Of a stretch of 63,025 nucleotides of DNA, positions 1-63,025 are shown one piece after another. Below the pieces are notes generated by a model that saw only the letters and a list, made by a program, of their open reading frames with translations, did no database searches and was not told the DNA's origin. Position numbers and translations under genes: made by a program. Every line of letters begins with the position of its first letter. The stretch's first letter is position 1. Source of the stretch: Lachnospiraceae bacterium (GTDB lineage Bacteria > Bacillota > Clostridia > Lachnospirales > Lachnospiraceae); assembly GCA_022797375.1 (NCBI GenBank), contig JAAWKM010000002.1, positions 1 to 63,025 on the forward strand, in the 5' to 3' direction.

Positions 1-38
1 CCTGGGAAAGAAGAGGAAGATACTCTTTTTCCCAAGGC
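1..38. other. Hairpin at the left window edge
   Basis: The first 38 bases form an imperfect inverted repeat (CCTGGGAAA arm against TTTCCCAAGG arm). On the minus strand it could act as a distant terminator for the KAP gene, but it lies over 300 bp past that stop codon and has no clean T tract. Confidence 0.4.
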
Positions 39-54
39 CTATATTATTAGTAGA

Positions 55-105
55 ATAAATTATAATCTGCCATCAGCAAAAACTTTGTCTGCAACAACAT
101 AGTAT
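55..105. repeat. Left arm of a terminal inverted repeat
   Basis: Positions 55-76 are a perfect 22-bp inverted match to 62950-62971. The match continues inward without gaps to 105, ending in a second perfect block, CATAGTAT. The arm starts 54 nt from the left edge and its partner ends 54 nt from the right edge. Between here and the KAP gene I see no gene, only scattered GCCA/GCAAAA words such as those at 71, 128 and 174, which weakly resemble the motif cluster at the right edge. It looks like a transposon end, but no target-site duplication is visible. Confidence 0.65.
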
Positions 106-352
106 AAAATCCTATCTAATCTTGTATCGCCACTTTCTTATTTTTTATTATACCATAGTTATAAAATTGTTAATGCCAAAGATAACTTAAATTATGGTAT
201 CTTGAACCTTGTTACCGTTTTGTTAACCTGTTTCAGAATACCAATCATTTGTACAAAAGATTAGACAAGAAGCATGCATTGCTTTTCAGCTTTTAAACTA
301 CTATCCTTCTATCCTTATACAAAAAATCTAAATACTTTCATAATCTTTTCTT

Positions 353-3169
353 TTATTCATTAGATTTACAATACTTTGTAAATCTAAATATATTAATCTT
401 TATAATACAAACTATATCCTTTCCCTCTTCATCGGTAGCATTATCTAATTTACAAACTTCTTCAGAAAGTTCTTGTAACAAATTGTTTACCTCTTTTTCT
501 TTTTCCTCAAACCATCCTGGGTTTGATTCATAATTATTTACAATTTTCCTTGACAAATATAGTAAAAATTTAGAAAATTCAGGTTTATAGCAATTATTTT
601 TTGATTCATAAAATCTTTTAAGAACTTTCAAAGCCTGAAACAAAGTAGAAACATTCAAAAACACACTGTCATTAAACGAATATATTTGCAAATTAAAATA
701 TTGTTCAAATGATGGCAGGCTATTTTCATCTGCTCTGTTAAGACTATTTTCCAAATTATTCCAAAATTTGCATATATCAAAAATTATGTTAATATCTTTG
801 AAAAGGTCTTCATAATTAATTTTTAGATCCCTATAATTTTCCCGTTGCAATTCATCTCTCAAATGATTAAAATACCTCTTAATATTTCCTAATTTATCAG
901 GTCCATCTATTAAACCATGGAATAAATAATCCTCATCAATTACTTTCAACCTTTCAAAAAGAGAATCAATATCATTAACTAAAGTAATTTGCATATTTTC
1001 ATATACTTTATTGGTTTGAAACAAAACCAATAAAATTTTTATAAACTTCATTAAACTGTCCCTGACAACCCTTCTTATTATGTAATATCTTTTTCTTAAA
1101 CATATAGCCTTTTCTGTTTCAGTTAATTCCAAACCTGCCAGACAACAAGCCAATTGTTTTGAAAAATCAAGGAATTCCCTATTATTTTTCTTAAAATAAA
1201 TTGATTGCTGTGATATCACATCAAAAAATTCTGATAAAAACTTTGCTCTTTCATAATTATTATTAAATTTTTGAATTTCAATCACTTTTAAAACTTTATA
1301 GAAATTATCTAAGGACTGGGAATATTTTATATATTCATTTACATGTGCAATATCAGTTCTTTCACTATTTAACTCAGCTAAATACTTTTCTCTTTGGGTT
1401 TGAACCTGTGAATAATCAATGATATCTAAATTATATATTATGTAGTTTAAAACATATCCCTTATTTTCGCTTAAAAGCCCTATATTATATTTAAAGCCAA
1501 AAATAATTTCAAAACTGTATGGGGGATAGTTTGTCTGAAATTCTGTAATATCCCTGCTTATTTTAATATTGCTATACATCCTTGGTAAAATATTTTTAAC
1601 AAACTGTACTTCTATTATAGCTTTAAGCCAGTCCTCCCTCTGAAAGTCCATACTACACTCATCTATCACTGTATTAAGATTGGATAAATCCCTTTTTATC
1701 CCTTTCAGATAATTTTTTAACTTCCTGGAATTAGTTATATTTTCTTCTATTTCTAATATTGTTTCTTTAATTTCCTTTATTCTATTCTCATTATCTGTTT
1801 TTTCACAAATACTATTTTTAATGTATCCATCCAATTTGGACACTTCTGTCTGGCAAGACTCTAATACATTTTCAGGAAAATTGCAAATTATTGCCCTTAT
1901 TTTTTCCGCATTTCTTCCTTTTTTTAGAATATTCTTTATTTCCTCAAAAAATTCATCACCTAAAATATTATTAATATGATACATCAATATTTCCTGACAG
2001 TTTCCCTTGCATAACTCCAGTGTATAGCTAATATACTTTTCAATATGATTTGCATCATACACTTCATTTAAAAATTTTTTCTTATCAACCAGAAAAATTG
2101 TTTTGCAATTAATAAGTTCAGTGCTTTCCCTTATGACTTTAAACATTTTTATCTGGTACTCTTCACCACATCTGTCCAGATCATCTATAATTATGTAAAC
2201 TGTTTTATTTAATTCTGATAATTTACTATTTAGATATTCCTTACTATCACCTTTTATATTCATGCCCAACAAACCTGTAACTATATTGAAAAACTTCAAC
2301 CCTGTTTCATCTAATAATCCTGAAAATGCAACAAAATATTTTTCTATTAAATTGTCATTTTCAATAAAAATATTATTTTCCTTCAATATTCCCAATAATT
2401 TTTCTGATATTTCCAACAATGTATCCGAAGAAGTCTTTTCACTCCCTGCTTGGATCCATATAAAACAATCTTCTTTTAATTTCTTTTCCAATGCCTTAAT
2501 AAAACTGCTTTTACCTGATCCCCATTCACCAGAAACCATTATTGCATATGGTTCATATTTTTGTTGCTCTAATACAGAAACAAATTTTTCTAACTGCTTC
2601 TTTCTTGTATAATATAAATCAGTATTTGGATAATCATATTCCTTTGCTGTCTCTTCCCTATATTCAATCCTCATCCTTTCATTATATATCTTAACTCTTT
2701 CATAAAATATCTTTATCATTTCAATACAAATGATTGCCAATGTCCCAGTAAATCCCTCAACTAATTCTAAATGTTGTGTGATAACTAATAGAAATAATTC
2801 AAAAAATATCACATATTGGATATACTTACAAGCCTGCAATACAGGTCCATGAATATTCTTATACATAATACAATGCAACACCATTCCTATCAAAATAATC
2901 CCAAGTACAATAACAAAAATTACAACATTAAAATTTTCATATTCTATTTGAGGAGCCAACCCCAATAAACTGGTGACTTCTCCAAAACAAATAACTACAA
3001 ATATATAAAAAGCATATTTCATCATTTTATTGATAATTTGAATTTTATTTTCTTTTGTATTGATCAGGATACTTGCTATAATAGTCAAAAATATTATAAT
3101 CAAACCAATAAGTATATCATTTTTGAAAATATAATATTCACTGATTATACTTTCCATAACCCTTATCAT
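353..3169 (-). CDS. Membrane-anchored KAP-family P-loop NTPase
   Basis: The 938-residue protein has about four hydrophobic membrane segments in its first 160 residues. A Walker A motif (GEWGSGKS, near residue 211) and a Walker B motif (IIIDDLDRC, near residue 325) follow, then a long helical C-terminal half without recognisable catalytic residues. This is the KAP P-loop NTPase layout, in which membrane helices are tied to a STAND-like ATPase. Family members are often encoded in phage-defence and mobile regions, but the role here is inferred. I chose the ATG at 3169 because AAGGAGG precedes it at ideal spacing; an ATG 14 codons upstream has no ribosome-binding site. It is the first gene inside the left terminal repeat and appears to be a single-gene unit. 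Confidence 0.85.
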   Translation of the reverse strand: MIRVMESIISEYYIFKNDILIGLIIIFLTIIASILINTKENKIQIINKMMKYAFYIFVVICFGEVTSLLGLAPQIEYENFNVVIFVIVLGIILIGMVLHCIMYKNIHGPVLQACKYIQYVIFFELFLLVITQHLELVEGFTGTLAIICIEMIKIFYERVKIYNERMRIEYREETAKEYDYPNTDLYYTRKKQLEKFVSVLEQQKYEPYAIMVSGEWGSGKSSFIKALEKKLKEDCFIWIQAGSEKTSSDTLLEISEKLLGILKENNIFIENDNLIEKYFVAFSGLLDETGLKFFNIVTGLLGMNIKGDSKEYLNSKLSELNKTVYIIIDDLDRCGEEYQIKMFKVIRESTELINCKTIFLVDKKKFLNEVYDANHIEKYISYTLELCKGNCQEILMYHINNILGDEFFEEIKNILKKGRNAEKIRAIICNFPENVLESCQTEVSKLDGYIKNSICEKTDNENRIKEIKETILEIEENITNSRKLKNYLKGIKRDLSNLNTVIDECSMDFQREDWLKAIIEVQFVKNILPRMYSNIKISRDITEFQTNYPPYSFEIIFGFKYNIGLLSENKGYVLNYIIYNLDIIDYSQVQTQREKYLAELNSERTDIAHVNEYIKYSQSLDNFYKVLKVIEIQKFNNNYERAKFLSEFFDVISQQSIYFKKNNREFLDFSKQLACCLAGLELTETEKAICLRKRYYIIRRVVRDSLMKFIKILLVLFQTNKVYENMQITLVNDIDSLFERLKVIDEDYLFHGLIDGPDKLGNIKRYFNHLRDELQRENYRDLKINYEDLFKDINIIFDICKFWNNLENSLNRADENSLPSFEQYFNLQIYSFNDSVFLNVSTLFQALKVLKRFYESKNNCYKPEFSKFLLYLSRKIVNNYESNPGWFEEKEKEVNNLLQELSEEVCKLDNATDEEGKDIVCIIKINIFRFTKYCKSNE

Positions 3170-3497
3170 TCTATCTGTCCTCCTTTTTATATCTAATACA
3201 GCAGATGTCATTGCTAAAATGTTTTTATACTATATTATCATACACTTTTTTACAACACCTTAAATAATACTTTTTATTACATATTATTCCGGTAAGAATT
3301 GCTTTAATAGCAAATAAGGTTAAAGTACTGATAATACCAGCCGAAATACGATTTTAATTATTAATAACATATGTCTTATATATTACAATACCAGCTGACA
3401 GTCTCTTTACAGAGAAACTTTTATCTGGTTATACTGTTGTAAAATAACAATTTGAAACAAATATTGGTTTATTTTAATGCTGTACCAAAATGTACAG

Positions 3498-3532
3498 AAA
3501 AAGCAGGATGCCCTCATAAAGAACTTCCTGCC
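3498..3532 (-). terminator. Rho-independent terminator after the Rpn-like gene
   Basis: Read on the minus strand, GCAGGA pairs with TCCTGC across a loop and is followed by TTTTT. It lies about 80 bp past the stop codon of the nuclease gene. I see no coding sequence in the rest of 3170-3608. Confidence 0.55.
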
Positions 3533-3608
3533 ATTAATATAAGACTTTAATACACAATTGCTATTTTTTAGTTTTAAACAAAATAGCCCATCCCTGTTTC
3601 TTCTACAA

Positions 3609-4538
3609 TTACATTGTCTGTAGCTGTTCCCTCTTCAATTTCAGTACAGTTTCTTCTGAAAGCCCTGAATATCTTATAATTTTATTTATTGGTTCATTTT
3701 CCTGCAACATTTCCATTGCCATTCTCTTTTTTGTAGCATTTTCAGCCTCAAATCTTTCGCTTTCAACATAAGTTTTTAATATCTCCTGTTCGTCATACAG
3801 CTCCATCATCATATCAACCACCTCCTGCTCCCTGCTTTCCAGATATTCTTTCAGGACATTTTTATCCTTACATATCCTGACTGCTTCCTGTATGGCTTTC
3901 CTTGTTCTGCCATAAACCTTTATCTGTCCATTACATACTTTCGTAAATTCAATATACTGGCTGATAATGTCACCATCCCTGCCATCATATATCATCTTTA
4001 CCTTTACATCAATACAAATATCTTTCCCATCAAAAAATTCTTCTTTCAAAGAAATTTCTTCTGGTCTTGTCTTCCTGTTTCCAGTATATATGACATATAA
4101 TTCTGGTTCAGGTATTTCCAGTTTTTTACTTTTATACAGGTTCTGTTTTGTTTTCCTGAAATATTCCCTGTATGTCTGCACCAGATACATCAAAGCCCTG
4201 AATATGATATTTACTGTCCAGGTAGCCTGGCATTCAACCAGTACCAGCAGGGTTGAACCAACCATGAAACCTATGTCATTGTAAATGTCATCAACAAGGA
4301 CATTGCTGACTGTCACTTCCTTTATGTCATCCTCCGTGACACTGCCCTCTGGATGGAGTGCCTGGTAAAGCTGCACCAGATACTTTTTCTCTTTGAATAA
4401 ATTTGTGAATACACTATCCTTGACAGTATGTTTTACCACACTGTTTTCTTTATTTGTGGAAACATTCTGTTCTTCTTCCAGTCCTGCCAACAGTGGCACC
4501 TCCTTGTAAAATCCATATTTACGACTTAATAATACCAT
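3609..4538 (-). CDS. Rpn-family PD-(D/E)XK nuclease (transposase-like)
   Basis: This 309-residue protein matches the Rpn (recombination-promoting nuclease) family. It opens with DSVFTNLFKEKKYL, followed by an acidic-hydrophobic core in which D (NDIGFMVG) and ExQ (LVECQATW) occupy the expected PD-(D/E)XK positions. The family's YREYFRKTK-like helix and a charged helical tail come next. Such proteins are known as RecA-independent recombination nucleases, are common in Clostridia, and are often mislabelled transposases. The ATG at 4538 lies 11 nt after AAAGG; a GTG three codons upstream is also possible. The gene follows the 85-residue gene at 4595-4852 by 56 bp, so they are probably co-transcribed. 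Confidence 0.8.
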   Translation of the reverse strand: MVLLSRKYGFYKEVPLLAGLEEEQNVSTNKENSVVKHTVKDSVFTNLFKEKKYLVQLYQALHPEGSVTEDDIKEVTVSNVLVDDIYNDIGFMVGSTLLVLVECQATWTVNIIFRALMYLVQTYREYFRKTKQNLYKSKKLEIPEPELYVIYTGNRKTRPEEISLKEEFFDGKDICIDVKVKMIYDGRDGDIISQYIEFTKVCNGQIKVYGRTRKAIQEAVRICKDKNVLKEYLESREQEVVDMMMELYDEQEILKTYVESERFEAENATKKRMAMEMLQENEPINKIIRYSGLSEETVLKLKREQLQTM

Positions 4539-4594
4539 AAAAACCACTGCCTTTCAATTCCCATAAAATCATCTTATAAAATTATCTTATAAAA

Positions 4595-4852
4595 TTATCT
4601 GCCCAGCAGCCTTTTTGCCCTTTCCTCCGATTCCAACGAAAAATCATCCAGTATTTTCCATGTTCTTTTATAATCATCCTTCTTTAATCCATCATCAACA
4701 TTCCGCTCAATTACATTGAATATCCTGCTGATTGCACCAAAATTCCCCTCATTAAACCCCAGAAACACTGCCTCACCAAACAATGCCTTATTAATTGCAA
4801 TATATGCATCGTATACATGCACCAGATCTGTCATATCCTTTACACTTATCAT
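4595..4852 (-). CDS. Small protein of unknown function (85 aa)
   Basis: I do not recognise this family. The protein is acidic and mostly helical, with a charged C-terminus (SEERAKRLLGR). The ATG at 4852 is chosen because GGAGG lies at good spacing upstream of MISVKDMTD. It is directly upstream of the Rpn-like nuclease on the same strand, which suggests co-expression, possibly as an accessory or modulator. Confidence 0.6.
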   Translation of the reverse strand: MISVKDMTDLVHVYDAYIAINKALFGEAVFLGFNEGNFGAISRIFNVIERNVDDGLKKDDYKRTWKILDDFSLESEERAKRLLGR

Positions 4853-5536
4853 TCTTATCCTCCTTCCTTCAGTCCTGCATATTCTTTGCTCCATACACAT
4901 AATAACATCAAAAACCTGCACAGAATTTTAGCAAAAATCCATACATGGCTGTCCACATACATGCTTTTGATACAATGACCTGGTATAAAACCGTCTATCC
5001 AGATAAACCTGCCATGCATATGGACAATTCAGGAATGCTATCCAATAAAACAAGAAATGGGATATACCAGCCTGGAAATGGGATAATTTTCAAAGCACAG
5101 GTTATCATTTTCCAAAAACCTGACCTGGAAGAACAGAAATAGATGGAATCATTGATACAGTATATACAAAAGAATTCTACTCCAAAAATATTCCTGAAAT
5201 TAAAAACAGCTTTCATCTGAAACTGCAAAAATTCAAAAGCAGATTAAAAAGTACAGAAAACAAAATAATTCGGATTCTGCTTAACAGCAGGCCTAATTTC
5301 CAAATGATTTCCTGTTAAAATAATAATAGCCAAAAAAATATATAAAAATGTTATGCGATTAAAACAGTACAGTTACAGCAGGCTCTGTGGGATTGTTCCG
5401 ACAAAAATAATTGTTTGTTAAAACAAAAAATGAAGAGGAATCTTCTTATGTCCCTCTTCATCTTTCCGATGAATGCCCACATATTTACAAGCCAGCACCA
5501 TATGCCATCTCTATTATTGTTGTATACACTATTTCA
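4853..5536. other. Non-coding stretch, about 680 bp
   Basis: No ORF here has a convincing ribosome-binding site. Short open frames on both strands have low-complexity, shadow-like composition. I see no tRNA, repeat array or strong terminator. Confidence 0.4.
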
Positions 5537-5992
5537 TCACCATTCCATTTTCATACTTTCCAATTTTTCCAGAATCAGCCCTTCTGCCCAGTCAGGTGAC
5601 ACAGGCCACCCTTCTATCCATATTTTCAGTGTATTTATCGGAATTTCAAACTGCTCCGCCATTTCCCTGACCGATAACCCGGCATCATCCATGGCTTTTT
5701 CGATTAATGAATCAACAAAAAAGCCATAATAATATTCCAGAATTTTCCCATCTAAATTTTTAATATATATTTCATCTTCTGTCTGCTCTACAGTATATTC
5801 CTCATACTGGCAGTTGTCATATATCTGTTCCACCAGATAATCCATAACCTGGTGGATTGCCAGGGAAGAAGATTCCGCCTCTGTTTCTTCGCTGCCGTAA
5901 TCAAAACCCTCCTGTGCTACTTCGCCTGTAATCACATCCTCTTTATCAGTCCAGTAAAAATTAACCATATATGTCCTTACTTGATTTTTCAT
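5537..5992 (-). CDS. Unknown protein with a C-terminal HTH-like segment (151 aa)
   Basis: The N-terminal two thirds is acidic (YWTDKEDVITGEVAQEG). The C-terminal 45 residues (SVREMAEQFEIPINTLKIW) look like a helix-turn-helix with the pattern used by XRE/NadS-type regulators. A role in DNA binding is inferred from that segment alone. AAAGGGG upstream of MKNQVRTY fixes the start at 5992. It stands alone on the minus strand with about 320 bp of empty DNA upstream. Confidence 0.6.
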   Translation of the reverse strand: MKNQVRTYMVNFYWTDKEDVITGEVAQEGFDYGSEETEAESSSLAIHQVMDYLVEQIYDNCQYEEYTVEQTEDEIYIKNLDGKILEYYYGFFVDSLIEKAMDDAGLSVREMAEQFEIPINTLKIWIEGWPVSPDWAEGLILEKLESMKMEW

Positions 5993-6314
5993 TAATATAT
6001 TCCCCTTTCCTGCTGTCAGCCGGTTCAAAGCCTGTCTGAAATATTTTACATAACTATCCGTGCCCTAAATTAACCATCCAGCATGGGTACCAGGCAAAGT
6101 TATATGTGCCCGCCTGTGTTTTCCTCCCCTCTCTGTTGCCATACCAGCAGGCATCTGCAAAAAAATTTTAGAAAATTACTTGTCCCTGCTTTTCTTGCTT
6201 ATTTCCCTGCCCAAACCATCCGGATGTCTGTTACATTTATAATATGGTAGAAAAAATTAGGAAGATCAAAAAAATTTCAATTTTTTTGTAAAAATTTTTA
6301 AAATATTATTTTTT
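5993..6314. other. Non-coding stretch downstream of the partition genes
   Basis: AT-rich, with a run of A/T homopolymers around 6255-6310 just past the ribbon-helix-helix gene's stop. No hairpin with a clean T tract and no ORF with a ribosome-binding site was seen. Confidence 0.35.
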
Positions 6315-6518
6315 CTATTCCCTCTTGCTTTCTTCTTTATGCTTTAAAACTTCAAATACCATTTGTTCCTCTTTGTCCAGCTTATGTTTTTTCAGATATT
6401 CTTTCATTGCAGCATTGCCTAGATTTTCAACAGTCTGCCCTGTTGCTGTTGCATATGCTTTCCATCCTGCAATATCTGAAACCATTGCCCGGAATGAAAA
6501 CACCTGCTTCTTTTGCAT
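6315..6518 (-). CDS. Ribbon-helix-helix partition partner (ParB/ParR-like)
   Basis: The 67 residues from MQKKQVFSFRAM resemble a CopG/Arc-type ribbon-helix-helix domain. A strand FSFRAMV is followed by helices with the WKAYATATGQT and AAMKEYLKK patterns. Directly downstream of parA, this is the expected place for a centromere-binding partner. The start is uncertain: GAGGG lies 17 nt upstream, farther than usual. The same frame stays open for another 60 codons upstream, but that part is Arg/Cys-rich and looks like a shadow of the 56-residue ORF at 6565-6735. A single-base loss would join that ORF to this one, so this may be the C-terminal half of one frameshifted gene. Confidence 0.5.
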   Translation of the reverse strand: MQKKQVFSFRAMVSDIAGWKAYATATGQTVENLGNAAMKEYLKKHKLDKEEQMVFEVLKHKEESKRE

Positions 6519-6564
6519 TTGATTCAGTTTATTTTCCCTCTTTTTATCTATTAATGTATTTTTT

Positions 6565-6735
6565 TTATTCTGGAATGTTTGGGGCCGTCTGAGGCTTCTG
6601 GATATCTTTTGGAGTATCTTTACCTGCTTCCTTCTGCTCCTCTGGCCGTTGAGCCTTTTGCATCTCTTTGTCCTTTTGCATCTGGTTTTCCGTTTCATCT
6701 ATCCCCTGCACCAGCTTCATGTTTAAATTTCCCAT
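6565..6735 (-). CDS. Acidic 56-aa ORF, probable N-terminal part of the ParA partner
   Basis: The ORF starts 2 bp after the parA stop (MGNLNMKLVQGIDETE) and is rich in Q, K, E and P, like the flexible N-terminus of centromere-binding proteins. It ends at a TAA just before an A8 run. Deleting one C from the CCCC run upstream of that stop would fuse it in frame to the ribbon-helix-helix segment. Slippage on the A8 run itself cannot bypass the stop, because the stop precedes the run. Confidence 0.4.
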   Translation of the reverse strand: MGNLNMKLVQGIDETENQMQKDKEMQKAQRPEEQKEAGKDTPKDIQKPQTAPNIPE

Positions 6736-6737
6736 AT

Positions 6738-7505
6738 TTACACACTGACCCTTTCTATAAATTCATCTATAAATCCCCTGTAGTCTTCCGCAACCTTGGC
6801 ATTGACAGCATAAGAAAACAAATCTTCTTTTGCGGTCTGGCTTTCCTGTATAGCGACCGCCTGCCTGATCCTGCTTTTAAAAACTTCTGTGCCTAATAAC
6901 TCCGCTGCAGAATTTAGTGATTTTTCCAGTAACCTGGATACATTGGTCCTGCTGTTATACTGTGTCAGCAGAATCCCCACAACAGGAAGTTCCCGTTCTG
7001 TTTCTTCTGCCACATCATTTAAAGTCTGTTTTAAAAGTCTTACCCCTTTTAAAGAAAAAGAATCTGCGGCCATAGGCACAACCACATGATCACTAGCCAG
7101 GAAGGTATTTAATGACAATACTCCCAAATTTGGCAGGGTATCAATTATGATGAAGTCATATCCCAAATTACTGTTTACAACTGCTTTTTGCAACATTTTA
7201 AGCCTGCCGACTTTTGTAAACTGTATATCCGCATTACACAACCCAAAACCGCCTGCCACTAAATCCAGCCTGTCCTTTACTGCCAGCTTTATATCATCAA
7301 TTCTTTTCTCCACACAATATACATGGTACAAACTTGGGCCTTCATCTGGCAATTCTAATTTAAAGCACATAGCCAGGTTAGCCTGTGGGTCATTGTCAAC
7401 CATCAGAACCCTGTATCCCTTATCAGCCAGTCCCACTGCCAGCACAGCCGCTGTTGTTGTTTTCTTTACACCGCCCTTAATATTAGATATTGAAATAATC
7501 TTAAT
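6738..7505 (-). CDS. parA: ParA-family partition ATPase with altered Walker A
   Basis: The protein (about 255 residues) carries the ParA/MinD/Soj set: an N-terminal IISISNIKGG strand and P-loop, DNDPQANLAMCF (A'), FIIIDTLPNLG (Walker B region) and VVVPMAADSFSLKG. ParA proteins polymerise on DNA to segregate plasmids. The deviant Walker A reads KGGVKKTTT instead of KGGVGKTTT. Both lysines that contact ATP remain, but the glycine before the catalytic lysine is Lys (codon AAG). No ATG follows the AAAGGGGG ribosome-binding site. The best-placed codon is ATT at 7505, six bases downstream and aligned with the usual ParA N-terminus. In-frame ATGs farther up fall inside upstream repeats, so I prefer the ATT start. 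Confidence 0.8.
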   Translation of the reverse strand: MKIISISNIKGGVKKTTTAAVLAVGLADKGYRVLMVDNDPQANLAMCFKLELPDEGPSLYHVYCVEKRIDDIKLAVKDRLDLVAGGFGLCNADIQFTKVGRLKMLQKAVVNSNLGYDFIIIDTLPNLGVLSLNTFLASDHVVVPMAADSFSLKGVRLLKQTLNDVAEETERELPVVGILLTQYNSRTNVSRLLEKSLNSAAELLGTEVFKSRIRQAVAIQESQTAKEDLFSYAVNAKVAEDYRGFIDEFIERVSV

Positions 7506-7544
7506 TATTTTCCCCCTTTCTGTTTGCGAAAACAAGCAGCAATA

Positions 7545-7556
7545 TCCGCATGCGGA
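7545..7556. promoter_or_regulatory. Palindrome upstream of parA (operator candidate)
   Basis: TCCGCATGCGGA is a perfect 12-bp palindrome with near-symmetric ATAT/ACAT flanks. It sits about 40 bp upstream of the proposed parA start, where an autorepressor would bind. The binding protein is unknown. Confidence 0.45.
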
Positions 7557-7616
7557 CATATAACCATGACCATACATAGACAAATATTTATACAGACATG
7601 CTGTCCTGTTTTCCAG

Positions 7617-7760
7617 TCAGCCTGCTTGTATATAGACCGATAATTATAACAGCCTGTCTTTTTGCTTGTATGACTGCCTGTTTACATGAAAAACCGCAGC
7701 ATTGTCCTTATACAGGCGGGAATACACATATACAGACAAACCTGTCTATATAAAAACTTG
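7617..7760. promoter_or_regulatory. Repeat-rich region upstream of parA, possible centromere
   Basis: Short words recur here: TGCTTGTAT at 7623 and 7660, several CCTGTCT/ACAGGC boxes, and an inverted repeat at 7729-7752 in which TATAxAGACA pairs with TGTCTxTATA across AACC. Plasmid centromeres often lie beside parA as clusters of such boxes. The stretch 7584-7965 contains no gene. Confidence 0.4.
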
Positions 7761-7965
7761 CAGCCATTACTACATACAGCCAACCAGATATGTATGCCTG
7801 CCACCAGAATATCATATACAATCCCGACACCAAACTGGCATAAATATGTCTTAAACAATCCTAAAAATATATCACAAAAAATTTTTATTGCAAAAGCAAA
7901 AGACCATCGCATTAAGTAAATTTTTTCTTAATGCAACAGTCCCATTAAAAATATATGTGCAATTG

Positions 7966-8652
7966 TTACTTATCAGCTATCTGGTGCCATTTGTCACTTT
8001 CAGAATCAAATACTATTCCCAGTCCTAACTCCATCTTACCATTTTCCTCAAAATAAAGTGTATACTTCTGGCTGCCCTGGTTTCCGACTTCATCAACCTT
8101 CATAACTGCATCTGATACCTTTGTCCATTTGCTCCCATCCCCAAAATCTTCTTCATGCATTACCGCCAGTATTGGTACCTCAAACCGAATGGCAGCCTGC
8201 CTGATGCCATGCAGGATTTCATATACATGCCTATAATCCATCTGCCCAATTTCCCCTTCAACAATTTTTTCAATAGAATCAATCACCACTAACCGTATGT
8301 GCGGATTATCTTCTAAAAAAATATCCATACCTTCTTTTATACTGTCACCAAAATACCCATATTTATAGGCATAGATTTCAAAAATCTGATTCAATACAGT
8401 GGTATATCCATTAAACATTTGCTGTGATCTTTCCCTGCTGGTTTCTAACGAAAACCAGACAACACTGCCAGACACCCTATTTTTCCAAATTCCTTTAATA
8501 TCCGCAATATATAAAGGAATGCTAAGGCCAAAAGATAATTCTCTTTGCTCCTTGGAGAGAACAAAAAGAATTAATCCAGGATTAAGCAGTCTGTCAACAA
8601 TATTTTCAACTCCGCCACCATAATTTCTTCCAGGTAAACCCTTTTCTGCCAT
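7966..8652 (-). CDS. RepA/AAA_25-like protein lacking Walker A
   Basis: This 228-residue protein aligns along its length with the RecA-fold core of the RepA-like protein at 39834-41018. Shared landmarks are the Walker B strand (IRLVVIDSIEKI), the PILAVMHEE strand and the C-terminal segment (FDSESDKWHQIADK against FDKDTCRWKYIGTEE). Where the paralogue has a GKS loop, this one has LSKEQRELSFG, so ATP binding by the usual loop is unlikely. It could be a regulatory or scaffold paralogue. AAAGGAGG at good spacing supports the start. Confidence 0.6.
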   Translation of the reverse strand: MAEKGLPGRNYGGGVENIVDRLLNPGLILFVLSKEQRELSFGLSIPLYIADIKGIWKNRVSGSVVWFSLETSRERSQQMFNGYTTVLNQIFEIYAYKYGYFGDSIKEGMDIFLEDNPHIRLVVIDSIEKIVEGEIGQMDYRHVYEILHGIRQAAIRFEVPILAVMHEEDFGDGSKWTKVSDAVMKVDEVGNQGSQKYTLYFEENGKMELGLGIVFDSESDKWHQIADK

Positions 8653-8936
8653 AATTTTAACCTCCTTTTACAATTCAATATTTTAAGCACAAATAAATAA
8701 TATCAAAAATAAAATATATAAAAATCCACAAAAATCATGATTAAAATATGGCCAGCCATATGGCTGTGTGATAGATAAAAAAATAGAAACATGAAAAAAC
8801 GAAAAAAGAAGTGGAAGGAACAATGTACCTCTGTTTGTATTTACCAAAATAAAGCCATCTGTAAACTGCAGCTTCTTTTTGACACCTGACCGTATACAAA
8901 TTTTATTAGTTACAGCATTTTGCCATGTATTTTATA

Positions 8937-9275
8937 TCATACATCCCTGTGATATAAAGCTATACATTCATCAATGATACTTTCAACAATCCCTACTTCT
9001 CTTGGGGTAAGTTTATCCAGTTTCTTTGACAGTAACAGTTTATCCTTTTCAATGATGTCCCCTGTCAACAAATAATCTGTGCTGACTTCCAAGGCAGCAG
9101 CAATTTTCATTAAATTTTCCGGCCTCATAGCCCGTTTGCCTGATTCAGCATATGAAACAAACTGTGTTGTGACTTCACTCTTCTCTGCCAGCTGTTCCTG
9201 TGTCAGCCCCATTTTTTTTCTTCTCTCCATAATCCTCTTTCCCGTTTCTTCCAGGCATAACTTAGCATCAAACAT
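8937..9275 (-). CDS. XRE-family repressor, copy 1
   Basis: This 112-residue protein has an N-terminal XRE helix-turn-helix (LTQEQLAEKSEVTTQFVSYA) followed by a SinR/ImmR-like linker (ALEVSTDYLLTGD) and a short helical dimerisation tail. It is divergent from the gene at 9535, and two GTTGA-N6-TCAAC operators lie between them. One overlaps its own probable -10 box, which suggests autorepression. A close paralogue occurs at 26448-26786. AAAGGATGG supports the start. Confidence 0.85.
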   Translation of the reverse strand: MFDAKLCLEETGKRIMERRKKMGLTQEQLAEKSEVTTQFVSYAESGKRAMRPENLMKIAAALEVSTDYLLTGDIIEKDKLLLSKKLDKLTPREVGIVESIIDECIALYHRDV

Positions 9276-9300
9276 TCTGGTTTACCATCCTTTCTGTGTT

Positions 9301-9372
9301 GTTGAATTATATCAACATAAAATGCAGAATTTAATCTTATTTTGTTGATGTAATTCAACAAAATGTTATAAT
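9301..9372. promoter_or_regulatory. Divergent promoter with two XRE operators
   Basis: GTTGAATTATATCAAC (9301-9316) and GTTGATGTAATTCAAC (9344-9359) are two GTTGA-N6-TCAAC palindromes. For the rightward gene, TTGATG (9345-9350), a 16-bp spacer and TATAAT (9367-9372) form a good promoter whose -35 lies inside the second operator. The first operator contains a minus-strand TATAAT for the repressor gene. Confidence 0.7.
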
Positions 9373-9534
9373 TAATTAAAAACATCTGTTACAATGCCAA
9401 TTATAAATTCTTCAACTATGCAGGCATACTGGATGGGTAGTCATATCCCTTTTATGCATTTTCGCAAAAATGAAAGACATGGTGCAGGTGATATTCTTTT
9501 TCCGTACCCAAAACAAGAAAAGGAGGATTTCATT

Positions 9535-10245
9535 ATGAATCAAAAAAATTTTTACAAAAACATCACAGGCACACATATGGAAGATGCACCAAAAAGCACC
9601 AGAAAGCAGTACAGAAACAGGTTTTTATCCTACAGATTTGAAATTATGGATGATGATAATATTCATTCCATTTCATTCAGGGGAAAATTAACAGATGAAG
9701 AAACAAAGAAAATGCTGGCATCAATACAGAACTGTTTATATGAAAAAACAGCAGACCGCATCCAGACATACCTGGAACAAAATAATATTGCATACACAGG
9801 TTTTGTTGCCAGCAGAAAACCATTAAACCACAGCAGGACCATGAAACTTGCAGAACTGTTTCTTCATTCTGAAACCTGTAACAGTCTTGATACCCACACC
9901 AGCAGTGCTGATATTTACTATACTATAATTGACCACCAGCAGCCTGGCAATAAAAACAACTGTGAAGGATGCTATGTTGTAGTCCAAAGGACACCTGCAT
10001 TAAACAAATGCCAGCATAAATACAATATTATTGGTCAGACATTCAGCTGCAATGAAACCAGCAGCAATGAATATGGTTATTTTGCTATAAGAGAAAACAA
10101 AGGTAATGGACTGTTAGATAATATTGCTTTATCAAATGGGGAACCAGTGTTGCCAACATTTGGCTGTATAGATATGACATGGCTTCTGATAAATATTGAC
10201 AGTATCCAGACAGCAGAACAGGCTGTACAACATGCCGTAAAATAA
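9535..10245 (+). CDS. Unknown XRE-controlled protein (236 aa)
   Basis: I do not recognise the family. The protein is soluble, with scattered Cys (NCEGCYVV) and a C-terminal FGCIDMTWLL segment. A strong AAAAGGAGG precedes the ATG at 9535. The frame is also open from an ATG at 9418, adding 39 residues that include HGAGDILF. A related leader is present as a separate ORF in the decayed second copy at 26920, so the upstream part may be a translated leader. The pairing with a divergent repressor and twin operators resembles immunity or toxin modules, but no toxin motif is visible. Confidence 0.65.
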   Translation: MNQKNFYKNITGTHMEDAPKSTRKQYRNRFLSYRFEIMDDDNIHSISFRGKLTDEETKKMLASIQNCLYEKTADRIQTYLEQNNIAYTGFVASRKPLNHSRTMKLAELFLHSETCNSLDTHTSSADIYYTIIDHQQPGNKNNCEGCYVVVQRTPALNKCQHKYNIIGQTFSCNETSSNEYGYFAIRENKGNGLLDNIALSNGEPVLPTFGCIDMTWLLINIDSIQTAEQAVQHAVK

Positions 10246-10284
10246 ACTGAATCTAATATTAAATAAAAAAATAGGAGGATGTAT

Positions 10285-10315
10285 AACCTGTGCAAATTCT
10301 TGTACAGGTTTTTAA
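10285..10315 (+). terminator. Rho-independent terminator
   Basis: AACCTGT pairs with ACAGGTT and is followed by TTT, 40 bp past the stop of the XRE-controlled gene. Confidence 0.6.
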
Positions 10316-11330
10316 TCTTTCAAGTATTTCCATAACAAATAAATCATCTGCCCTTCTCTTTTGCCTCAATTTTTCCTTATATTTTTCTTTCCTGCTGCCC
10401 ATAGTAATCCAATATATGTAATTGTATAACTTTATGCTGCCTGTTGCTATATAGCTGCTTCTGTAATGCATATAAAATAATTTCTAACCCGGAAGTATTC
10501 TTCTATGTCTAAACCACAAATTTATTCCTGCAGAGCTGTATGGCACATTCTGATGACTTTTTTCTATACAATACAATCCATTCCTAAAAATCCTCCTTCT
10601 TTTCTTTTATCTTTAATATATTTTTTCCTTTTTGCTGCTTAAAATTCTTGTTGGAAATGTAAAAATAGAAGATATAAATATGAAAAAGAGGATAATCTAA
10701 TCTTTAAATGGATGCCAAAAATATGAAAAAAGAGGAGGATTTTCCTACTTGCAGCAAATACAAGCTTAACTATATATGTAAAATCTACAGGGCAGCAGAT
10801 TGCATATGTAATATGCCATATGCCATATGTATTGGAAAAACATAGAAATTCAGTTTTAATATTTTATAAAACAAGTTTTATGTCAAAATCATATTTCTAC
10901 TATTCTCAAAAATGTTATTATGAGACTTCCAAGCGTATCTTGGTAAACCTTTTGAAGCCACTTTATATTCCATTCATGAATATTTTCTTCCTCTTCTTTT
11001 ATTTTTAATTAACTTATACCTGTTATCCCTTGCCATCAAAAATTTTTTTAACTGGAATAGAAAAAAATGAATCCTTTTATGTATTCCAATATCATTTTTA
11101 ATAGCAATTCCGGCCTAAAAGCTGACTAAGAGAGAAAAATAGAAACCTGCCATTATATTAGTGTCTGAGGTAAAACAGAGAAGTAAAAGAAAAAAGAATA
11201 ACAAGTTATATTTTACATACACCCGGTATCAGAAAAAATCAAGTTAAAAAACAGCAGAAAAGACTGTAAATATATCCATCTGCTGTTCTATGCAAACCTT
11301 AACATGCTCTTCTCAATACCATAAATATAT
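10316..11330. other. Non-coding stretch, about 1 kb
   Basis: Only short AT-rich frames without ribosome-binding sites are present. One (MGSRKEKYKEKLRQKRR, minus strand near 10400) is charged and helical but lacks a convincing Shine-Dalgarno. No RNA gene was recognised. Confidence 0.35.
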
Positions 11331-12359
11331 TCATATCCTCAGGCTGTCTGCATACTTATACTGAATGATATCCCCCTGGGCAGTTTCTTCATATGCCCGC
11401 TCCTTATGCATAAATGCCACAATCTCCTTTTTGGTCATATTTCCGAGCTTTTTAATAACAGTATCCAGGATTTCCTTATCCCCATCATTAAGTGCAGGAT
11501 AATCATAACCATCCTGCATGCTGAAATGGCATGCATATGTTTCCCCATATCTACTTCTTCACATGGGATACCTTTCAGATTAATAATAAAACCATGCCCG
11601 GCTGGAACTGTCCCCACAGGCATGGCCTGGTATGCCAGACCTGTTATTGCACTGCCCCTCCTTTTGTATGAAAGCTGGTCTGAATACCATATCATCTTCA
11701 TAAGTTTTACCTTATACAGGCTGGCCACTTTGTCTGCAGCTGCAAAATACCTTATTACATCCACAACCTTGTCTAAAGAAAGGGCAGCATTCCCCTGGAG
11801 CATCCTGTTCCCCTGGATTTTTGCATACATGGCTTCAATTGCCATTCTCAGGTAACTGTCCTGGTTATCTTCATAAATGGCTGCAGCTGTTTCAAAATAT
11901 TTATGGTAAGACTCCCCTGGCAGACTGTCCTCTGCCCTTTCAAGCAGATCCAGAAACCATCCAGGGTCATGCCCGGCTTTTTTTCAATATAGTGTCATGT
12001 GCCTTATCCTGTATCTGATATCCTTCATACCTGGTTATGGCCTTACCACCCCATCCCAGAAGAGTACATAAGTCTTTCTGGCTGATACCATACTTCCTGC
12101 GGATAGCAATAATCTCCCTGGAAGTAAGAAGCCCCTGGGATTTTCTATAAGCATCCCTGATGGCAGCAGTATTCTGGCTTATCTGGTCTTCGTCCATATA
12201 TAATTCTTCTGCTGCATCACAATAAAAATATACTGCTTTATAATCCACTGGTATATCCTTAAAACTGGCCTGCTCCATTACACGGACTGTTTTCACCTCA
12301 TGTCCTTCCATGTAGCAGCTACACAGATATTTCCTGCTATAAATTACTTCCATATCCAT
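11331..12359 (-). pseudogene. HTH + SocA/Panacea (DUF4065) gene broken by two frameshifts
   Basis: Three consecutive frames rebuild one protein of about 340 residues. An N-terminal part (MDMEVIYSRKYLCSC) leads into an XRE-type helix-turn-helix (LTSREIIAIRRKYGISQKDL). The second frame continues with HDPGWFLDLLERA and the Panacea core (KLMKMIWYSDQLSYK). The third frame gives ACHFSMQDGYDYPALNDGD to the end. The first break is at an A7 run near 11982 (one A too many) and the second at a GGGG run near 11545 (one G too few). Panacea proteins are antitoxins of diverse toxin-antitoxin pairs. Either the gene is dead, or the assembly has homopolymer errors. The start at 12359 follows AAAGGGG. Confidence 0.7.
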
Positions 12360-12453
12360 GAAAACACCCCTTTCAAATCTTCCTGTATGGAAACTTTTGA
12401 TATATACATCATCCCCTCCATTATAAACCTTTCCAAAGTCCCTCATCTCACTT

Positions 12454-12717
12454 CTATTCTCTTTTTAAAGCATCCACTGGATTTTCATCTGGGAATAACT
12501 TATTAATTGTATACTGGCTGGTAAATTTTTCATTCCTCCGCCTGTCAACCAGCCTGTGTGCCTGGAAATCTATTTTTGCACCATTACCGGGTGCATACTT
12601 CAAATTTTGTATATAGGACTTTACTTCTAACCTGCTTTCAATCCGTTCTCTTGTTTCTTCTGCCAATTCAATCTCCTTTGTTATGGTATCAACTGATACC
12701 TCTATAATCCTTCCCAT
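12454..12717 (-). CDS. Small protein upstream of the Panacea gene (87 aa)
   Basis: A charged protein with MGRIIEVSVDTITKEIELAEE at its start and LFPDENPVDALK at the end. I do not recognise it. It lies just upstream of the antitoxin-like gene, a usual position for a cognate toxin, but no toxin motif is visible. The ribosome-binding site is weak. Confidence 0.5.
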   Translation of the reverse strand: MGRIIEVSVDTITKEIELAEETRERIESRLEVKSYIQNLKYAPGNGAKIDFQAHRLVDRRRNEKFTSQYTINKLFPDENPVDALKRE

Positions 12718-12803
12718 GTCAACCAGATAAAATTATTTGCTGCACTTTTTGTTATCTTTCCTGGCTCCCAGACCTATGCTTTATTCCAACAGCACACAGA
12801 CAA

Positions 12804-14135
12804 TTATATAGCACAATGGATACTTTTTTGTTCAATATTATAAACCGTACCCTGTTTGTATTTTTCTTTAATTTTTTTCTGCTCCTCTGGCTTTGCAATA
12901 CGCCATATTTTGCAGACTGTCCTCTCTGCCTCTTCCCATGTCATACCACCCTGGAGCAGTTTTTCATCAATCTTTTCAATTTCCTTCCATGCATCAAAAA
13001 CAATAATTGAACCAAGCCCTGTATAAGAGCCACTGCTTGTTGTCAATGCCGGGGCATAGTCTGTAATTTCTTTTCTGTTTTTTACATTAAAGTATTTTGG
13101 GATATAATTATTTTTTTTGTAAAACTCTATATATTGCCTGGTTACATATTTTTTATTCCTGTTATCCTCTTTTTCCAAATGATCTGGGTCAAACTCATTT
13201 ATGATGTACCCATTAGAAATATACTCACTGCTGTCTTCCACTGTTCCATCATCTGGATTTTCATCTTCCTGTAGTTCCCTAAGAAAGCCTGCCAGCATAT
13301 CAATTTCAACCGTCTGCTCTGTATAATATCCGACACAGAATGAACTGCTGCCATGTTCCTTATGTTTTTTGCAGTAACTCTCTGAAAAAACCATATGGTA
13401 ACTATATTTCTTACTGTCTGCACAAAGTTTTTTACCATAACCATATTCCACAGCTATAAGCTTGCTTCCATCTGGAAAATCATACTTATAATATGCTGCA
13501 TGGATATTCTGGTCTATATACCACAGACCCCAGTCCTCTACATTTTCTAACCACTCCCTAAGTTCTGCATCACTCGTAAGTCTTGGCAGGAGTGTCTGCA
13601 TATATCCCCTGTAAATACTATCCACATGCGATGTCGCATTAACTCCAGCCTGCACTGTCTTACCAGAAGTTTCTTCCGTCCTGGATTTTTGTAATTTCCT
13701 GTCTTTTCTCTTAAATTCCCGGATTTCCCTTACTGTCATGTCTGGTGAAATCCCCAGCCTCTTATCTGCACCAACATTCAGCATCTCTGTCAGCTGCGAC
13801 AGTGAATACCCCTGGTATCTGGCATCAAGTCCTGGTGAACTGCCATTTTCTGAAAACTCAGTGCAGATGTTTATAAACCTTGTTGCTGTTGGCTGGGAAA
13901 TATTAAATTTTTCTTTTGCAAATTCATATATGTTCTTATACCCTTCCCTTTGGTACCAGCCGTTATCCTTTATTTTCTTCAGATGCCATCCAACCCTGAC
14001 AAATGACTCTTTTATGCTTTTCAGTTCTGTCCTTATAATATCCACTGATTCTTCATATCCTCTATTACATACATCTGTACTGCCTGGCATTGCCGCTGGT
14101 CCAGGCTGGCCTTCCAAATAAATATTGTGCCCCAT
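12804..14135 (-). CDS. HTH-containing plasmid/phage protein (DUF3102-like N-terminus)
   Basis: The first 130 of 443 residues resemble DUF3102-type proteins: an initial helix (VDIIRTELKSIKESFVRVGW), then YKNIYEFAKEKFNISQPTATRFINIC, a ParB-like helix-turn-helix. The remainder is novel to me and carries a Cys/Trp-rich middle (KKHKEHGSSSFCVGYY). Such proteins are common in Clostridial plasmids and prophages. AAGGAGG, located 22 bp after the methyltransferase stop, sets the ATG at 14135. The two genes therefore form one operon, and this protein may act with the methyltransferase. Confidence 0.6.
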   Translation of the reverse strand: MGHNIYLEGQPGPAAMPGSTDVCNRGYEESVDIIRTELKSIKESFVRVGWHLKKIKDNGWYQREGYKNIYEFAKEKFNISQPTATRFINICTEFSENGSSPGLDARYQGYSLSQLTEMLNVGADKRLGISPDMTVREIREFKRKDRKLQKSRTEETSGKTVQAGVNATSHVDSIYRGYMQTLLPRLTSDAELREWLENVEDWGLWYIDQNIHAAYYKYDFPDGSKLIAVEYGYGKKLCADSKKYSYHMVFSESYCKKHKEHGSSSFCVGYYTEQTVEIDMLAGFLRELQEDENPDDGTVEDSSEYISNGYIINEFDPDHLEKEDNRNKKYVTRQYIEFYKKNNYIPKYFNVKNRKEITDYAPALTTSSGSYTGLGSIIVFDAWKEIEKIDEKLLQGGMTWEEAERTVCKIWRIAKPEEQKKIKEKYKQGTVYNIEQKSIHCAI

Positions 14136-14157
14136 GTTAAAATTCCTCCTTCTGCCG

Positions 14158-15348
14158 CTATGCTGTTTCCATATACATCTGGTCATAAATTTCTGTAACA
14201 GCTGTTCTTCCATTCATCCTTTCATCTGTACACACAAATGACGGGTCTTTCACAAGCTTGTATAAATGTTCCCCAAGCAGCTGCACACAGTTTGTGACAA
14301 TCCCATTCCCAGCCTGTCTGCAAATCTGACTGTCTGCTATCCCCAGTTTCCTGCATTTGTCTGCATCCTCTTGTGTAAGCCCCATAAGTTGGAAACACTG
14401 TGCTGGTGTAAGCCTTTGTGCTGGATAATGTTTCTTTTCTGTTTTTTCATTTATCGGAATATTCTGTACTACAGGCAATACCATGCCAGAAGGCACACTA
14501 CTTCCTGACAGCATATCCAGAAGCATAACCAGCCTTTTATCATGGATGGGATGGCTCTTGTCTGTGCAAGGGCTTAGTATATCCCCAATTTTCATACTGC
14601 ACTCAAATGGTATTGGAAAAGTATATCTTCCAAGCCCGGTTTCTTCCCTGATGCAGACAATAAATACCCTTTTTCTTGTCTGGGGAATGCCACAGTCTTT
14701 TGCATTTACTACATCCCAGTATGTTTTATAGCCAAGCCTGTGCAGGGCAGCCAGTATATTTTCAAAATCTTGCCTGAATTTCCTTAATAAATCTTTTACA
14801 TTTTCAAACATGATATATTCCGGCTGTGTACCATCCTGTACTGCTTTTTCCAACAGCCGTATGGCCTGCCACACAAGCGAACTCCTTGTGCCAGAATCTT
14901 CTTCCATCCCCTTCCCTTTCCCTGCACATGAAATGTCAGTGCATGGAAAGCTGCATGACCAGAAATCCGCCATGGGAAGTGCTTCAATCCTGTTGATATC
15001 ACCAAGGTTATGGCACAGGCGGTTTGCAAGCCAGTGCTTCCTGATTTCATACTCCCTGTCATTCCTGTTTCTGTTCCAGTTATAAGCTTCCCCCTTCTCT
15101 GGATTAAACCCGATATTTTTATCAATAAGTTCCTTTACCATTTCCTCCTCATCTGGATAAGAAGTATAACCATTAACCATCTCCTGGGTAAACCCTTTGT
15201 GTATTGCTGCATATCCTAGAATTGCATCCTTGTCTATCTCTGAAACTGCAAGTACATCAAGAGCAACCACTCCTGAATTTTCCAGGCCTCTTTCCTGGCA
15301 TCCAATACCAGAAAACAGGATGTTTGCTGTAAGCTTTAATTTTTCCAT
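14158..15348 (-). CDS. C5-cytosine DNA methyltransferase
   Basis: The 396-residue protein has the conserved motifs of C5-cytosine methyltransferases. These are motif I LFSGIGCQERGLE (SAM binding), motif IV SFPCTDIS with the catalytic Cys, motif VI FENVK, motif VIII QTRKRVFI and motif X AGNGIV. Motif IV is FPC rather than the usual PPC. No restriction endonuclease is adjacent, so it is probably an orphan that modifies the element to evade restriction. It is divergent from an XRE-type regulator and upstream of the HTH protein. AAAGGG lies 10 nt before the chosen ATG. Confidence 0.9.
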   Translation of the reverse strand: MEKLKLTANILFSGIGCQERGLENSGVVALDVLAVSEIDKDAILGYAAIHKGFTQEMVNGYTSYPDEEEMVKELIDKNIGFNPEKGEAYNWNRNRNDREYEIRKHWLANRLCHNLGDINRIEALPMADFWSCSFPCTDISCAGKGKGMEEDSGTRSSLVWQAIRLLEKAVQDGTQPEYIMFENVKDLLRKFRQDFENILAALHRLGYKTYWDVVNAKDCGIPQTRKRVFIVCIREETGLGRYTFPIPFECSMKIGDILSPCTDKSHPIHDKRLVMLLDMLSGSSVPSGMVLPVVQNIPINEKTEKKHYPAQRLTPAQCFQLMGLTQEDADKCRKLGIADSQICRQAGNGIVTNCVQLLGEHLYKLVKDPSFVCTDERMNGRTAVTEIYDQMYMETA

Positions 15349-15495
15349 ATATGCCATACCCTTTCTGCTGGTTTACCAGCCTTCTGTGTGCTTGTTACAG
15401 GGACATGGTATCAATTTTTTCATTCCATCCAATTTTGCAAAAATAGAAAACATATTTTGTAGCTTTTTGTAATCTTTTATGATATAATTCATAAT

Positions 15496-15519
15496 ATTTG
15501 TATACATTTGAATACAAAT
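15496..15519. promoter_or_regulatory. Inverted repeat between methyltransferase and regulator
   Basis: ATTTGTAT (15496-15503) pairs with ATACAAAT (15512-15519) across 8 bp, in the gap between the divergent methyltransferase and XRE-type genes. It is a likely operator for the regulator at 15550. Confidence 0.5.
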
Positions 15520-15549
15520 TTCAATACAGACTGGCCAGGAGGTTAGCAG

Positions 15550-16173
15550 ATGAAAAAGAAACAAAAAGAACCTTTGACAGACAAAGATATATATGCCTGC
15601 AATGATTTCAAAGAAAAACGTATAAAATGTGGCATGAACCAGAAAGAATGGGCAGCAGCTACAGGTATCAGCCTTGGGCTTGTCAAAAGTATTGAAAACC
15701 ATGTGCGCAGATGCACCCCAGGTACAGAAGAAAAAGTAAAGAAATATATGGGACAGTTCCATACTTCACCAGATATACAAGATACCCGCAGCCTGGAAGA
15801 ACGTATATTACATGATGTATTCCTCACCCATATGGACAAAGCAGGAAAAAAAGAAGCTGCCTATTATGCTGGCTCATGCATAATGTCAATATGTAAAATC
15901 TTATCTGGCGCAGATAAACTGGATACAAAGAATGAACAGAAGCTGTACTTCCAGAACTTAGCTATATTCCTCGATATGCTCACTCTTGTCTCCTATGAAT
16001 CTACCAGTGCCATAACTGATGGTCTGGATGTACTGGATATTGCTGGAAAACTGCATTCTGATTTTATAAAAAAGCTGCTTAAAAACTATAAAACTGCAAG
16101 GGAATCTCCTGTCCCTAAAAAAGAGGAAGCAGAAAAACAGTTAAGCCTTTTCGATGATATGGACAATACATAA
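15550..16173 (+). CDS. XRE-type transcriptional regulator (207 aa)
   Basis: An N-terminal HTH (MNQKEWAAATGISLGLVKSIEN) is followed by a long helical domain of unknown function with a charged C-terminus ending QLSLFDDMDNT. It is divergent from the methyltransferase and probably controls it. The perfect AGGAGG seven bases upstream fixes the start. Confidence 0.7.
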   Translation: MKKKQKEPLTDKDIYACNDFKEKRIKCGMNQKEWAAATGISLGLVKSIENHVRRCTPGTEEKVKKYMGQFHTSPDIQDTRSLEERILHDVFLTHMDKAGKKEAAYYAGSCIMSICKILSGADKLDTKNEQKLYFQNLAIFLDMLTLVSYESTSAITDGLDVLDIAGKLHSDFIKKLLKNYKTARESPVPKKEEAEKQLSLFDDMDNT

Positions 16174-16962
16174 GGACTGCTGTAAACACAAGAAGGATTT
16201 TATAAGGGATATCATACACACCCACAAACCTGGCGCAGGTGTACATGAGAAATTTGGAAGATTTTCATATTATAGTTAGAAAAAGCAGAGCTGTTTTACT
16301 GTCAATTCAAGATGGACTTTTATTCTGCTTTTACTTCATTGACAGAATTACAATGCTATTGTGAATAATCAAAATTACTTTCACATATATTTAAAAAATA
16401 ACTGCCTTTTATTAAAGTCCTATCAGAACCATAAAAGACAGTTATTATCTGTAGAGTATATTGCTCTGTTTTTTACCCTCTTTCAGGTTATAATTTTGCC
16501 AATATCAGACAACTGTTTATAAAACCAGAACCTTCCTCTGTTTTTATTGCACAATATTATAATGCAAAAACCTGGTCTGGTATTTTTTCAATCCTCACCT
16601 GCTTTGAAATAACCACTTGCTTTTTTAAATGAATAAAATGTATATTCATGACCCCGTTCAAGATTAGTAAATTAATTGGAATCCTGCCAGTTTTCCTCCC
16701 TTTTATTTTTACAACTCTTAAAACCTCGCATCTTCCATTGATATAATATTTTTGTCATAATTATTTTTATAGAATACTGTATATTTTGCTTCTGTTGGGG
16801 CTGCAGTGCCTTCAAGCAAAAAAGACTGCCACACACCTGTTGTAATATCATCTGCTTTAAGGGGTGAAACATCTGCTTTTGGATTTTACATTAATCCCAA
16901 TAAAAGCTGTATATCTGCCATACTCCAGCTTTCCAGTTATAATTACTGTTCCTCCATAGCCT
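16174..16962. other. Non-coding stretch, about 790 bp
   Basis: A long inverted repeat (AAAAAGCAGA near 16280 against TCTGCTTTT near 16323) may terminate the upstream regulator gene. No supported ORF was seen, nor a clear terminator for the surface operon that ends at 16963. Confidence 0.35.
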
Positions 16963-17463
16963 CTAAAAATCCTCATACTCTTCCATGCCATCTGACCATT
17001 TTATCAAATAATATCCATGCCCTGAACCATCACAGTCATATATCTTTTCTTTAGATATAATTCTTGGTTCTTCATCTTCTGTTTTTTTTGTTCTTTTCCT
17101 CTTCTGGCTTTTACTTGTATTATTATCTTCTGCATTTCTATATATGCTGCTGTCTTTTTCTTTATTACTGTCTGTCCCTGTACCATCTATACTATCAATA
17201 TCCTTATTACGTTTGATGGAGATGTCCATTTTTTCCCCTGTTACCTTAGTATCTAATGAAGGTACTACTATATCTTCATTATTTATTATAATTTCTGCTT
17301 CCTCTAATACCTTTCTTACTGTAATGCCTTTTATTACATCAAGCCTTGTTTCTGTCTGTCCATCATATATACTGGCTGCAATTTTATTCTCCTCTGATGC
17401 ACCACAACTTGTCATGTATGGCAAAAACACCATACATATAAATATAACCATCCCTTTTTTCAT
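16963..17463 (-). CDS. Lipoprotein with a DUF348-like segment (166 aa)
   Basis: A signal peptide ends in a lipobox (MTSC), so the protein is probably lipid-anchored outside the membrane. Residues of about 35-85 (DVIKGITVRKVLEEAEI, then VPSLDTKV) fit the DUF348 ubiquitin-like domain found in Rpf/YabE-type cell-wall proteins. A Lys/Ser/Asp-rich linker leads to a short C-terminal domain (HGYYLIKWSDGMEEYEDF). It is the last gene of the surface operon. GGAGGG sets the start. Confidence 0.65.
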   Translation of the reverse strand: MKKGMVIFICMVFLPYMTSCGASEENKIAASIYDGQTETRLDVIKGITVRKVLEEAEIIINNEDIVVPSLDTKVTGEKMDISIKRNKDIDSIDGTGTDSNKEKDSSIYRNAEDNNTSKSQKRKRTKKTEDEEPRIISKEKIYDCDGSGHGYYLIKWSDGMEEYEDF

Positions 17464-17523
17464 ATTTCCCTCCAATCTGTACAATAACTGCCAGAATAGC
17501 ATTATACACTGGACTGTTTATTT

Positions 17524-18927
17524 TTAATAATATAAAGATTTAACTGTCTGTAATTTTCCATTGTTTTCAATAATAACCTCAAAAAGTGTTTCATCCAGGC
17601 CAGTTTTTTCCTTTGGAATATAAAGTTTATATCCATAATCTGACTCCTGGGTTGTTACATGTAATGTATTGTAAACTGCCTGTCCATTATTACCAGTAAT
17701 CCTTATGTATATATTTGTATTTTTATTACAAAACCTGTTGTCCAGTATTCCTGAAATTTCCAGATAAGATGTATTATTTTCACTTTCCCCTGCTTTTAGT
17801 GATGTTGCAGAATCCGTATTTTCTATACTTTTTCTTAAATCCACAGCCTTTCCTTCTATTAAAGGTGGTTCTGTTGCAATTTCCTTTATATTGCGTTCTA
17901 CTTTTTCAAAAACCACCACATCTGGATTATACATCTCCATATATCCTGCTATATTCTGTGGTACTCCTTTTGAAAAATACCCTTTTGAAAATGTATCTGC
18001 CATCAATGGCAGAAGAGTATTTCCAAAGGAATCCCTGAACATAAGGAGATTACCTGAACCCCGGCTGTTTTCTGTTTCAATCCATGCTTCTTCCACACTT
18101 TTTGTACCTGTTACATAAGAAAACATATTTCTCTTCTCATAGAAATAATTCCACTCTGGTTCTGCTGTAATGGGATAAAGCATCTGGCCTAAATCACCAT
18201 ATTCCGTCTTTAGCCGGACTGCCCATATATCCCTGTAATCCTCATGTTCTATTCCAGCATGTCTCAAAATAGCATTATATGCAAGCACTGCCCCTTTATT
18301 ATTCCAATGGGAATCTCTTTTTAAATAAAGTACTTCTTTCTCGTTCTTAAAAAGAGAAAACAAATCACAATAGCAAATCCCATATTCTTTTATCTCCTGT
18401 TCCAGCATACTGGTATTGTTAGAACTGCTTATTTTATATTGCAAATAATAAGGCATATTGTCCCCATATAATGTATTCTTGTTGGGAGGTACTGTAAAAA
18501 TAAACTTTGCACCTTGCTCCTCCACATACTGCTGTACAAGTGACAAGTTATGTGCTATATTATTTATTCCTCTTTCTGTAATGGTATTTTTTCCAAGATA
18601 ATCATCAACTGTAGAAGCATAGTAGAGCCAGCCATTACTTCCAGTTATTACAGAACTGGCATTTGATACTTTAAATATCCTGCTTTGTATTTGGGCATCT
18701 GCTGACACCAGTTCCAGACGGAAAGCAAAATGGTCTTGGAAATAATCTCCTAGTTCCTGTAAAAAATTAATATTTGGTCTGCCATTTTCCTTTATAATAT
18801 CTGGAAAAACTGCCATTTTCCTGTTTTCAGTTGTTTTATCCGAAGGACAAACTGTCATTCCCACAAATGGCAGGATGCATATAACTATGCAAGTAATAAT
18901 AAACAGATACCTTAATATATTTTTCAT
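17524..18927 (-). CDS. AlgJ/AlgX-like (DHHW) SGNH-type O-acetyltransferase
   Basis: The 467-residue protein has one N-terminal membrane anchor (LRYLFIITCIVICILPFVGM) and an extracellular SGNH-like domain. It shows the landmarks of the alginate O-acetylation family: GSNGWLYY, RDSHWNNKGA (catalytic Asp-His near residue 205) and MFRDSFGN (nucleophile Ser near 300). A beta-rich C-terminal extension follows. These enzymes accept acetyl groups exported by an MBOAT partner and place them on a polysaccharide; the partner gene lies 26 bp upstream. The glycan substrate is unknown. AAGAGG precedes the ATG. Confidence 0.85.
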   Translation of the reverse strand: MKNILRYLFIITCIVICILPFVGMTVCPSDKTTENRKMAVFPDIIKENGRPNINFLQELGDYFQDHFAFRLELVSADAQIQSRIFKVSNASSVITGSNGWLYYASTVDDYLGKNTITERGINNIAHNLSLVQQYVEEQGAKFIFTVPPNKNTLYGDNMPYYLQYKISSSNNTSMLEQEIKEYGICYCDLFSLFKNEKEVLYLKRDSHWNNKGAVLAYNAILRHAGIEHEDYRDIWAVRLKTEYGDLGQMLYPITAEPEWNYFYEKRNMFSYVTGTKSVEEAWIETENSRGSGNLLMFRDSFGNTLLPLMADTFSKGYFSKGVPQNIAGYMEMYNPDVVVFEKVERNIKEIATEPPLIEGKAVDLRKSIENTDSATSLKAGESENNTSYLEISGILDNRFCNKNTNIYIRITGNNGQAVYNTLHVTTQESDYGYKLYIPKEKTGLDETLFEVIIENNGKLQTVKSLYY

Positions 18928-18953
18928 TTATTTACCTCTTAATAATCCTGTCT

Positions 18954-20369
18954 TTAAAACCTGAAATATATAAATGGGTTATAAGTCCCACCAGACAAAC
19001 GGATTATACAAAATACCAGAAGCAGAACAGATAATATGTATAAGGATATCTGTATTACTGTATTTTTCCATCTGTCCTGGCCTGTGTTGTTATTATTTAA
19101 ACCATTTATATAATTTACAACTGGCTTTACTGGTGCCATTCCAATTATTCCAATAAAAAGCATTGTAATAAACCATGGTGTAAGCTGGCTTACTGCAAAA
19201 CTTATATTTTCCCTTGTATATGAAATGCCTGTAAACATCTGTCTGGTTATATAAACCCCCTGGCTTATTGTGTCTGCCCGGAACATTACAAAACCAGTAC
19301 AGACTACAAGCATTGTATAAACATATTTAATGCACTTTGGAATTTTTTGCAAAAAAACTATACATTCTTCCAGCATAGAAAACATGCCATGATACAATCC
19401 CCATATAATAAATGTCCAGTCTGCCCCATGCCACAGCCCTGTACAGAAAAATACAATAAATTTGTTAATACATGTGCGTATTTTTCCCTTTCTGTTACCA
19501 CCCAGCGGGATATACAGATACTCCTTAAACCATGCAGACAGGGAAATATGCCATCTGTGCCAGAATTCTTTTATGCTTGTAGCACCATATGGATACCTGA
19601 AATTTTCCTGGAAACAGAAGCCATACATTTTCCCAAGACCAACAGCCATATCACTGTATCCACTGAAATCATAATAAATCTGCAGCATATATGCTATTGC
19701 CCCAGTCCATGCTGATAATATATTAATTTCTGCATGACTGGCACTAAAAACTGCATCTGCTGCCTGTCCCATAGCATTTGCAATCAAAACCTTCTTTCCA
19801 AGTCCACAGATAAAACGTCTTATGCCATATGCCACATTCTTTATGTCCATATTTCTGTATTCCATAGCCTGTTCAATATCCCTGTATTTTACAATTGGTC
19901 CTGCTATTAATTGTGGAAAAAATGAAATATATAATAAAACTTTCCAGAAATTTTTCTGTACTGTTATCTTTCCAGAATACACATCAATTACATAAGACAA
20001 CGCCTGGAATGTAAAAAATGAAATACCAACGGGAAGTTTTATACCTAAATCCCTGTATTCCACACCTGGCAGTATTTTCATAAAAAACGACAGATATTTA
20101 AAAAAGAAAAGCAATGATATATTTACACTAACGCTAATAAAAAGAAAAATTTTCTTATATCTTCCGCCTGAAATTATCCTTGCAGATATATAATTAAATC
20201 CAGCACTAAATACCATAAGAAGGACATAGCCTGGCTCACCATAGGCATAGAACAAAAGGCTGGTTATGGTTAAAAGTGCATTTTTGGGACGGATTCCTGG
20301 CATTATACAATACAGTATAAAAACCACAGGAAAGAAAACACACACAAACCCAAGTGAACTGAATACCAT
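18954..20369 (-). CDS. MBOAT O-acyltransferase (AlgI/DltB-like)
   Basis: This 471-residue polytopic membrane protein has about ten hydrophobic segments. The MBOAT signature is clear: WHRWHISLSAWFKEYLYIPL followed by GLWHGADWTFIIWG, containing the catalytic His near residue 313. It would move acyl groups from the cytoplasm across the membrane to the AlgJ-like enzyme. Such pairs O-acetylate alginate, cellulose, teichoic acids or capsule. Finding one beside wall-binding and transglutaminase-like proteins on a mobile element is unusual. AGAAAGG-type ribosome binding precedes the ATG. Confidence 0.9.
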   Translation of the reverse strand: MVFSSLGFVCVFFPVVFILYCIMPGIRPKNALLTITSLLFYAYGEPGYVLLMVFSAGFNYISARIISGGRYKKIFLFISVSVNISLLFFFKYLSFFMKILPGVEYRDLGIKLPVGISFFTFQALSYVIDVYSGKITVQKNFWKVLLYISFFPQLIAGPIVKYRDIEQAMEYRNMDIKNVAYGIRRFICGLGKKVLIANAMGQAADAVFSASHAEINILSAWTGAIAYMLQIYYDFSGYSDMAVGLGKMYGFCFQENFRYPYGATSIKEFWHRWHISLSAWFKEYLYIPLGGNRKGKIRTCINKFIVFFCTGLWHGADWTFIIWGLYHGMFSMLEECIVFLQKIPKCIKYVYTMLVVCTGFVMFRADTISQGVYITRQMFTGISYTRENISFAVSQLTPWFITMLFIGIIGMAPVKPVVNYINGLNNNNTGQDRWKNTVIQISLYILSVLLLVFCIIRLSGGTYNPFIYFRF

Positions 20370-20389
20370 CTTTACCCTGCCTTTCTTTT

Positions 20390-21757
20390 TTAATATTTAT
20401 TATATGCTACAATCTTTTTTATCTTGTGTGCTGCTGGATATCTGTTTTTGGCATAAACCCCTTTCATCCACCTGGCATAATGTGCTTCCGGGTCATAATA
20501 TCTGCTGTTAATTTTTACCCATGCATGGCGTGTATAGCCATCCGCCGCCCTGTCCCTTGAACCATGCACCCTGCCACATATAATATATGGTTTATAGCCA
20601 GCTTCTGATGCAAGGGCAGCAAATGCACAGGCATAACTGTAACAATTCCCTGTATGGGTTGACAACATATCATATGCTGTCCTTACTTGCCAGCCAGGCG
20701 AACTTAAATCCGGGTACTTGCTTGCATAACGGAACTTTCCTCCAGTTATATAATCCCAGCAGGCTTTAAGCTTCTCTTTTTTAGACATTTTCTTGTTTGT
20801 AAGGGAATTAATTTTCCTGATAAGAATTATTTTAAGCTTTGAATTAACATTACTTTTTGCTTCCCCTGTCCCAGTAAATGTAATACCCTGGTATTTTGTA
20901 TCCGTTTTTACTATTCCTTTTTTATTTGCATAATAAAGCTTGTTCTTTTTTATCTGCCAGCCTCCAGCTGCTTTTCCATCTGGTCCTGCACAATAAACTT
21001 TGTCTCCTGCTGTAACTATAGTTATACTGTCTGATTTTGCAAGTTTCCCATTACTATGGAATATGTAATAACAATTTTTAATTTTACATAATCCAGTTGC
21101 CATATAGTTACATCCAGGCAAAAAATAGTATTTACATCCATCAATTTTTTTCCAGCCTGTTACTAAACAGCCATCTTCCCCACAGTAATAAGTCCTGTCA
21201 TCAGTTCCAGCCCAGCCAGAAACACACAAAGTCCCGGTTTCATCAAAAAAATAAACTTTACCATCTATCTCCTGCCGTCCCTGGAGCATAACACCTGTTT
21301 CAAATGAAAAATAATATTTCATTTCATCAAATTCCTGCCAGCCTGTAGCCATCTCTCCTGTTTCTGGCAAAAAATAGTACTTTTTACTTTCTATTTCCTG
21401 CCAGCCTGTAACCATCTCCCCTGTTTCTGGCAAAAAATAATACTTTTTACCTTCTATCTCCTGCCAGCCTGTAGCCATCTCCCCTGTTTCTGGCAAAAAA
21501 TAATACTTTTTACCTTCTATCTCCTGCCAGCCTGTAACCATCTCCCCTGTTTCTGGCAAAAAATAATACTTTTTACCTTCTATCTCCTGCCAGCCTGCTG
21601 GCACATCTGATGGAATATCTGCTGCAACATTTTCTATAACAGGATATGTATAATCTGTAATATATGGAAATCCCTCTTTTTCTCCTGCTTTAGCAGCAGT
21701 ACCTGAAATTATTGTTGCTATGGCACACAGCACATATCTGGTTAATTTTTTATTCAT
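20390..21757 (-). CDS. Secreted cell-wall-binding repeat protein with transglutaminase-like domain
   Basis: The 455-residue protein starts with a signal peptide (MNKKLTRYVLCAIATIISG). About ten choline/glucan-binding-type repeats (GWQEIEGKKYYFLPETGEM) follow in residues 55-290. The C-terminal domain is transglutaminase-like, with Cys (TGNCYSYA), His (TRHAWVKI) and Asp (YYDPEAHY) in the papain-like order. It is presumably exported, bound to the wall by the repeats, and acts as a protease or transpeptidase. The first four repeats are nearly identical in DNA. AAAGGGGG supports the start. Confidence 0.85.
   Translation of the reverse strand: MNKKLTRYVLCAIATIISGTAAKAGEKEGFPYITDYTYPVIENVAADIPSDVPAGWQEIEGKKYYFLPETGEMVTGWQEIEGKKYYFLPETGEMATGWQEIEGKKYYFLPETGEMVTGWQEIESKKYYFLPETGEMATGWQEFDEMKYYFSFETGVMLQGRQEIDGKVYFFDETGTLCVSGWAGTDDRTYYCGEDGCLVTGWKKIDGCKYYFLPGCNYMATGLCKIKNCYYIFHSNGKLAKSDSITIVTAGDKVYCAGPDGKAAGGWQIKKNKLYYANKKGIVKTDTKYQGITFTGTGEAKSNVNSKLKIILIRKINSLTNKKMSKKEKLKACWDYITGGKFRYASKYPDLSSPGWQVRTAYDMLSTHTGNCYSYACAFAALASEAGYKPYIICGRVHGSRDRAADGYTRHAWVKINSRYYDPEAHYARWMKGVYAKNRYPAAHKIKKIVAYNKY
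21344..21595 (-). repeat. Four near-identical 63-bp tandem repeats
   Basis: Residues 55-138 of the wall-binding protein are four 21-residue units that differ only at V/A and G/S positions and are almost identical in DNA. Such identity implies recent duplication and makes copy number prone to change by slippage. Confidence 0.8.
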
Positions 21758-21770
21758 CTTTCTGCCCCCT

Positions 21771-22340
21771 TTAAAATCCTGTCATAAAATATTGTGTATC
21801 TTTATAATTGTTATAAACTTTTTTTAATCTGTTCCTTTTTTTCAGAAAATACTTTCCAGAAGAATTTCCTGCATATTTATCCATATTTGTATCACATATA
21901 TACCATTTTGAATTTATTTTTACTTCTGTCCATGAATGGTTTTGTAACTCTCCTGAAAAACCATTAGTTTTTCCGACGCCTATACGTACTTTATAACCTG
22001 TTGCTTTTTCTGCAAGAAACGCATATGCAGCAGCAAAGTGGTAACAGCTTCCTTTTTTTTCTGAATACATTTCCAAGGCATAGTCACCTGCCCAGCCATT
22101 ATAGGTTTCAAAACCAGTAACACGTTTATAACCATAATTATTCTCTACATATTTGAATAGCTTTTTTAATTTCTTTTTTCCACTGTCTGATGGTTTTGTA
22201 TTTCTTTTAACAATTTTTTTTGCCTGGGACGTTAAATTTGTTCCTGCAGAAACTGCCATACATCCATGCCCTGGTATAACACACGTAGTTATAGCAAAAA
22301 CCAATAGCAACAGTGTAAATTTTATTATATTCTTTAACAT
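21771..22340 (-). CDS. Secreted transglutaminase-like protein (189 aa)
   Basis: A hydrophobic signal sequence precedes a transglutaminase-like fold with Cys (KKGSCYHFA), His (QNHSWTEVKI) and Asp (WYICDTNMD) in order. It lacks the wall-binding repeats of its neighbour, so it may act on the same substrate in free form. It is separated from the gene at 20390-21757 by 13 bp. AAAGGAG supports the start. Confidence 0.75.
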   Translation of the reverse strand: MLKNIIKFTLLLLVFAITTCVIPGHGCMAVSAGTNLTSQAKKIVKRNTKPSDSGKKKLKKLFKYVENNYGYKRVTGFETYNGWAGDYALEMYSEKKGSCYHFAAAYAFLAEKATGYKVRIGVGKTNGFSGELQNHSWTEVKINSKWYICDTNMDKYAGNSSGKYFLKKRNRLKKVYNNYKDTQYFMTGF

Positions 22341-22376
22341 ATAATTTTTCTCCTTTTCTTCACCACAAGCTTGTTT

Positions 22377-23087
22377 TTATTCTACATCCATAAAAATTTC
22401 TTTTCCCTTGTCTGGCTTAAATGTATAAACTGTAAAACCATCATAAGACAACACACCGTCTTTTCCATTTCCATAACAGCTTGCACAATATCTGGATTTA
22501 TCCGGGTTTCCTATTATTTTTTTCAAACCCGCAAATGGTTTTTCATATTTTGCTGCTTTACGTATTTTAGATGTCTTTTTTATATTATATTTCCCATCTG
22601 CATTAAAACAGTAAAATTTCTTTTTAATTACTATAATTCCTTTTGCCATCTCCATATTTTCATAGAAATAATATTTGTGGTCTTTTGTCCAGCCATTTAT
22701 TGCAGTCCCATCTGGCATTACATAGTATTTCTTAAACCCATTAGCAGTTTTTACGCTAGTAACTTTCTTAGATGCTGGCTGTATAAGCTGCCCTTTATTA
22801 TTAAAAATATAATATTTTCCTTCCATTTTATATTTTGAAACAGCAGCATTGCCATTTTTCTTAAAATAATATGTATTGCCATCTAAAATTACCCATCTGT
22901 TTGTAACTCTCTCCTCATTCTCATAATAATGATAATGTCCGTCTTCATACATAAGCCCATCCAGAACCATGTCTGTATTTTCTGATGGCATATTTTTCCC
23001 ATCTGCATATGAAACAACAGAAAATACCACTGGCCCTGCTGCCAGGATAAACAGACATAAAACAGCAGTTACAATTTTTTTAAACAT
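22377..23087 (-). CDS. Secreted cell-wall-binding repeat protein (236 aa)
   Basis: The signal peptide (IVTAVLCLFILAAGPVVF) is followed by degenerate wall-binding repeats (VILDGNTYYFKKNGNA, KMEGKYYIFNNKGQL, WTKDHKYYFYENMEM). A short C-terminal domain with CASCYGNG and DGFTVYTF has no enzyme motif that I recognise. It is the first gene of the surface operon, 145 bp downstream of the palindromic promoter. AGGAGGG sets the ATG at 23087, not the upstream ATG. Confidence 0.75.
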   Translation of the reverse strand: MFKKIVTAVLCLFILAAGPVVFSVVSYADGKNMPSENTDMVLDGLMYEDGHYHYYENEERVTNRWVILDGNTYYFKKNGNAAVSKYKMEGKYYIFNNKGQLIQPASKKVTSVKTANGFKKYYVMPDGTAINGWTKDHKYYFYENMEMAKGIIVIKKKFYCFNADGKYNIKKTSKIRKAAKYEKPFAGLKKIIGNPDKSRYCASCYGNGKDGVLSYDGFTVYTFKPDKGKEIFMDVE

Positions 23088-23232
23088 CTCAGTCCCTCCT
23101 AAATCCAATATACTATTACAGGAACACCAGTTTCTGCTTCTGTATATACCCATGATACAAAACTTATTGGCAGGTCCACACAGCCATGGCATCCAGTCTT
23201 TTAATATACTGGTATTATCTTTTACACCTATT

Positions 23233-23276
23233 AATTATACAATATTGTTGATTTTTGTCAACAATATTGTATAATT
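23233..23276. promoter_or_regulatory. Perfect 19-bp palindrome with built-in promoters for the surface operon
   Basis: Two 19-bp arms (23233-23251, 23258-23276) match perfectly across 6 bp. On the minus strand they contain TTGACA (23261-23256), a 16-bp spacer and TATAAT (23239-23234), a near-consensus promoter for the six-gene surface operon. By symmetry a weaker plus-strand promoter (TTGATT, TATAAT) is present. The centre, GTTGATTTTTGTCAAC, is a GTTGA-N6-TCAAC box like those at both XRE loci. Confidence 0.75.
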
Positions 23277-23405
23277 TATCCAAAATAAAACAGTGGCTGC
23301 TTATTACAGCTATTTATATATAATGTTCCATATAGCCAGCTTCACAACAACAGAAAATGCAAAAAAATATATTAATGAACCCAGAAAATTTATTTTCAAT
23401 TTTAT

Positions 23406-23477
23406 TGTCTAAAAATATTGACTAATAAACAGACACATCTTATAATAGTCTATAAATAAGTACATTATTTTTAGACA
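23406..23477 (+). promoter_or_regulatory. Promoter of the PLD-ATPase gene flanked by an inverted repeat
   Basis: TTGACT (23418-23423), a 17-bp spacer and TATAAT (23441-23446) form a strong promoter. It is bracketed by a perfect 12-bp inverted repeat, TGTCTAAAAATA (23406-23417) and TATTTTTAGACA (23466-23477). The layout suggests repression by a looping or dimeric factor. Confidence 0.65.
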
Positions 23478-23504
23478 TGTATTAAAAATGGGGGGGATTA
23501 AATT

Positions 23505-25583
23505 ATGGATAACCAAATAAATTTATTTAAGAAAAATATTTCTGGTAATTTAACTGTTATAGAAGGCGGCAGCACTACACCAGAAAATAATCCAACACTG
23601 TTAAAATGTTTTAAAACAGAACTTAAAGAAATTGGATTTAAGTCTGTTCCTGAACTGTTTTCAGGGTTTAATACTATTAAAGCAATAACTTTTTCATACA
23701 ATATTGGTTTTATAGACAGCATTATGAAAAATTTCAATTATGGGGAAATTATACTTGGTGCAGATTTTCTGGTATGCAAAGATAATAAATACAATGAATT
23801 TCTTTCAGAAGTGTTTACAAATATCCATGAAGCTGGCAAAGCAGTATCTTCACATAAAAAACTTGCAGAAATGGTTTCAGAGGGCAGCCTGTTTTTCTGT
23901 ACCCCTGTTTTTATACTTGACCACAGGAAAATTTACCTGCTTAAATCTGACAATGGCAGTACAAGGGTCATTACAACTTCTGCAAATATGACTGGAAGGG
24001 CATGGAACGGTGACCAGATGGAATTTTATGAATATGATGATTCACCATACTGTTATGAAGAATACAGCAAAGACTTTGAAACAGCATGGAAAAACTCTGA
24101 AGAACTGCCAATGTCTGTTATTTCATCCAAAAAGGCTGATGACCTTGTTGAAGGAAATGCTGTACTGAAAAAAATCAAGGAAACCGGGCATACTATTGTG
24201 TTACAGCAGCCGGAAGATATTGTTTCATTTGACAATATTAAATATACAATAGACCACGAAAAGATAAAAGAAGAATACAAAGTCCTTCTTAATGGCATTA
24301 ATACTAAAGATAAACATGGCATGGCTGAAATTGTTCCAAAAACTATTGAAAAAATCCAGCATAACCAGAAGAAACTTGCACAAAAGAAAGTAACAATAAA
24401 CAATGTAACAGAAAAATATCCTGTCCTTTCTTTTGATTTTGCAAATAAAGAGGCCTTTTTAAATGGCAAAATACTTGACCTTGACCCTGAAGATGATAAA
24501 ATTAAACAGGATATAGAAGAAATGCTTAGTATGTTTTCAAATTTCAGCCAGTTTGTTGGCGATACCAGAAAGCTTCAAGAAACACATTTTAAACTAATTA
24601 ATGCCATGTTCTCATCCCCGTTTAATGCTAAACTACGTTGCACAGCAAAAATAAGAGGAATCGGGACATCAAGCCTGCCCTTGTTTCTTTTAGCAGTTTC
24701 AGAAACAGCAAACTGCGGAAAAACATTTATAATCTCTGCAGCATTAAAAATGATTACGGGAAAAAACCTCCCTGTAATTAACAAAGCAGACTGTAAAAAA
24801 GAAGATGTCAGGATAATACAGGCAGGATGTAAAGGTATTCCAGTATTTATAGATGAAATGGATAATAAATACCTTGCTAATATAAAGGATATTATTAAAA
24901 ATCCAGAAAGATGTGAAGAAAACCAGATAGAAGAACAGCCAATGCTTCTGTTTGCAAGTAATAATGTAACAGACCCTGATGAAACTATCCGTAAACGCAT
25001 GGTACTTCTCAGGTTTAACAGCTCCCTGCCAAGCAGTATTGACCAGAATGCATATAAAGGGATGGGAAATGCAGTTATTAAACGCCTTGGGACTGCATTT
25101 TACCGGGAATATCTGAAAAGAATGCTGGATATTGTATCAAATGAACTGGATTATATTATCCATGACAAAAATATTCCTGACTCTTATTACCCAGATTTAA
25201 TGGCACCATCATCAGACACAATAATGGCAATTATTTCTGGTTATGGATATTCTGTACCTGGATACATGCACCATCTTTCATGGAACCATGATTATTCAGT
25301 TAATGCAGGCTTTATTGCTGAGGATGCCATTAATGAAATTAAACAGTTATACCAGCAGAACAAAAAATCATTTATTCTGTGTAAAGAAACAGTAACAATT
25401 GAACTTGGTCCTGACAGAGACAGTGAAAATAAATGCAAAGTGCGGAAAAATATATTGCCACCAGAAATGAAAGTACAAATAATACACTCACGCGATTGTA
25501 AAAAAATTGTCATGGACAGGACAGAATTAGAAGCCAGGCTTGGTTTTAAACTTACTAAAAATTCAATATTTTCAAGGAGGTAA
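23505..25583 (+). CDS. Phospholipase D-like nuclease fused to an AAA+/SF3-like ATPase
   Basis: The N-terminal 200 of 692 residues resemble a PLD-type phosphodiesterase with one HKD-like motif: HRK near residue 139 and TSANMTGRAW near 158. The spacing to the acidic residue is non-standard. After a charged linker, residues 380-600 form an ATPase: a P-loop-like SETANCGKT near 400, a Walker B FIDEMD near 447, a sensor LLFASNN and an arginine-finger-like RKRMVLLRF. PLD-ATPase combinations occur in anti-phage proteins, but I do not recognise this exact fusion. A GGGGGGG ribosome-binding site precedes the ATG. The last codons contain the AGGAGG used by the gene at 25589. Confidence 0.6.
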   Translation: MDNQINLFKKNISGNLTVIEGGSTTPENNPTLLKCFKTELKEIGFKSVPELFSGFNTIKAITFSYNIGFIDSIMKNFNYGEIILGADFLVCKDNKYNEFLSEVFTNIHEAGKAVSSHKKLAEMVSEGSLFFCTPVFILDHRKIYLLKSDNGSTRVITTSANMTGRAWNGDQMEFYEYDDSPYCYEEYSKDFETAWKNSEELPMSVISSKKADDLVEGNAVLKKIKETGHTIVLQQPEDIVSFDNIKYTIDHEKIKEEYKVLLNGINTKDKHGMAEIVPKTIEKIQHNQKKLAQKKVTINNVTEKYPVLSFDFANKEAFLNGKILDLDPEDDKIKQDIEEMLSMFSNFSQFVGDTRKLQETHFKLINAMFSSPFNAKLRCTAKIRGIGTSSLPLFLLAVSETANCGKTFIISAALKMITGKNLPVINKADCKKEDVRIIQAGCKGIPVFIDEMDNKYLANIKDIIKNPERCEENQIEEQPMLLFASNNVTDPDETIRKRMVLLRFNSSLPSSIDQNAYKGMGNAVIKRLGTAFYREYLKRMLDIVSNELDYIIHDKNIPDSYYPDLMAPSSDTIMAIISGYGYSVPGYMHHLSWNHDYSVNAGFIAEDAINEIKQLYQQNKKSFILCKETVTIELGPDRDSENKCKVRKNILPPEMKVQIIHSRDCKKIVMDRTELEARLGFKLTKNSIFSRR

Positions 25584-25588
25584 TTTAT

Positions 25589-26173
25589 CTGGATATTTAC
25601 ATTTATGCAAAAACTACTGAGAATATAAATTCCTTTAATGATATTATCAGCCTCGTCAAATCTTATGGCAGTATTACTATTAGTGTGGAAAATAAACGGA
25701 GTTTCAGGGAGTTAGATGCCATCAAAAACAAATGCCAGGGTAACGGTATTGTAATTGTTGGCAGTTTGTCTTCACTGGGTATAAATGACAATGAAATTGC
25801 CATCCAGCTTGGCTGGTTCATCAACAAACCAGTCATTCTTGTTGTTTGTAACATTCCATCAACATACGAATATGGCTTTTCACAACCCATGAATAAGGCT
25901 GTGCTTAGTGCTATACTCCAGACAGCCATTGGCCACAGCAAAAACATAGTTACAATCCCACAAGACAGAAAATCAAATGCTGGCAGGCATAAAACCAGCT
26001 TTCCCAGCAACTGGGATGATTTATATAACAAATGGACAAACAAAGAAATCTCTTCAAAAGATTTTATTAAACAGACTGGATTAAAAAAAGCTACATTTTA
26101 CAACCTGCTGACAGAATACAAAGAAATACAGCAGATAAATGCTGAATATATTAAAAAATACAGGCCAGGCTGA
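25589..26173 (+). CDS. Serine-recombinase-like protein without catalytic serine (CTG start)
   Basis: The 194-residue protein follows the small serine resolvase plan: a strand start (DIYIYAKTTENINS), VIVGSLSSLG where resolvases have VxxLSRLGR, and a C-terminal HTH preceded by the typical linker (SNWDDLYNKWTNKEISSKDF). The catalytic region YxRxS is replaced by YAKTT and the active-site arginines are not evident, so recombination is unlikely. CTG at 25589 lies eight bases after the AAGGAGG that ends the PLD-ATPase gene. It is the best start and implies translational coupling. It may serve as a DNA-binding partner of that protein. Confidence 0.55.
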   Translation: MDIYIYAKTTENINSFNDIISLVKSYGSITISVENKRSFRELDAIKNKCQGNGIVIVGSLSSLGINDNEIAIQLGWFINKPVILVVCNIPSTYEYGFSQPMNKAVLSAILQTAIGHSKNIVTIPQDRKSNAGRHKTSFPSNWDDLYNKWTNKEISSKDFIKQTGLKKATFYNLLTEYKEIQQINAEYIKKYRPG

Positions 26174-26366
26174 ATTATTCCATTTTGACAAAAGAGAAAG
26201 AAAGACATCAGTCCACCAGAAAGCTGGAAGAGAAAGGAAGAAGAGAAAATCATAGCAAGCAGAAAATGCAGCTTATACAAAATTTGCAGAAAAGGCAGAA
26301 AAATTTGAAAAAACTTTAGACAGATAAAAAGGGGGTAAGTTTCCTGTCTTATTGCAAACACAATAA

Positions 26367-26398
26367 CTGCCCTGGTAGTTTCTGGCATTACAGGGCAG
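26367..26398. terminator. Hairpin between converging genes
   Basis: CTGCCCTG pairs with CAGGGCAG over a 16-nt loop, between the plus-strand PLD module and the minus-strand XRE copy 2. No clear T tract follows on either strand, so termination is only possible. I see no gene in 26174-26447. Confidence 0.4.
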
Positions 26399-26447
26399 CT
26401 ATTATGATTTAAAAATAATTTTTACTGTATGCTCTTTTTGGCAGGTA

Positions 26448-26786
26448 TCATTCTCCCTTGTGGAACAGGTTGATACATTCATCAATAATATTTTCCACTA
26501 TCCTCACTTCTGATGCCGTCAGTTTATCCAGCTTTTCTGAAAGCAAAAGCTTATCCTTGTCTATGATATCCCCTGTCAGTAAATAATCTGTACTGACCTC
26601 CAGGGCAGCAGCAATCCTCATCAGGTTTTCTGGTCTCATTGCCCTTTTCCCTGATTCTGCATAAGAAACAAACTGGGTTGTCACACCGCTCTTTTCTGCC
26701 AGTGCTTCCTGTGTAAGCCCAAGCTTTTTACGGCAGTCCATAATTCTTTGCCCTGTTTCCTGTAAATACAATTTAACATCTAACAT
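26448..26786 (-). CDS. XRE-family repressor, copy 2
   Basis: This 112-residue protein is a close paralogue of the repressor at 8937-9275. The two share FVSYAESGKRAMRPENLM, LEVSTDYLLTGDII and the C-terminal helix. It is again divergent from a gene, here decayed. AAGGAGGG sets the ATG at 26786. It could regulate both XRE loci and the surface operon if it recognises the shared GTTGA-N6-TCAAC boxes. Confidence 0.85.
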   Translation of the reverse strand: MLDVKLYLQETGQRIMDCRKKLGLTQEALAEKSGVTTQFVSYAESGKRAMRPENLMRIAAALEVSTDYLLTGDIIDKDKLLLSEKLDKLTASEVRIVENIIDECINLFHKGE

Positions 26787-26806
26787 TCTAATTCGCCCTC
26801 CTTTTT

Positions 26807-26878
26807 GTGGAATTATATCAACACAAGACATATATTTTAATCCTATGTTGTTAATATAATTCAACATAATGTTATAAT
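26807..26878. promoter_or_regulatory. XRE operators and promoter, copy 2
   Basis: GTGGAATTATATCAAC (26807-26822) and GTTAATATAATTCAAC (26850-26865) are one-mismatch versions of the copy 1 operators at the same spacing. TATAAT follows at 26873-26878. Confidence 0.6.
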
Positions 26879-26919
26879 TTATGAAACAGCATAATTATAG
26901 ATTCCCAAAACCTGTGGGC

Positions 26920-27520
26920 ATGCAGCATTTCTTTGATGGCTCTCTGCCTGGTATTGTAACCAAAGAACCTGCTTATTTTTGCAAAAATCATAGCCATGGT
27001 GCACATGATATGCTTTTTTTAATTAACCAAGAGGAGGATAAACAATAATGAACAAAGAAACTTCTAACAAACATATCACATACACACAGGAAACTGGCAT
27101 GCTGCTGGCAAATATTTGATGGCCAATTGTCAGAAGGCAGCCACTGGAACACCATAAAGCTATGAAATTTGCAGAATTATTTCTTTATACAGATACCTGT
27201 TACAGCTTTGGCATATATATTGCCTGCAAAAACAATTGTGAAGGCTGCTATATTGCAGCTCAAATAGTATCTGCATTGTATAAAAGACAATACCAATACA
27301 ATATCATAGGACAGAAATTTAATTATGACTTGGCCAGTGGTGATGAATATGGCAGCTTTGCAATCAGGACAAGTAAAAACAGCAGATATTTCAATACCTT
27401 GATGAATCAGAAAACAGGTTAATTCTTCCGGCATTTGGATATGTAGATATAACAGGGCTTCTGTTGGATATTGATAACATCCAGACTATAAAGCAGGCAG
27501 AAAAAATTGCAGTGAGGTAA
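26920..27520 (+). pseudogene. Decayed second copy of the XRE-controlled gene, with leader ORF
   Basis: A leader ORF (26920-27048, MQHFFDGSLPGIVTKE, later HGAHDMLF) matches the region upstream of the copy 1 gene and ends in TAATG, overlapping the next ATG. The following frame reads MNKETSNKHITYTQETG then jumps to LLANI and stops. Relative to copy 1 it has lost about 60 codons and has frameshifts before KFAELFLYTDTC and after LMNQKTG. The last part (FGYVDITGLLLDIDNIQT) again matches copy 1. Confidence 0.75.
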
Positions 27521-27629
27521 TCTATGTATAAGACGAAGCAAATAATATATCTGCTGCCATTATTATATTTTATGAATAGACTGGATGGTAAATGGCAATA
27601 ATCTGACTAAAAAGCAGAAATCACACCAG

Positions 27630-27672
27630 TTAAAACAAAAAACTTGTTTTAATCCAGTTTGTTGTGTATAAT
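27630..27672 (+). promoter_or_regulatory. Promoter with inverted repeat for the AAA/TOPRIM-like pair
   Basis: TTGTTT (27644-27649), 17 bp and TATAAT (27667-27672) form a promoter whose -35 lies within an inverted repeat, TTAAAACAA (27630-27638) and TTGTTTTAA (27644-27652). The leader is only about 10 nt, so translation follows immediately. Confidence 0.6.
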
Positions 27673-27689
27673 AGAAGGGAGGTGAGGAA

Positions 27690-28811
27690 ATGAAATTATT
27701 ATATGTGGCATCCAGCCATTTTAAAAATTCCAATGACAATTTTAATATCAGCCTTGTTGCAAAATCAAAAAAAACATCAGAGGACAGGGAGTATGAACTC
27801 CAGGAAGTTGCAGAAGAACTTTATGTATATAATACTTTAGCATTTATAGGAAAAAATGCATCCGGCAAAACAACAGCTGCCGAATTGCTGGACTGCTGTT
27901 ACTCTGTTCTCAGTGATTTCAGACTGGAAGGCAAACATTACAGTTATGACAATGTGGATTTAGACATGGTATTTTTCCATGAAGGATATTTATACAGATA
28001 TATAACTATATTACAGCCTGATGATTCACTTGGAAATAAGGCAGTATTCACAAACCAGCATATATACAGGAAAAAATATTACAAATCTAAAATAAAAACA
28101 ATATTTGGACAAGATGGTTTTTCTGAATTAACCGGTTTTGGTGTTCTACCTGAAGATACTTCACTGGTATTCTTTGTGTTAAAGAAAAGGGCAACAAGAG
28201 CCATATACTTTGATGGCTTTGGTGAGGGTGCAGACACTTATGCACTCCTTTTTAAAGCAATGAAAAATTATAAAATACAGGATGGGCTGTTCTTAAATAT
28301 CATCCGGATTTTTGATGAAAATATCAAACAGATTGAACGGATTGACGACCATAATTACAGGCTTGTTTTCCAGGATTTAATAAACCGGACTGTTTCGGAT
28401 AAGGAACTTTTATACCTGCTTTCCAGCGGCACTACAAAAGGGATACTGCTGTATACCCTCATGGTGGCATCACTGCAGAATGGTTTTGACCTTATTGTAG
28501 ATGAGATAGAAAACCATTTCCATAAAACCCTTGTCGAAAATATGCTCAGCCTGTATAAAGATAAAAGTGTAAACAGGAATAATGCAACACTGATATTTAC
28601 AACACATTACTGCGAAATCCTGGATTTGTTCAACCGCAGGGATAATATCTGGATAGCAAAGACAAACCCAAAGGTTTATCTCAGCAATATGTATGAAGAT
28701 TATGAAATCCGTACAGAACTTCTTAAAAGCAGGCAGTTTTACAACAATGCATTCCAGACTGCTGTAAATTATGAAGAACTTATGAATATGAAAAGGAAGC
28801 TGATGGAATGA
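27690..28811 (+). CDS. ABC-type AAA ATPase of a two-gene defence-like pair
   Basis: The 373-residue protein has a P-loop (GKNASGKTT, near 53), an ABC signature-like LLSSGTTKG (near 244), a Walker B VDEIENHF (near 270) and an H-loop TTHY (near 304). This is the AAA_15/OLD-like ATPase pattern seen in AbiL, PARIS and retron systems. There is no nuclease domain in the protein; the downstream gene overlaps by 4 bp (ATGA) and probably supplies it. GGGAGG supports the start. Confidence 0.7.
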   Translation: MKLLYVASSHFKNSNDNFNISLVAKSKKTSEDREYELQEVAEELYVYNTLAFIGKNASGKTTAAELLDCCYSVLSDFRLEGKHYSYDNVDLDMVFFHEGYLYRYITILQPDDSLGNKAVFTNQHIYRKKYYKSKIKTIFGQDGFSELTGFGVLPEDTSLVFFVLKKRATRAIYFDGFGEGADTYALLFKAMKNYKIQDGLFLNIIRIFDENIKQIERIDDHNYRLVFQDLINRTVSDKELLYLLSSGTTKGILLYTLMVASLQNGFDLIVDEIENHFHKTLVENMLSLYKDKSVNRNNATLIFTTHYCEILDLFNRRDNIWIAKTNPKVYLSNMYEDYEIRTELLKSRQFYNNAFQTAVNYEELMNMKRKLME

Positions 28812-29341
28812 AATATCTGATTATGTGTGAAGGGCCAAATGAACTTGAAGTCATCAGAATCCTTTTAAGGCATGGCTGTCTTAAATTTACAGCAGATGAC
28901 CTGCTTGGACTTGTCCCTTACCATGCCAGGCAGATAAAAAGTTCTGGTACTGTCCAGGCGGCACTGGATATTTATCCAGGCAAAGTGGCAGTACTTAGAA
29001 TAGGTGATAAGCTGAACGAAAAACTGCTTGTTCCAAAAGAATACCAGGAAAAAATTATATCAGTGGAAAAATACTGCACAAAACCAGAACTGGAAATGCT
29101 GCTCATTATTTCAGAAGGGCTGGTAAAAGAATTTGAGAAAGTAAAATCTAAAGAAAAGGCCAAAAGTTTTGCTAAGAAAAATATCCGGTGTGGCCGCAGG
29201 CAATATAAAAATGATACTTCTTTTTACACAGAATATTATGGCAATAATATTGGACTGCTTATATCCAGTATAAAAGAATACCGCCATATAAAGAATTCAC
29301 ACAGCCAAGATGAACATTATCTGGCAGAACTGCTAAAATAA
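28808..29341 (+). CDS. TOPRIM/RloB-like partner of the ATPase (177 aa)
   Basis: The protein opens with YLIMCEGPNELEVIRILL, a TOPRIM-type start with the conserved Glu, and has an acidic GDK that could stand in for the second motif. The C-terminal half (SFYTEYYGNN) resembles the RloB/AbiLii type. It is coupled to the ATPase by an ATGA overlap. ATPase plus TOPRIM pairs act by abortive infection in AbiL and PARIS. Assignment to one named family needs profile searching. Confidence 0.5.
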   Translation: MKYLIMCEGPNELEVIRILLRHGCLKFTADDLLGLVPYHARQIKSSGTVQAALDIYPGKVAVLRIGDKLNEKLLVPKEYQEKIISVEKYCTKPELEMLLIISEGLVKEFEKVKSKEKAKSFAKKNIRCGRRQYKNDTSFYTEYYGNNIGLLISSIKEYRHIKNSHSQDEHYLAELLK

Positions 29342-29356
29342 TAGACAGGGAAAAAT

Positions 29357-29386
29357 GCTGGCGGTTTTTCTTCCGCCAGCTATTTT
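29357..29386 (+). terminator. Rho-independent terminator of the ATPase pair
   Basis: GCTGGCGG pairs with CCGCCAGC across 8 nt and is followed by TATTTTG, 15 bp past the TOPRIM-like gene. Confidence 0.7.
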
Positions 29387-29435
29387 GTCTTGCTGTATGC
29401 TCCTTATTCTAAAATATACACAACATTCCAGCTAT

Positions 29436-30305
29436 TTAATTATTACTGGTATTCCCAGAAGTATCTTTTGTGTAGCGGAGTGCAAATTCACATACATCCA
29501 GTGCATTTAACAATTGTATGCAGTCTTCCCTGGCAGTATCCCTGCAGCATCTGCCATGCATAAGCCATGTCCTGTCTAAATAATCTGGTTCTTTTGGGGA
29601 TTCTTTATTCAAATCAAGAGGAAGCTTGCCAAAAGCAAATAATCTTTTTAGATATGCTATCATGGCAGGGTATACATTCAAAAATAAGAACCACTTCTCT
29701 GTAAAGTCATCAGTATTAACATAAGCAGTACTCTTTTGGTTTTTAAACCCCTCATCTGAATATTTATATGCATATGTTGGATTTCTACCATTGACTTTCT
29801 CTGGAAACTCTACAAGATTTGCTATTCGGTTTTCTAATAATATTGTTAAATATATTGCAGCAGTCATATATTCAGACCTTTCAAATGCGGCAATACCATT
29901 TTGATAGTATAACAAAAATGGCCGCTCTGAATAATATTTACTAAGTGTATTTTTTATGTCATTCAGTCTATGGCAATTATTTTCCTCAAAAAATTCTAAA
30001 ATCTTCTGAGGTGAATCATGCAAATACTGGTACCACATGTCAATTTCCTTCTCGTTACAATATTCAAAAGGAATCCATCCGCAACTTCCCAGTTTTTTGC
30101 TTCTCTCATATCCAGCATTAAATCTTTCTTCAAACTCTTTTTCTGTTAAATTTTCTGTATCTTTTGCAATTCTGGCATATTCCTTTATTTCCTCTAATAC
30201 CAAAATAGAAAAATTAATATTTTTAATAACTGATACCAATTCGTCTGCTTTAGCAGTTAATGTATCCACACACCCTTTTATCATACCTTTAGCTTCATTG
30301 TCCAT
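29436..30305 (-). CDS. Unknown protein with HEPN-type RX4H motif (289 aa)
   Basis: The protein is mainly helical. Near residue 250 it has RTWLMH, an R-X4-H motif in a helix followed by GR, as in HEPN ribonucleases and Abi-type effectors (nRhxxxHG pattern). No other domain is recognised. It is the last minus-strand gene after hsdR, so it may be co-expressed with the restriction system as a fallback toxin. No strong ribosome-binding site precedes the ATG, and overlap with a small upstream ORF suggests translational coupling. Confidence 0.55.
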   Translation of the reverse strand: MDNEAKGMIKGCVDTLTAKADELVSVIKNINFSILVLEEIKEYARIAKDTENLTEKEFEERFNAGYERSKKLGSCGWIPFEYCNEKEIDMWYQYLHDSPQKILEFFEENNCHRLNDIKNTLSKYYSERPFLLYYQNGIAAFERSEYMTAAIYLTILLENRIANLVEFPEKVNGRNPTYAYKYSDEGFKNQKSTAYVNTDDFTEKWFLFLNVYPAMIAYLKRLFAFGKLPLDLNKESPKEPDYLDRTWLMHGRCCRDTAREDCIQLLNALDVCEFALRYTKDTSGNTSNN

Positions 30306-30484
30306 AATTGACGAAATTCTATTATAATCAACTTGATACTTGCCAGTATATCCAAAAAATTCTGTATACCTCTTTTTATGTATTCCTGAAACTCATTATT
30401 ATCAAAAAAACATCTCCATTCCACAATATATACCCAAAAGTACAAACCATTAAATTTTAACATGGTAAATGGTACACATATCAT
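30281..30484 (-). CDS. Small ORF coupled to hsdR (67 aa, doubtful)
   Basis: Its ATG overlaps the hsdR stop (ATGA) and its end overlaps the HEPN-like gene, so it would bridge the two. Composition (hydrophobic start, then EYIKRGIQNFLDILASIK) is plausible for a small protein. It may only serve to carry ribosomes to the HEPN-like gene. Confidence 0.3.
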   Translation of the reverse strand: MICVPFTMLKFNGLYFWVYIVEWRCFFDNNEFQEYIKRGIQNFLDILASIKLIIIEFRQLWTMKLKV

Positions 30485-33400
30485 ACCACTATATTACTGC
30501 TCATAAGCCCAGCCTGTTTAATGACAACATCAATAGCACTTTTTGCATTTTCAGGTGGGTAACCATGCTTTCTAAGCAGATGTTTCACCTGTGTTCTCAT
30601 ATATGCCCTGGCTGATTTCTTCTTATCCCAGTCAACTGTCCTGCTTTTTCTGATTAATTCTGTCAGTTCCTGTGCTATCTGCACCAGAATATCATCTTTC
30701 ATTTTTGTCAGTACTTCCGGATCTGCCACCAGGGCATCATAGAAAGCCAGTTCCTCTGTGGACAGTCCTTTTTCTTCTCCTGCATAAAATGCCCTTGACA
30801 TTTCCTTAGAAAGTGCCAGTAATTCTTCTATAACCTCAACATTGCTAATTAAACGGTTGTTATACTGTTTTAGTATCTGCTGCATTCTTTCTGAAAAGAG
30901 CTTTGATTTGACAACACCTGTCCTTGCAAATACACGGATATTGTCTTCCAACAGTTTCCTAAGAGTTTCGGCGGCTATATTTTTATGTTTCATCTTCCGT
31001 ATCTTTTCCATATATTCATCAGACAGAATGGAAATCTCAGGATTTTTCTTCCCTGCCTGTGCAAATATGTTATATACACCTTCCTGCTCTACTGCCTGTT
31101 CCAGCATCTGCATAATACGGGAGTTAATCTCATTAGATGTTATCCCGCCTTTTCCCCCATACTTACACAGGCCTGCTTTGATGCACTTGAAAAACTCAAT
31201 TTCTCTTTTTACTTTTGTATCCAGCATGCTACGGCAAAGTGTCTCTGCCTGGCTGAGTGCTGTTGCCTCTTTAATGAACAGCTTTTTTTCATCCTCTTCA
31301 AACCCCAGTGCAAAATCTACACCATCTTTGATTGTATGCAGTCTGGCTCCATCAGAATCCCCAAAGAAAGCATCATAATCAAAACCATAAAAGAAATCCC
31401 TCATGGTTTCCAATTTGGCAAGTGCAATACTGTATGCCTGTGCCAGGTCAGGAACCTTGTCCTGGTCTCTCTTGGTATACTTGCCAAGTGCTGTCTTAAG
31501 TTCTGCTGCCATCCCTATGTAATCAACAACCAGTCCGGCTTCCTTATCCTTATAGACACGGTTTACACGGGCAATTGCCTGCATCAGATTGTGCCCTTTC
31601 ATCGGTTTGTCAATATACATAACCGCCATCGAAGGCACATCAAACCCGGTAAGCCACATATCCACAACAATTGCTATCTTAAAACCGCTTTTGACATCCT
31701 GAAATTCTTGCCTTAATTTCTCCCTGTAATTCTTGTTTCCAATAATACCATGCCAGTCCTCATCATCTTTGTTGCTTTCTGTTAAAACAACTTTCACTTT
31801 GTCCTTCCAGTTTTTCCGTTTATCCAGGATAATCCGGTACAGGGTGATGGCAATTCTCCGTGACATGCACACAATCATCGCTTTCCCTGTAAGTACATAC
31901 TGCCTGTCCTCATAATGGGCAATGATATCATCTGCCAGAAGTTCCAGCCTTTCCTTGGAACCAACGATGGCTTCCATGTTCCCTAAATCCGACTTTGATT
32001 TTTCAATCAGCAGTCCAGGGGCATCTGCTGCCATTTTATCGTACTCCGCATCAATCTGTTTTAATATCTTTTCATCCAGCTTTATTTTTGCTGCACGGTT
32101 TTCATAATATATAGGCACTGTGGCACCATCCTCCACCGCCTGTGTCATATCATAAATATCTATGTAATCACCAAATACCTCTGTTGTAGACTTATCCTCA
32201 AAATCTACCGGGGTTCCAGTAAATCCAATAAATGCAGCATTTGGCAGTGAATCCCTCATATATTTTGCCATTCCATACTTCCATTCACCAGTTTCCCTGT
32301 CCAGCTTTCCATCCAGGCCATACTGGGACCGGTGTGCCTCATCTGCCATAAAAATAATATTGTTCCGTTCACTTAAAACCCCGCTGCCTTCTTCAAACTT
32401 CTGTATTGTGGTAAAAACAATCCCACCTGCTTTTACCTTCAGCAGTTCTTTTAAATGTTTCCTGCTCTCTGCCTGTTTTGGTGTCTGCCGGAGCATCAGC
32501 TTTGAACAGGAACAGAAAGTATTGTAAAGCTGCCTGTCTAAATCATTCCGGTCTGTCAATACAACAATTGTTGGATTATGAAATTCAGGGTTTCTTATAA
32601 TGCTGCCTGCATAAAACACCATGGAAAAACTTTTCCCGCTTCCCTGTGTATGCCAGACAACACCTATTTTATTGCTATTCTCCGCAAGGGCTTTAGAAGT
32701 TCTGTCAATTGCTTTATTTACTGCAAAATATTGATGGTATCCTGCCAAAATCTTTATTGTTTTACCCTCTGATTCCTTGAACATGATAAAATTCCGGATA
32801 ATATCCAGCAGCCGTTCTTTCGGAAATACTCCATTTAACAGAGTCTCAAAATAATTGATGCCCTCCTCCGCAGGCTGTTCCCCATTTTCTGATTTCCATG
32901 CCATATAACGGGTAAAATCAGAAGTAACCGTCCCTATGCGGGTATCCAGCCCATCACTGATAACATTAAAGGCATTGTAATAGAATAATGATGGGATATC
33001 CAGCTGGTAATTTTTTATCTGCTTATAAGCATCATCTATTGTAGTGCCAGCATTTGCCATATTTTTAAGTTCAAACAAAACCATTGGAATGCCATTGATA
33101 AATACCAGTACATCTGGTCTTTTGTTTTTGTATTCTATAATGGTGTATTGGTTGATAACCTTAAAATCGTTTTCCTCTGGATTGTCAAAATCAACCAGCT
33201 GCACTGTAAAAGTAGCAGGTTCTCCATTTTTCCGGTATGTGACAGGCACCCCCTCCAGCAGGTATTTGTGGAAAGCTGCATTCATGTCCTCTAATTTGAG
33301 CAGTCCAAGATTTCTTACTGCTTTATATGCCTCCCCAGCGATTTCTGCAGTGATGCCATGATTTATTTTAAACATGGCATCATCAAAATAATCTTTTAGA

Positions 33401-33510
33401 ATTACCTCATGGTAATCCCTGTCAATATCAGGGCCATAGAGATATTCATATCCTTTTTCCAGCAGGTCTGACAAGATGACCTGCTCTAAAGTGTTTTCGT
33501 TTATTGGCAT
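30481..33510 (-). CDS. hsdR: Type I restriction enzyme, motor/nuclease subunit HsdR
   Basis: The 1009-residue subunit has the N-terminal nuclease motif (RPDVLVFING, then LFELKN, near 135-150). Walker A (HTQGSGKSF, near 287), the DEAH box (ADEAHRSQYG, near 388) and the TGTP and QAIARVNRVY helicase motifs follow. It translocates and cleaves unmodified DNA together with HsdM and HsdS. AGGAGG before MPINENTLEQ fixes the start at 33510. Confidence 0.95.
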   Translation of the reverse strand: MPINENTLEQVILSDLLEKGYEYLYGPDIDRDYHEVILKDYFDDAMFKINHGITAEIAGEAYKAVRNLGLLKLEDMNAAFHKYLLEGVPVTYRKNGEPATFTVQLVDFDNPEENDFKVINQYTIIEYKNKRPDVLVFINGIPMVLFELKNMANAGTTIDDAYKQIKNYQLDIPSLFYYNAFNVISDGLDTRIGTVTSDFTRYMAWKSENGEQPAEEGINYFETLLNGVFPKERLLDIIRNFIMFKESEGKTIKILAGYHQYFAVNKAIDRTSKALAENSNKIGVVWHTQGSGKSFSMVFYAGSIIRNPEFHNPTIVVLTDRNDLDRQLYNTFCSCSKLMLRQTPKQAESRKHLKELLKVKAGGIVFTTIQKFEEGSGVLSERNNIIFMADEAHRSQYGLDGKLDRETGEWKYGMAKYMRDSLPNAAFIGFTGTPVDFEDKSTTEVFGDYIDIYDMTQAVEDGATVPIYYENRAAKIKLDEKILKQIDAEYDKMAADAPGLLIEKSKSDLGNMEAIVGSKERLELLADDIIAHYEDRQYVLTGKAMIVCMSRRIAITLYRIILDKRKNWKDKVKVVLTESNKDDEDWHGIIGNKNYREKLRQEFQDVKSGFKIAIVVDMWLTGFDVPSMAVMYIDKPMKGHNLMQAIARVNRVYKDKEAGLVVDYIGMAAELKTALGKYTKRDQDKVPDLAQAYSIALAKLETMRDFFYGFDYDAFFGDSDGARLHTIKDGVDFALGFEEDEKKLFIKEATALSQAETLCRSMLDTKVKREIEFFKCIKAGLCKYGGKGGITSNEINSRIMQMLEQAVEQEGVYNIFAQAGKKNPEISILSDEYMEKIRKMKHKNIAAETLRKLLEDNIRVFARTGVVKSKLFSERMQQILKQYNNRLISNVEVIEELLALSKEMSRAFYAGEEKGLSTEELAFYDALVADPEVLTKMKDDILVQIAQELTELIRKSRTVDWDKKKSARAYMRTQVKHLLRKHGYPPENAKSAIDVVIKQAGLMSSNIVV

Positions 33511-33556
33511 GATGCCACATCCTCCTCTGTTAGCTTCAATACTTTTAACACATAAT

Positions 33557-33772
33557 TTAACTTGATTTGTTAGGGGCAACAAAACCTATAGGTCTTTTAG
33601 GTTTTTCATCAATTCTATCCAAAGAAGTTAATAAAAAATTTAATTGGTTCATATGTTGAATTAAAACAGACATTTTTCCATTTATATATCCCTTAAAAAT
33701 CAACAATACTGGTTCTTCATATGTAACTTCTGCCACTTGCATAATTATAGATTGTCCAAAATTTGTCATCAT
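33557..33772 (-). CDS. Small protein between hsdS and hsdR (71 aa)
   Basis: I do not recognise it. It begins MMTNFGQSIIMQVAEVTYEEP and has an alternating hydrophobic pattern. GGAG precedes the ATG closely, and the ATG overlaps the stop of the 26-residue ORF at 33772-33852 (TAATG). It ends 46 bp before hsdR, so it belongs to the restriction operon. Confidence 0.55.
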   Translation of the reverse strand: MMTNFGQSIIMQVAEVTYEEPVLLIFKGYINGKMSVLIQHMNQLNFLLTSLDRIDEKPKRPIGFVAPNKSS

Positions 33773-33852
33773 TACTCCAACTTCATGTATAGTGTATCAA
33801 TAGGTTCCATTGGAGAAACCTCAATTTTAGGAAATAAATTATTATAATCCAT
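33772..33852 (-). CDS. 26-aa ORF in the restriction operon
   Basis: AAAGGA precedes the ATG at good spacing and the stop overlaps the 71-residue gene's ATG. The peptide (MDYNNLFPKIEVSPMEPIDT) has ordinary protein composition. It may be a leader peptide, or the N-terminus of the 71-residue gene in another frame. The 120 bp up to hsdS are less AT-rich and contain a hairpin (AAACGCC against GGCGTTT). Confidence 0.4.
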   Translation of the reverse strand: MDYNNLFPKIEVSPMEPIDTLYMKLE

Positions 33853-33972
33853 ATTTGTTATCCTTTCTATAAATGATAATTTATTGCCGCTCAAGAGTCT
33901 TAAAATCGCCAAAAATGTAAATTGCGGCGATAACGAGGAAACGCCACAGGCGTTTTCGAGTCTATGAGTGGC

Positions 33973-35094
33973 TTAGAGGTCAATGTTAGAAACATCAATC
34001 TCGCCGGACATTAGCTTAGGCAGTAAGGCATTTCGTAATGCGTTTAGCTTTTCGTTCTGGACTATATTCTTAGAAATCATGCTATACAAAACCAATGCAA
34101 ATTCTCCAAATTCGTCTTGTAGCTTTTTAGACGGTATGGCAAGAGGGTACTTATGAACATGATTTCTATTAAGGGTTGGAACTGCACTTCCGCCTCTAAA
34201 CTGACCATAATCAATACTGCAAAGCGTAGCGTATACCCAAAATGGATTGCTATCCCTAAATTCTTTAGAAAAGAGTGTTGTATTGTGCGCCCAACATCGT
34301 TGAAGATATAAGCGTGGTTTTCCAATGTTGCCGCTTCGTCCCATAATAATGCAAGGAGGTTCAGTAGTAAAATCTCTATGATATGCAACAGTATTAGTTG
34401 AACCGACAACAGGATAGACACCATTAATAATTTTATCTTTAGGCAAATCATATCCTCGTTGCAGTGTTACAACATCGCCAACACAACCATCATGCCAGCA
34501 ATTATTGCTTGATGGATATTGATATTTGCTATGATACAAAGCGAAAATTTGCTGCTCTAAATTATCATTTATTCGTTCATTTAACTCTATCTTATCATCT
34601 AATGTTCCAAGAATCGAAGCTATCTTGGATTGCACTTCTCTTTTTACGGGCACTGTAACCACAAAATTTTTCATTGTGTTACCAGAAACTTCCTTAAATG
34701 TTGTTCCGCTTCCTAAACTTTCTATTGCATCTTTCTCATACTTTAAAAGATAGTATATAAACATACTATCTACATTATCATTTGGTACGATACTTTTAAA
34801 TCCCTGATTTGTGCAAACTGATTGTGTAGCTATAGCTACATATCCAATAGGTGCTCTTGATGAAAATAATATTGTTCCTTTAGGCATCATTCGTGTAGAA
34901 CAACTACTTAAACCTCTTTCTGATATATTTCTTTCACCATGACTAATATATCTATTCCTATGTTGTGATAAATCTTTAGGAGTAATCCATGGAATTACTC
35001 CATTCTCATAGTTTTCTGTCACTTTCGTTGACGGAGTTGCACCACCAACTATCATTCCAAGTTCAGATAATGTACATTCTTTCCATTCTGTCAT
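33973..35094 (-). CDS. hsdS: Type I restriction specificity subunit HsdS
   Basis: The 373-residue protein has two target-recognition domains, the first starting LSELGMIVGGATPS and the second VVTLQRGYDLPK. Each is followed by a helical spacer with the family pattern (REVQSKIASILGTLDDKIELN; QNEKLNALRNALLPKLMSGEI). It gives the system its DNA sequence specificity. GGAAGG sets the ATG at 35094. It is less AT-rich than its neighbours, consistent with exchange of specificity genes. The 270 bp between its start and the 115-residue gene are non-coding. Confidence 0.95.
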   Translation of the reverse strand: MTEWKECTLSELGMIVGGATPSTKVTENYENGVIPWITPKDLSQHRNRYISHGERNISERGLSSCSTRMMPKGTILFSSRAPIGYVAIATQSVCTNQGFKSIVPNDNVDSMFIYYLLKYEKDAIESLGSGTTFKEVSGNTMKNFVVTVPVKREVQSKIASILGTLDDKIELNERINDNLEQQIFALYHSKYQYPSSNNCWHDGCVGDVVTLQRGYDLPKDKIINGVYPVVGSTNTVAYHRDFTTEPPCIIMGRSGNIGKPRLYLQRCWAHNTTLFSKEFRDSNPFWVYATLCSIDYGQFRGGSAVPTLNRNHVHKYPLAIPSKKLQDEFGEFALVLYSMISKNIVQNEKLNALRNALLPKLMSGEIDVSNIDL

Positions 35095-35363
35095 AATCAA
35101 CCTTCCTAACATACATATTTTTTATGAATCAATTTGATATTACTCTACTTCGCATAGCATATCATAAAATAATATTTACTATTTGGTAGTTCAACAACTT
35201 CTTTGTCAGTATCTATTTATTTATAACTGTTATTACAAACTTCCTTGAAATTTATGTTAATATATCTTGTAAATCCTACTAACAAGACTTTTCAATAATA
35301 AGTTTAATCTTCTTTCTACAAAGAAACTAGATAAGATTCTTATTAATTATCTAAGAAAATTAT

Positions 35364-35711
35364 TTAATTTTCTTGCTTTTTTAACAAATGAGAAATTCCA
35401 GCTCTTTCTGTTGCAAATAATGGTATGTAATTATTTATATATATTAAATCATTCCTAATTTCAATATCAGTTTTGCTTATATTTTGATTTGTTACATACA
35501 TACCATTATTTTGAAATTTTGCCAATATATTTAGTTCTAGTCTATATTTCTCTGCCAATTTACTAATTTGCTTTTTTGCTTCAAACGAATTAAAGTACTG
35601 TGCAGATAAAATATTATTATTTTCCTCTATTTCATCAATATACTCTTGAAAATCATGAGTTTCTTTTGCTTTTTCATAAAGTTTATATATTTCCTCAAAA
35701 TCAAATTTCAT
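35364..35711 (-). CDS. Small helical protein between hsdM and hsdS (115 aa)
   Basis: A charged, mostly helical protein of unknown function whose ATG overlaps the end of hsdM by 11 bp, so it is translationally coupled. A GGGGG upstream can serve as ribosome-binding site. Its place in the operon suggests a restriction accessory or an antitoxin-like partner for the HEPN-like protein, but no motif supports either. Confidence 0.55.
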
Positions 35712-37215
35712 ATCCAATCGCCCCCAGTTTCTTTCTTATCTCCTCTTGAAGTTCTATTGACTTTGCAAACATTTCAGACAGTTCTGAAGTAAGCCTTTTC
35801 ATCTTTTCCTCATAAGGCTCTCCGTCATCTTCTTGTTCTTCAATACCAACATACCGTCCTGGTGTCAGTACAAAATCCTGCTTCTCGATTTCCTCAATAG
35901 TTGCCTCTTTGCAAAATCCCTGAATATCTTCATAATCCTTGCCTTTCCACCAGTTCTGATATGTACTGGCAATTTTCCAAATATCCTCTTCTGACAGCTC
36001 CCTTACTTTCCTGTCAACCATATGCCCAAGTTTTCTGGCATCAATAAATAAAACCTTACCGTCAGAATGTTCACCCTTACCTTTTCTCAATATCCACAAA
36101 GAAACTGGGATTCCCGTAGAATAGAACAACTGGCCTGGCATGGCAACAATACATTCCACCACATTACCCCTCACCATATTCTCTCGGATATTTCCCTCAT
36201 TTGATGTATTGGAACTTAACGAGCCATTTGCCAATACAGTGCCACATACACCTCTTGCCGGGTTCAAATGGTGCAGCATATGCTGAAGCCATGCAAAGTT
36301 AGCATTACCAGCAGGTGGAACACCATATTTCCAACGGACATCATCCTGTAATCTCTCCCCGCCCCAGTCAGAAATATTAAATGGCGGATTTGCTAATATG
36401 TAATTCGCTTTTAATGTTTTATGCTGGTCATCATGAAATGAATCAGCATTATGTTTTCCCAGATTTGCTTCAAGCTGTCTTATTGCCAGATTCATCTTCG
36501 CCAGTTTCCATGTGGTAGGATTGCTCTCCTGTCCAAAAATAGAAATGTCCCGTACATTGCCCTGGTGTTCTTTCACAAACCGTGCCGACTGGCAGAACAT
36601 ACCACCACTGCCACATGCCGGGTCAAAAATTTGTCCCTCATATGGTTCAATCATAGAAACAAGAGTACGGACAATACAGGATGGTGTATAGAATTCCCCA
36701 CCCAGTTTTCCCTCTGCACTGGCAAATTTGCTAAGGAAATATTCATACACCCTGCCCAAAACATCCCTTTCCTGTGCTGCTGTAGAACCCACCTCAATAT
36801 TTGTAAAAAGTGTTACCAGTTCCCCAAGCCTTGTTTTATCCAGTTCTGGCCTTGAATAATTTTTTGTCAGCACACCTTTCAGTGAATCATTTTCCTTTTC
36901 CAGTGCATCCATTGCAGTATCTATAACATTTCCAATATCAGTACTGGTAGCATGTTTTCCAATTTCATCCCACCGTGCCTCCTTTGGTATATAAAATATA
37001 TTTTCTGCCAGATATTCGTCCCTGTCTTCCTCATCTCCATAGCCTTCCGCTAATAACTGCTGGTATTTTTCCTCAAACGAATCAGAAACATATTTTAAAA
37101 AAATCAGCCCCAGCACAACATGCTTATACTCTGCTGCATCCATATTCGACCTTAGTTTATCTGCTGCCAGCCATAATTTCTCCTCAAATCCGACTGCCGT
37201 TGTTCCTTTTGCCAT
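35701..37215 (-). CDS. hsdM: Type I restriction methyltransferase subunit HsdM
   Basis: The 504-residue N6-adenine methyltransferase has the SAM-binding motif [10 protein letters not shown] (near 197) and the catalytic NPPF (near 277). The N-terminal HsdM helical domain ([18 protein letters not shown]) is present. It is the first gene of the operon hsdM - 115 aa - hsdS - 26 aa - 71 aa - hsdR - small ORF - HEPN-like. GGAGG before MAKGTTAV fixes the start at 37215. Confidence 0.95.
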
Positions 37216-37474
37216 TTCCGTTCCTCCATATATATCATATTTATTAATAACCGTTTTTGTTTTTTGTACCATATAACTTTTTTAATCAGGACAAACCAGT
37301 ACCATCATTATTATATTTGAGAAAGTATATAGTTTCAAGTAACTTTATCATTCTTTTATATAAAGCATATGTAAAAACATACAAACTTCCAGTATATCTA
37401 CTATAACAGTTTATTCCTGTATATACAATACCCGTGGTTTAACTGCTCCTACAGAACTAACCAGCCGCCATGTC

Positions 37475-37663
37475 TTAATTATCATTTTCCCTGAAATATA
37501 ACCTGCTGCCATATCTGCTATAAGCATAAATAGAAAAACACAACAAACAACACTTAAAAAGAGCATAATTGTTTGTTTCAATCAAAAGATGGTATATTTG
37601 AAAAATAATACCTTTTAAGATAAGAAAGAAAACAGAAGCAAATAAGACTTGCTTATTCTCCAT
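37475..37663 (-). CDS. Possible small membrane protein (62 aa)
   Basis: The frame starts MENKQVLFASVFFLILKG and has two hydrophobic stretches. AGGAA precedes the ATG by four bases, which is weak. It is either a small membrane peptide or chance. The rest of 37216-37819 shows no gene. Confidence 0.3.
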   Translation of the reverse strand: MENKQVLFASVFFLILKGIIFQIYHLLIETNNYALFKCCLLCFSIYAYSRYGSRLYFRENDN

Positions 37664-37819
37664 TCTATTCCTGACATTTTTCAAGATAGTAAATGGAACA
37701 CATTATTTAACCAACAATACATGTTTTTTCTAAAAAGCAGATAATAAACTGTTTATATTTTTCAACAGTATGTTATAATATAAAATATCCAGTAGTAAAA
37801 ACAAAGAGGAGGAAACTTT

Positions 37820-38011
37820 ATGTATGATTCACATATTTATTGTAAGGAATACCACGGACTGAAGCAGACAATTATTGATATCCTAAATGGGGATGATGAT
37901 AAAACTGATATAGAAAAATTGTCAGACCATATCCAGCAGTTATATGATGATGGTGAAATGCAGTCCAGCCAGTATGATGACCTGATGGGCTATATACAGG
38001 ATATGCTCTGA
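37820..38011 (+). CDS. Small acidic protein (63 aa)
   Basis: A very acidic, helical protein (IDILNGDDDKTDIEKLSDHIQ) with AGGAGG at good spacing and a TATAAT box at 37774-37779. I do not recognise it. It resembles small plasmid-encoded DNA mimics or regulators only in acidity. Confidence 0.6.
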   Translation: MYDSHIYCKEYHGLKQTIIDILNGDDDKTDIEKLSDHIQQLYDDGEMQSSQYDDLMGYIQDML

Positions 38012-38199
38012 TATACAATCTGTGCAGTTAAAGTTACTATATAACATAACCATTATTTTTAACTGCAAAAAAAACGAAACCTGTACAGAGAATGAGTAAA
38101 TAATTCCAGAATCCACAACATAAGTGCAGCCTAAATTCCAAAAACACAGAAATTTAACCCCTCATATATGTTTCCAGTTCCACTAAAAAGAGGAGGGGC

Positions 38200-38750
38200 T
38201 ATAGAAAATGTGATTTCATTGGAAAAGCAAAGAAAAAAATCAGAGGATGGGTTATATAAAAGAAAGACTAGAATAGAAGAAGCAAGAACATCCCTTGAAG
38301 AAATTTAGAAAAATGCAGAAATGAAGGAGGAGAGGTTTGGGAAAAATATAATGATGTACCGATAATGGATTCCTGCTGGCAACAGCAAAAATACAATGTC
38401 TGACTGCTGGTATGATAAAACTGCTTCCAGATATATTTCATGGTAATGACTAAGGCATACAATTTGATATATGGATGTATTTTTACGATTTATATATCAT
38501 AGAATTCTATTCTGCTTATAAAGACTATATCAAAAAAATAAGAAATTTGAAAGACCATACACATACAAATTTAAACATATGCCTAAAGATAAATTAGAGT
38601 AGGATTTAAGGGATTGTTTGGAATAATTAACTGCATTATGTCCTGAAAAAACAAATGAAGACAAAACAACAATTATGTACCAATCTGCAAAATTGTTTGA
38701 AACAGAAGAAATACTGTTTAACATATTCTATAAGGAATTAATTGAATAAA
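38200..38750 (+). pseudogene. Possible decayed gene remnant
   Basis: GAGGAGG precedes a GTG frame (VISLEKQRKKSEDGLYK) that stops after 32 codons but reads on with KNAEMKEERFGKN. Near 38580-38750 a frame with two internal stops gives LTALCPEKTNEDKTT and SAKLFETEEILFNIFYKE. The pieces look protein-like but cannot be joined into one family. Confidence 0.3.
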
Positions 38751-38793
38751 AAAGGAGACCAAATGGGCAGCAGGACACTGTCCTTTCTTTTTT
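38748..38793 (+). terminator. Terminator-like hairpin
   Basis: AAAAAAGGA pairs with TCCTTTCTTTTTT, and a nested AGGACA/TGTCCT stem precedes the T tract. Confidence 0.5.
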
Positions 38794-38831
38794 TATAGAC
38801 ATAATTTCAAAAATAGAATTATATATGTAAA

Positions 38832-38929
38832 CATGTCTGCATAATTACACATTTACAGGATTTTTTTTACAAGACTACCAGTAAATACGATTGCAAGTCT
38901 ACATGTCTACTGTTTTACAAGTCTGCAAG
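38832..38929. repeat. Cluster of CAAGTCTAC-like boxes
   Basis: Variants of C-A-A/T-G-T-C-T-A/G-C occur at 38832, 38894, 38902 and 38918, with a related AAGACTAC at 38870, all in 98 bp of otherwise empty DNA upstream of nothing obvious. They may be protein-binding boxes. Confidence 0.4.
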
Positions 38930-39063
38930 TTTCCAAAAATAATATTTTTCATAATGTATATAGTATTTGAAAACACACAAATAAAGCTAGGAAACAGGAC
39001 AAAAAAAGAGGAGGAAGTTATACGATACTGCATAATTAATCACTCCTTCTCTTTTAAAAATAT

Positions 39064-39594
39064 TTACTTATAAGATAATAAATCTACATCAGAAAAGGGG
39101 AATATAATACATTTTGCCTTTGCCCGAATATCTTCAATGGGAACATATGGGTCATCCCAAAATCTGCTGTCTTTGGAATTATTCCTGTTGTCACCCATGA
39201 AAAAGTAACATCCTTCTGGAATTTCATAAATGCCATCCCCTGCCTGGTTCTGGAATTCATTAATAAAAGAACTGTCTAATTCAACACCATCAACATAAAC
39301 TTTCCCCTTGCTTACCTCAACAATTTCGCCAGGAAGTCCAATAACTCTTTTAATATAAGTAATATCTGGGTTATCTGGTGGAATGAACACTAAAATGTCA
39401 AATCTTTCAATATCCTCTTCTTTTATATCTGTCCTTGTTGAAATAACTATATCCCCTGGCATGATAGTATTTTCCATACTTTCAGATGGAACAAGCGAAA
39501 GCATAAACACTGTCTGGAACAAAATAATAACTATGATAGCAAAAATAACATAAACAACTACTGCTACTAATATGTTTCTTCTAAATTTATCCAT
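39064..39594 (-). CDS. lepB: Signal peptidase I
   Basis: The 176-residue type I signal peptidase has one N-terminal membrane segment (ILVAVVVYVIFAIIVIILF). The catalytic Ser is in VPSESMENTI (near 38) and the Lys in YIKRVIGLPGE (near 82), and box E is MGDNRNNSKDSR. It removes signal peptides at the outer face of the membrane. It could process the exported surface proteins carried at 17-23 kb. GAGGAGG favours the ATG at 39594 over one two codons upstream. Confidence 0.95.
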   Translation of the reverse strand: MDKFRRNILVAVVVYVIFAIIVIILFQTVFMLSLVPSESMENTIMPGDIVISTRTDIKEEDIERFDILVFIPPDNPDITYIKRVIGLPGEIVEVSKGKVYVDGVELDSSFINEFQNQAGDGIYEIPEGCYFFMGDNRNNSKDSRFWDDPYVPIEDIRAKAKCIIFPFSDVDLLSYK

Positions 39595-39649
39595 AACCAT
39601 ATCCTCCTCTCTTTTTCTTATTTATATCTATATATTACCATAAAAAAAA

Positions 39650-39829
39650 TTAGCAGATACCAGCAGAAATTACAATAACCAGTCTTTCCAGCATATCTTT
39701 CTTTTTATAAAAACTGGCAGCAGATATAATGCCAGTCCAGGCAGAAAACAGCCGCATAAAATAAAAAACCGGGGCACAGAACGGTCTGGTACCCCATGTT
39801 TTGATATACATCATATATCCATTTACCAT
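39650..39829 (-). CDS. Small ORF following the RepA-like gene (59 aa)
   Basis: It starts 5 bp after the RepA-like stop with GGGAG upstream, so coupling is likely. The peptide is aromatic (MVNGYMMYIKTWGTRPFCAP) and unrecognised. It may be chance. Confidence 0.35.
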   Translation of the reverse strand: MVNGYMMYIKTWGTRPFCAPVFYFMRLFSAWTGIISAASFYKKKDMLERLVIVISAGIC

Positions 39830-39833
39830 TTTT

Positions 39834-41018
39834 TTATATTGCTCCCTGCCCAGGTTCCACTGGCACATCAGGCTCCGTGCCTGTTTCTGTAGCCTCACCA
39901 GCATTTTCTTTAACTATGAAGGTATGTTTCCTGCCAGACGGCCCGCCATTTTTGTCAGGTTTTATATGCATGATGGAGTCTTCCAATAACAACTCATCAA
40001 ATTTATTTATTTTCCTTGAAAGTGACTGCCCGCTTTTGGCTATAGCCTGTCCCTGTTTTTTGTTACCGTATTCCAGTAATTCACCAGCTGTGCCACTCCA
40101 CTGCCCGTTATTTTCTTCAAGAAGCATCTTAATGGTCCTGATTACTGGGCTGGACTCATATAATTTCTTCTCTTTTTTTATCTCCAGTTCTTCTTCTGTG
40201 CCTATATATTTCCATCTGCATGTATCCTTATCAAACATAACTGCTAATTTTGTTTCTGGCACATCCCTGCCAGTAATATATAATGTACTTTCCTTATTGT
40301 CCTGGAAGCTGCCGCTGCTAATCATCAGGATTGTATCCGCGGCACCCGTTATCCCGACACCACCAGATATATCGTTCAGCCTGTCATTGCTGTCTTTTGT
40401 CTTTTTAGTATGTGTTACTGCCAGAATAGTAATCCCATGTTTATCAGCAATGCTTTTCAGCCTGCCAATATCATTATAGTCATTTTCATATTCTGACTTC
40501 TTCGGGTTACTGCCTGGCCTTACTTTCTGCAACACATCCAGGATAACTAATTTTATACCATATTCCTGTATACACTTGTCAATGTCCCCATATAATTTAT
40601 TGCCAGTATGCCCTGTCCCACATGTAAGGAACAGGTCATCAGGAGCATCTTCATCGTCCATGATTACATTAATCCTGTCTTTTAACCTCTCCCTGCTGTC
40701 TTCAAGGGCGAAATAAAGAACCCTGCCATGCCCTGTCTTCCTTCCAAAGAAATTCCAGCCGCCCGCAACAGACAATGCGATATCAAGTGCCATCCATGAC
40801 TTTCCTTTTTTCCTTGGTGCCGCAAGAATATTTAACCCAGGGGTAAGAATCCCTTCTATTATCCCTTCTTTTTTAGCAGCTGGCAAATCTTGTATTGCCC
40901 TGCCGGTTTCTATACTAAAACAGAATTCCCCTTCTTTAGGGATTTTGCTTTCCGCTGCATCACTGCCTGCAGCAGCCACAGCAGTATTAACAGTAACTTC
41001 ATTATTTTTATTGTACAT
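39834..41018 (-). CDS. RepA-like AAA_25 (RecA-fold) ATPase
   Basis: The 394-residue protein has Walker A (APRKKGKSW, near 62-70), Walker B (LVILDVLQ, near 160) and the AVTHTKK sensor strand of the AAA_25/RepA hexameric helicase family, plus a C-terminal winged-helix-like tail. Relatives unwind plasmid origins or act as phage helicases. Upstream lie 2.6 kb of repeat-rich, gene-free DNA that could be its origin. It is the active counterpart of the Walker-A-less protein at 7966-8652. CGGGGG precedes the ATG. Confidence 0.8.
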   Translation of the reverse strand: MYNKNNEVTVNTAVAAAGSDAAESKIPKEGEFCFSIETGRAIQDLPAAKKEGIIEGILTPGLNILAAPRKKGKSWMALDIALSVAGGWNFFGRKTGHGRVLYFALEDSRERLKDRINVIMDDEDAPDDLFLTCGTGHTGNKLYGDIDKCIQEYGIKLVILDVLQKVRPGSNPKKSEYENDYNDIGRLKSIADKHGITILAVTHTKKTKDSNDRLNDISGGVGITGAADTILMISSGSFQDNKESTLYITGRDVPETKLAVMFDKDTCRWKYIGTEEELEIKKEKKLYESSPVIRTIKMLLEENNGQWSGTAGELLEYGNKKQGQAIAKSGQSLSRKINKFDELLLEDSIMHIKPDKNGGPSGRKHTFIVKENAGEATETGTEPDVPVEPGQGAI

Positions 41019-41658
41019 ATATGTTTACCCCCGCTTTCATAAAATATGTTTTGCCCTGTATATACAACATACATGGCCATGGCTGTATGGGACTTTTAAC
41101 CGCTGGCACCTTTCCCTGCCCCCGGTGTAAATTTAAAAACCCTGTCTGCATACTTACTATAACACAGTCAAAATCTTTTAAAATCTCACAGAAATCACTT
41201 TCATACGGTCATCTGTTCGATTGTTTTTCACTAATTCCCACTTATTTATTTTGTGGTATTATTAAAGGTTACTGTATATTAATGTGGCACAAAACAGATG
41301 CCATCCATAATCCTGTCTACATTCTGTTTTATTACTAAACCGGATTGCCCAGTCCCGCCAGTTACATCCCCATGTGCATACACTGTATCAAAACTTCCTG
41401 CCAGATACACCTGGCATTATCTTCATGGCATACCGTTATACTGATAAATGCCGCTGGTACCATTACTGCAATTACATAATCCAGGGTACCTGTGTGCAAA
41501 TACAATCCTTCCATATTATGCAGTCCCTGACATCTGCCATCCAGAAAAAGCCATACTTCCCTGGCATGCTGGTGGTTTTGCCATCCTGTCCCTGGTACCA
41601 GATAAACATGCCACTATTAAATACAGTATCCAGTATACATGGCAGCTTCCCATCCCAT

Positions 41659-41816
41659 GTCCGTTACAACATGAACAAATACCGTTATTGCCGTTATACC
41701 GTTACAATACCAGATAATCCATCTCCAGGTTTTATCTTTTGGAATCCCTGCCGGCTGCCATCTGGAAATGGTTACAGCTTCTCCGACAGGTTTAAAATCC
41801 CATAGTTACAGATGCC
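41659..41816. repeat. Large direct repeat, unit 1
   Basis: Starts CCGTTACAACATGAACAAAT, continues with three CCGTTA-type boxes, and ends AAAATCCCATAGTTACAG. Units at 41929 and 42370 match with scattered substitutions; this one is about 60 bp shorter at its right end. Confidence 0.75.
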
Positions 41817-41928
41817 CTTTAATTAAATCCCTGGCATGCTGGCAGTCCTGTCCATTGTGCTGCTGGTACTATGTAAACATGCTGCTGTCAAATAAGTCTC
41901 CGCCACACATAACAATTTCCTGTTCCTG

Positions 41929-42147
41929 GTCTGTTACAACATGAACAAATACCGTTATTTCCGTTATACCGTTACAATACCGGATAATCCATTCCCAGGT
42001 TTTATCCTTTGGAATCCCTGCCGGCTGCCATCTGGAAATGGTTACAGCTTCTTCGGCAGGTTTAAAATCCCATAGTTGCGGATGTACCCTGCTAAGAGAC
42101 TTTATATTTGGTGCCGCTCCGCTCCCGATGTCCAAAATAAAAAACTG
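41929..42147. repeat. Large direct repeat, unit 2
   Basis: Same order as unit 1, extended on the right by CGCTCCGCTCCCGATGTCC and AAAATAAAAAAC. Confidence 0.75.
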
Positions 42148-42369
42148 TTTGTTCCAGGTGCTATGTAAACCACCAGAAAGATCTTCCACAGATACAGATG
42201 ATGCCTGCCTTGCCAGCAGCCTGTTTTTTGTTTGGAACCCACTGCTGGCAATTCCGGCACTCTGCTAAAAACCGGCATGGTGAGTTTATAGCCTGTAGTA
42301 TTTCCCCTGCTTCCAGTACATTAGTAATCCTGTATATCCAAAACAGCAAAGGACAGAATCCATTCTACT

Positions 42370-42590
42370 GGCCTGTTACAACATGAGCAAATACCGTTAT
42401 TGCCGTTATACCGTTATACACTACCAGATAATGTACCTCCAGGTTTTATCTTTTGGAATCCCTGCCGACTGCAACTGGCAGATGTTAAAAGCTTCTTCGG
42501 CAGGCTTAAAGTCCCATGGTTACAGATATACCCTGCTTAGGGCTTTTATATTTTGGTGTCGCTCCGCTCCCGATGTCCAAAATAAAAAAC
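42370..42590. repeat. Large direct repeat, unit 3
   Basis: Matches unit 2 over its whole length with more substitutions, including the shared CGCTCCGCTCCCGATGTCC end. Confidence 0.75.
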
Positions 42591-42735
42591 ATATGGCTAG
42601 CTGGGGATATCCATATGGACTGTTACAAGACACAATATTATACAATATCCATACCAGCTTCCAGACATTGTATACATTACAGCATTACCTTGTCCTGCAC
42701 TATATGTGCTTACTGTGTCTCCATTGTATTGCAGT

Positions 42736-42848
42736 ATGTAACGGTATAACGGTATTAACAGTATATAATTGTATAACGGTACCAATGGTATACAGCATGT
42801 AACGGTATAACGGTATTAACAGCATTGAAGCATATAACGGTACAGCGG
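42736..42848. repeat. TAACGGTA iteron cluster
   Basis: Six TAACGGTA-type boxes occur in 113 bp. A 26-bp sequence is repeated exactly at 42736-42761 and 42797-42822. The reverse complement of the box occurs in each of the large repeats (TACCGTTA at about 41680, 41950 and 42392). Confidence 0.75.
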
Positions 42849-43567
42849 CATCATATCTGTTACTGGAATGTTTACCAGCCAGCAAGCATAACCTGTATCT
42901 GAAGATTCATAACAAGCCAGACACCTGCCTGCCCAATATGCATTCCATTGGCAGCTGTCTGGAATATCCACATCCAGCCTGCAGCCTGCAGCCCGCAATG
43001 CAATTGCTGCTGTCTGAATAAAAAACATTTACAACAATGTAACAGCAGCCGACTCCAAAACCTTAAAAGCACCATGGCAAATGAAGTTCCTGCCAATTCA
43101 TGGGACCTGTGGACACAGAATGCCATATCCGGGATGCCAGCACCCTGTGATATACTTTATGGCATACAGACTGCATACCATTTGTGGTATGGCACAATGT
43201 AAAACCAGGCTAATGCCATCCAGACATTTAACAACACCAACAGAATACATGGTTAACATGAAACACATCCTGTACCATACAGACAGGTATGCACCGCATG
43301 TGCCAGTGATATCCTGTTTCCCGCCGCAATAAACACAGGCTCCGTATATATGCTTAACAACACCATGGCTTATCATTCCATAAACAGTATGGTTCTGTTT
43401 GTGCTTCTGCCAGACCAGGCAATGGCTTTCCAGATGGTGAAGTTTCTATAAAACCAAAAGAATGTGGCAGATATATTTTGTTCAAGAAGTACCAGTTATG
43501 TAATACAAACAGCCAGAAACCCGGTTAATGATGAAATAACCATAAGCTGCCAGAATATAACCACACT

Positions 43568-43602
43568 AAAAAGCCCTGGCGGGTATCTGCCAGGACTTTT
43601 TT
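43568..43602 (-). terminator. Terminator of the mazF transcript
   Basis: AAAAAGCCCTGGC pairs with GCCAGGACTTTTT across 8 nt; T and A runs on both sides make it bidirectional. It lies 31 bp past the mazF stop. Confidence 0.75.
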
Positions 43603-43632
43603 TCCAATATACTGCTGCTTTCTGCATATATA

Positions 43633-43971
43633 CTACATTCCTAACTGCACCTTGATTGCCTCTTTTATTTGTCCCTCATAAACGGTTTCCTTGATACTGC
43701 CGATTTTTTTCAACAGCCGGGTCTGGTTCAATGCGGTTATCTGTTCAGCTAATACGGTGTTCGGGCCAGTCAAGCCACAGCCACTAATAATTACATGTGT
43801 TGGCTGGTTTCTTTTTCTTGTATTTCCAGTTAATGGCACAACGGTTATAACTGGCGAAAACCGGTTTGCTTTGTTGTTTGAAACTACCAATACAGGTCTT
43901 ATGCCCGACTGCAGGCTCCCTTCTTTGTCATAATCAAGTTTTGCCAGATAGATATCACCAATTCTGCACAT
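43633..43971 (-). CDS. mazF: MazF/PemK-family endoribonuclease toxin
   Basis: The 112-residue protein has the MazF fold signatures: RIGDIYLAKLD, QSGIRPVLVVSNN with the catalytic Arg, FSPVITVVPLTG and NTVLAEQITAL. It cleaves mRNA at short motifs. No standard MazE is adjacent; the 63-residue Cys-rich protein at 44085-44276 may be its antitoxin, though it does not look like one. AAGGAGG sets the start at 43971. Confidence 0.85.
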   Translation of the reverse strand: MCRIGDIYLAKLDYDKEGSLQSGIRPVLVVSNNKANRFSPVITVVPLTGNTRKRNQPTHVIISGCGLTGPNTVLAEQITALNQTRLLKKIGSIKETVYEGQIKEAIKVQLGM

Positions 43972-44084
43972 ACTGAATGCCTCCTTTTTTGTCTTTTTAT
44001 TACATAATAAATATGTTACTTTCTCAAGAACAAAATTTACAGGCATCACTGCCAAATGCCTGACATATACCAGCACTGCGGTTG

Positions 44085-44276
44085 TTAACGGTCCCTAAAT
44101 GGAAGTTTCTCATCTTCCTCTTCTGCCTGCCTTTTTAACACATGCCTGTTTAAAATCTCACAGATTGTATGTATATCACAATCTGCTTCTGAGCAAAATG
44201 CCCCAGAACAACCGCAACAATATTTTGACATCACCGATATGATTTCATCATATGCCTTTTCATTTATCCAAAACAT
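44085..44276 (-). CDS. Cys-rich small protein upstream of mazF (63 aa)
   Basis: MFWINEKAYDEIISVMSK is followed by a Cys cluster (CCGCSGAFCSEADC) that could bind a metal, then a charged tail. AGGAGG precedes the ATG. Its position next to mazF suggests a partner, but the family is not recognised. The gap to mazF is 113 bp. Confidence 0.6.
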   Translation of the reverse strand: MFWINEKAYDEIISVMSKYCCGCSGAFCSEADCDIHTICEILNRHVLKRQAEEEDEKLPFRDR

Positions 44277-44494
44277 AATACCGCCTCCTGGCCTGTTATA
44301 GTTTTTAAATATATGTATCTGCAATTAATATGATAAATCTTTTGATTATGGAAAGAAAAATCTCCCGAAATAAGTCCATCTATAAAAAAATTTATACATG
44401 AAAATACATCTGACGGCAGAAGCGGTTATTTTAATCCATGGCATCTTTCATTTTATAAACAGAAAAAAATTAAATAACAGGAGGATGTGATTAT

Positions 44495-44689
44495 ATGGCA
44501 CATAAATTAAAACTGAGAGATTTAGGCATGGATACAATGGAAAGATTATATTATGAAAGAAAAGAAGCAAGACAAAAGGCTTATGCCACAAAAAAAAGAA
44601 AAAAACCAGCCACGAAAAAAGAAACAGTTCCTAAAAAAGCCCGGAAGGAACATAATACTTCCGTCATGATATTTGAAAAAGCCATTTAA
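44495..44689 (+). CDS. Small highly basic protein (64 aa)
   Basis: Lys/Arg-rich (KATKKRKKPATKKE-like pattern) with a short N-terminal helix (LKLRDLGMDTMERLYYER). It is probably nucleic-acid binding. AGGAGG lies upstream, and a terminator follows. Confidence 0.6.
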   Translation: MAHKLKLRDLGMDTMERLYYERKEARQKAYATKKRKKPATKKETVPKKARKEHNTSVMIFEKAI

Positions 44690-44706
44690 GGAATACAGAT
44701 CCATTA

Positions 44707-44756
44707 AAACAGCTATGTGTCCACCTGGTTATAACTGGATGGCACATGGCTGTTTT
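44707..44756 (+). terminator. Terminator of the basic protein gene
   Basis: AAAACAGCTATGTG pairs with CACATGGCTGTTTTT around a 23-nt loop. Confidence 0.6.
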
Positions 44757-44966
44757 TGGTTTACAAAAAACATTAACATGGATAATAACTGTTTCCATAA
44801 CCATCTATTTTCTCTAAAACTGTAAAAAAAATATTATGGTATATTGGTTATAGAATATTTATCTAATGAAGTAATTTAAAACATAAAAAAAACATTTTAA
44901 AAGCAAAGCCATTGAACAGACAACAAAAATAAAAGAAAGGGCGGTAATTGCCGCAAAGGTAAAATT

Positions 44967-45032
44967 ATGAAAGATTTATATTATTACACATGTAATTGGG
45001 AGGTTTATATCATTCTCTCAATCCATAATTAG
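44967..45032 (+). CDS. Possible 21-aa peptide (MKDLYYYTCN...)
   Basis: AAAGG lies seven bases before the ATG, and a GCGG/CCGC hairpin (44941-44954) lies just upstream. A strong terminator follows 55 bp later. It is either a small peptide gene or part of a non-coding RNA. Confidence 0.3.
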   Translation: MKDLYYYTCNWEVYIILSIHN

Positions 45033-45086
45033 TATAAATATTCTGTAATTTTTGATGGATACATGATATCTGGTATCGACTTCCAG

Positions 45087-45120
45087 ATGATGCCAGCCAT
45101 ACAGGCTGGCATCATTTTTA
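45087..45120 (+). terminator. Strong rho-independent terminator without an obvious gene
   Basis: A perfect 12-bp stem (ATGATGCCAGCC / GGCTGGCATCAT) with a 5-nt loop is followed by TTTTTA. The nearest supported gene upstream ends 400 bp away and has its own terminator, so it implies a separate small transcript. Confidence 0.75.
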
Positions 45121-45263
45121 TCCTGGCCATTCCAAATGTAACATTACAGGACAGAATTTCCTGGCAGGCCTATTTTCTCTGGAATTTTCAGGATCACAAA
45201 CATAGTACGGTTCTAATTATAAGTGGAATTTCCTGACATACAGGCAGCAGGAATGGATTTTGT

Positions 45264-45368
45264 GTCCTAAAAGTAAGGTGTTCTAAAAAAGTCCTAAAAC
45301 TGCCTGCTGTACTTACAAAAATATGATAATACAGCAGTACTAAAAGAAACGACCGTTAGTTTTAGGAC
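45264..45368. promoter_or_regulatory. Candidate res site of the serine recombinase
   Basis: GTCCTAAAA occurs at 45264 and 45291, and its complement TTTTAGGAC at 45360, just before the recombinase ribosome-binding site. A stem CTGCTGTA/TACAGCAG lies between (45304-45337). Resolvases bind three such sites beside their own gene and repress it. Confidence 0.55.
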
Positions 45369-45389
45369 AGGAAGGAGGAGAATAGCATT

Positions 45390-46100
45390 ATGTGTTTGTA
45401 TGGATATTGCAGGATTTCAAAAAAACCACAATCTATTGACAGGCAAGTAAGGAACATAAAAAAGGAATACCCTGATGCAGTGATTGTCCATGAAGCATTT
45501 ACAGGAACAAAAATAAACAGACCTGAATGGAATAAACTGTATAAAAACATCCAAAATGGTGATATAATAATTTTCGATTCTGTCAGCCGTATGTCCAGAA
45601 ATTCAGAAGAAGGGTTCTCCTTGTATAAAGAATTATTTGAAAAAGGAATATCCCTTGTTTTTCTGAAAGAACACCACATTGACACAGATTCTTATAAAAA
45701 AGCCATGCAGGGAATTGTAGATATAAACATCAGATCCGGAGACAGTGCAACAGATGATCTGGTCCATGGGATTATGGCAGCCATTAATAAATTTATGATG
45801 AACAAGGTTGAACAGGATATCTACAAGGCATTTGAGCAATCTGAAAAAGAGGTTATGGATTTACATCAAAGAACTAAAGAGGGCATTGAAACCGCCAGAT
45901 TGAATGGTAAACAGATTGGATTACCTAAAGGCTCAAAGCTGGTGACGAAAAAATCCATCAAAGCTAAAGAACAAATCCGAAAGTACAATAAAGCTTTCAA
46001 TGGCTCTTTGAATAATGAAGATACATGGAAATTAACAGGCATATCCAAAACTGCATTCTACAAATATAAAAAGGAGATGCTTGCAGACGTGCAATCCTGA
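45390..46100 (+). CDS. Serine recombinase (resolvase/invertase family)
   Basis: The 236-residue protein has the catalytic Ser in YGYCRISKKPQSIDRQ, the conserved FDSVSRMSRNSEEG block (usual R-L-S-R region), and a C-terminal HTH (WKLTGISKTAFYKYKK). It likely resolves multimers or inverts DNA. It is complete, unlike the degenerate relative at 25589. The strand, SD (AGGAGG) and res-like upstream sites make it a self-contained module. Confidence 0.85.
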   Translation: MCLYGYCRISKKPQSIDRQVRNIKKEYPDAVIVHEAFTGTKINRPEWNKLYKNIQNGDIIIFDSVSRMSRNSEEGFSLYKELFEKGISLVFLKEHHIDTDSYKKAMQGIVDINIRSGDSATDDLVHGIMAAINKFMMNKVEQDIYKAFEQSEKEVMDLHQRTKEGIETARLNGKQIGLPKGSKLVTKKSIKAKEQIRKYNKAFNGSLNNEDTWKLTGISKTAFYKYKKEMLADVQS

Positions 46101-46215
46101 TTATTGCATACAAGACTACGGAATAGAAAACCCCATTGATTGAATAATTTGTTCATTTTGGCAAAAATATCATATTTAATATGCAGGAGAAAGTACCTCC
46201 TCTCTGGTCTCTTGC

Positions 46216-46256
46216 AAAAAATCACCAGTGACATCAATATCACTGGTGATTTTTTA
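46216..46256. terminator. Bidirectional terminator between recombinase and integrase-like gene
   Basis: AAAAAATCACCAGTG pairs perfectly with CACTGGTGATTTTTT around a 10-nt loop, between converging genes. Confidence 0.8.
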
Positions 46257-46280
46257 ATAAACTCTGTGTTTGGATTTCTG

Positions 46281-47123
46281 TCATCCTTCGTATATCATCA
46301 TTTCATTTCTATTTATTTTTTTATATCCAATGCCTAACCTGTTACAGATATGGTACAATTTTAATTGAAGGCCCTGGGCTGTCAGTTTTTCCCATTTTCC
46401 ATCATTTATTATCATAAATACATAGCTTCCATTTTCCGGGTGCAGTTCCAATGCTTTTGTCACAAATCCAGCTTTCTCACAGTTTCTAAATATGCCATTA
46501 CAGCAATCCCCGTTCTTCAGGTTTGCGATTTCTAACAGAGAAAAATCGCCAGTAAACCACAGGCCTAAAGCCAGGCTTCTGGTATCATATGGGTGCAGGG
46601 CTATCCATTCCTTGATTTTTACTGTTTCCACATTGGTATATGGATTGTCAATATACCATATTTCCCTGTCAGGACACATCAGATAATTTTTATATACATG
46701 ACTGTCAGGAACAAAATCGAGCATACCATCCTTCGCCATCTTATTCAGTCCGGTCTGCACCATTCCTGTGAAGCACTTCAGCCGTGTCCCATTCATTTTA
46801 TATACTTTTTCAGCCTTCAACACAAATTTCCTGATTATTATTTCAGACAGCTCTGCTGAAGGTAAATTTCCAGCTTCGCTGTTCCTAATGCTTTTTTCAA
46901 AAACAGACTGGTATAATTCTACATATGATTCACAAATCTGCCCTGATTTTATCGCCTTTTCCAGTTCCTTTTCTATCACTGATGCCATGCAAATTTTTTC
47001 ATCTTCACTCTTCTTTTCCTCCATAATTTCCAAAATCTCAGCCTCAGCTGCTTCCGACAGCTGGTTTTCATCAATGATCCTGCGGATAACCTGGCACAAC
47101 ATTATTATTTTATTTTTTTCCAT
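46281..47123 (-). CDS. Tyrosine-recombinase-like protein, probably inactive (280 aa)
   Basis: The helical N-terminus resembles a core-binding domain. The C-terminal half (HPYDTRSLALGLWFTGDFSLLEIANLKNGDC) resembles the start of an integrase catalytic domain, but the position of the first catalytic Arg (TGxR) reads TGDF. No HxxR or Tyr motif is clear. It may be a DNA-binding relic. GAGGGGG before MEKNKIIM sets the start. Confidence 0.45.
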   Translation of the reverse strand: MEKNKIIMLCQVIRRIIDENQLSEAAEAEILEIMEEKKSEDEKICMASVIEKELEKAIKSGQICESYVELYQSVFEKSIRNSEAGNLPSAELSEIIIRKFVLKAEKVYKMNGTRLKCFTGMVQTGLNKMAKDGMLDFVPDSHVYKNYLMCPDREIWYIDNPYTNVETVKIKEWIALHPYDTRSLALGLWFTGDFSLLEIANLKNGDCCNGIFRNCEKAGFVTKALELHPENGSYVFMIINDGKWEKLTAQGLQLKLYHICNRLGIGYKKINRNEMMIYEG

Positions 47124-47438
47124 AAATAACCCCCTCTTCATACTTCATATATTAAATATGATATTTTTGACCAAACGAAGAAAAGGAGCCATTCTTACTG
47201 AATGACCCCTCATATTTGTTGAATACCACCAGTCTGTTTACAGGCTATTACCATGCCAGCATAACCTGCTCTTCCTGGTTTTACAAATTCCGCACCAATA
47301 CCATCACTATCTTCATATAGTGGCATACCTGATATTAACATTCTAAGCCCATGTTCTTAATGCTTATATCCATTAGCAAACCTGTATGCCACTGATTTTT
47401 ATATTACCACCTCCCAATAAAAATTTTTACTCCATTTT

Positions 47439-47558
47439 TTATGAATCTCCCCATTCCATTAACCTGTCTTTAAATGCTTTTTTACTTAACCCCGCTAAAT
47501 AAACAGAAACATCAGGTGAAAGAATTTCATGGCCGTCTAATGGACACAAAATATCCAT
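47439..47558 (-). CDS. 39-aa small protein with G10 ribosome-binding site
   Basis: The frame MDILCPLDGHEILSPDVSVY ends LMEWGDS. The only ribosome-binding site is a run of ten G four bases upstream of the ATG. It begins 32 bp after the stop of the Cys-rich gene at 47591-47869, on the same strand. Slippage in the G run would alter translation strength without altering the frame. The rest of 47124-47438 contains no gene that I can support. Confidence 0.5.
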   Translation of the reverse strand: MDILCPLDGHEILSPDVSVYLAGLSKKAFKDRLMEWGDS

Positions 47559-47590
47559 TCTTCCCCCCCCCCTAATAGGCTTTTTCTACA

Positions 47591-47869
47591 TCAAAAGGGT
47601 AACTCTTCCGTGCAGCATTCAGGACACATGTTATGTCCTTTACAAAAGTTACAAATCTGTACTAAAAGATTTTCCATGTCATTCGGGAAATTATCCCTTT
47701 CCTCCTCCTTCTGGTTTATTTCCCCACATTCACAATGGGAGACCATGATAATTAACTGTCCGTTATATCCCTCCCCTTCTTCTTTCATCCTCTCTTCTGC
47801 CTTTTCCAGCAGTTTGTCCATCTGCCTCATCTCTTCCCCTGTTAAATAATCTTTTAAATTTGTACCCAT
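47591..47869 (-). CDS. Cys-rich small protein (92 aa)
   Basis: A helical N-terminus (LKDYLTGEEMRQMDKLLEKA) leads to CEC, CNFC and CPECC motifs that could form a zinc site. AAGGAGG sets the ATG at 47869. It is unknown, probably in an operon with the 39-residue protein. Confidence 0.6.
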   Translation of the reverse strand: MGTNLKDYLTGEEMRQMDKLLEKAEERMKEEGEGYNGQLIIMVSHCECGEINQKEEERDNFPNDMENLLVQICNFCKGHNMCPECCTEELPF

Positions 47870-47976
47870 TTTTAAAAACCTCCTTTTTTCTTTTTCCAAC
47901 AAGTTTCTTTTCTGTTGGTGGAATCATAATACCATAAACCATGAATATATAAAATTTGCGAAAATGGATTGAAAAG

Positions 47977-48181
47977 CATCAGCTATAGCTGAAACATATC
48001 AGGCATGCTCCTTCAAATTTTAGTCATCACCTATACCTGAAAATTAAATAGCATTTTTTTCCAAATTAGTCATCAGGTATAGCTGAAACCTGAATGATAT
48101 ACCAATCAAAAAATATACATCAGCTATATATGATGACTAAATCATGAATAGAAACCAAAACAGCATCACCTATACATGGGG
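47977..48181. repeat. Five phased iterons, candidate replication origin
   Basis: Copies of CATCASSTATANCTGAAA begin at 47977, 48025, 48071, 48118 and 48164, a steady 46-48 bp period. The first contains a perfect TCAGCTATAGCTGA palindrome. TAGTCATCA extends two of them. They lie upstream of the initiator candidate and in gene-free AT-rich DNA, the classic arrangement of an iteron origin. Confidence 0.75.
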
Positions 48182-48707
48182 ATTCCCTATATCAATTTTT
48201 TTGCCAGGTCTTTCAGCACAGAACTATTTTTCAGCAGAAAACCACTCTTTTTCTGTGTTTTCGTTGCTGAAATCATTTTATTTTCCTCAAATCCTTCTTT
48301 CCATCCATTAAATTGCTCTGATTTTTTCTTAGTTACCCCATAATCCTATGCCCTGCCACTACAATCTGTCTAAATTTCCCCCTGATTTTCTAAATAAACA
48401 ATCAATCTCCTGCCATATACAAAATTTTAAAATCATAAGGACAAAAAGTATTTTCAAATTTTCGCCTTTTTATACAAAAAATCCATGCACAAGGTATTTT
48501 TCCAGAAACCATTTAACGATAATACAGTCTTACAATATTTCCGGCTTGGATCAAATTGTGTATAACTTATTACACTTTTTCATAAATGTATCCCTTCATC
48601 TGTCTATCGTACTGATAACTTTATATTTTATTTATATTTCCTTTAGATATTATTTATATTTTTTACTGTCCATTAATAAAAAATCTCCCATTTTACATGA
48701 AAAAAAT

Positions 48708-48749
48708 ATACCCAACTTCAGTTTTTTTCGGAAACCTGAAGTTGGGTAT
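48708..48749 (+). promoter_or_regulatory. 14-bp perfect stem-loop before the initiator gene
   Basis: ATACCCAACTTCAG (48708-48721) pairs with CTGAAGTTGGGTAT (48736-48749). The GGAGG of the initiator gene starts six bases later. No T tract follows the stem, so it is more likely an operator or an RNA structure controlling translation than a terminator. Confidence 0.6.
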
Positions 48750-48764
48750 AGATGGAGGTCAATT

Positions 48765-49922
48765 ATGAAAAAAGAAATGGAAACAACAACTGTCCCGGCA
48801 ATCGCTATTCCGGAAATGGACAAAACAGAAGTAAAAAAAACTAGGGGCATCTACAGGACAAAAGGCAAAGCCGGGGATACAGACGAAATACCAGGCTACC
48901 TTCCTGTTATTACAGACAAGAACTACAGATATGCACTTACAGTGCACAAAAACGACACTGCATACATGCAGCTGCTTTCCCCAGGCAATGAATTAAATTA
49001 CAAAAATGATATCCTGTACCTGAATGGAAAATCAGTAAATTATGGGGAACTGAACAAAATGTCTACAGAAGATGGCATCGAAAAAATCAATTTTGTCCTG
49101 TTGTTAGAACTTTATGGTGTCATCCTTTGCAAGTTTCTTAAAAATGACAACAAAAGTGAGTGTATGGATGAGGAATTCACTGTATATTATCCAGGTCTTG
49201 CTTCCCGTTTCCGCAAACCAAAGAAGAAGAATGAAACACCTGGCATAAAAGCTTCAGATGACAACACTGATTCAGATGATGGGGATAAAAACAACAGGCA
49301 GAGACAAGAAGATGCAGATATCCTTAACAGGAATATGGCATTCTTCCAGAGAATGGCAGGAATTATAAACATCGATACAGCCCAGGTTATCCTGCCTGTG
49401 ATAACCGATTATAAATATGACTTGTGCAGCAACACTATCCGTTTCAGAAGTCCATACATGGCAAGGCTTTTAACAGAAATATTCAAGGCAAACATAAAAA
49501 AAGACAAGAATGGCAGACCTGTAATAAAGAAAAACGGGCAGCCTGACATGCTCCCATCCCATTCTTTCCTTGTAGATAAAAGCATCGCAAAAGAAAGGAA
49601 CAAAAAGGCGGTGGAGATTGTATTGATTTTAGTGGTCCTGATTGAAGAAGCCGGAAATACATGCCCACACATCAAAGCAAAAACAATAATTGACAGGACC
49701 TGTCTTTTGAAGCACAGCCTGGAAGGCCAGAATACGAGCAATAAAAACCTTATGTTAAAAAGGGCATTTTCAAAAGCATTGGAACTTCTGGCTAAAAAAA
49801 CTTCCATTAAACATACATATAAAGGCATACAGTTGCCTGACCCGGCAGTCGTCCCAGTGTCTTCCATGCTTGACATGGTATTCAGCTTCCCACATGGCAA
49901 TAAAAAAAGGAACAATGCTTAG
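48765..49922 (+). CDS. Candidate plasmid replication initiator (385 aa)
   Basis: The protein has a basic start, a central helical region (INFVLLLELYGVILCKFL) and a C-terminal half with winged-helix-like features (RNKKAVEIVLILVVLIEEAG, then RAFSKALELLAKKTSI). I do not recognise the family. The role is inferred from iterons upstream and DnaB-like and primase genes downstream. The start is the ATG after GGAGG; an in-frame extension of 139 codons upstream is rejected because it runs through the iteron-flanking DNA without a ribosome-binding site. Confidence 0.5.
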   Translation: MKKEMETTTVPAIAIPEMDKTEVKKTRGIYRTKGKAGDTDEIPGYLPVITDKNYRYALTVHKNDTAYMQLLSPGNELNYKNDILYLNGKSVNYGELNKMSTEDGIEKINFVLLLELYGVILCKFLKNDNKSECMDEEFTVYYPGLASRFRKPKKKNETPGIKASDDNTDSDDGDKNNRQRQEDADILNRNMAFFQRMAGIINIDTAQVILPVITDYKYDLCSNTIRFRSPYMARLLTEIFKANIKKDKNGRPVIKKNGQPDMLPSHSFLVDKSIAKERNKKAVEIVLILVVLIEEAGNTCPHIKAKTIIDRTCLLKHSLEGQNTSNKNLMLKRAFSKALELLAKKTSIKHTYKGIQLPDPAVVPVSSMLDMVFSFPHGNKKRNNA

Positions 49923-49937
49923 GTTTTAACAAATTTG

Positions 49938-50000
49938 GGAGTACTGTAGTAAATTTTGAAAATATCTTGGGGCACTGCAGCCAATTTTGGGAGTACTGTA
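49938..50000. repeat. GGAGTACTGTA boxes, left cluster
   Basis: GGAGTACTGTA occurs at 49938 and 49990, with a variant GGGGCACTGCA at 49969. The boxes and the CAAGGGTTT that follows reappear in the same orientation at 53443-53560. Confidence 0.7.
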
Positions 50001-50175
50001 ATGTTGTATTTTCCCCAATCCCTTATCTGGCAAGGGTTTCTGAAACAGGAATATCCTTTACTGCCATAATACCAGGTTATAACCGCACAAAACAGGCTGG
50101 TTGCTTTTTGTCCAGCCCTGGCCTATACTGCATGCATAATAAAAAATAAACCCTGTTTGAAAAGGAGGCATAAAC

Positions 50176-51279
50176 ATGACAAACCAAGTAAATACAGTGG
50201 CAGAACCCGTTAACAAGAACCAGCCTGAAGCCATAAAGGCATCATCCATTAAAAAAAATAATATGGCTGAATATTATGAGAAACAGTTTGCTTCTGATGT
50301 CGAAAATTTTAAAAACAGCGGCAGGCTAAAATCAGGATATGCCAATATTGATTCCATTACAAACCTTTATCCTGGATTATATGTCCTGGGTGCGATTTCC
50401 AGCCTTGGGAAAACTACATTTATTCATCAGATGGCAGAGCAGATAGCTGAATCAAAGGAAGAAGCAGAAACAAAACCGGAAAACCATGTGCTTTTTTTCA
50501 GTTTGGAACAGTCAACACTTGAACTGGCCTCAAAAAGCATTGCCAGGGCGGTTGCACAGGAAAGTGAAATAGACGGGCTGTCTTCCCTCCAGGTCAGGAG
50601 GTCTGACCTGGCAACACCCTGCATTGCAGCTGCCATTGATAAATGCAAAGCATATTCCGATAGAATAACCATCGTCGAATGCAGTTTCAGGGCAACCATT
50701 GATGACATAGCCGGTACCATCCATGAATATGTCAGACAGAATAATGTAAAACCTGTAGTCATCATTGATTACTTACAGGTAATACAGCCACCATTAGAAT
50801 CCTACATGACAACCAAGGACATGGTAGATTACCATGTCCGCAGGTTAAAAGAGTTACAGACAGATTACCAGCTTACCATGATTGTGATATCTTCCTTAAA
50901 CCGCCAGAACTACATGACAGCCATTGATTTTGAATCTTTCAAGGAAAGCGGCGGCATCGAATATACAGCAGATGTAATCTGGGGCCTGCAGTTAAAATGC
51001 ATACATGAGGATATTTTTTCAAAACAGAATAATGTAAACGAAAAAAGGAAGAGAATCAGGGAAGCAAAAAAAGAAATCCCAAGAAAAATTGAACTTGTCT
51101 GTTTAAAAAACCGCTTTGGGGTCAGCAGCTATTCATGCTTTTTTGATTACCTGCCCCATTTTGATTTATTTAAACCTGACCTCTGTGGCTTAGATATCAG
51201 TAAATTATCTGACTATAATACTGATACAGACGGATGGGCAAAAATCCCCAGGGAACTTGAAGGCAGCCTGCCATTCTAA
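50176..51279 (+). CDS. DnaB-like replicative helicase core
   Basis: The 367-residue protein matches the C-terminal ATPase half of DnaB: Walker A GAISSLGKTT (near 72), LFFSLEQS, Walker B VVIIDYLQV (near 193) and VISSLNRQNY (motif H4-like). The N-terminal primase-contact domain is missing, as in plasmid and phage variants. It likely loads at the local origin with the initiator. AGGAGG precedes the ATG. Confidence 0.85.
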   Translation: MTNQVNTVAEPVNKNQPEAIKASSIKKNNMAEYYEKQFASDVENFKNSGRLKSGYANIDSITNLYPGLYVLGAISSLGKTTFIHQMAEQIAESKEEAETKPENHVLFFSLEQSTLELASKSIARAVAQESEIDGLSSLQVRRSDLATPCIAAAIDKCKAYSDRITIVECSFRATIDDIAGTIHEYVRQNNVKPVVIIDYLQVIQPPLESYMTTKDMVDYHVRRLKELQTDYQLTMIVISSLNRQNYMTAIDFESFKESGGIEYTADVIWGLQLKCIHEDIFSKQNNVNEKRKRIREAKKEIPRKIELVCLKNRFGVSSYSCFFDYLPHFDLFKPDLCGLDISKLSDYNTDTDGWAKIPRELEGSLPF

Positions 51280-51336
51280 ACTTTATGGTGGGTTTCCATA
51301 AATAATACTATATTAATTTTCAGGAGGTGGTTTATA

Positions 51337-52212
51337 ATGGGTAACAATGTTTCAAAAGAGCAGATCAAGGCAGCAAGATGTGCAGATATATATGCTTTTT
51401 TAACAAAGCACCATAACAGCGGTTTTGTTTGCGAAGGTGACAGCATCAGGCCAAAGAACAACCATAGCATTTCGATTAGAAAGGGTTATAATGGCTATAA
51501 AGATTTTGCAACAGGGGAAACAGGTAATTCCATAGAATTTTTAACTAACCACATGGGTTATACATTCGTTGATGCAGTACAGGCATTGTCCAATGGTTCG
51601 CCAACAGCATGTTCCATGGATACACAACAAAATGGGATAAAAGCTGTCCCAGCCAAATTTCCTGAACCCGTAGATGGGAAATTTAAAAACCTGTTTGCTT
51701 ATTTATTAAATCGTGGCATATCTGTTGAAACTATTCAGATGTTGGTAGGACAAAAAATTATGTATCAGGAAAGAGTCAGGAACAACATTGTATTTATCAA
51801 TATGGAAAGGGATTTTGCAGAATTAAGGGGAACATATACCTTCGGGAAACCATTCCATGGCATAGTACCTGGCAGCAGGCATGATGGCTTCTGGTGGTTT
51901 CGGAATTCCCCAAATGCATCCAAATGCTATATCTGTGAAGCTGCTATTGATGCCATCAGTTTATATGAATTACATAAGATGCAGGGCAACAAGGAAGAAG
52001 CATATTATATCAGCATAGCCGGTGTTGCCAAACAGCCTGCCATCGACAGGCTGAAAAAATCAAAATACCATCTGGTAATTTCAGTAGACAATGATGATGC
52101 CGGGCAGCAATGCCGGGACAGAAACCCTGGACTGGAATATATCCTGCCAAAATATAAAGATTGGAATGAAGACCTGCAAGCCATAAGGAATAAACATATT
52201 GCTGCCGGATAA
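51337..52212 (+). CDS. DUF3991/TOPRIM primase-like protein
   Basis: The N-terminal region (YKDFATGETGNSIEFLT) is the zinc-less primase-associated DUF3991 pattern. The C-terminal TOPRIM core has CYICEAAIDAISLYEL with the conserved Glu and VISVDNDDAG with the DxD. It would synthesise primers. It follows the DnaB-like gene by 57 bp and has AGGAGG. Length (291) is typical. Confidence 0.85.
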   Translation: MGNNVSKEQIKAARCADIYAFLTKHHNSGFVCEGDSIRPKNNHSISIRKGYNGYKDFATGETGNSIEFLTNHMGYTFVDAVQALSNGSPTACSMDTQQNGIKAVPAKFPEPVDGKFKNLFAYLLNRGISVETIQMLVGQKIMYQERVRNNIVFINMERDFAELRGTYTFGKPFHGIVPGSRHDGFWWFRNSPNASKCYICEAAIDAISLYELHKMQGNKEEAYYISIAGVAKQPAIDRLKKSKYHLVISVDNDDAGQQCRDRNPGLEYILPKYKDWNEDLQAIRNKHIAAG

Positions 52213-52314
52213 CTGCTTTCATATTGTTCCAATTAATCATATTTGTTCTTGCAAGCAGTCATTTTAATACTCTTTTTTCATACAATGACAACCAGTGATA
52301 TTTACCAGTATTCC

Positions 52315-52346
52315 AAAACCCTGTTTATTATCTAAAACAGGGTTTT
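52315..52346 (+). terminator. Terminator of the replication operon
   Basis: AAAACCCTGTTT pairs perfectly with AAACAGGGTTTT around 8 nt, about 100 bp past the primase gene. Confidence 0.75.
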
Positions 52347-52400
52347 CTTATGCCAAAATCCATAAACTGTTTTATCATTCCTTAGTATGCCATCAACACA

Positions 52401-52443
52401 AAAAACCTGACAGAGCATTTTCTGTTCCTGCCCTGCCAGGTTT
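52401..52443 (-). terminator. Terminator of the minus-strand hypothetical gene
   Basis: On the minus strand AAACCTGGCAG pairs with CTGTCAGGTTT and runs into a T6 tract, 24 bp past the stop at 52467. Confidence 0.65.
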
Positions 52444-52466
52444 AATTCCTATATACCACATATCTG

Positions 52467-52901
52467 TTACCAGTATTTGATATCAACACACCTGCACTGT
52501 CTTATACCATCTGTAGCAACTCCCTTCCTTAAATCTAAAATACCAACACCATAATTATAAAAACTGGCAAATGCATCAACATAATTAAACAACAAAGGTA
52601 TGTATTCTTCATACCCCAACTGGAAAAAATACCTGTCTGTATATACCGCATGATCATAAACAGAAACTGATATGGCTGCTATTAATACCATATTTTCACA
52701 GTACCCAAGTTCGTCATAGCACATTGGCATATAACATGCCCCTCCTATGTTTTCATACAGCAATACAATCCCCTCGGTTTCCAGCCTGTCATATACAAGA
52801 ATATCCTCTGTAACCTGCAATGGGTATTTCCTTAATCTCTTCCCCCTGAGACTGGTATCCATTGGCAGCCCACATCCCTTTGTAATAGCACAATCTTTCA
52901 T
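52467..52901 (-). CDS. Unknown protein (144 aa)
   Basis: A Cys- and Tyr-rich protein (YENIGGACYMPMCYDELGYC) without a recognised domain. AAAGGA lies before MKDCAITKGC, which sets the start at 52901; ATGs at 52913 and 52928 are alternatives. It faces the replication operon from the other side and has its own terminator. Confidence 0.5.
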   Translation of the reverse strand: MKDCAITKGCGLPMDTSLRGKRLRKYPLQVTEDILVYDRLETEGIVLLYENIGGACYMPMCYDELGYCENMVLIAAISVSVYDHAVYTDRYFFQLGYEEYIPLLFNYVDAFASFYNYGVGILDLRKGVATDGIRQCRCVDIKYW

Positions 52902-53442
52902 TTTGTACACCATCCTTTCATCATTCATATGTACAATTGAAACAATACATAAATTCCCACCTGTTGTCACATATTGATTTTACCATATAATTCTAATATG
53001 CAATTTTTGCAGAAAAGAATCATCGCCTGTAACACCTGCTTCATAAACAAAAAAATCATTTTACAGTCTTCAATACAAGAAAAGATAATCAATTCCTGAT
53101 TCCAAACTTGTATCCTGGCAATACTTAATCTGGTATAATAAAATTACTACAATTAAAAAAAGAATCAGATTATCCAAGACCTGTATAAACATGCCAGCAG
53201 AGCTAATACTTCCAGAAGCCCCTGTGATTCTCTGATATGGCTGCATCCGTATAATTCTGCAGTCACAAAACCCTTACAGTAAATCCATCCTTTCCATGTT
53301 CAGCAACACCAGACAGCCTCCTGGTCTGGTAAACTTCATTTTTTCTTCATACCCGTAAACATTTTCTTACACGAAAGCATATATGTAAACTTTTCCTTAC
53401 AGAAAACCCAGCTTTGCATAGTCACAATCCACACTTGATTAT

Positions 53443-53515
53443 GGAGTACTGTAATAAATTTATGGAATACTGTAATTTAGTTTGGAGTACTGTAGTAAAT
53501 TTTTGGAGTACTGTA
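53443..53515. repeat. GGAGTACTGTA boxes, right cluster (candidate TnsB or initiator sites)
   Basis: Four boxes start at 53443, 53464 (GGAATACTGTA), 53484 and 53505, spaced 20-21 bp, with AAATTT between. The 20-21 bp tandem spacing resembles TnsB sites of a Tn7-like end, and tniQ ends 200 bp away. The left cluster is in the same orientation, however, not inverted. The rest of 52902-53712 has no gene. Confidence 0.65.
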
Positions 53516-53601
53516 ATGCTATGTTACCAGAAAGCCCCATTCTGCAAGGGTTTGAAGCACTTGGATCTTCTCTAATATTATATTATCTAATAATATAATA
53601 G

Positions 53602-53637
53602 CTGGGAGTGGTGGCTTTCTTTACCACCACCCCCAGT
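53602..53637 (-). terminator. Hairpin after the tns operon
   Basis: CTGGGAGTGGTGG pairs with CCACCACCCCCAG, 75 bp past the tniQ stop. A second AT hairpin (TATTATATTAT / ATAATATAATA) follows. Confidence 0.6.
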
Positions 53638-53712
53638 ACAATATAAAAAGAATTACGGGAATGAAAAGAAAAAAGGAATCTGCTTTTCAGTACACAGCAA
53701 GATGAATAACCG

Positions 53713-55188
53713 TTACAGCATCGGGTTCTGTGCCTGCAGGAGAGCCTTAATCTTTGCAGCCCTCTCTTCATCTGTAAATTCCCCCAAGTATGGGAACGAT
53801 GCAATGAAATTGTCTTTCCGCAGATTGGTAACACCCCTGATATCCCTCCAACTGATACCCTCCTCACCTTTACTCCCCAATAAATTCTGGTAACACCAAA
53901 CCACTTCCCTGGCCCAGTAAACCTCCTTTTTTTCTTCATACCCGTATATCACTTCCCTGCATTTGGGCAGATAATCAAATCTTTTATCTGGAAACCCTAA
54001 AGCCCTGCACACTGCATTAACTGTAACATGTCCAGGTCTGTCTCCATTATTGTAGTAGATCTGTTCACATATACTCCTGACCTGTTGAAGCATATCATTA
54101 TCCATCTTCTCCCAGTCATCCCTCCTGATTCCCTTTCTGCCAGAATAATCATGTTCTGCCCTGATCTGCACTCTGTTTGCATTCTTTACTGTTGTGGGGC
54201 TGCATCCCATCTTTCTTGCGATTTTATGGCATCCCAGCCCCTGTGCATATAACTGTGCCACCCTGTCATTAAAAATCTCCGTTTGTGTTCTCAGTGGCAG
54301 CTGGGGGTTAGCCAGATCATCTGCACTTATTTTCAGAAAAAATGCCATCTGGCAGATTTCATAAAAATCCCAGCGGTATCCGGTGAATACCTTCTGCATC
54401 TGGCTTAGCTTAGTAATCCCCTGGTTTGGCAGTTCTTTATAAAATTCCACAAAGTCTTGAAACAGCAGGGTGACATTCCTCATTTTTCCTCTTGCACTCA
54501 GATATTTAGTCCCTTCCAGACTTGAGTTTAGAAACTCCCCAATACCTGTTGTATTATCCATATTAACAGGTTTTTGGAACACTTCTGCCAGATATCGGGC
54601 AAATTGCAGTTCCAGCCCTTCCTCCACAGGTTCTGCTTCCATATCCTCAATTACAATCTCTGCCACATATAACCTCGCATGCTGTTTGCCTGATATTTCA
54701 ATATCTGTACTCTTAAGCCTGCAGTTATGCCTTGTACATATATCAACCCCTCTTATATTCGCCTGTCTTGTCCAGTATGCCTCCCCATATCTTTTTCTTG
54801 CTTCATCTGTACACAATGGACAATACTTTATATGCCTTGTCTGCCCGCTGGTTTTATTCTTGGAAACAGGTAACAGATTGTGTGCACCCTCCCCTGAAGC
54901 TGCCATTGCTTTTAATGCATTATACAGCCTGGCATTCCCGGCAAATCTGTAATATGGAAACATGGTATGGTACAGGACCAGTTCCTCCATTGGAATCATT
55001 TTCGTTATTATTCCTCTGGCAGTTGGATTCAGATAGTTAATGAATTCCACATCCGGTCTTGTATTCTTCCTCTCCAGCAAATCCTCAATGGCAAAGGCAT
55101 ATGCAGGATGCCCTGAATGGACAAAATACCTTGCAAACCAGCTGTATGCCAGTTCATCCTTATATATAGATGGCATAAATCCAATCAT
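53713..55188 (-). CDS. tniQ: TniQ/TnsD-type target-selection protein
   Basis: The 491-residue protein starts with the TniQ pattern (DELAYSWFARYFVHSG) and has a zinc motif (YCPLC near 121, then CTRHNC). The C-terminal half has a helix-turn-helix (LGCHKIARKMGCSPTTVKNA) and is long enough for a TnsD-type site-specific DNA binder. In Tn7-like elements it directs TnsABC to a target. No Cas genes are present, so RNA guidance is unlikely. Its start overlaps the tnsC stop by 4 bp, and GGAGG supports it. Confidence 0.9.
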   Translation of the reverse strand: MIGFMPSIYKDELAYSWFARYFVHSGHPAYAFAIEDLLERKNTRPDVEFINYLNPTARGIITKMIPMEELVLYHTMFPYYRFAGNARLYNALKAMAASGEGAHNLLPVSKNKTSGQTRHIKYCPLCTDEARKRYGEAYWTRQANIRGVDICTRHNCRLKSTDIEISGKQHARLYVAEIVIEDMEAEPVEEGLELQFARYLAEVFQKPVNMDNTTGIGEFLNSSLEGTKYLSARGKMRNVTLLFQDFVEFYKELPNQGITKLSQMQKVFTGYRWDFYEICQMAFFLKISADDLANPQLPLRTQTEIFNDRVAQLYAQGLGCHKIARKMGCSPTTVKNANRVQIRAEHDYSGRKGIRRDDWEKMDNDMLQQVRSICEQIYYNNGDRPGHVTVNAVCRALGFPDKRFDYLPKCREVIYGYEEKKEVYWAREVVWCYQNLLGSKGEEGISWRDIRGVTNLRKDNFIASFPYLGEFTDEERAAKIKALLQAQNPML

Positions 55189-56429
55189 ACAGCTACCTCC
55201 TCTACCAAAAGCCCTTGCTTTGTAAATAGTTCTATGGCATCTAAATTTCCTGCTCTTGCTTTGCCTGTTATTTCTGCAAACAGCAGACCTGTTTCTGGTT
55301 CATTTGCAGCCAGTTCTTTTGGAATAGTAATTGTTTCTTTACTGGCAATGGCAGAGGTCTGGCTTCTTTTGTTTGGCTTAACCTGTACAAAATCCTGTAC
55401 ATTTTTTAATCTCTCTTGATATGCCATCAGGATTGTTTCTTTGCTTAATTTCTCTTTTCCTGTCAGAATTGCAATCTGCTGTGCTTCCATCATGATTGAA
55501 ACCACTATTGCAATAATCCCGCCTGTGCATTCATACAGCAGATCAATCAGTTCAGGTGTCAGTTTAGATGGCTGTGCTACATACTGGTAGGAAAACAATG
55601 TTTCACAAAACTGTATAAAATAGTCATTACATGGCAGTGCAGAATACGATAATCCCACACTTCTCCTTGCTAACTGCATCTCCTGACCAAAGAACATTTC
55701 TGTCTCTGGGAGTCCCACCATGCATATAGACACTCCACTCGCATTTATTAATTGTGTCATGGAAGCCACAAGGTTAACCCCGCCCTTGTTCCTGCAGATA
55801 TTCTGGCATTCATCAATTACAATCAAAAGGATATTATTAAGTGCCACTTGCGAAACCGTTCCAATCAGGTTATCAATGGATGCCCTGCTTTTAACTGCAA
55901 TATGTTCGTAGTTTGTCCCTGTAGCCATATCAACCTGTGACAGAATTGCCAACAATAAACCTTTAACTGAACAGTCATGTGGGCACTGTACATTGATGCA
56001 GGGAATAATCTGTGCATATGGTTCTTTTGTTGCAATAAGCTGTTCCCCGCCAGACAAAGCTATGCTTTTTGCCAGTGCTGTGCTTTTTCCGATACCACTT
56101 GGTCCAATAATTGAAAAACTGTCTGAGCCTCCTAAAACAGAATGGTATCCCATACCCTGCAGCCTTTTGTGGTTCTGGTTTCCCTGCTGTATTGCATCCT
56201 TTGTGTGTTTCTTTTTTAATGAATGCAGCATTGCAAGATACACTTTGCTATATATTTCATAGCTCATTTGAGATGGCACATATATATCTGTCATGGCATC
56301 AAGGGCCATAAGCCTTGCACCAGCATCAACTTTACAAATTTTAGGATTGTAAACTGGAAGTGATAACATAGTTTTTTCCAGTTCCTGCCCCATCAGCATT
56401 TTAGGCATCTGTTCTATCAGGTTCTCCAT
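55185..56429 (-). CDS. tnsC: TnsC-type AAA+ transposition regulator
   Basis: The 414-residue ATPase has Walker A IIGPSGIGKST (near 110) and Walker B LIVIDECQNIC (near 200). It forms filaments that pass the target signal from TniQ to the transposase. It overlaps tnsB by 29 bp and tniQ by 4 bp. GAGGAGG precedes the ATG. Confidence 0.9.
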   Translation of the reverse strand: MENLIEQMPKMLMGQELEKTMLSLPVYNPKICKVDAGARLMALDAMTDIYVPSQMSYEIYSKVYLAMLHSLKKKHTKDAIQQGNQNHKRLQGMGYHSVLGGSDSFSIIGPSGIGKSTALAKSIALSGGEQLIATKEPYAQIIPCINVQCPHDCSVKGLLLAILSQVDMATGTNYEHIAVKSRASIDNLIGTVSQVALNNILLIVIDECQNICRNKGGVNLVASMTQLINASGVSICMVGLPETEMFFGQEMQLARRSVGLSYSALPCNDYFIQFCETLFSYQYVAQPSKLTPELIDLLYECTGGIIAIVVSIMMEAQQIAILTGKEKLSKETILMAYQERLKNVQDFVQVKPNKRSQTSAIASKETITIPKELAANEPETGLLFAEITGKARAGNLDAIELFTKQGLLVEEVAV

Positions 56430-58260
56430 CCTGCACCTCCTCTATAAAATCTTTATGTCTTTCTTCTTTTGCTCTCTTTTTTGTTTCTCTTACACCTTTA
56501 ACATTAACATTCCTGCTTTTCTCCTTGCCTTCAACTATTCTTTCAACATGTGATGCCAGGTCAACTCTTCCCTGCAGATTATTGGGGATTGCATCCTCTA
56601 TTATGCTTCTTTGCACTGATTGTATTTTTTTGATTTCCTCAAAGCTTTTACCCATGAATCTGGATTCAATCAGATGAAATTCAATGAAACCATTTTTCTG
56701 CTGTAAATACACCTTATCAGCAGATTCTGGATTATATGCTGCTATAGCATCTCCACCAGCCAGGTATTCCTCTGTAAAATTCTTTTCTTTGCAGTCATAT
56801 CTCAATCCAAACACAATTAACCCTTGCCGTGCAAATCTGGCATCGGTTCTCGGCAGCAAAGTCATTATTAATTCCTTTTTGGAAACTGTAATCAGGTTAC
56901 ATCCTTGCTGGTTTTTACCCCATTCAAAGATACTGCCTGGATATGGCTGCACCTTCGCTTCTGTCATTTCTTCTGTGTATGGATAGTTTTCTACAATTCT
57001 CTGGTTGTTGTTAAACAATATTGCATGGATAATAACTTTCTCATAATCTTCCATAGTCAGGCAGGCATTTTTACGGTAATCTGGAGCAAGCCTTTCGCCA
57101 GCATCCTTATCTACATATCCATGATCCATCAGAAAGGGTTTTACAGAATCCTGCAACAACTGGAAGCTCCTCTCTACAATAGATTTCAATTCTGGCCTTA
57201 ATGGAGGAAGGTTAATCAATGTTACTCCTAATTCTGTTATTTGCGAAAATGTCATAGACTGGTACTCACTTCCCATGTCTGATACAATAACTCCTGGCAG
57301 TTTGTCTGAAGCCCACTGCTCTTTCTTAATAATGATTCCAAACTTTTTACACCATTCCACTTTATCGTCAATGACATTCAGCATTAAATCCCTTAGTGAG
57401 TATGTCCCACCTTCCCATGTTAAGGAATATCCCATAACAAAACCATTACTATATGCATCAGTCAAAATAGTCAAAACCGGCCTGCCCACAAGGTTCCCGG
57501 CATCATCAACCAGATAGATATCACAGATTGTCGCATCAATCATGCCAACACCTACATTTGATGCAAATTCCTGCACTCTTTCTCCCAACAGTGGGCGATA
57601 ATTTCGTTGGTAATCCTTAATGCCATTTCTTGATATAATTACATTTCGCCTTGTTTTGTATTTGCTGTAGAAATACCTGAACTGGTTAAATGATGGACAC
57701 TCTGGAAAAAGAATACCTTCCCCATTACAATATTTTTCTTTTAGCATATAAGTGTATGCCGTTTTCAGGCTGTTCTTATGTCTTGTAAAATAGAATTTAT
57801 TCAATGCCCATCTGAAGTTCTTTTCATCTTTTGTAAGTTCTTTATCTGGGACACATCTTTTTTTAGGCACAAGAACAGATATATCCTGAAAAGCAAGATA
57901 CTGGCATAGATAAGTCCTAACTGTCTGTATAGAAATCCCTTTTTCTTCTGCAACTTTCCTAATTGCCTTTGTACGAAACCTGTCATCTGCAAGGAAATGA
58001 AGTATACCTGCAACCACCGTAAACCTCTCATGTGCAATTTTACGAGCCTTGGAAGACAAATTCTCCTCTTCCATTAAGACTGTTCCTGTAACTTCTAAAA
58101 GTTCTTCTTCGGTACAATCCTCATACCTGCTCACCTCGCCCATATCATGCCAGTCTGGCATTGTCTTTCTTATACAGTCAATCATCAGTACACTCTCTTC
58201 CTCTATTGCTAATATCCTGTATATAATTCCATTGTTCTTAATCAGCTGGTTTTTCTCCAT
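56401..58260 (-). CDS. tnsB: TnsB-type DDE transposase
   Basis: The 619-residue integrase-fold transposase has an N-terminal HTH (EEKGISIQTVRTYLCQ) and catalytic acids in VGMIDATICDIYL (near 241-245), VSDMGSEYQ (near 330) and SIVERSF (near 360). A C-terminal beta-barrel and basic tail contact TnsC. It cuts and joins the 3' ends. AAGGAGG favours the ATG at 58260; an ATG two codons earlier overlaps the ribosome-binding site. Confidence 0.95.
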   Translation of the reverse strand: MEKNQLIKNNGIIYRILAIEEESVLMIDCIRKTMPDWHDMGEVSRYEDCTEEELLEVTGTVLMEEENLSSKARKIAHERFTVVAGILHFLADDRFRTKAIRKVAEEKGISIQTVRTYLCQYLAFQDISVLVPKKRCVPDKELTKDEKNFRWALNKFYFTRHKNSLKTAYTYMLKEKYCNGEGILFPECPSFNQFRYFYSKYKTRRNVIISRNGIKDYQRNYRPLLGERVQEFASNVGVGMIDATICDIYLVDDAGNLVGRPVLTILTDAYSNGFVMGYSLTWEGGTYSLRDLMLNVIDDKVEWCKKFGIIIKKEQWASDKLPGVIVSDMGSEYQSMTFSQITELGVTLINLPPLRPELKSIVERSFQLLQDSVKPFLMDHGYVDKDAGERLAPDYRKNACLTMEDYEKVIIHAILFNNNQRIVENYPYTEEMTEAKVQPYPGSIFEWGKNQQGCNLITVSKKELIMTLLPRTDARFARQGLIVFGLRYDCKEKNFTEEYLAGGDAIAAYNPESADKVYLQQKNGFIEFHLIESRFMGKSFEEIKKIQSVQRSIIEDAIPNNLQGRVDLASHVERIVEGKEKSRNVNVKGVRETKKRAKEERHKDFIEEVQDGEPDRTDA

Positions 58261-58621
58261 TGGCATCCTCCTTCCTTTTATCCACCACTATGCCCCAGTC
58301 TGTCACTCCTCTTCTTATCCAGTAGTTTCTTGATTCATCTAATAATTTTGCTGTCATTGGTTTTGTCAGATGTTTCCTGAACACACACTCCCGAACCATC
58401 AAATCCCCATCTGCTTTTGTTGCAACGAAATCAGAACAGTAATCACCTATTTCCAGACCTTCTAACAGGACCTGGCATCTGAACTCTTTTACATCTGGAT
58501 TTTCCTGTAACTTCTCTGCATATTTAGATTCAATAGCATTATAGGTACGGACCACACCATCTGCACATTTACTCATAGTTCTCTTCTCACATCTTGTTCC
58601 TCTGTATGATTTTTTCTTCAT
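58238..58621 (-). CDS. tnsA: Compact TnsA-type endonuclease (127 aa)
   Basis: A PD-(D/E)XK-like core carries ESKYAEKLQ (first Glu), CSDFVATKADG (Asp) and VRECVFRK (Glu/Lys). The region is consistent with the catalytic half of TnsA, which cuts the 5' ends for cut-and-paste movement. At 127 residues it lacks the usual C-terminal TnsC-contact domain, so it is a minimal form. GGAAAGGA supports the ATG. It overlaps tnsB by 23 bp and is the first gene of the operon. Confidence 0.7.
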   Translation of the reverse strand: MKKKSYRGTRCEKRTMSKCADGVVRTYNAIESKYAEKLQENPDVKEFRCQVLLEGLEIGDYCSDFVATKADGDLMVRECVFRKHLTKPMTAKLLDESRNYWIRRGVTDWGIVVDKRKEDANGEKPAD

Positions 58622-58943
58622 CTACATCCATCCTTTCCTTAAAATAATCCGACCCAAATTTTTCAAATCTGTCAGAAACTAATTCGAAACTATTTTGAAA
58701 AATGTTTTTGGAATGGATTACTTTGTTTTGGCACTTTTCGTCAACCCCAGAATACCATATTTCATCTAAATCAATATTTTGCAAAAATACACTATATAAA
58801 AAGTTTTTGCTGTTAGCCAACTTTAATGTTCATCTTATCTCTCAAAATTAGAAAAAACTCCTTTCTCCATCTATCTTTCACCCAAAATAGCATCCATAAC
58901 CTACTTCAAAATTACCTTTTTTCAAATAAAAAATTATGAGAAA

Positions 58944-58990
58944 AAAGACCTTGAAACTACAAAAACAGTTACAAGGTCTTTCTTATTTTT
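58944..58990 (-). terminator. Terminator of the Gabija operon
   Basis: AAAGACCTTG pairs with CAAGGTCTTT around 18 nt, with T/A runs on both sides, 90 bp past gajB. In 58622-59081 the only frame (TTG start at 58820, MANSKNFLY) lacks a clear ribosome-binding site and is not supported. Confidence 0.75.
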
Positions 58991-59081
58991 TCATTTTGTG
59001 GGTGAACCACTATCTATTCATAGAATCAAGTTTACACTTGATAAATAGTTCAATGTGTTGTCATACAAAATATGTCTTATT

Positions 59082-60629
59082 TCATGCTTCTTCAAAAATA
59101 TCCTCATTCAATTCTACAAAATCAATTTTTTCCAAGCAAGCAAGTGCCAGCACTCTTTTTGCTCTGCTATATGCCACATACCCCAAACGATAATCTTCAT
59201 CTTTTTCATTTTTCAAATCATAACTTCTCATATTCAGCCATTTAAAAAATTGTTTTCGGTTTTCTGCTATCACAAGTACACCATCCGCTTCTAAACCTTT
59301 GGCTTTATGTATAGTTAATATCTTTATTTTCTCATTACCAAATATTTGTTCAGCACTTTCAAAAGAAAAGTTATATCTTTTGAACTTTCCTTTATCATCA
59401 GAGTAATATGAATTACTAAAAACAATTCTTTTTCCATATAATTTCTTGCTCAAAACAGAAGCAATCTCCAATATATCCTTTTGAGGATACTTCATCAGTA
59501 CTTTTCTAATCCCCACAACTATTTTTTTTAATTCAAATGGTGAAAAATCATATTTATCCATAAAATTGTTATAATTTAAACCTGATGAAGAAATTATAAA
59601 ATCCTGAATACATTTGGAATCCATTATTTTTTTATTTTCCTCCACCATTCCTTTAAAAACAATATCACAAAATTTCTGTAATGTGTCATTATTTTTTGCT
59701 ACTATCAATTTAGTTTCACACCGAGATGCTTCACATAACTTATCAAATTTCACTGCCATTCTTTCTATGCTATTTGTAGATAAAAATTGTACTTTACATA
59801 TTTTACCTATTTCTGGTTCTTGGTTTTCCAAAGTAGAATACTGATTTATAAATCTTACAATCTCTTCTGAAGATCTATGATTTACCAGTAAACTTCTCTT
59901 TTGGCACTTTGCATTATCCATAGCTATCAATTCCCTTAATGGTTGCTTTGCACCATCAGGTGCCTTTTCTCCAATTTGAGAATTGCCATATCTAAATCTA
60001 TATATTGACTGGTCTGGATCACCAACAACATATATTTTAGTATGTTTAACTTTTTCAATTTTTAATATGATATTATGCACATATTTACTAATATCCTGGT
60101 ATTCATCTATATAAAGGTATTGTAATTTGTTTCCTATAGATTGCAATACATTTCTTTTCTCTGATAATTCCTTTGAGATTCTAATTATACTATCATAAGT
60201 ATAAATACCTTTTTTCGCTGCTGCTTGTATTGTTTTATTTCTTTGTTTAAGAATTATTCCATTTTCTTTATTTTTTCGTTCATTTTTATTACTATCTGGA
60301 TACTTTTTTTTAACCCATTCTTCTACCCATTCTAATCCCACATTACTAAATTTATCAACAATCATAATCGGATTAGCCTTATATCCAACATATTCAGCAT
60401 AAGGTTTTATGAAATAACGAACTAAAAAACTATGTATAGTGCCTATAAATACATTCGATGGAACAACTACTTCTTGTATCAGCTTCTTTTTTATATCATC
60501 AACAGAAGCATTTGTATATGTAATAATCGCCATTTCTCTATTATAATCTAACAATTCCATATTATTTATTATTTGTTTTACCATATCTGTAGTTTTGCCA
60601 GCCCCTGGACCTGCCAAAGTTAAAATCAT
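59082..60629 (-). CDS. gajB: Gabija GajB (UvrD-like helicase/NTPase)
   Basis: The 515-residue SF1 protein has Walker A LAGPGAGKTT (6-15), VYTNASVDD-like motif Ia, YIDEYQD (motif II, near 176), GDPDQSIYRFR (motif III) and YVAYSRAKRVL (motif VI). GajB works with GajA to sense nucleotide depletion and DNA ends in anti-phage defence. It begins 3 bp after the gajA stop. Length matches known GajB (about 500). Confidence 0.9.
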   Translation of the reverse strand: MILTLAGPGAGKTTDMVKQIINNMELLDYNREMAIITYTNASVDDIKKKLIQEVVVPSNVFIGTIHSFLVRYFIKPYAEYVGYKANPIMIVDKFSNVGLEWVEEWVKKKYPDSNKNERKNKENGIILKQRNKTIQAAAKKGIYTYDSIIRISKELSEKRNVLQSIGNKLQYLYIDEYQDISKYVHNIILKIEKVKHTKIYVVGDPDQSIYRFRYGNSQIGEKAPDGAKQPLRELIAMDNAKCQKRSLLVNHRSSEEIVRFINQYSTLENQEPEIGKICKVQFLSTNSIERMAVKFDKLCEASRCETKLIVAKNNDTLQKFCDIVFKGMVEENKKIMDSKCIQDFIISSSGLNYNNFMDKYDFSPFELKKIVVGIRKVLMKYPQKDILEIASVLSKKLYGKRIVFSNSYYSDDKGKFKRYNFSFESAEQIFGNEKIKILTIHKAKGLEADGVLVIAENRKQFFKWLNMRSYDLKNEKDEDYRLGYVAYSRAKRVLALACLEKIDFVELNEDIFEEA

Positions 60630-60632
60630 ATA

Positions 60633-62459
60633 TTAATCCCCCATTATAAATTTAAAAGCATCCAAAATATATTTAGGAATAATAAATGGTTTATTTTTTG
60701 GAAGCTTCTTAAGTGTTCTTTCCATAGCTTCTCCTAATTCAAATGCGAATTCTGACTTGTATTCTTCTACACATTCGAACAATTCATCTATATCAAATGC
60801 CTTATTACATTTTTCTTTAAATACATCATTACATTTATTGGGTCTGACTTTTCCCAATACATCAGCAATATATGCTCTATTAGTTCTTTTCTCTTTATTT
60901 GTCACAAATATTTCCTTTTCGAATGTATCACTTTTTTCTGTTACAAATATCCATATAATATCAGAATTGTATTTTTTCTTCAAATCCTCTGCTCGTACCT
61001 TTGTTTTCTTTGTACAATCACTATCTGTTAGAACTGCTGATTTTATAAAATAACCATTTTTCACTATTTCTAGAAAATGACCAAATGCAACACCATTGAC
61101 ATTCACTACCTGACAATTAATTTTATCTAAACTTTCCCCATATTTCCATTGATAAAAAATAGGAATCAGTATTTCCTCTGCTATTCCCTCTACAAATATT
61201 ACTTTTCTTGAAAAAAACATTGTAGAATTGGTAGCATTCAACCATTTTTGTAAATACCGTACTGTTTTCTTATCTGCTGACTTTTTTTCATCAAATCCAG
61301 ATAATAAATAATGATTTCTAATTTTACTTCCATCTTTATACAAAACAACTGTATTCTGCAGTTCCAAATAACTTGCAATATGTGTTGAATGTGTTGTTAC
61401 TACAATTTGCTGTTTATCATCATACTCATCTTTAATATTAATGGATAAATGTCTTTGTAAAATTGGACTTATATGAGCTTCAGGTTCTTCTAATGCAACT
61501 AAACGGAAATATTCATTTTCCTTTTCATATAAATGAGCCATAACAACTGCAATATATAATAAGTTATTTCTTCCCAGTCCATTCCTATCTATACTGATTG
61601 CATCATCTCCATATTGCAGACCAATCTTTTTTAACACTTCTGAAAGTTCTATGGAGCTAAACATAAATTCCACATTATTATTACTTGTTTCAGTTTCCAG
61701 TGATATTTTATCAAGATAATTTCCTATATCTTTTCGCAATATTTCCAATACATTTTTATCACTTTTTATTGTTTTATCTAATCCAATTATCAAATTCTTT
61801 ATATCTTCAAATTTTTCTTCTTTTCTATCACTCAAAATTCTATATAATAGCTTTTTATCACTATTAGAATTTAATTCTCTTTTTGCATCTCTTAATGCAT
61901 CCAGATAATCCATTTTTAACATTTTTAGGTAATACCCATCTACCTTTGTATCACTTACTCCTCCCAAGAGTTCAAATTCATAGCTTTCGATAGGAAAATC
62001 TATGTATTCAATAGCTTCAGTTTCACTTTTACCATTAATATTTTCCTTCTGCCTCAACAAAAACTGTTTTCTATTTTTCGATTTATAGGAAAACAAATAA
62101 CTGAACCTTGCAATTTTATTTTCAAAATCATACCACCAATTATCAATTACTGTTTCCTGATCCCAATTAGGTTCTTTAACATATAAATCAACCCTTACTT
62201 CTGGAAAAACAACATCCTCTATCTCTTTTTCAATAATGTTTTTTTTAAATTCATATATAGCTTCAAAATTAATATCTTCAATTTCTAATCGTCTTTTCCT
62301 ATATGCCTGTATATCATTGGAAAGAACCAATGATATTGCTTCTAATAAATTACTTTTTCCAATATTATTTTCTCCAATAATAATTGTGAATGCTTTCAAT
62401 TCTATCTCAAATGACTTAAAATTTCTAAAGTTTTCTATTACAACTTTATTAATATACAT
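60633..62459 (-). CDS. gajA: Gabija GajA (OLD-family ATPase-TOPRIM nuclease)
   Basis: The 608-residue protein has Walker A GENNIGKSN (near 30), Walker B VALEEPEAH (near 323), and a C-terminal TOPRIM nuclease with VEGIAEEI (near 423) and LTDSDCTKK (near 480). GajA nicks phage DNA when ATP is consumed. A TATAAT box lies about 80 bp upstream and AAGAGG precedes the ATG. The pair lies between the tnsA gene and the right terminal repeat. Confidence 0.92.
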   Translation of the reverse strand: MYINKVVIENFRNFKSFEIELKAFTIIIGENNIGKSNLLEAISLVLSNDIQAYRKRRLEIEDINFEAIYEFKKNIIEKEIEDVVFPEVRVDLYVKEPNWDQETVIDNWWYDFENKIARFSYLFSYKSKNRKQFLLRQKENINGKSETEAIEYIDFPIESYEFELLGGVSDTKVDGYYLKMLKMDYLDALRDAKRELNSNSDKKLLYRILSDRKEEKFEDIKNLIIGLDKTIKSDKNVLEILRKDIGNYLDKISLETETSNNNVEFMFSSIELSEVLKKIGLQYGDDAISIDRNGLGRNNLLYIAVVMAHLYEKENEYFRLVALEEPEAHISPILQRHLSINIKDEYDDKQQIVVTTHSTHIASYLELQNTVVLYKDGSKIRNHYLLSGFDEKKSADKKTVRYLQKWLNATNSTMFFSRKVIFVEGIAEEILIPIFYQWKYGESLDKINCQVVNVNGVAFGHFLEIVKNGYFIKSAVLTDSDCTKKTKVRAEDLKKKYNSDIIWIFVTEKSDTFEKEIFVTNKEKRTNRAYIADVLGKVRPNKCNDVFKEKCNKAFDIDELFECVEEYKSEFAFELGEAMERTLKKLPKNKPFIIPKYILDAFKFIMGD

Positions 62460-62536
62460 AATCTACCTCTTTCTAAATTCATCTCTATCGTATACTTCTA
62501 AGCATCCAAAAAACATCACAGGTATCTACTTTTTTC

Positions 62537-62542
62537 ATTATA
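62537..62542 (-). promoter_or_regulatory. Probable -10 box of the Gabija operon
   Basis: TATAAT on the minus strand, with a TTGTTA-like -35 about 20 bp upstream. It is the best match in the leader; spacing is slightly long. Confidence 0.45.
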
Positions 62543-62780
62543 ACAAATAACAACCTGAAGTTAACAAAACAATTTTAAAGTTTTTGCTATAATTCTTGTC
62601 TTATATATGCAGTAGTTAAAGTAATTCAAAAACTTTTTATATCACATATAAAATATGAACTACACTAAAATTATAATATTGTACTAATAATTTTAATATG
62701 AAAAATACTAAAAATCAAGCTATAGTCATAGTTTTGTTTTCTCTAATATCTGGTTTCTCTATAATCCTCCTTTTTTAGTA

Positions 62781-62935
62781 TTTCGCCAAAAATTTTTTAA
62801 TTTGCCAAAAACAAAATTTTTGGCACTTTTAGAACCGAATTTTCTATAAAAAGCTACATTTTCGACATTTTTTAACCATATTCAACATAATATATTCGCC
62901 AAAAACAAGTTTTAGCAAAAATACTATGTCATGGC
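62781..62935. repeat. GCCAAAA/TTTTGGC motif cluster at the right edge
   Basis: CGCCAAAAA occurs near 62785 and 62897, TGCCAAAAA near 62803, its complement TTTTTGGCA near 62819, and AGCAAAAATACTATG and TGGCAAAAC near 62914-62940. About six boxes in 155 bp are irregularly spaced in both orientations. Transposase sites near an element end are possible. The rest of 62460-63025 holds no gene. Confidence 0.55.
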
Positions 62936-62971
62936 AAAACATCTTTATCCTGATGGCAGATTATAATTTAT
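62921..62971. repeat. Right arm of a terminal inverted repeat
   Basis: The 22 bp at 62950-62971 are the exact reverse complement of 55-76, and the match continues inward with 18 of 29 positions, ending in ATACTATG at 62921. The last 54 nt of the window beyond it are A/C-rich and do not match the left flank base by base. Confidence 0.65.
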
Positions 62972-63025
62972 CCTCCTCCTCTTCCCAAACCCCAGAAAAA
63001 AAACGAAAAAAACACCCAAAAATCC

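Follow-up and report, generated by a model that had tools for sequence, protein, structure and literature searches.

Two adjacent genes at positions 23505..26173 of the window, the stretch of 63,025 nucleotides from a Lachnospiraceae bacterium that was analysed as a whole, probably form a self-regulated nuclease operon, itself probably defensive, in which a PLD nuclease fused to an ATPase (gene 1) is followed by a former serine resolvase (gene 2) that appears to have lost catalysis and to serve as an autorepressor through its resolvase-type DNA binding. In the proposed mechanism, the PLD-type nuclease encoded by gene 1, driven or gated by its fused ATPase, would act on invading DNA, and dimers of gene 2, having lost the ability to cut, would still bind resolvase-type half-sites. 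By occupying two dyads of 28-29 bp over its own -35 box and start site, gene 2 would hold the operon off, a negative autoregulation tuned by translational coupling, and nuclease production would begin upon arrival of the operon in a naive cell, or when infection leads to loss or removal of the repressor. The proposal is built on conserved pairing, loss of the recombinase active site, retention of both enzyme motifs, purifying selection and a conserved operator, all read from the sequences; from there we infer that gene 2 binds and thereby represses the operator, and that gene 1 is a DNA-cutting enzyme directed at phage or plasmid DNA. If true, a widespread PLD-ATPase family without a full-length model joins the likely defence nucleases, and a recombinase of mobile elements has been recruited to curb transcription of a nuclease operon, with its former recombination site now serving as operator. 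Such control of a likely defence enzyme may be new, and it is relevant to how defence operons stay silent and are then induced.

Gene 1 (23505..25583, forward strand, 692 aa) joins a PLD nuclease domain to a P-loop ATPase that looks AAA+ or SF3-like. The family alignment places the PLD motif HxK...SAN...E (H140, K142, N161, E173) at 23922..24023 and the ATPase motifs, namely Walker A (to T407), Walker B (P446-E451), a sensor-like N486 and an Arg-finger-like R498, at 24699..24998, both on the forward strand. Relatives, 20-57% identical to the window protein, were gathered by chained searches (plasmid tblastn, 8 records; class genomes; viral contigs, 1 locus; genome contigs, 79 loci), and 76 proteins of at least 560 aa were kept after seven repeat loci (L001, L006-L009, L011, L012) and eight fragments below 560 aa had been dropped. 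H140, K142, S159 and N161 are invariant in all 76 and E173 is found in 75; in the ATPase part, G405 and K406 of Walker A and N486 are present in 76/76 and R498 in 75/76, which bears out the nuclease-ATPase fusion claimed in an earlier note on this DNA, whose gene coordinates also agree with the open reading frames and translations. The HxK...N...E catalytic set of NgoFVII/BfiI-type PLD nucleases is thereby present, each residue in 75-76 of the 76 proteins; we take it to be the BfiI-type set and assign the role of each residue from BfiI. Gene 1 is thus predicted to be a nuclease-type PLD protein that cuts DNA, probably as a dimer since each chain carries one HxK...N...E motif, and presumably independent of metal if it resembles BfiI.

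Profile matches of the single protein are weak (PLDc_2, E 0.004; RE_NgoFVII, E 0.08), and across the family PLDc_2 is matched by 57/60 members and the restriction-nuclease PLD model RE_NgoFVII by 52/60. The SF3 comparison gave weak matches, with PF00910 in 3/60 members and AAA_24 in 5/60 (both at <=0.01), and an hhalign against a D5-type helicase at P 0.013 and a probability of 3%. Gene 1 shares the PLD domain with HxK...N with PLD-type restriction nucleases such as NgoFVII/BfiI, the type IV enzyme SauUSI, DrmC and ZacB, but unlike them it is a PLD-ATPase fusion; searches of Pfam, NCBIfam, PHROGs and PADLOC found no model covering its full length, and the matches they gave were weak and fell mostly on the PLD part. 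None of the PADLOC system models identified gene 1 as a known antiphage system (best ZacB, E 0.022, over the PLD motif), and four relatives reached only E 0.002-0.009.

Gene 2 (25589..26173, forward strand, 194 aa) follows closely and starts at a CTG: its frame holds no ATG, GTG or TTG before 25685, and the alignment of homologues sets the start at 25589, where their own start codons fall. Its Shine-Dalgarno sequence AGGAGG (25575..25580, forward strand) lies within the final codons of gene 1, as had been noticed earlier, which suggests translational coupling; the same AGGAGG-before-stop junction is found in L015, L016 and L017, and the remaining paired loci have other close junctions. Sequence comparison finds in gene 2 both serine recombinase similarity and a C-terminal helix-turn-helix (HTH). 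Plasmid recombinases are matched by tblastn at E values down to 8e-9 and the PHROG DNA invertase model at 7.6e-4, each of the 13 PDB sequences that the gene 2 profile matches up to E 1 belongs to a serine recombinase (E 0.068-0.45), and neither the Pfam Resolvase model nor any PADLOC model matches.

The absence of the catalytic Ser, also claimed earlier, is confirmed and extends to the catalytic Arg motif. At the Ser position (YxRxS), the residue is lost in 10 of the 12 gene 2 partners and kept in L018 and L071; Thr stands there in six loci (the window and L013-L017), Asp in L019, Lys in L021 and Glu in L020 and L022. The Arg motif (DRLxR, YxR) is gone from all 12, whereas it is kept in four plasmid relatives and in the window's own recombinase. 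Given this active-site loss, gene 2 as an active recombinase was rejected. The oligomerisation helix is shortened, and the GR arm and the HTH (KKATFYN or KRATFYN) are retained, the latter at 26051..26119 (forward strand) by alignment with active relatives. With the catalytic residues and part of the oligomerisation helix gone, gene 2 might be taken for a decaying, functionless resolvase remnant, a reading so improbable that it was rejected, as it is contradicted by purifying selection: dN/dS in three pairs is 0.09-0.12 for gene 2, and the protein is 40-54% identical to the 11 other partners, with an intact HTH and a copy in every member of the clade described below. The same three pairs give 0.06-0.08 for gene 1, with dS saturated at 2.1 in L015/L016, and both genes are under purifying selection.

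A profile search with gene 2 recovered 12 distinct loci (17 hits with duplicates), always directly downstream of a PLD-ATPase. A quick tree of 75 PLD-ATPases was built, with SH-aLRT as its only support measure and with some branches, most of all that of L004, being long. One of its clades (SH-aLRT 100) has 12 members, and every one of them carries gene 2 directly downstream, which confirms the real two-gene unit proposed earlier. A profile search of the loci of the 63 other tree members found gene 2 at none, absence not being established at L024, L028, L030 and L040 because less than 700 bp of downstream DNA is available there. The refuting condition named in the earlier note, that homologues be found mostly alone, applies in part: most PLD-ATPases stand alone (63 of 75 in the tree), and the pairing is restricted to a single clade, within which it is complete. 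Gene picking was crude, as the longest ORFs win, so that the tree lacks L065 and the neighbour lists include some antisense ORFs. The 391 genomes of the class hold three copies of gene 2, all beside a PLD-ATPase and scoring 301-325 bits, the next recombinase scoring 85 bits. Neighbour clustering, which left out gene 2 of L022 for overlap, shows gene 2 as the sole family besides gene 1 that is common to the paired loci (11/12).

The named hosts of the paired loci belong to the Lachnospiraceae, Peptoniphilaceae, Acidaminococcaceae, Selenomonadaceae and Oscillospiraceae. Although L019 and L020 come from different families among these, both of their proteins are 85-86% identical, which implies horizontal transfer. 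Sequence distances of gene 1 and gene 2 agree only in part (r 0.80, rho 0.47), which counts against the main reading; gene 2 of the window is nearer to L015 (54%) than to L013 (41%), and its gene 1 is nearer to L013 (57%). The spread is sporadic: a single-sequence search of 299 family genomes found only the window's own PLD-ATPase, 6 of the 391 class genomes carry one (one of them weak), and, of 14 genomes from the genus to which G605 belongs, one has a full-length copy. Single-protein scans of close relatives gave no hit, and neither did a search of phage records.

Upstream of gene 1, a -35 box TTGACT (23418..23423) and a -10 box TATAAT (23441..23446), both on the forward strand and separated by a 17-bp spacer, are flanked by the 12-bp inverted repeat described in the earlier note, which is exact (23406-23417 and 23466-23477, 48 bp apart). 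It forms the outer margin of a pair of dyads that resemble resolvase sites and are built on the half-site pattern GTCTA(A/T)AAAT, of which dyad 1 reaches into the -35 box and dyad 2 follows the -10 box. Putative operator dyad 1 (23407..23434, 28 bp) consists of half-site GTCTAAAAAT and a degenerate partner ATAAACAGAC and overlaps the -35 box; putative operator dyad 2 (23448..23476, 29 bp) consists of GTCTATAAAT and ATTTTTAGAC and lies over the predicted transcription start. The first dyad has the length of the gamma-delta site I dyad, 28 bp, and resolvases bind inverted half-sites of this kind. Both the -35 box and the predicted start site are thus covered, so that a dimer bound here would be expected to block RNA polymerase.

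Half-site 1 is conserved in 11 of the 12 paired loci from five families (10 exact, L017 with one mismatch). In L022, the prophage copy, the pair is present and the operator was not found at the gene. Dyad 2 has at least one half-site at no more than one mismatch in 10/11 loci, the exception being L021, which has just one half-site at that level; both arms reach it in 5/11 loci for dyad 1 and in 5/11 for dyad 2, and where both are clear (<=1 mismatch) they are offset by 18-19 bp. Measured from start to start, the distance between the dyads is 40-42 bp in six loci, and in L019 and L020 it is 51 bp. Identity among the 11 loci is 98% in half-site 1, 64% in the -35 region and 32% in the 55 bp before half-site 1. 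Within 150 nt upstream of the 12 paired genes, 32 half-sites (<=1 mismatch) were counted against 2.85 summed over shuffles, and 3 upstream of unpaired PLD-ATPases in 64 loci, counts that are not fully blind because the pattern derives from the window and was relaxed (W) once the other loci had been viewed. The motif accompanies gene 2, not the PLD-ATPase as such.

In the 3.94-Mb genome, exact dyad 2 occurs once, at this promoter, which also holds 3 of the 10 exact half-sites. On the opposing side, the second half-site of window dyad 1 carries three mismatches, and dyads at three mismatches do not exceed background (4 places against 9 in the reversed control). The exact tandem pattern shows no excess in the 391 genomes (3 genomes against 3 in the reversed control), the three being that of the window and two unrelated ones, G638, where it lies in 54-bp repeats, and G488. 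Around active relatives with an intact-looking recombinase (22 of 27 loci), 21 half-sites were found against 12.5 expected, a mild enrichment that is suggestive only. Operator DNA gave only three weak matches (E 0.7) to plasmids, and Rfam found no match in 21700-27700.

The earlier note had cast gene 2 as the DNA-recognition subunit of the motor, and in that role it would load the PLD-ATPase onto resolvase-type sites on mobile DNA, of which such sites are hallmarks. The fixed gene order, the close junctions and a pairing that is complete within one clade are compatible with such a subunit; nevertheless, a nuclease guided to promoter dyads would attack its own operon, and at 63 of the 75 tree PLD-ATPases no resolvase was found alongside. 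Viral contigs contain only five exact dyad stretches, of which three represent a single region; they fall within or close to unrelated ORFs, and no recombinase was found in their loci. These exact stretches look like chance, and viral resolvase-like dyads were rejected as targets (a looser tandem pattern gives 45 stretches). The targeting role is thus considered improbable, and the repressor fits better because it is the promoter of the operon itself that holds the resolvase-like dyads. A bolder extension, rated more doubtful still, holds that the promoter is a recombination-site mimic and the operon a sensor for plasmid or transposon resolvase sites, or for active resolvase. Such incoming sites or enzyme would titrate or displace the dead resolvase and switch on the PLD-ATPase, so that the resolution machinery of mobile DNA would betray it to the cell. 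There is no support for viruses as the trigger of such a sensor, because no exact dyads were found in functional-looking positions of viral contigs.

That the repressed enzyme is a defence nuclease is probable because of its sporadic spread, its mobile carriers, the combination of nuclease and ATPase, and its SauUSI-type neighbours. The defence-like neighbours reported earlier are confirmed by PADLOC models: an AbiLi-like ATPase (27690-28811), a type I restriction-modification (R-M) endonuclease (30481-33582) and methyltransferase (35701-37272), and, 33 kb away, a Gabija pair (59082-62459). A restriction or defence gene lies within about 5 kb in at least 5 of the 12 paired loci (the window, L013, L014, L016 and L019), the neighbours of the others having been read by eye only; that of L013 is a PLD helicase, by neighbour cluster. 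By eye, L017, L018 and L071 lie among housekeeping genes. The by-eye reading covered the loci other than L052-L062 and parts of L051 and L063, which neighbour clustering covers. The defence neighbourhood of the paired loci is moderate, supportive rather than proof.

For the whole family, random samples of ORFs of 120-1200 aa near to and far from PLD-ATPases were compared, each drawn as 140 and then shortened by hand (132 of 261 near, 135 of 222 far), from sources other than the window, L002-L005, L039, L041, L060, L076, L086 and L089, 11 in all. A SauUSI-like type IV restriction enzyme model is matched by 9 of the 132 sampled genes within 2.5 kb and is not among the best 25 of 87 families in the far sample of 135. 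Since genes for type I R-M, Cas and AbiEi, about one of each, occur in the far sample too, the contrast is mainly due to the SauUSI type.

The main rival for gene 1 remains plasmid maintenance: the PLD-ATPase would be a mobile-element maintenance or replication/processing factor, an SF3-like helicase-nuclease with gene 2 as its regulator, which is judged unlikely. It is carried on Komagataeibacter and Acetobacter plasmids among toxin-antitoxin genes and on one Athalassotoga plasmid, the contig with the L022 pair is, by eye, of prophage type and recurs in the viral collection under the handle L011, and the window contig has ParA, DnaB-like and primase-like genes. The motif order resembles SF3, weakly. 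Against this, several copies are, by eye, single genes among chromosomal housekeeping genes, and the SauUSI-type neighbours recur.

The preferred reading, an autorepressed nuclease operon, has partial precedents. One is TnpR of Tn3, which represses its own gene and tnpA via promoters inside res (PMC7157771). The Tn3/gamma-delta TnpR-res arrangement resembles the pair in having a resolvase-fold protein and subsites within a promoter-containing site, but TnpR recombines and is transposon-borne, whereas gene 2 appears catalytically dead and its partner is a nuclease-ATPase, not a transposase. MrpR, the SP-beta master repressor, is described as a recombinase fold that lost recombination and became a repressor; unlike gene 2, it has a tyrosine-recombinase fold and controls a prophage, not a nuclease operon (PMC10516654). 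CapS (PMC13373217), RptR (PMC12255303) and the WYL proteins CapW and BrxR are reported repressors or regulators of defence operons. With these, gene 2 would share the status of a dedicated repressor encoded with the defence operon and binding its promoter, but their folds differ, and the words 'resolvase' and 'recombinase' are absent from the available CapS and RptR texts. The novelty suggested in the earlier note stands insofar as the open-licence literature that was searched yielded neither a description of the pair nor any defence operon with a regulator derived from a resolvase.

Of 11 of the 12 loci (all but L020), only L015 has direct repeats around the pair, two weak inverted matches aside. 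Additionally, a different regulator precedes the PLD-ATPase directly at some unpaired loci: an AraC-like one in four (by neighbour cluster, with Pfam run on L064 only) and a WYL protein in L036.

In the Peptoniphilaceae, one of the host families of the loci in which the PLD-ATPase gene is directly followed by that of the catalytically dead serine-resolvase relative, the pair of a Finegoldia locus (L015) has on both sides an 81-bp direct repeat, 84% identical between its copies at 9718-9798 and 12961-13040. No direct repeat of this kind was seen around the pair in the 10 other loci examined. By eye, a comM/YifB-like gene adjoins the pair or lies near it in three Peptoniphilaceae copies (L015, L017, and L018). 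The PLD-ATPase of L023, of the paired type, is truncated and followed by transposase-like genes recognized by eye, and the gene of L079 is divided between two frames.

Unpaired PLD-ATPases of L029, L045, L046, L050, L074, L075, and L076 are adjoined by varied combinations of genes for a SauUSI-type helicase-nuclease, resembling a type IV restriction enzyme, and for NUDIX-like and MazG-like proteins, the latter two assigned by eye; together, these genes possibly form a larger operon. Directly 5' of other unpaired copies lies an AraC-like regulator (L030, L040, L059, and L064) or a WYL regulator (L036), with Pfam run for those of L064 and L036 only. The prophage-type PLD-ATPase at 8900-12049 of L022, which carries approximately 340 additional N-terminal residues, including a coiled coil, comes after a gene with a weakly matched CoiA-like zinc domain.

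Within the window, a domain match identifies an intact serine recombinase at 45390-46100, upstream of which GTCCTAAAA-like repeats were found by eye. The stretch 53713-62459 holds a Tn7-like set, namely TniQ, a TniB-like ATPase, a weakly matched Mu/TnsB-like transposase, and a small TnsA-like ORF recognized by eye, together with a directly adjoining Gabija pair (GajA, GajB) that may be its cargo.
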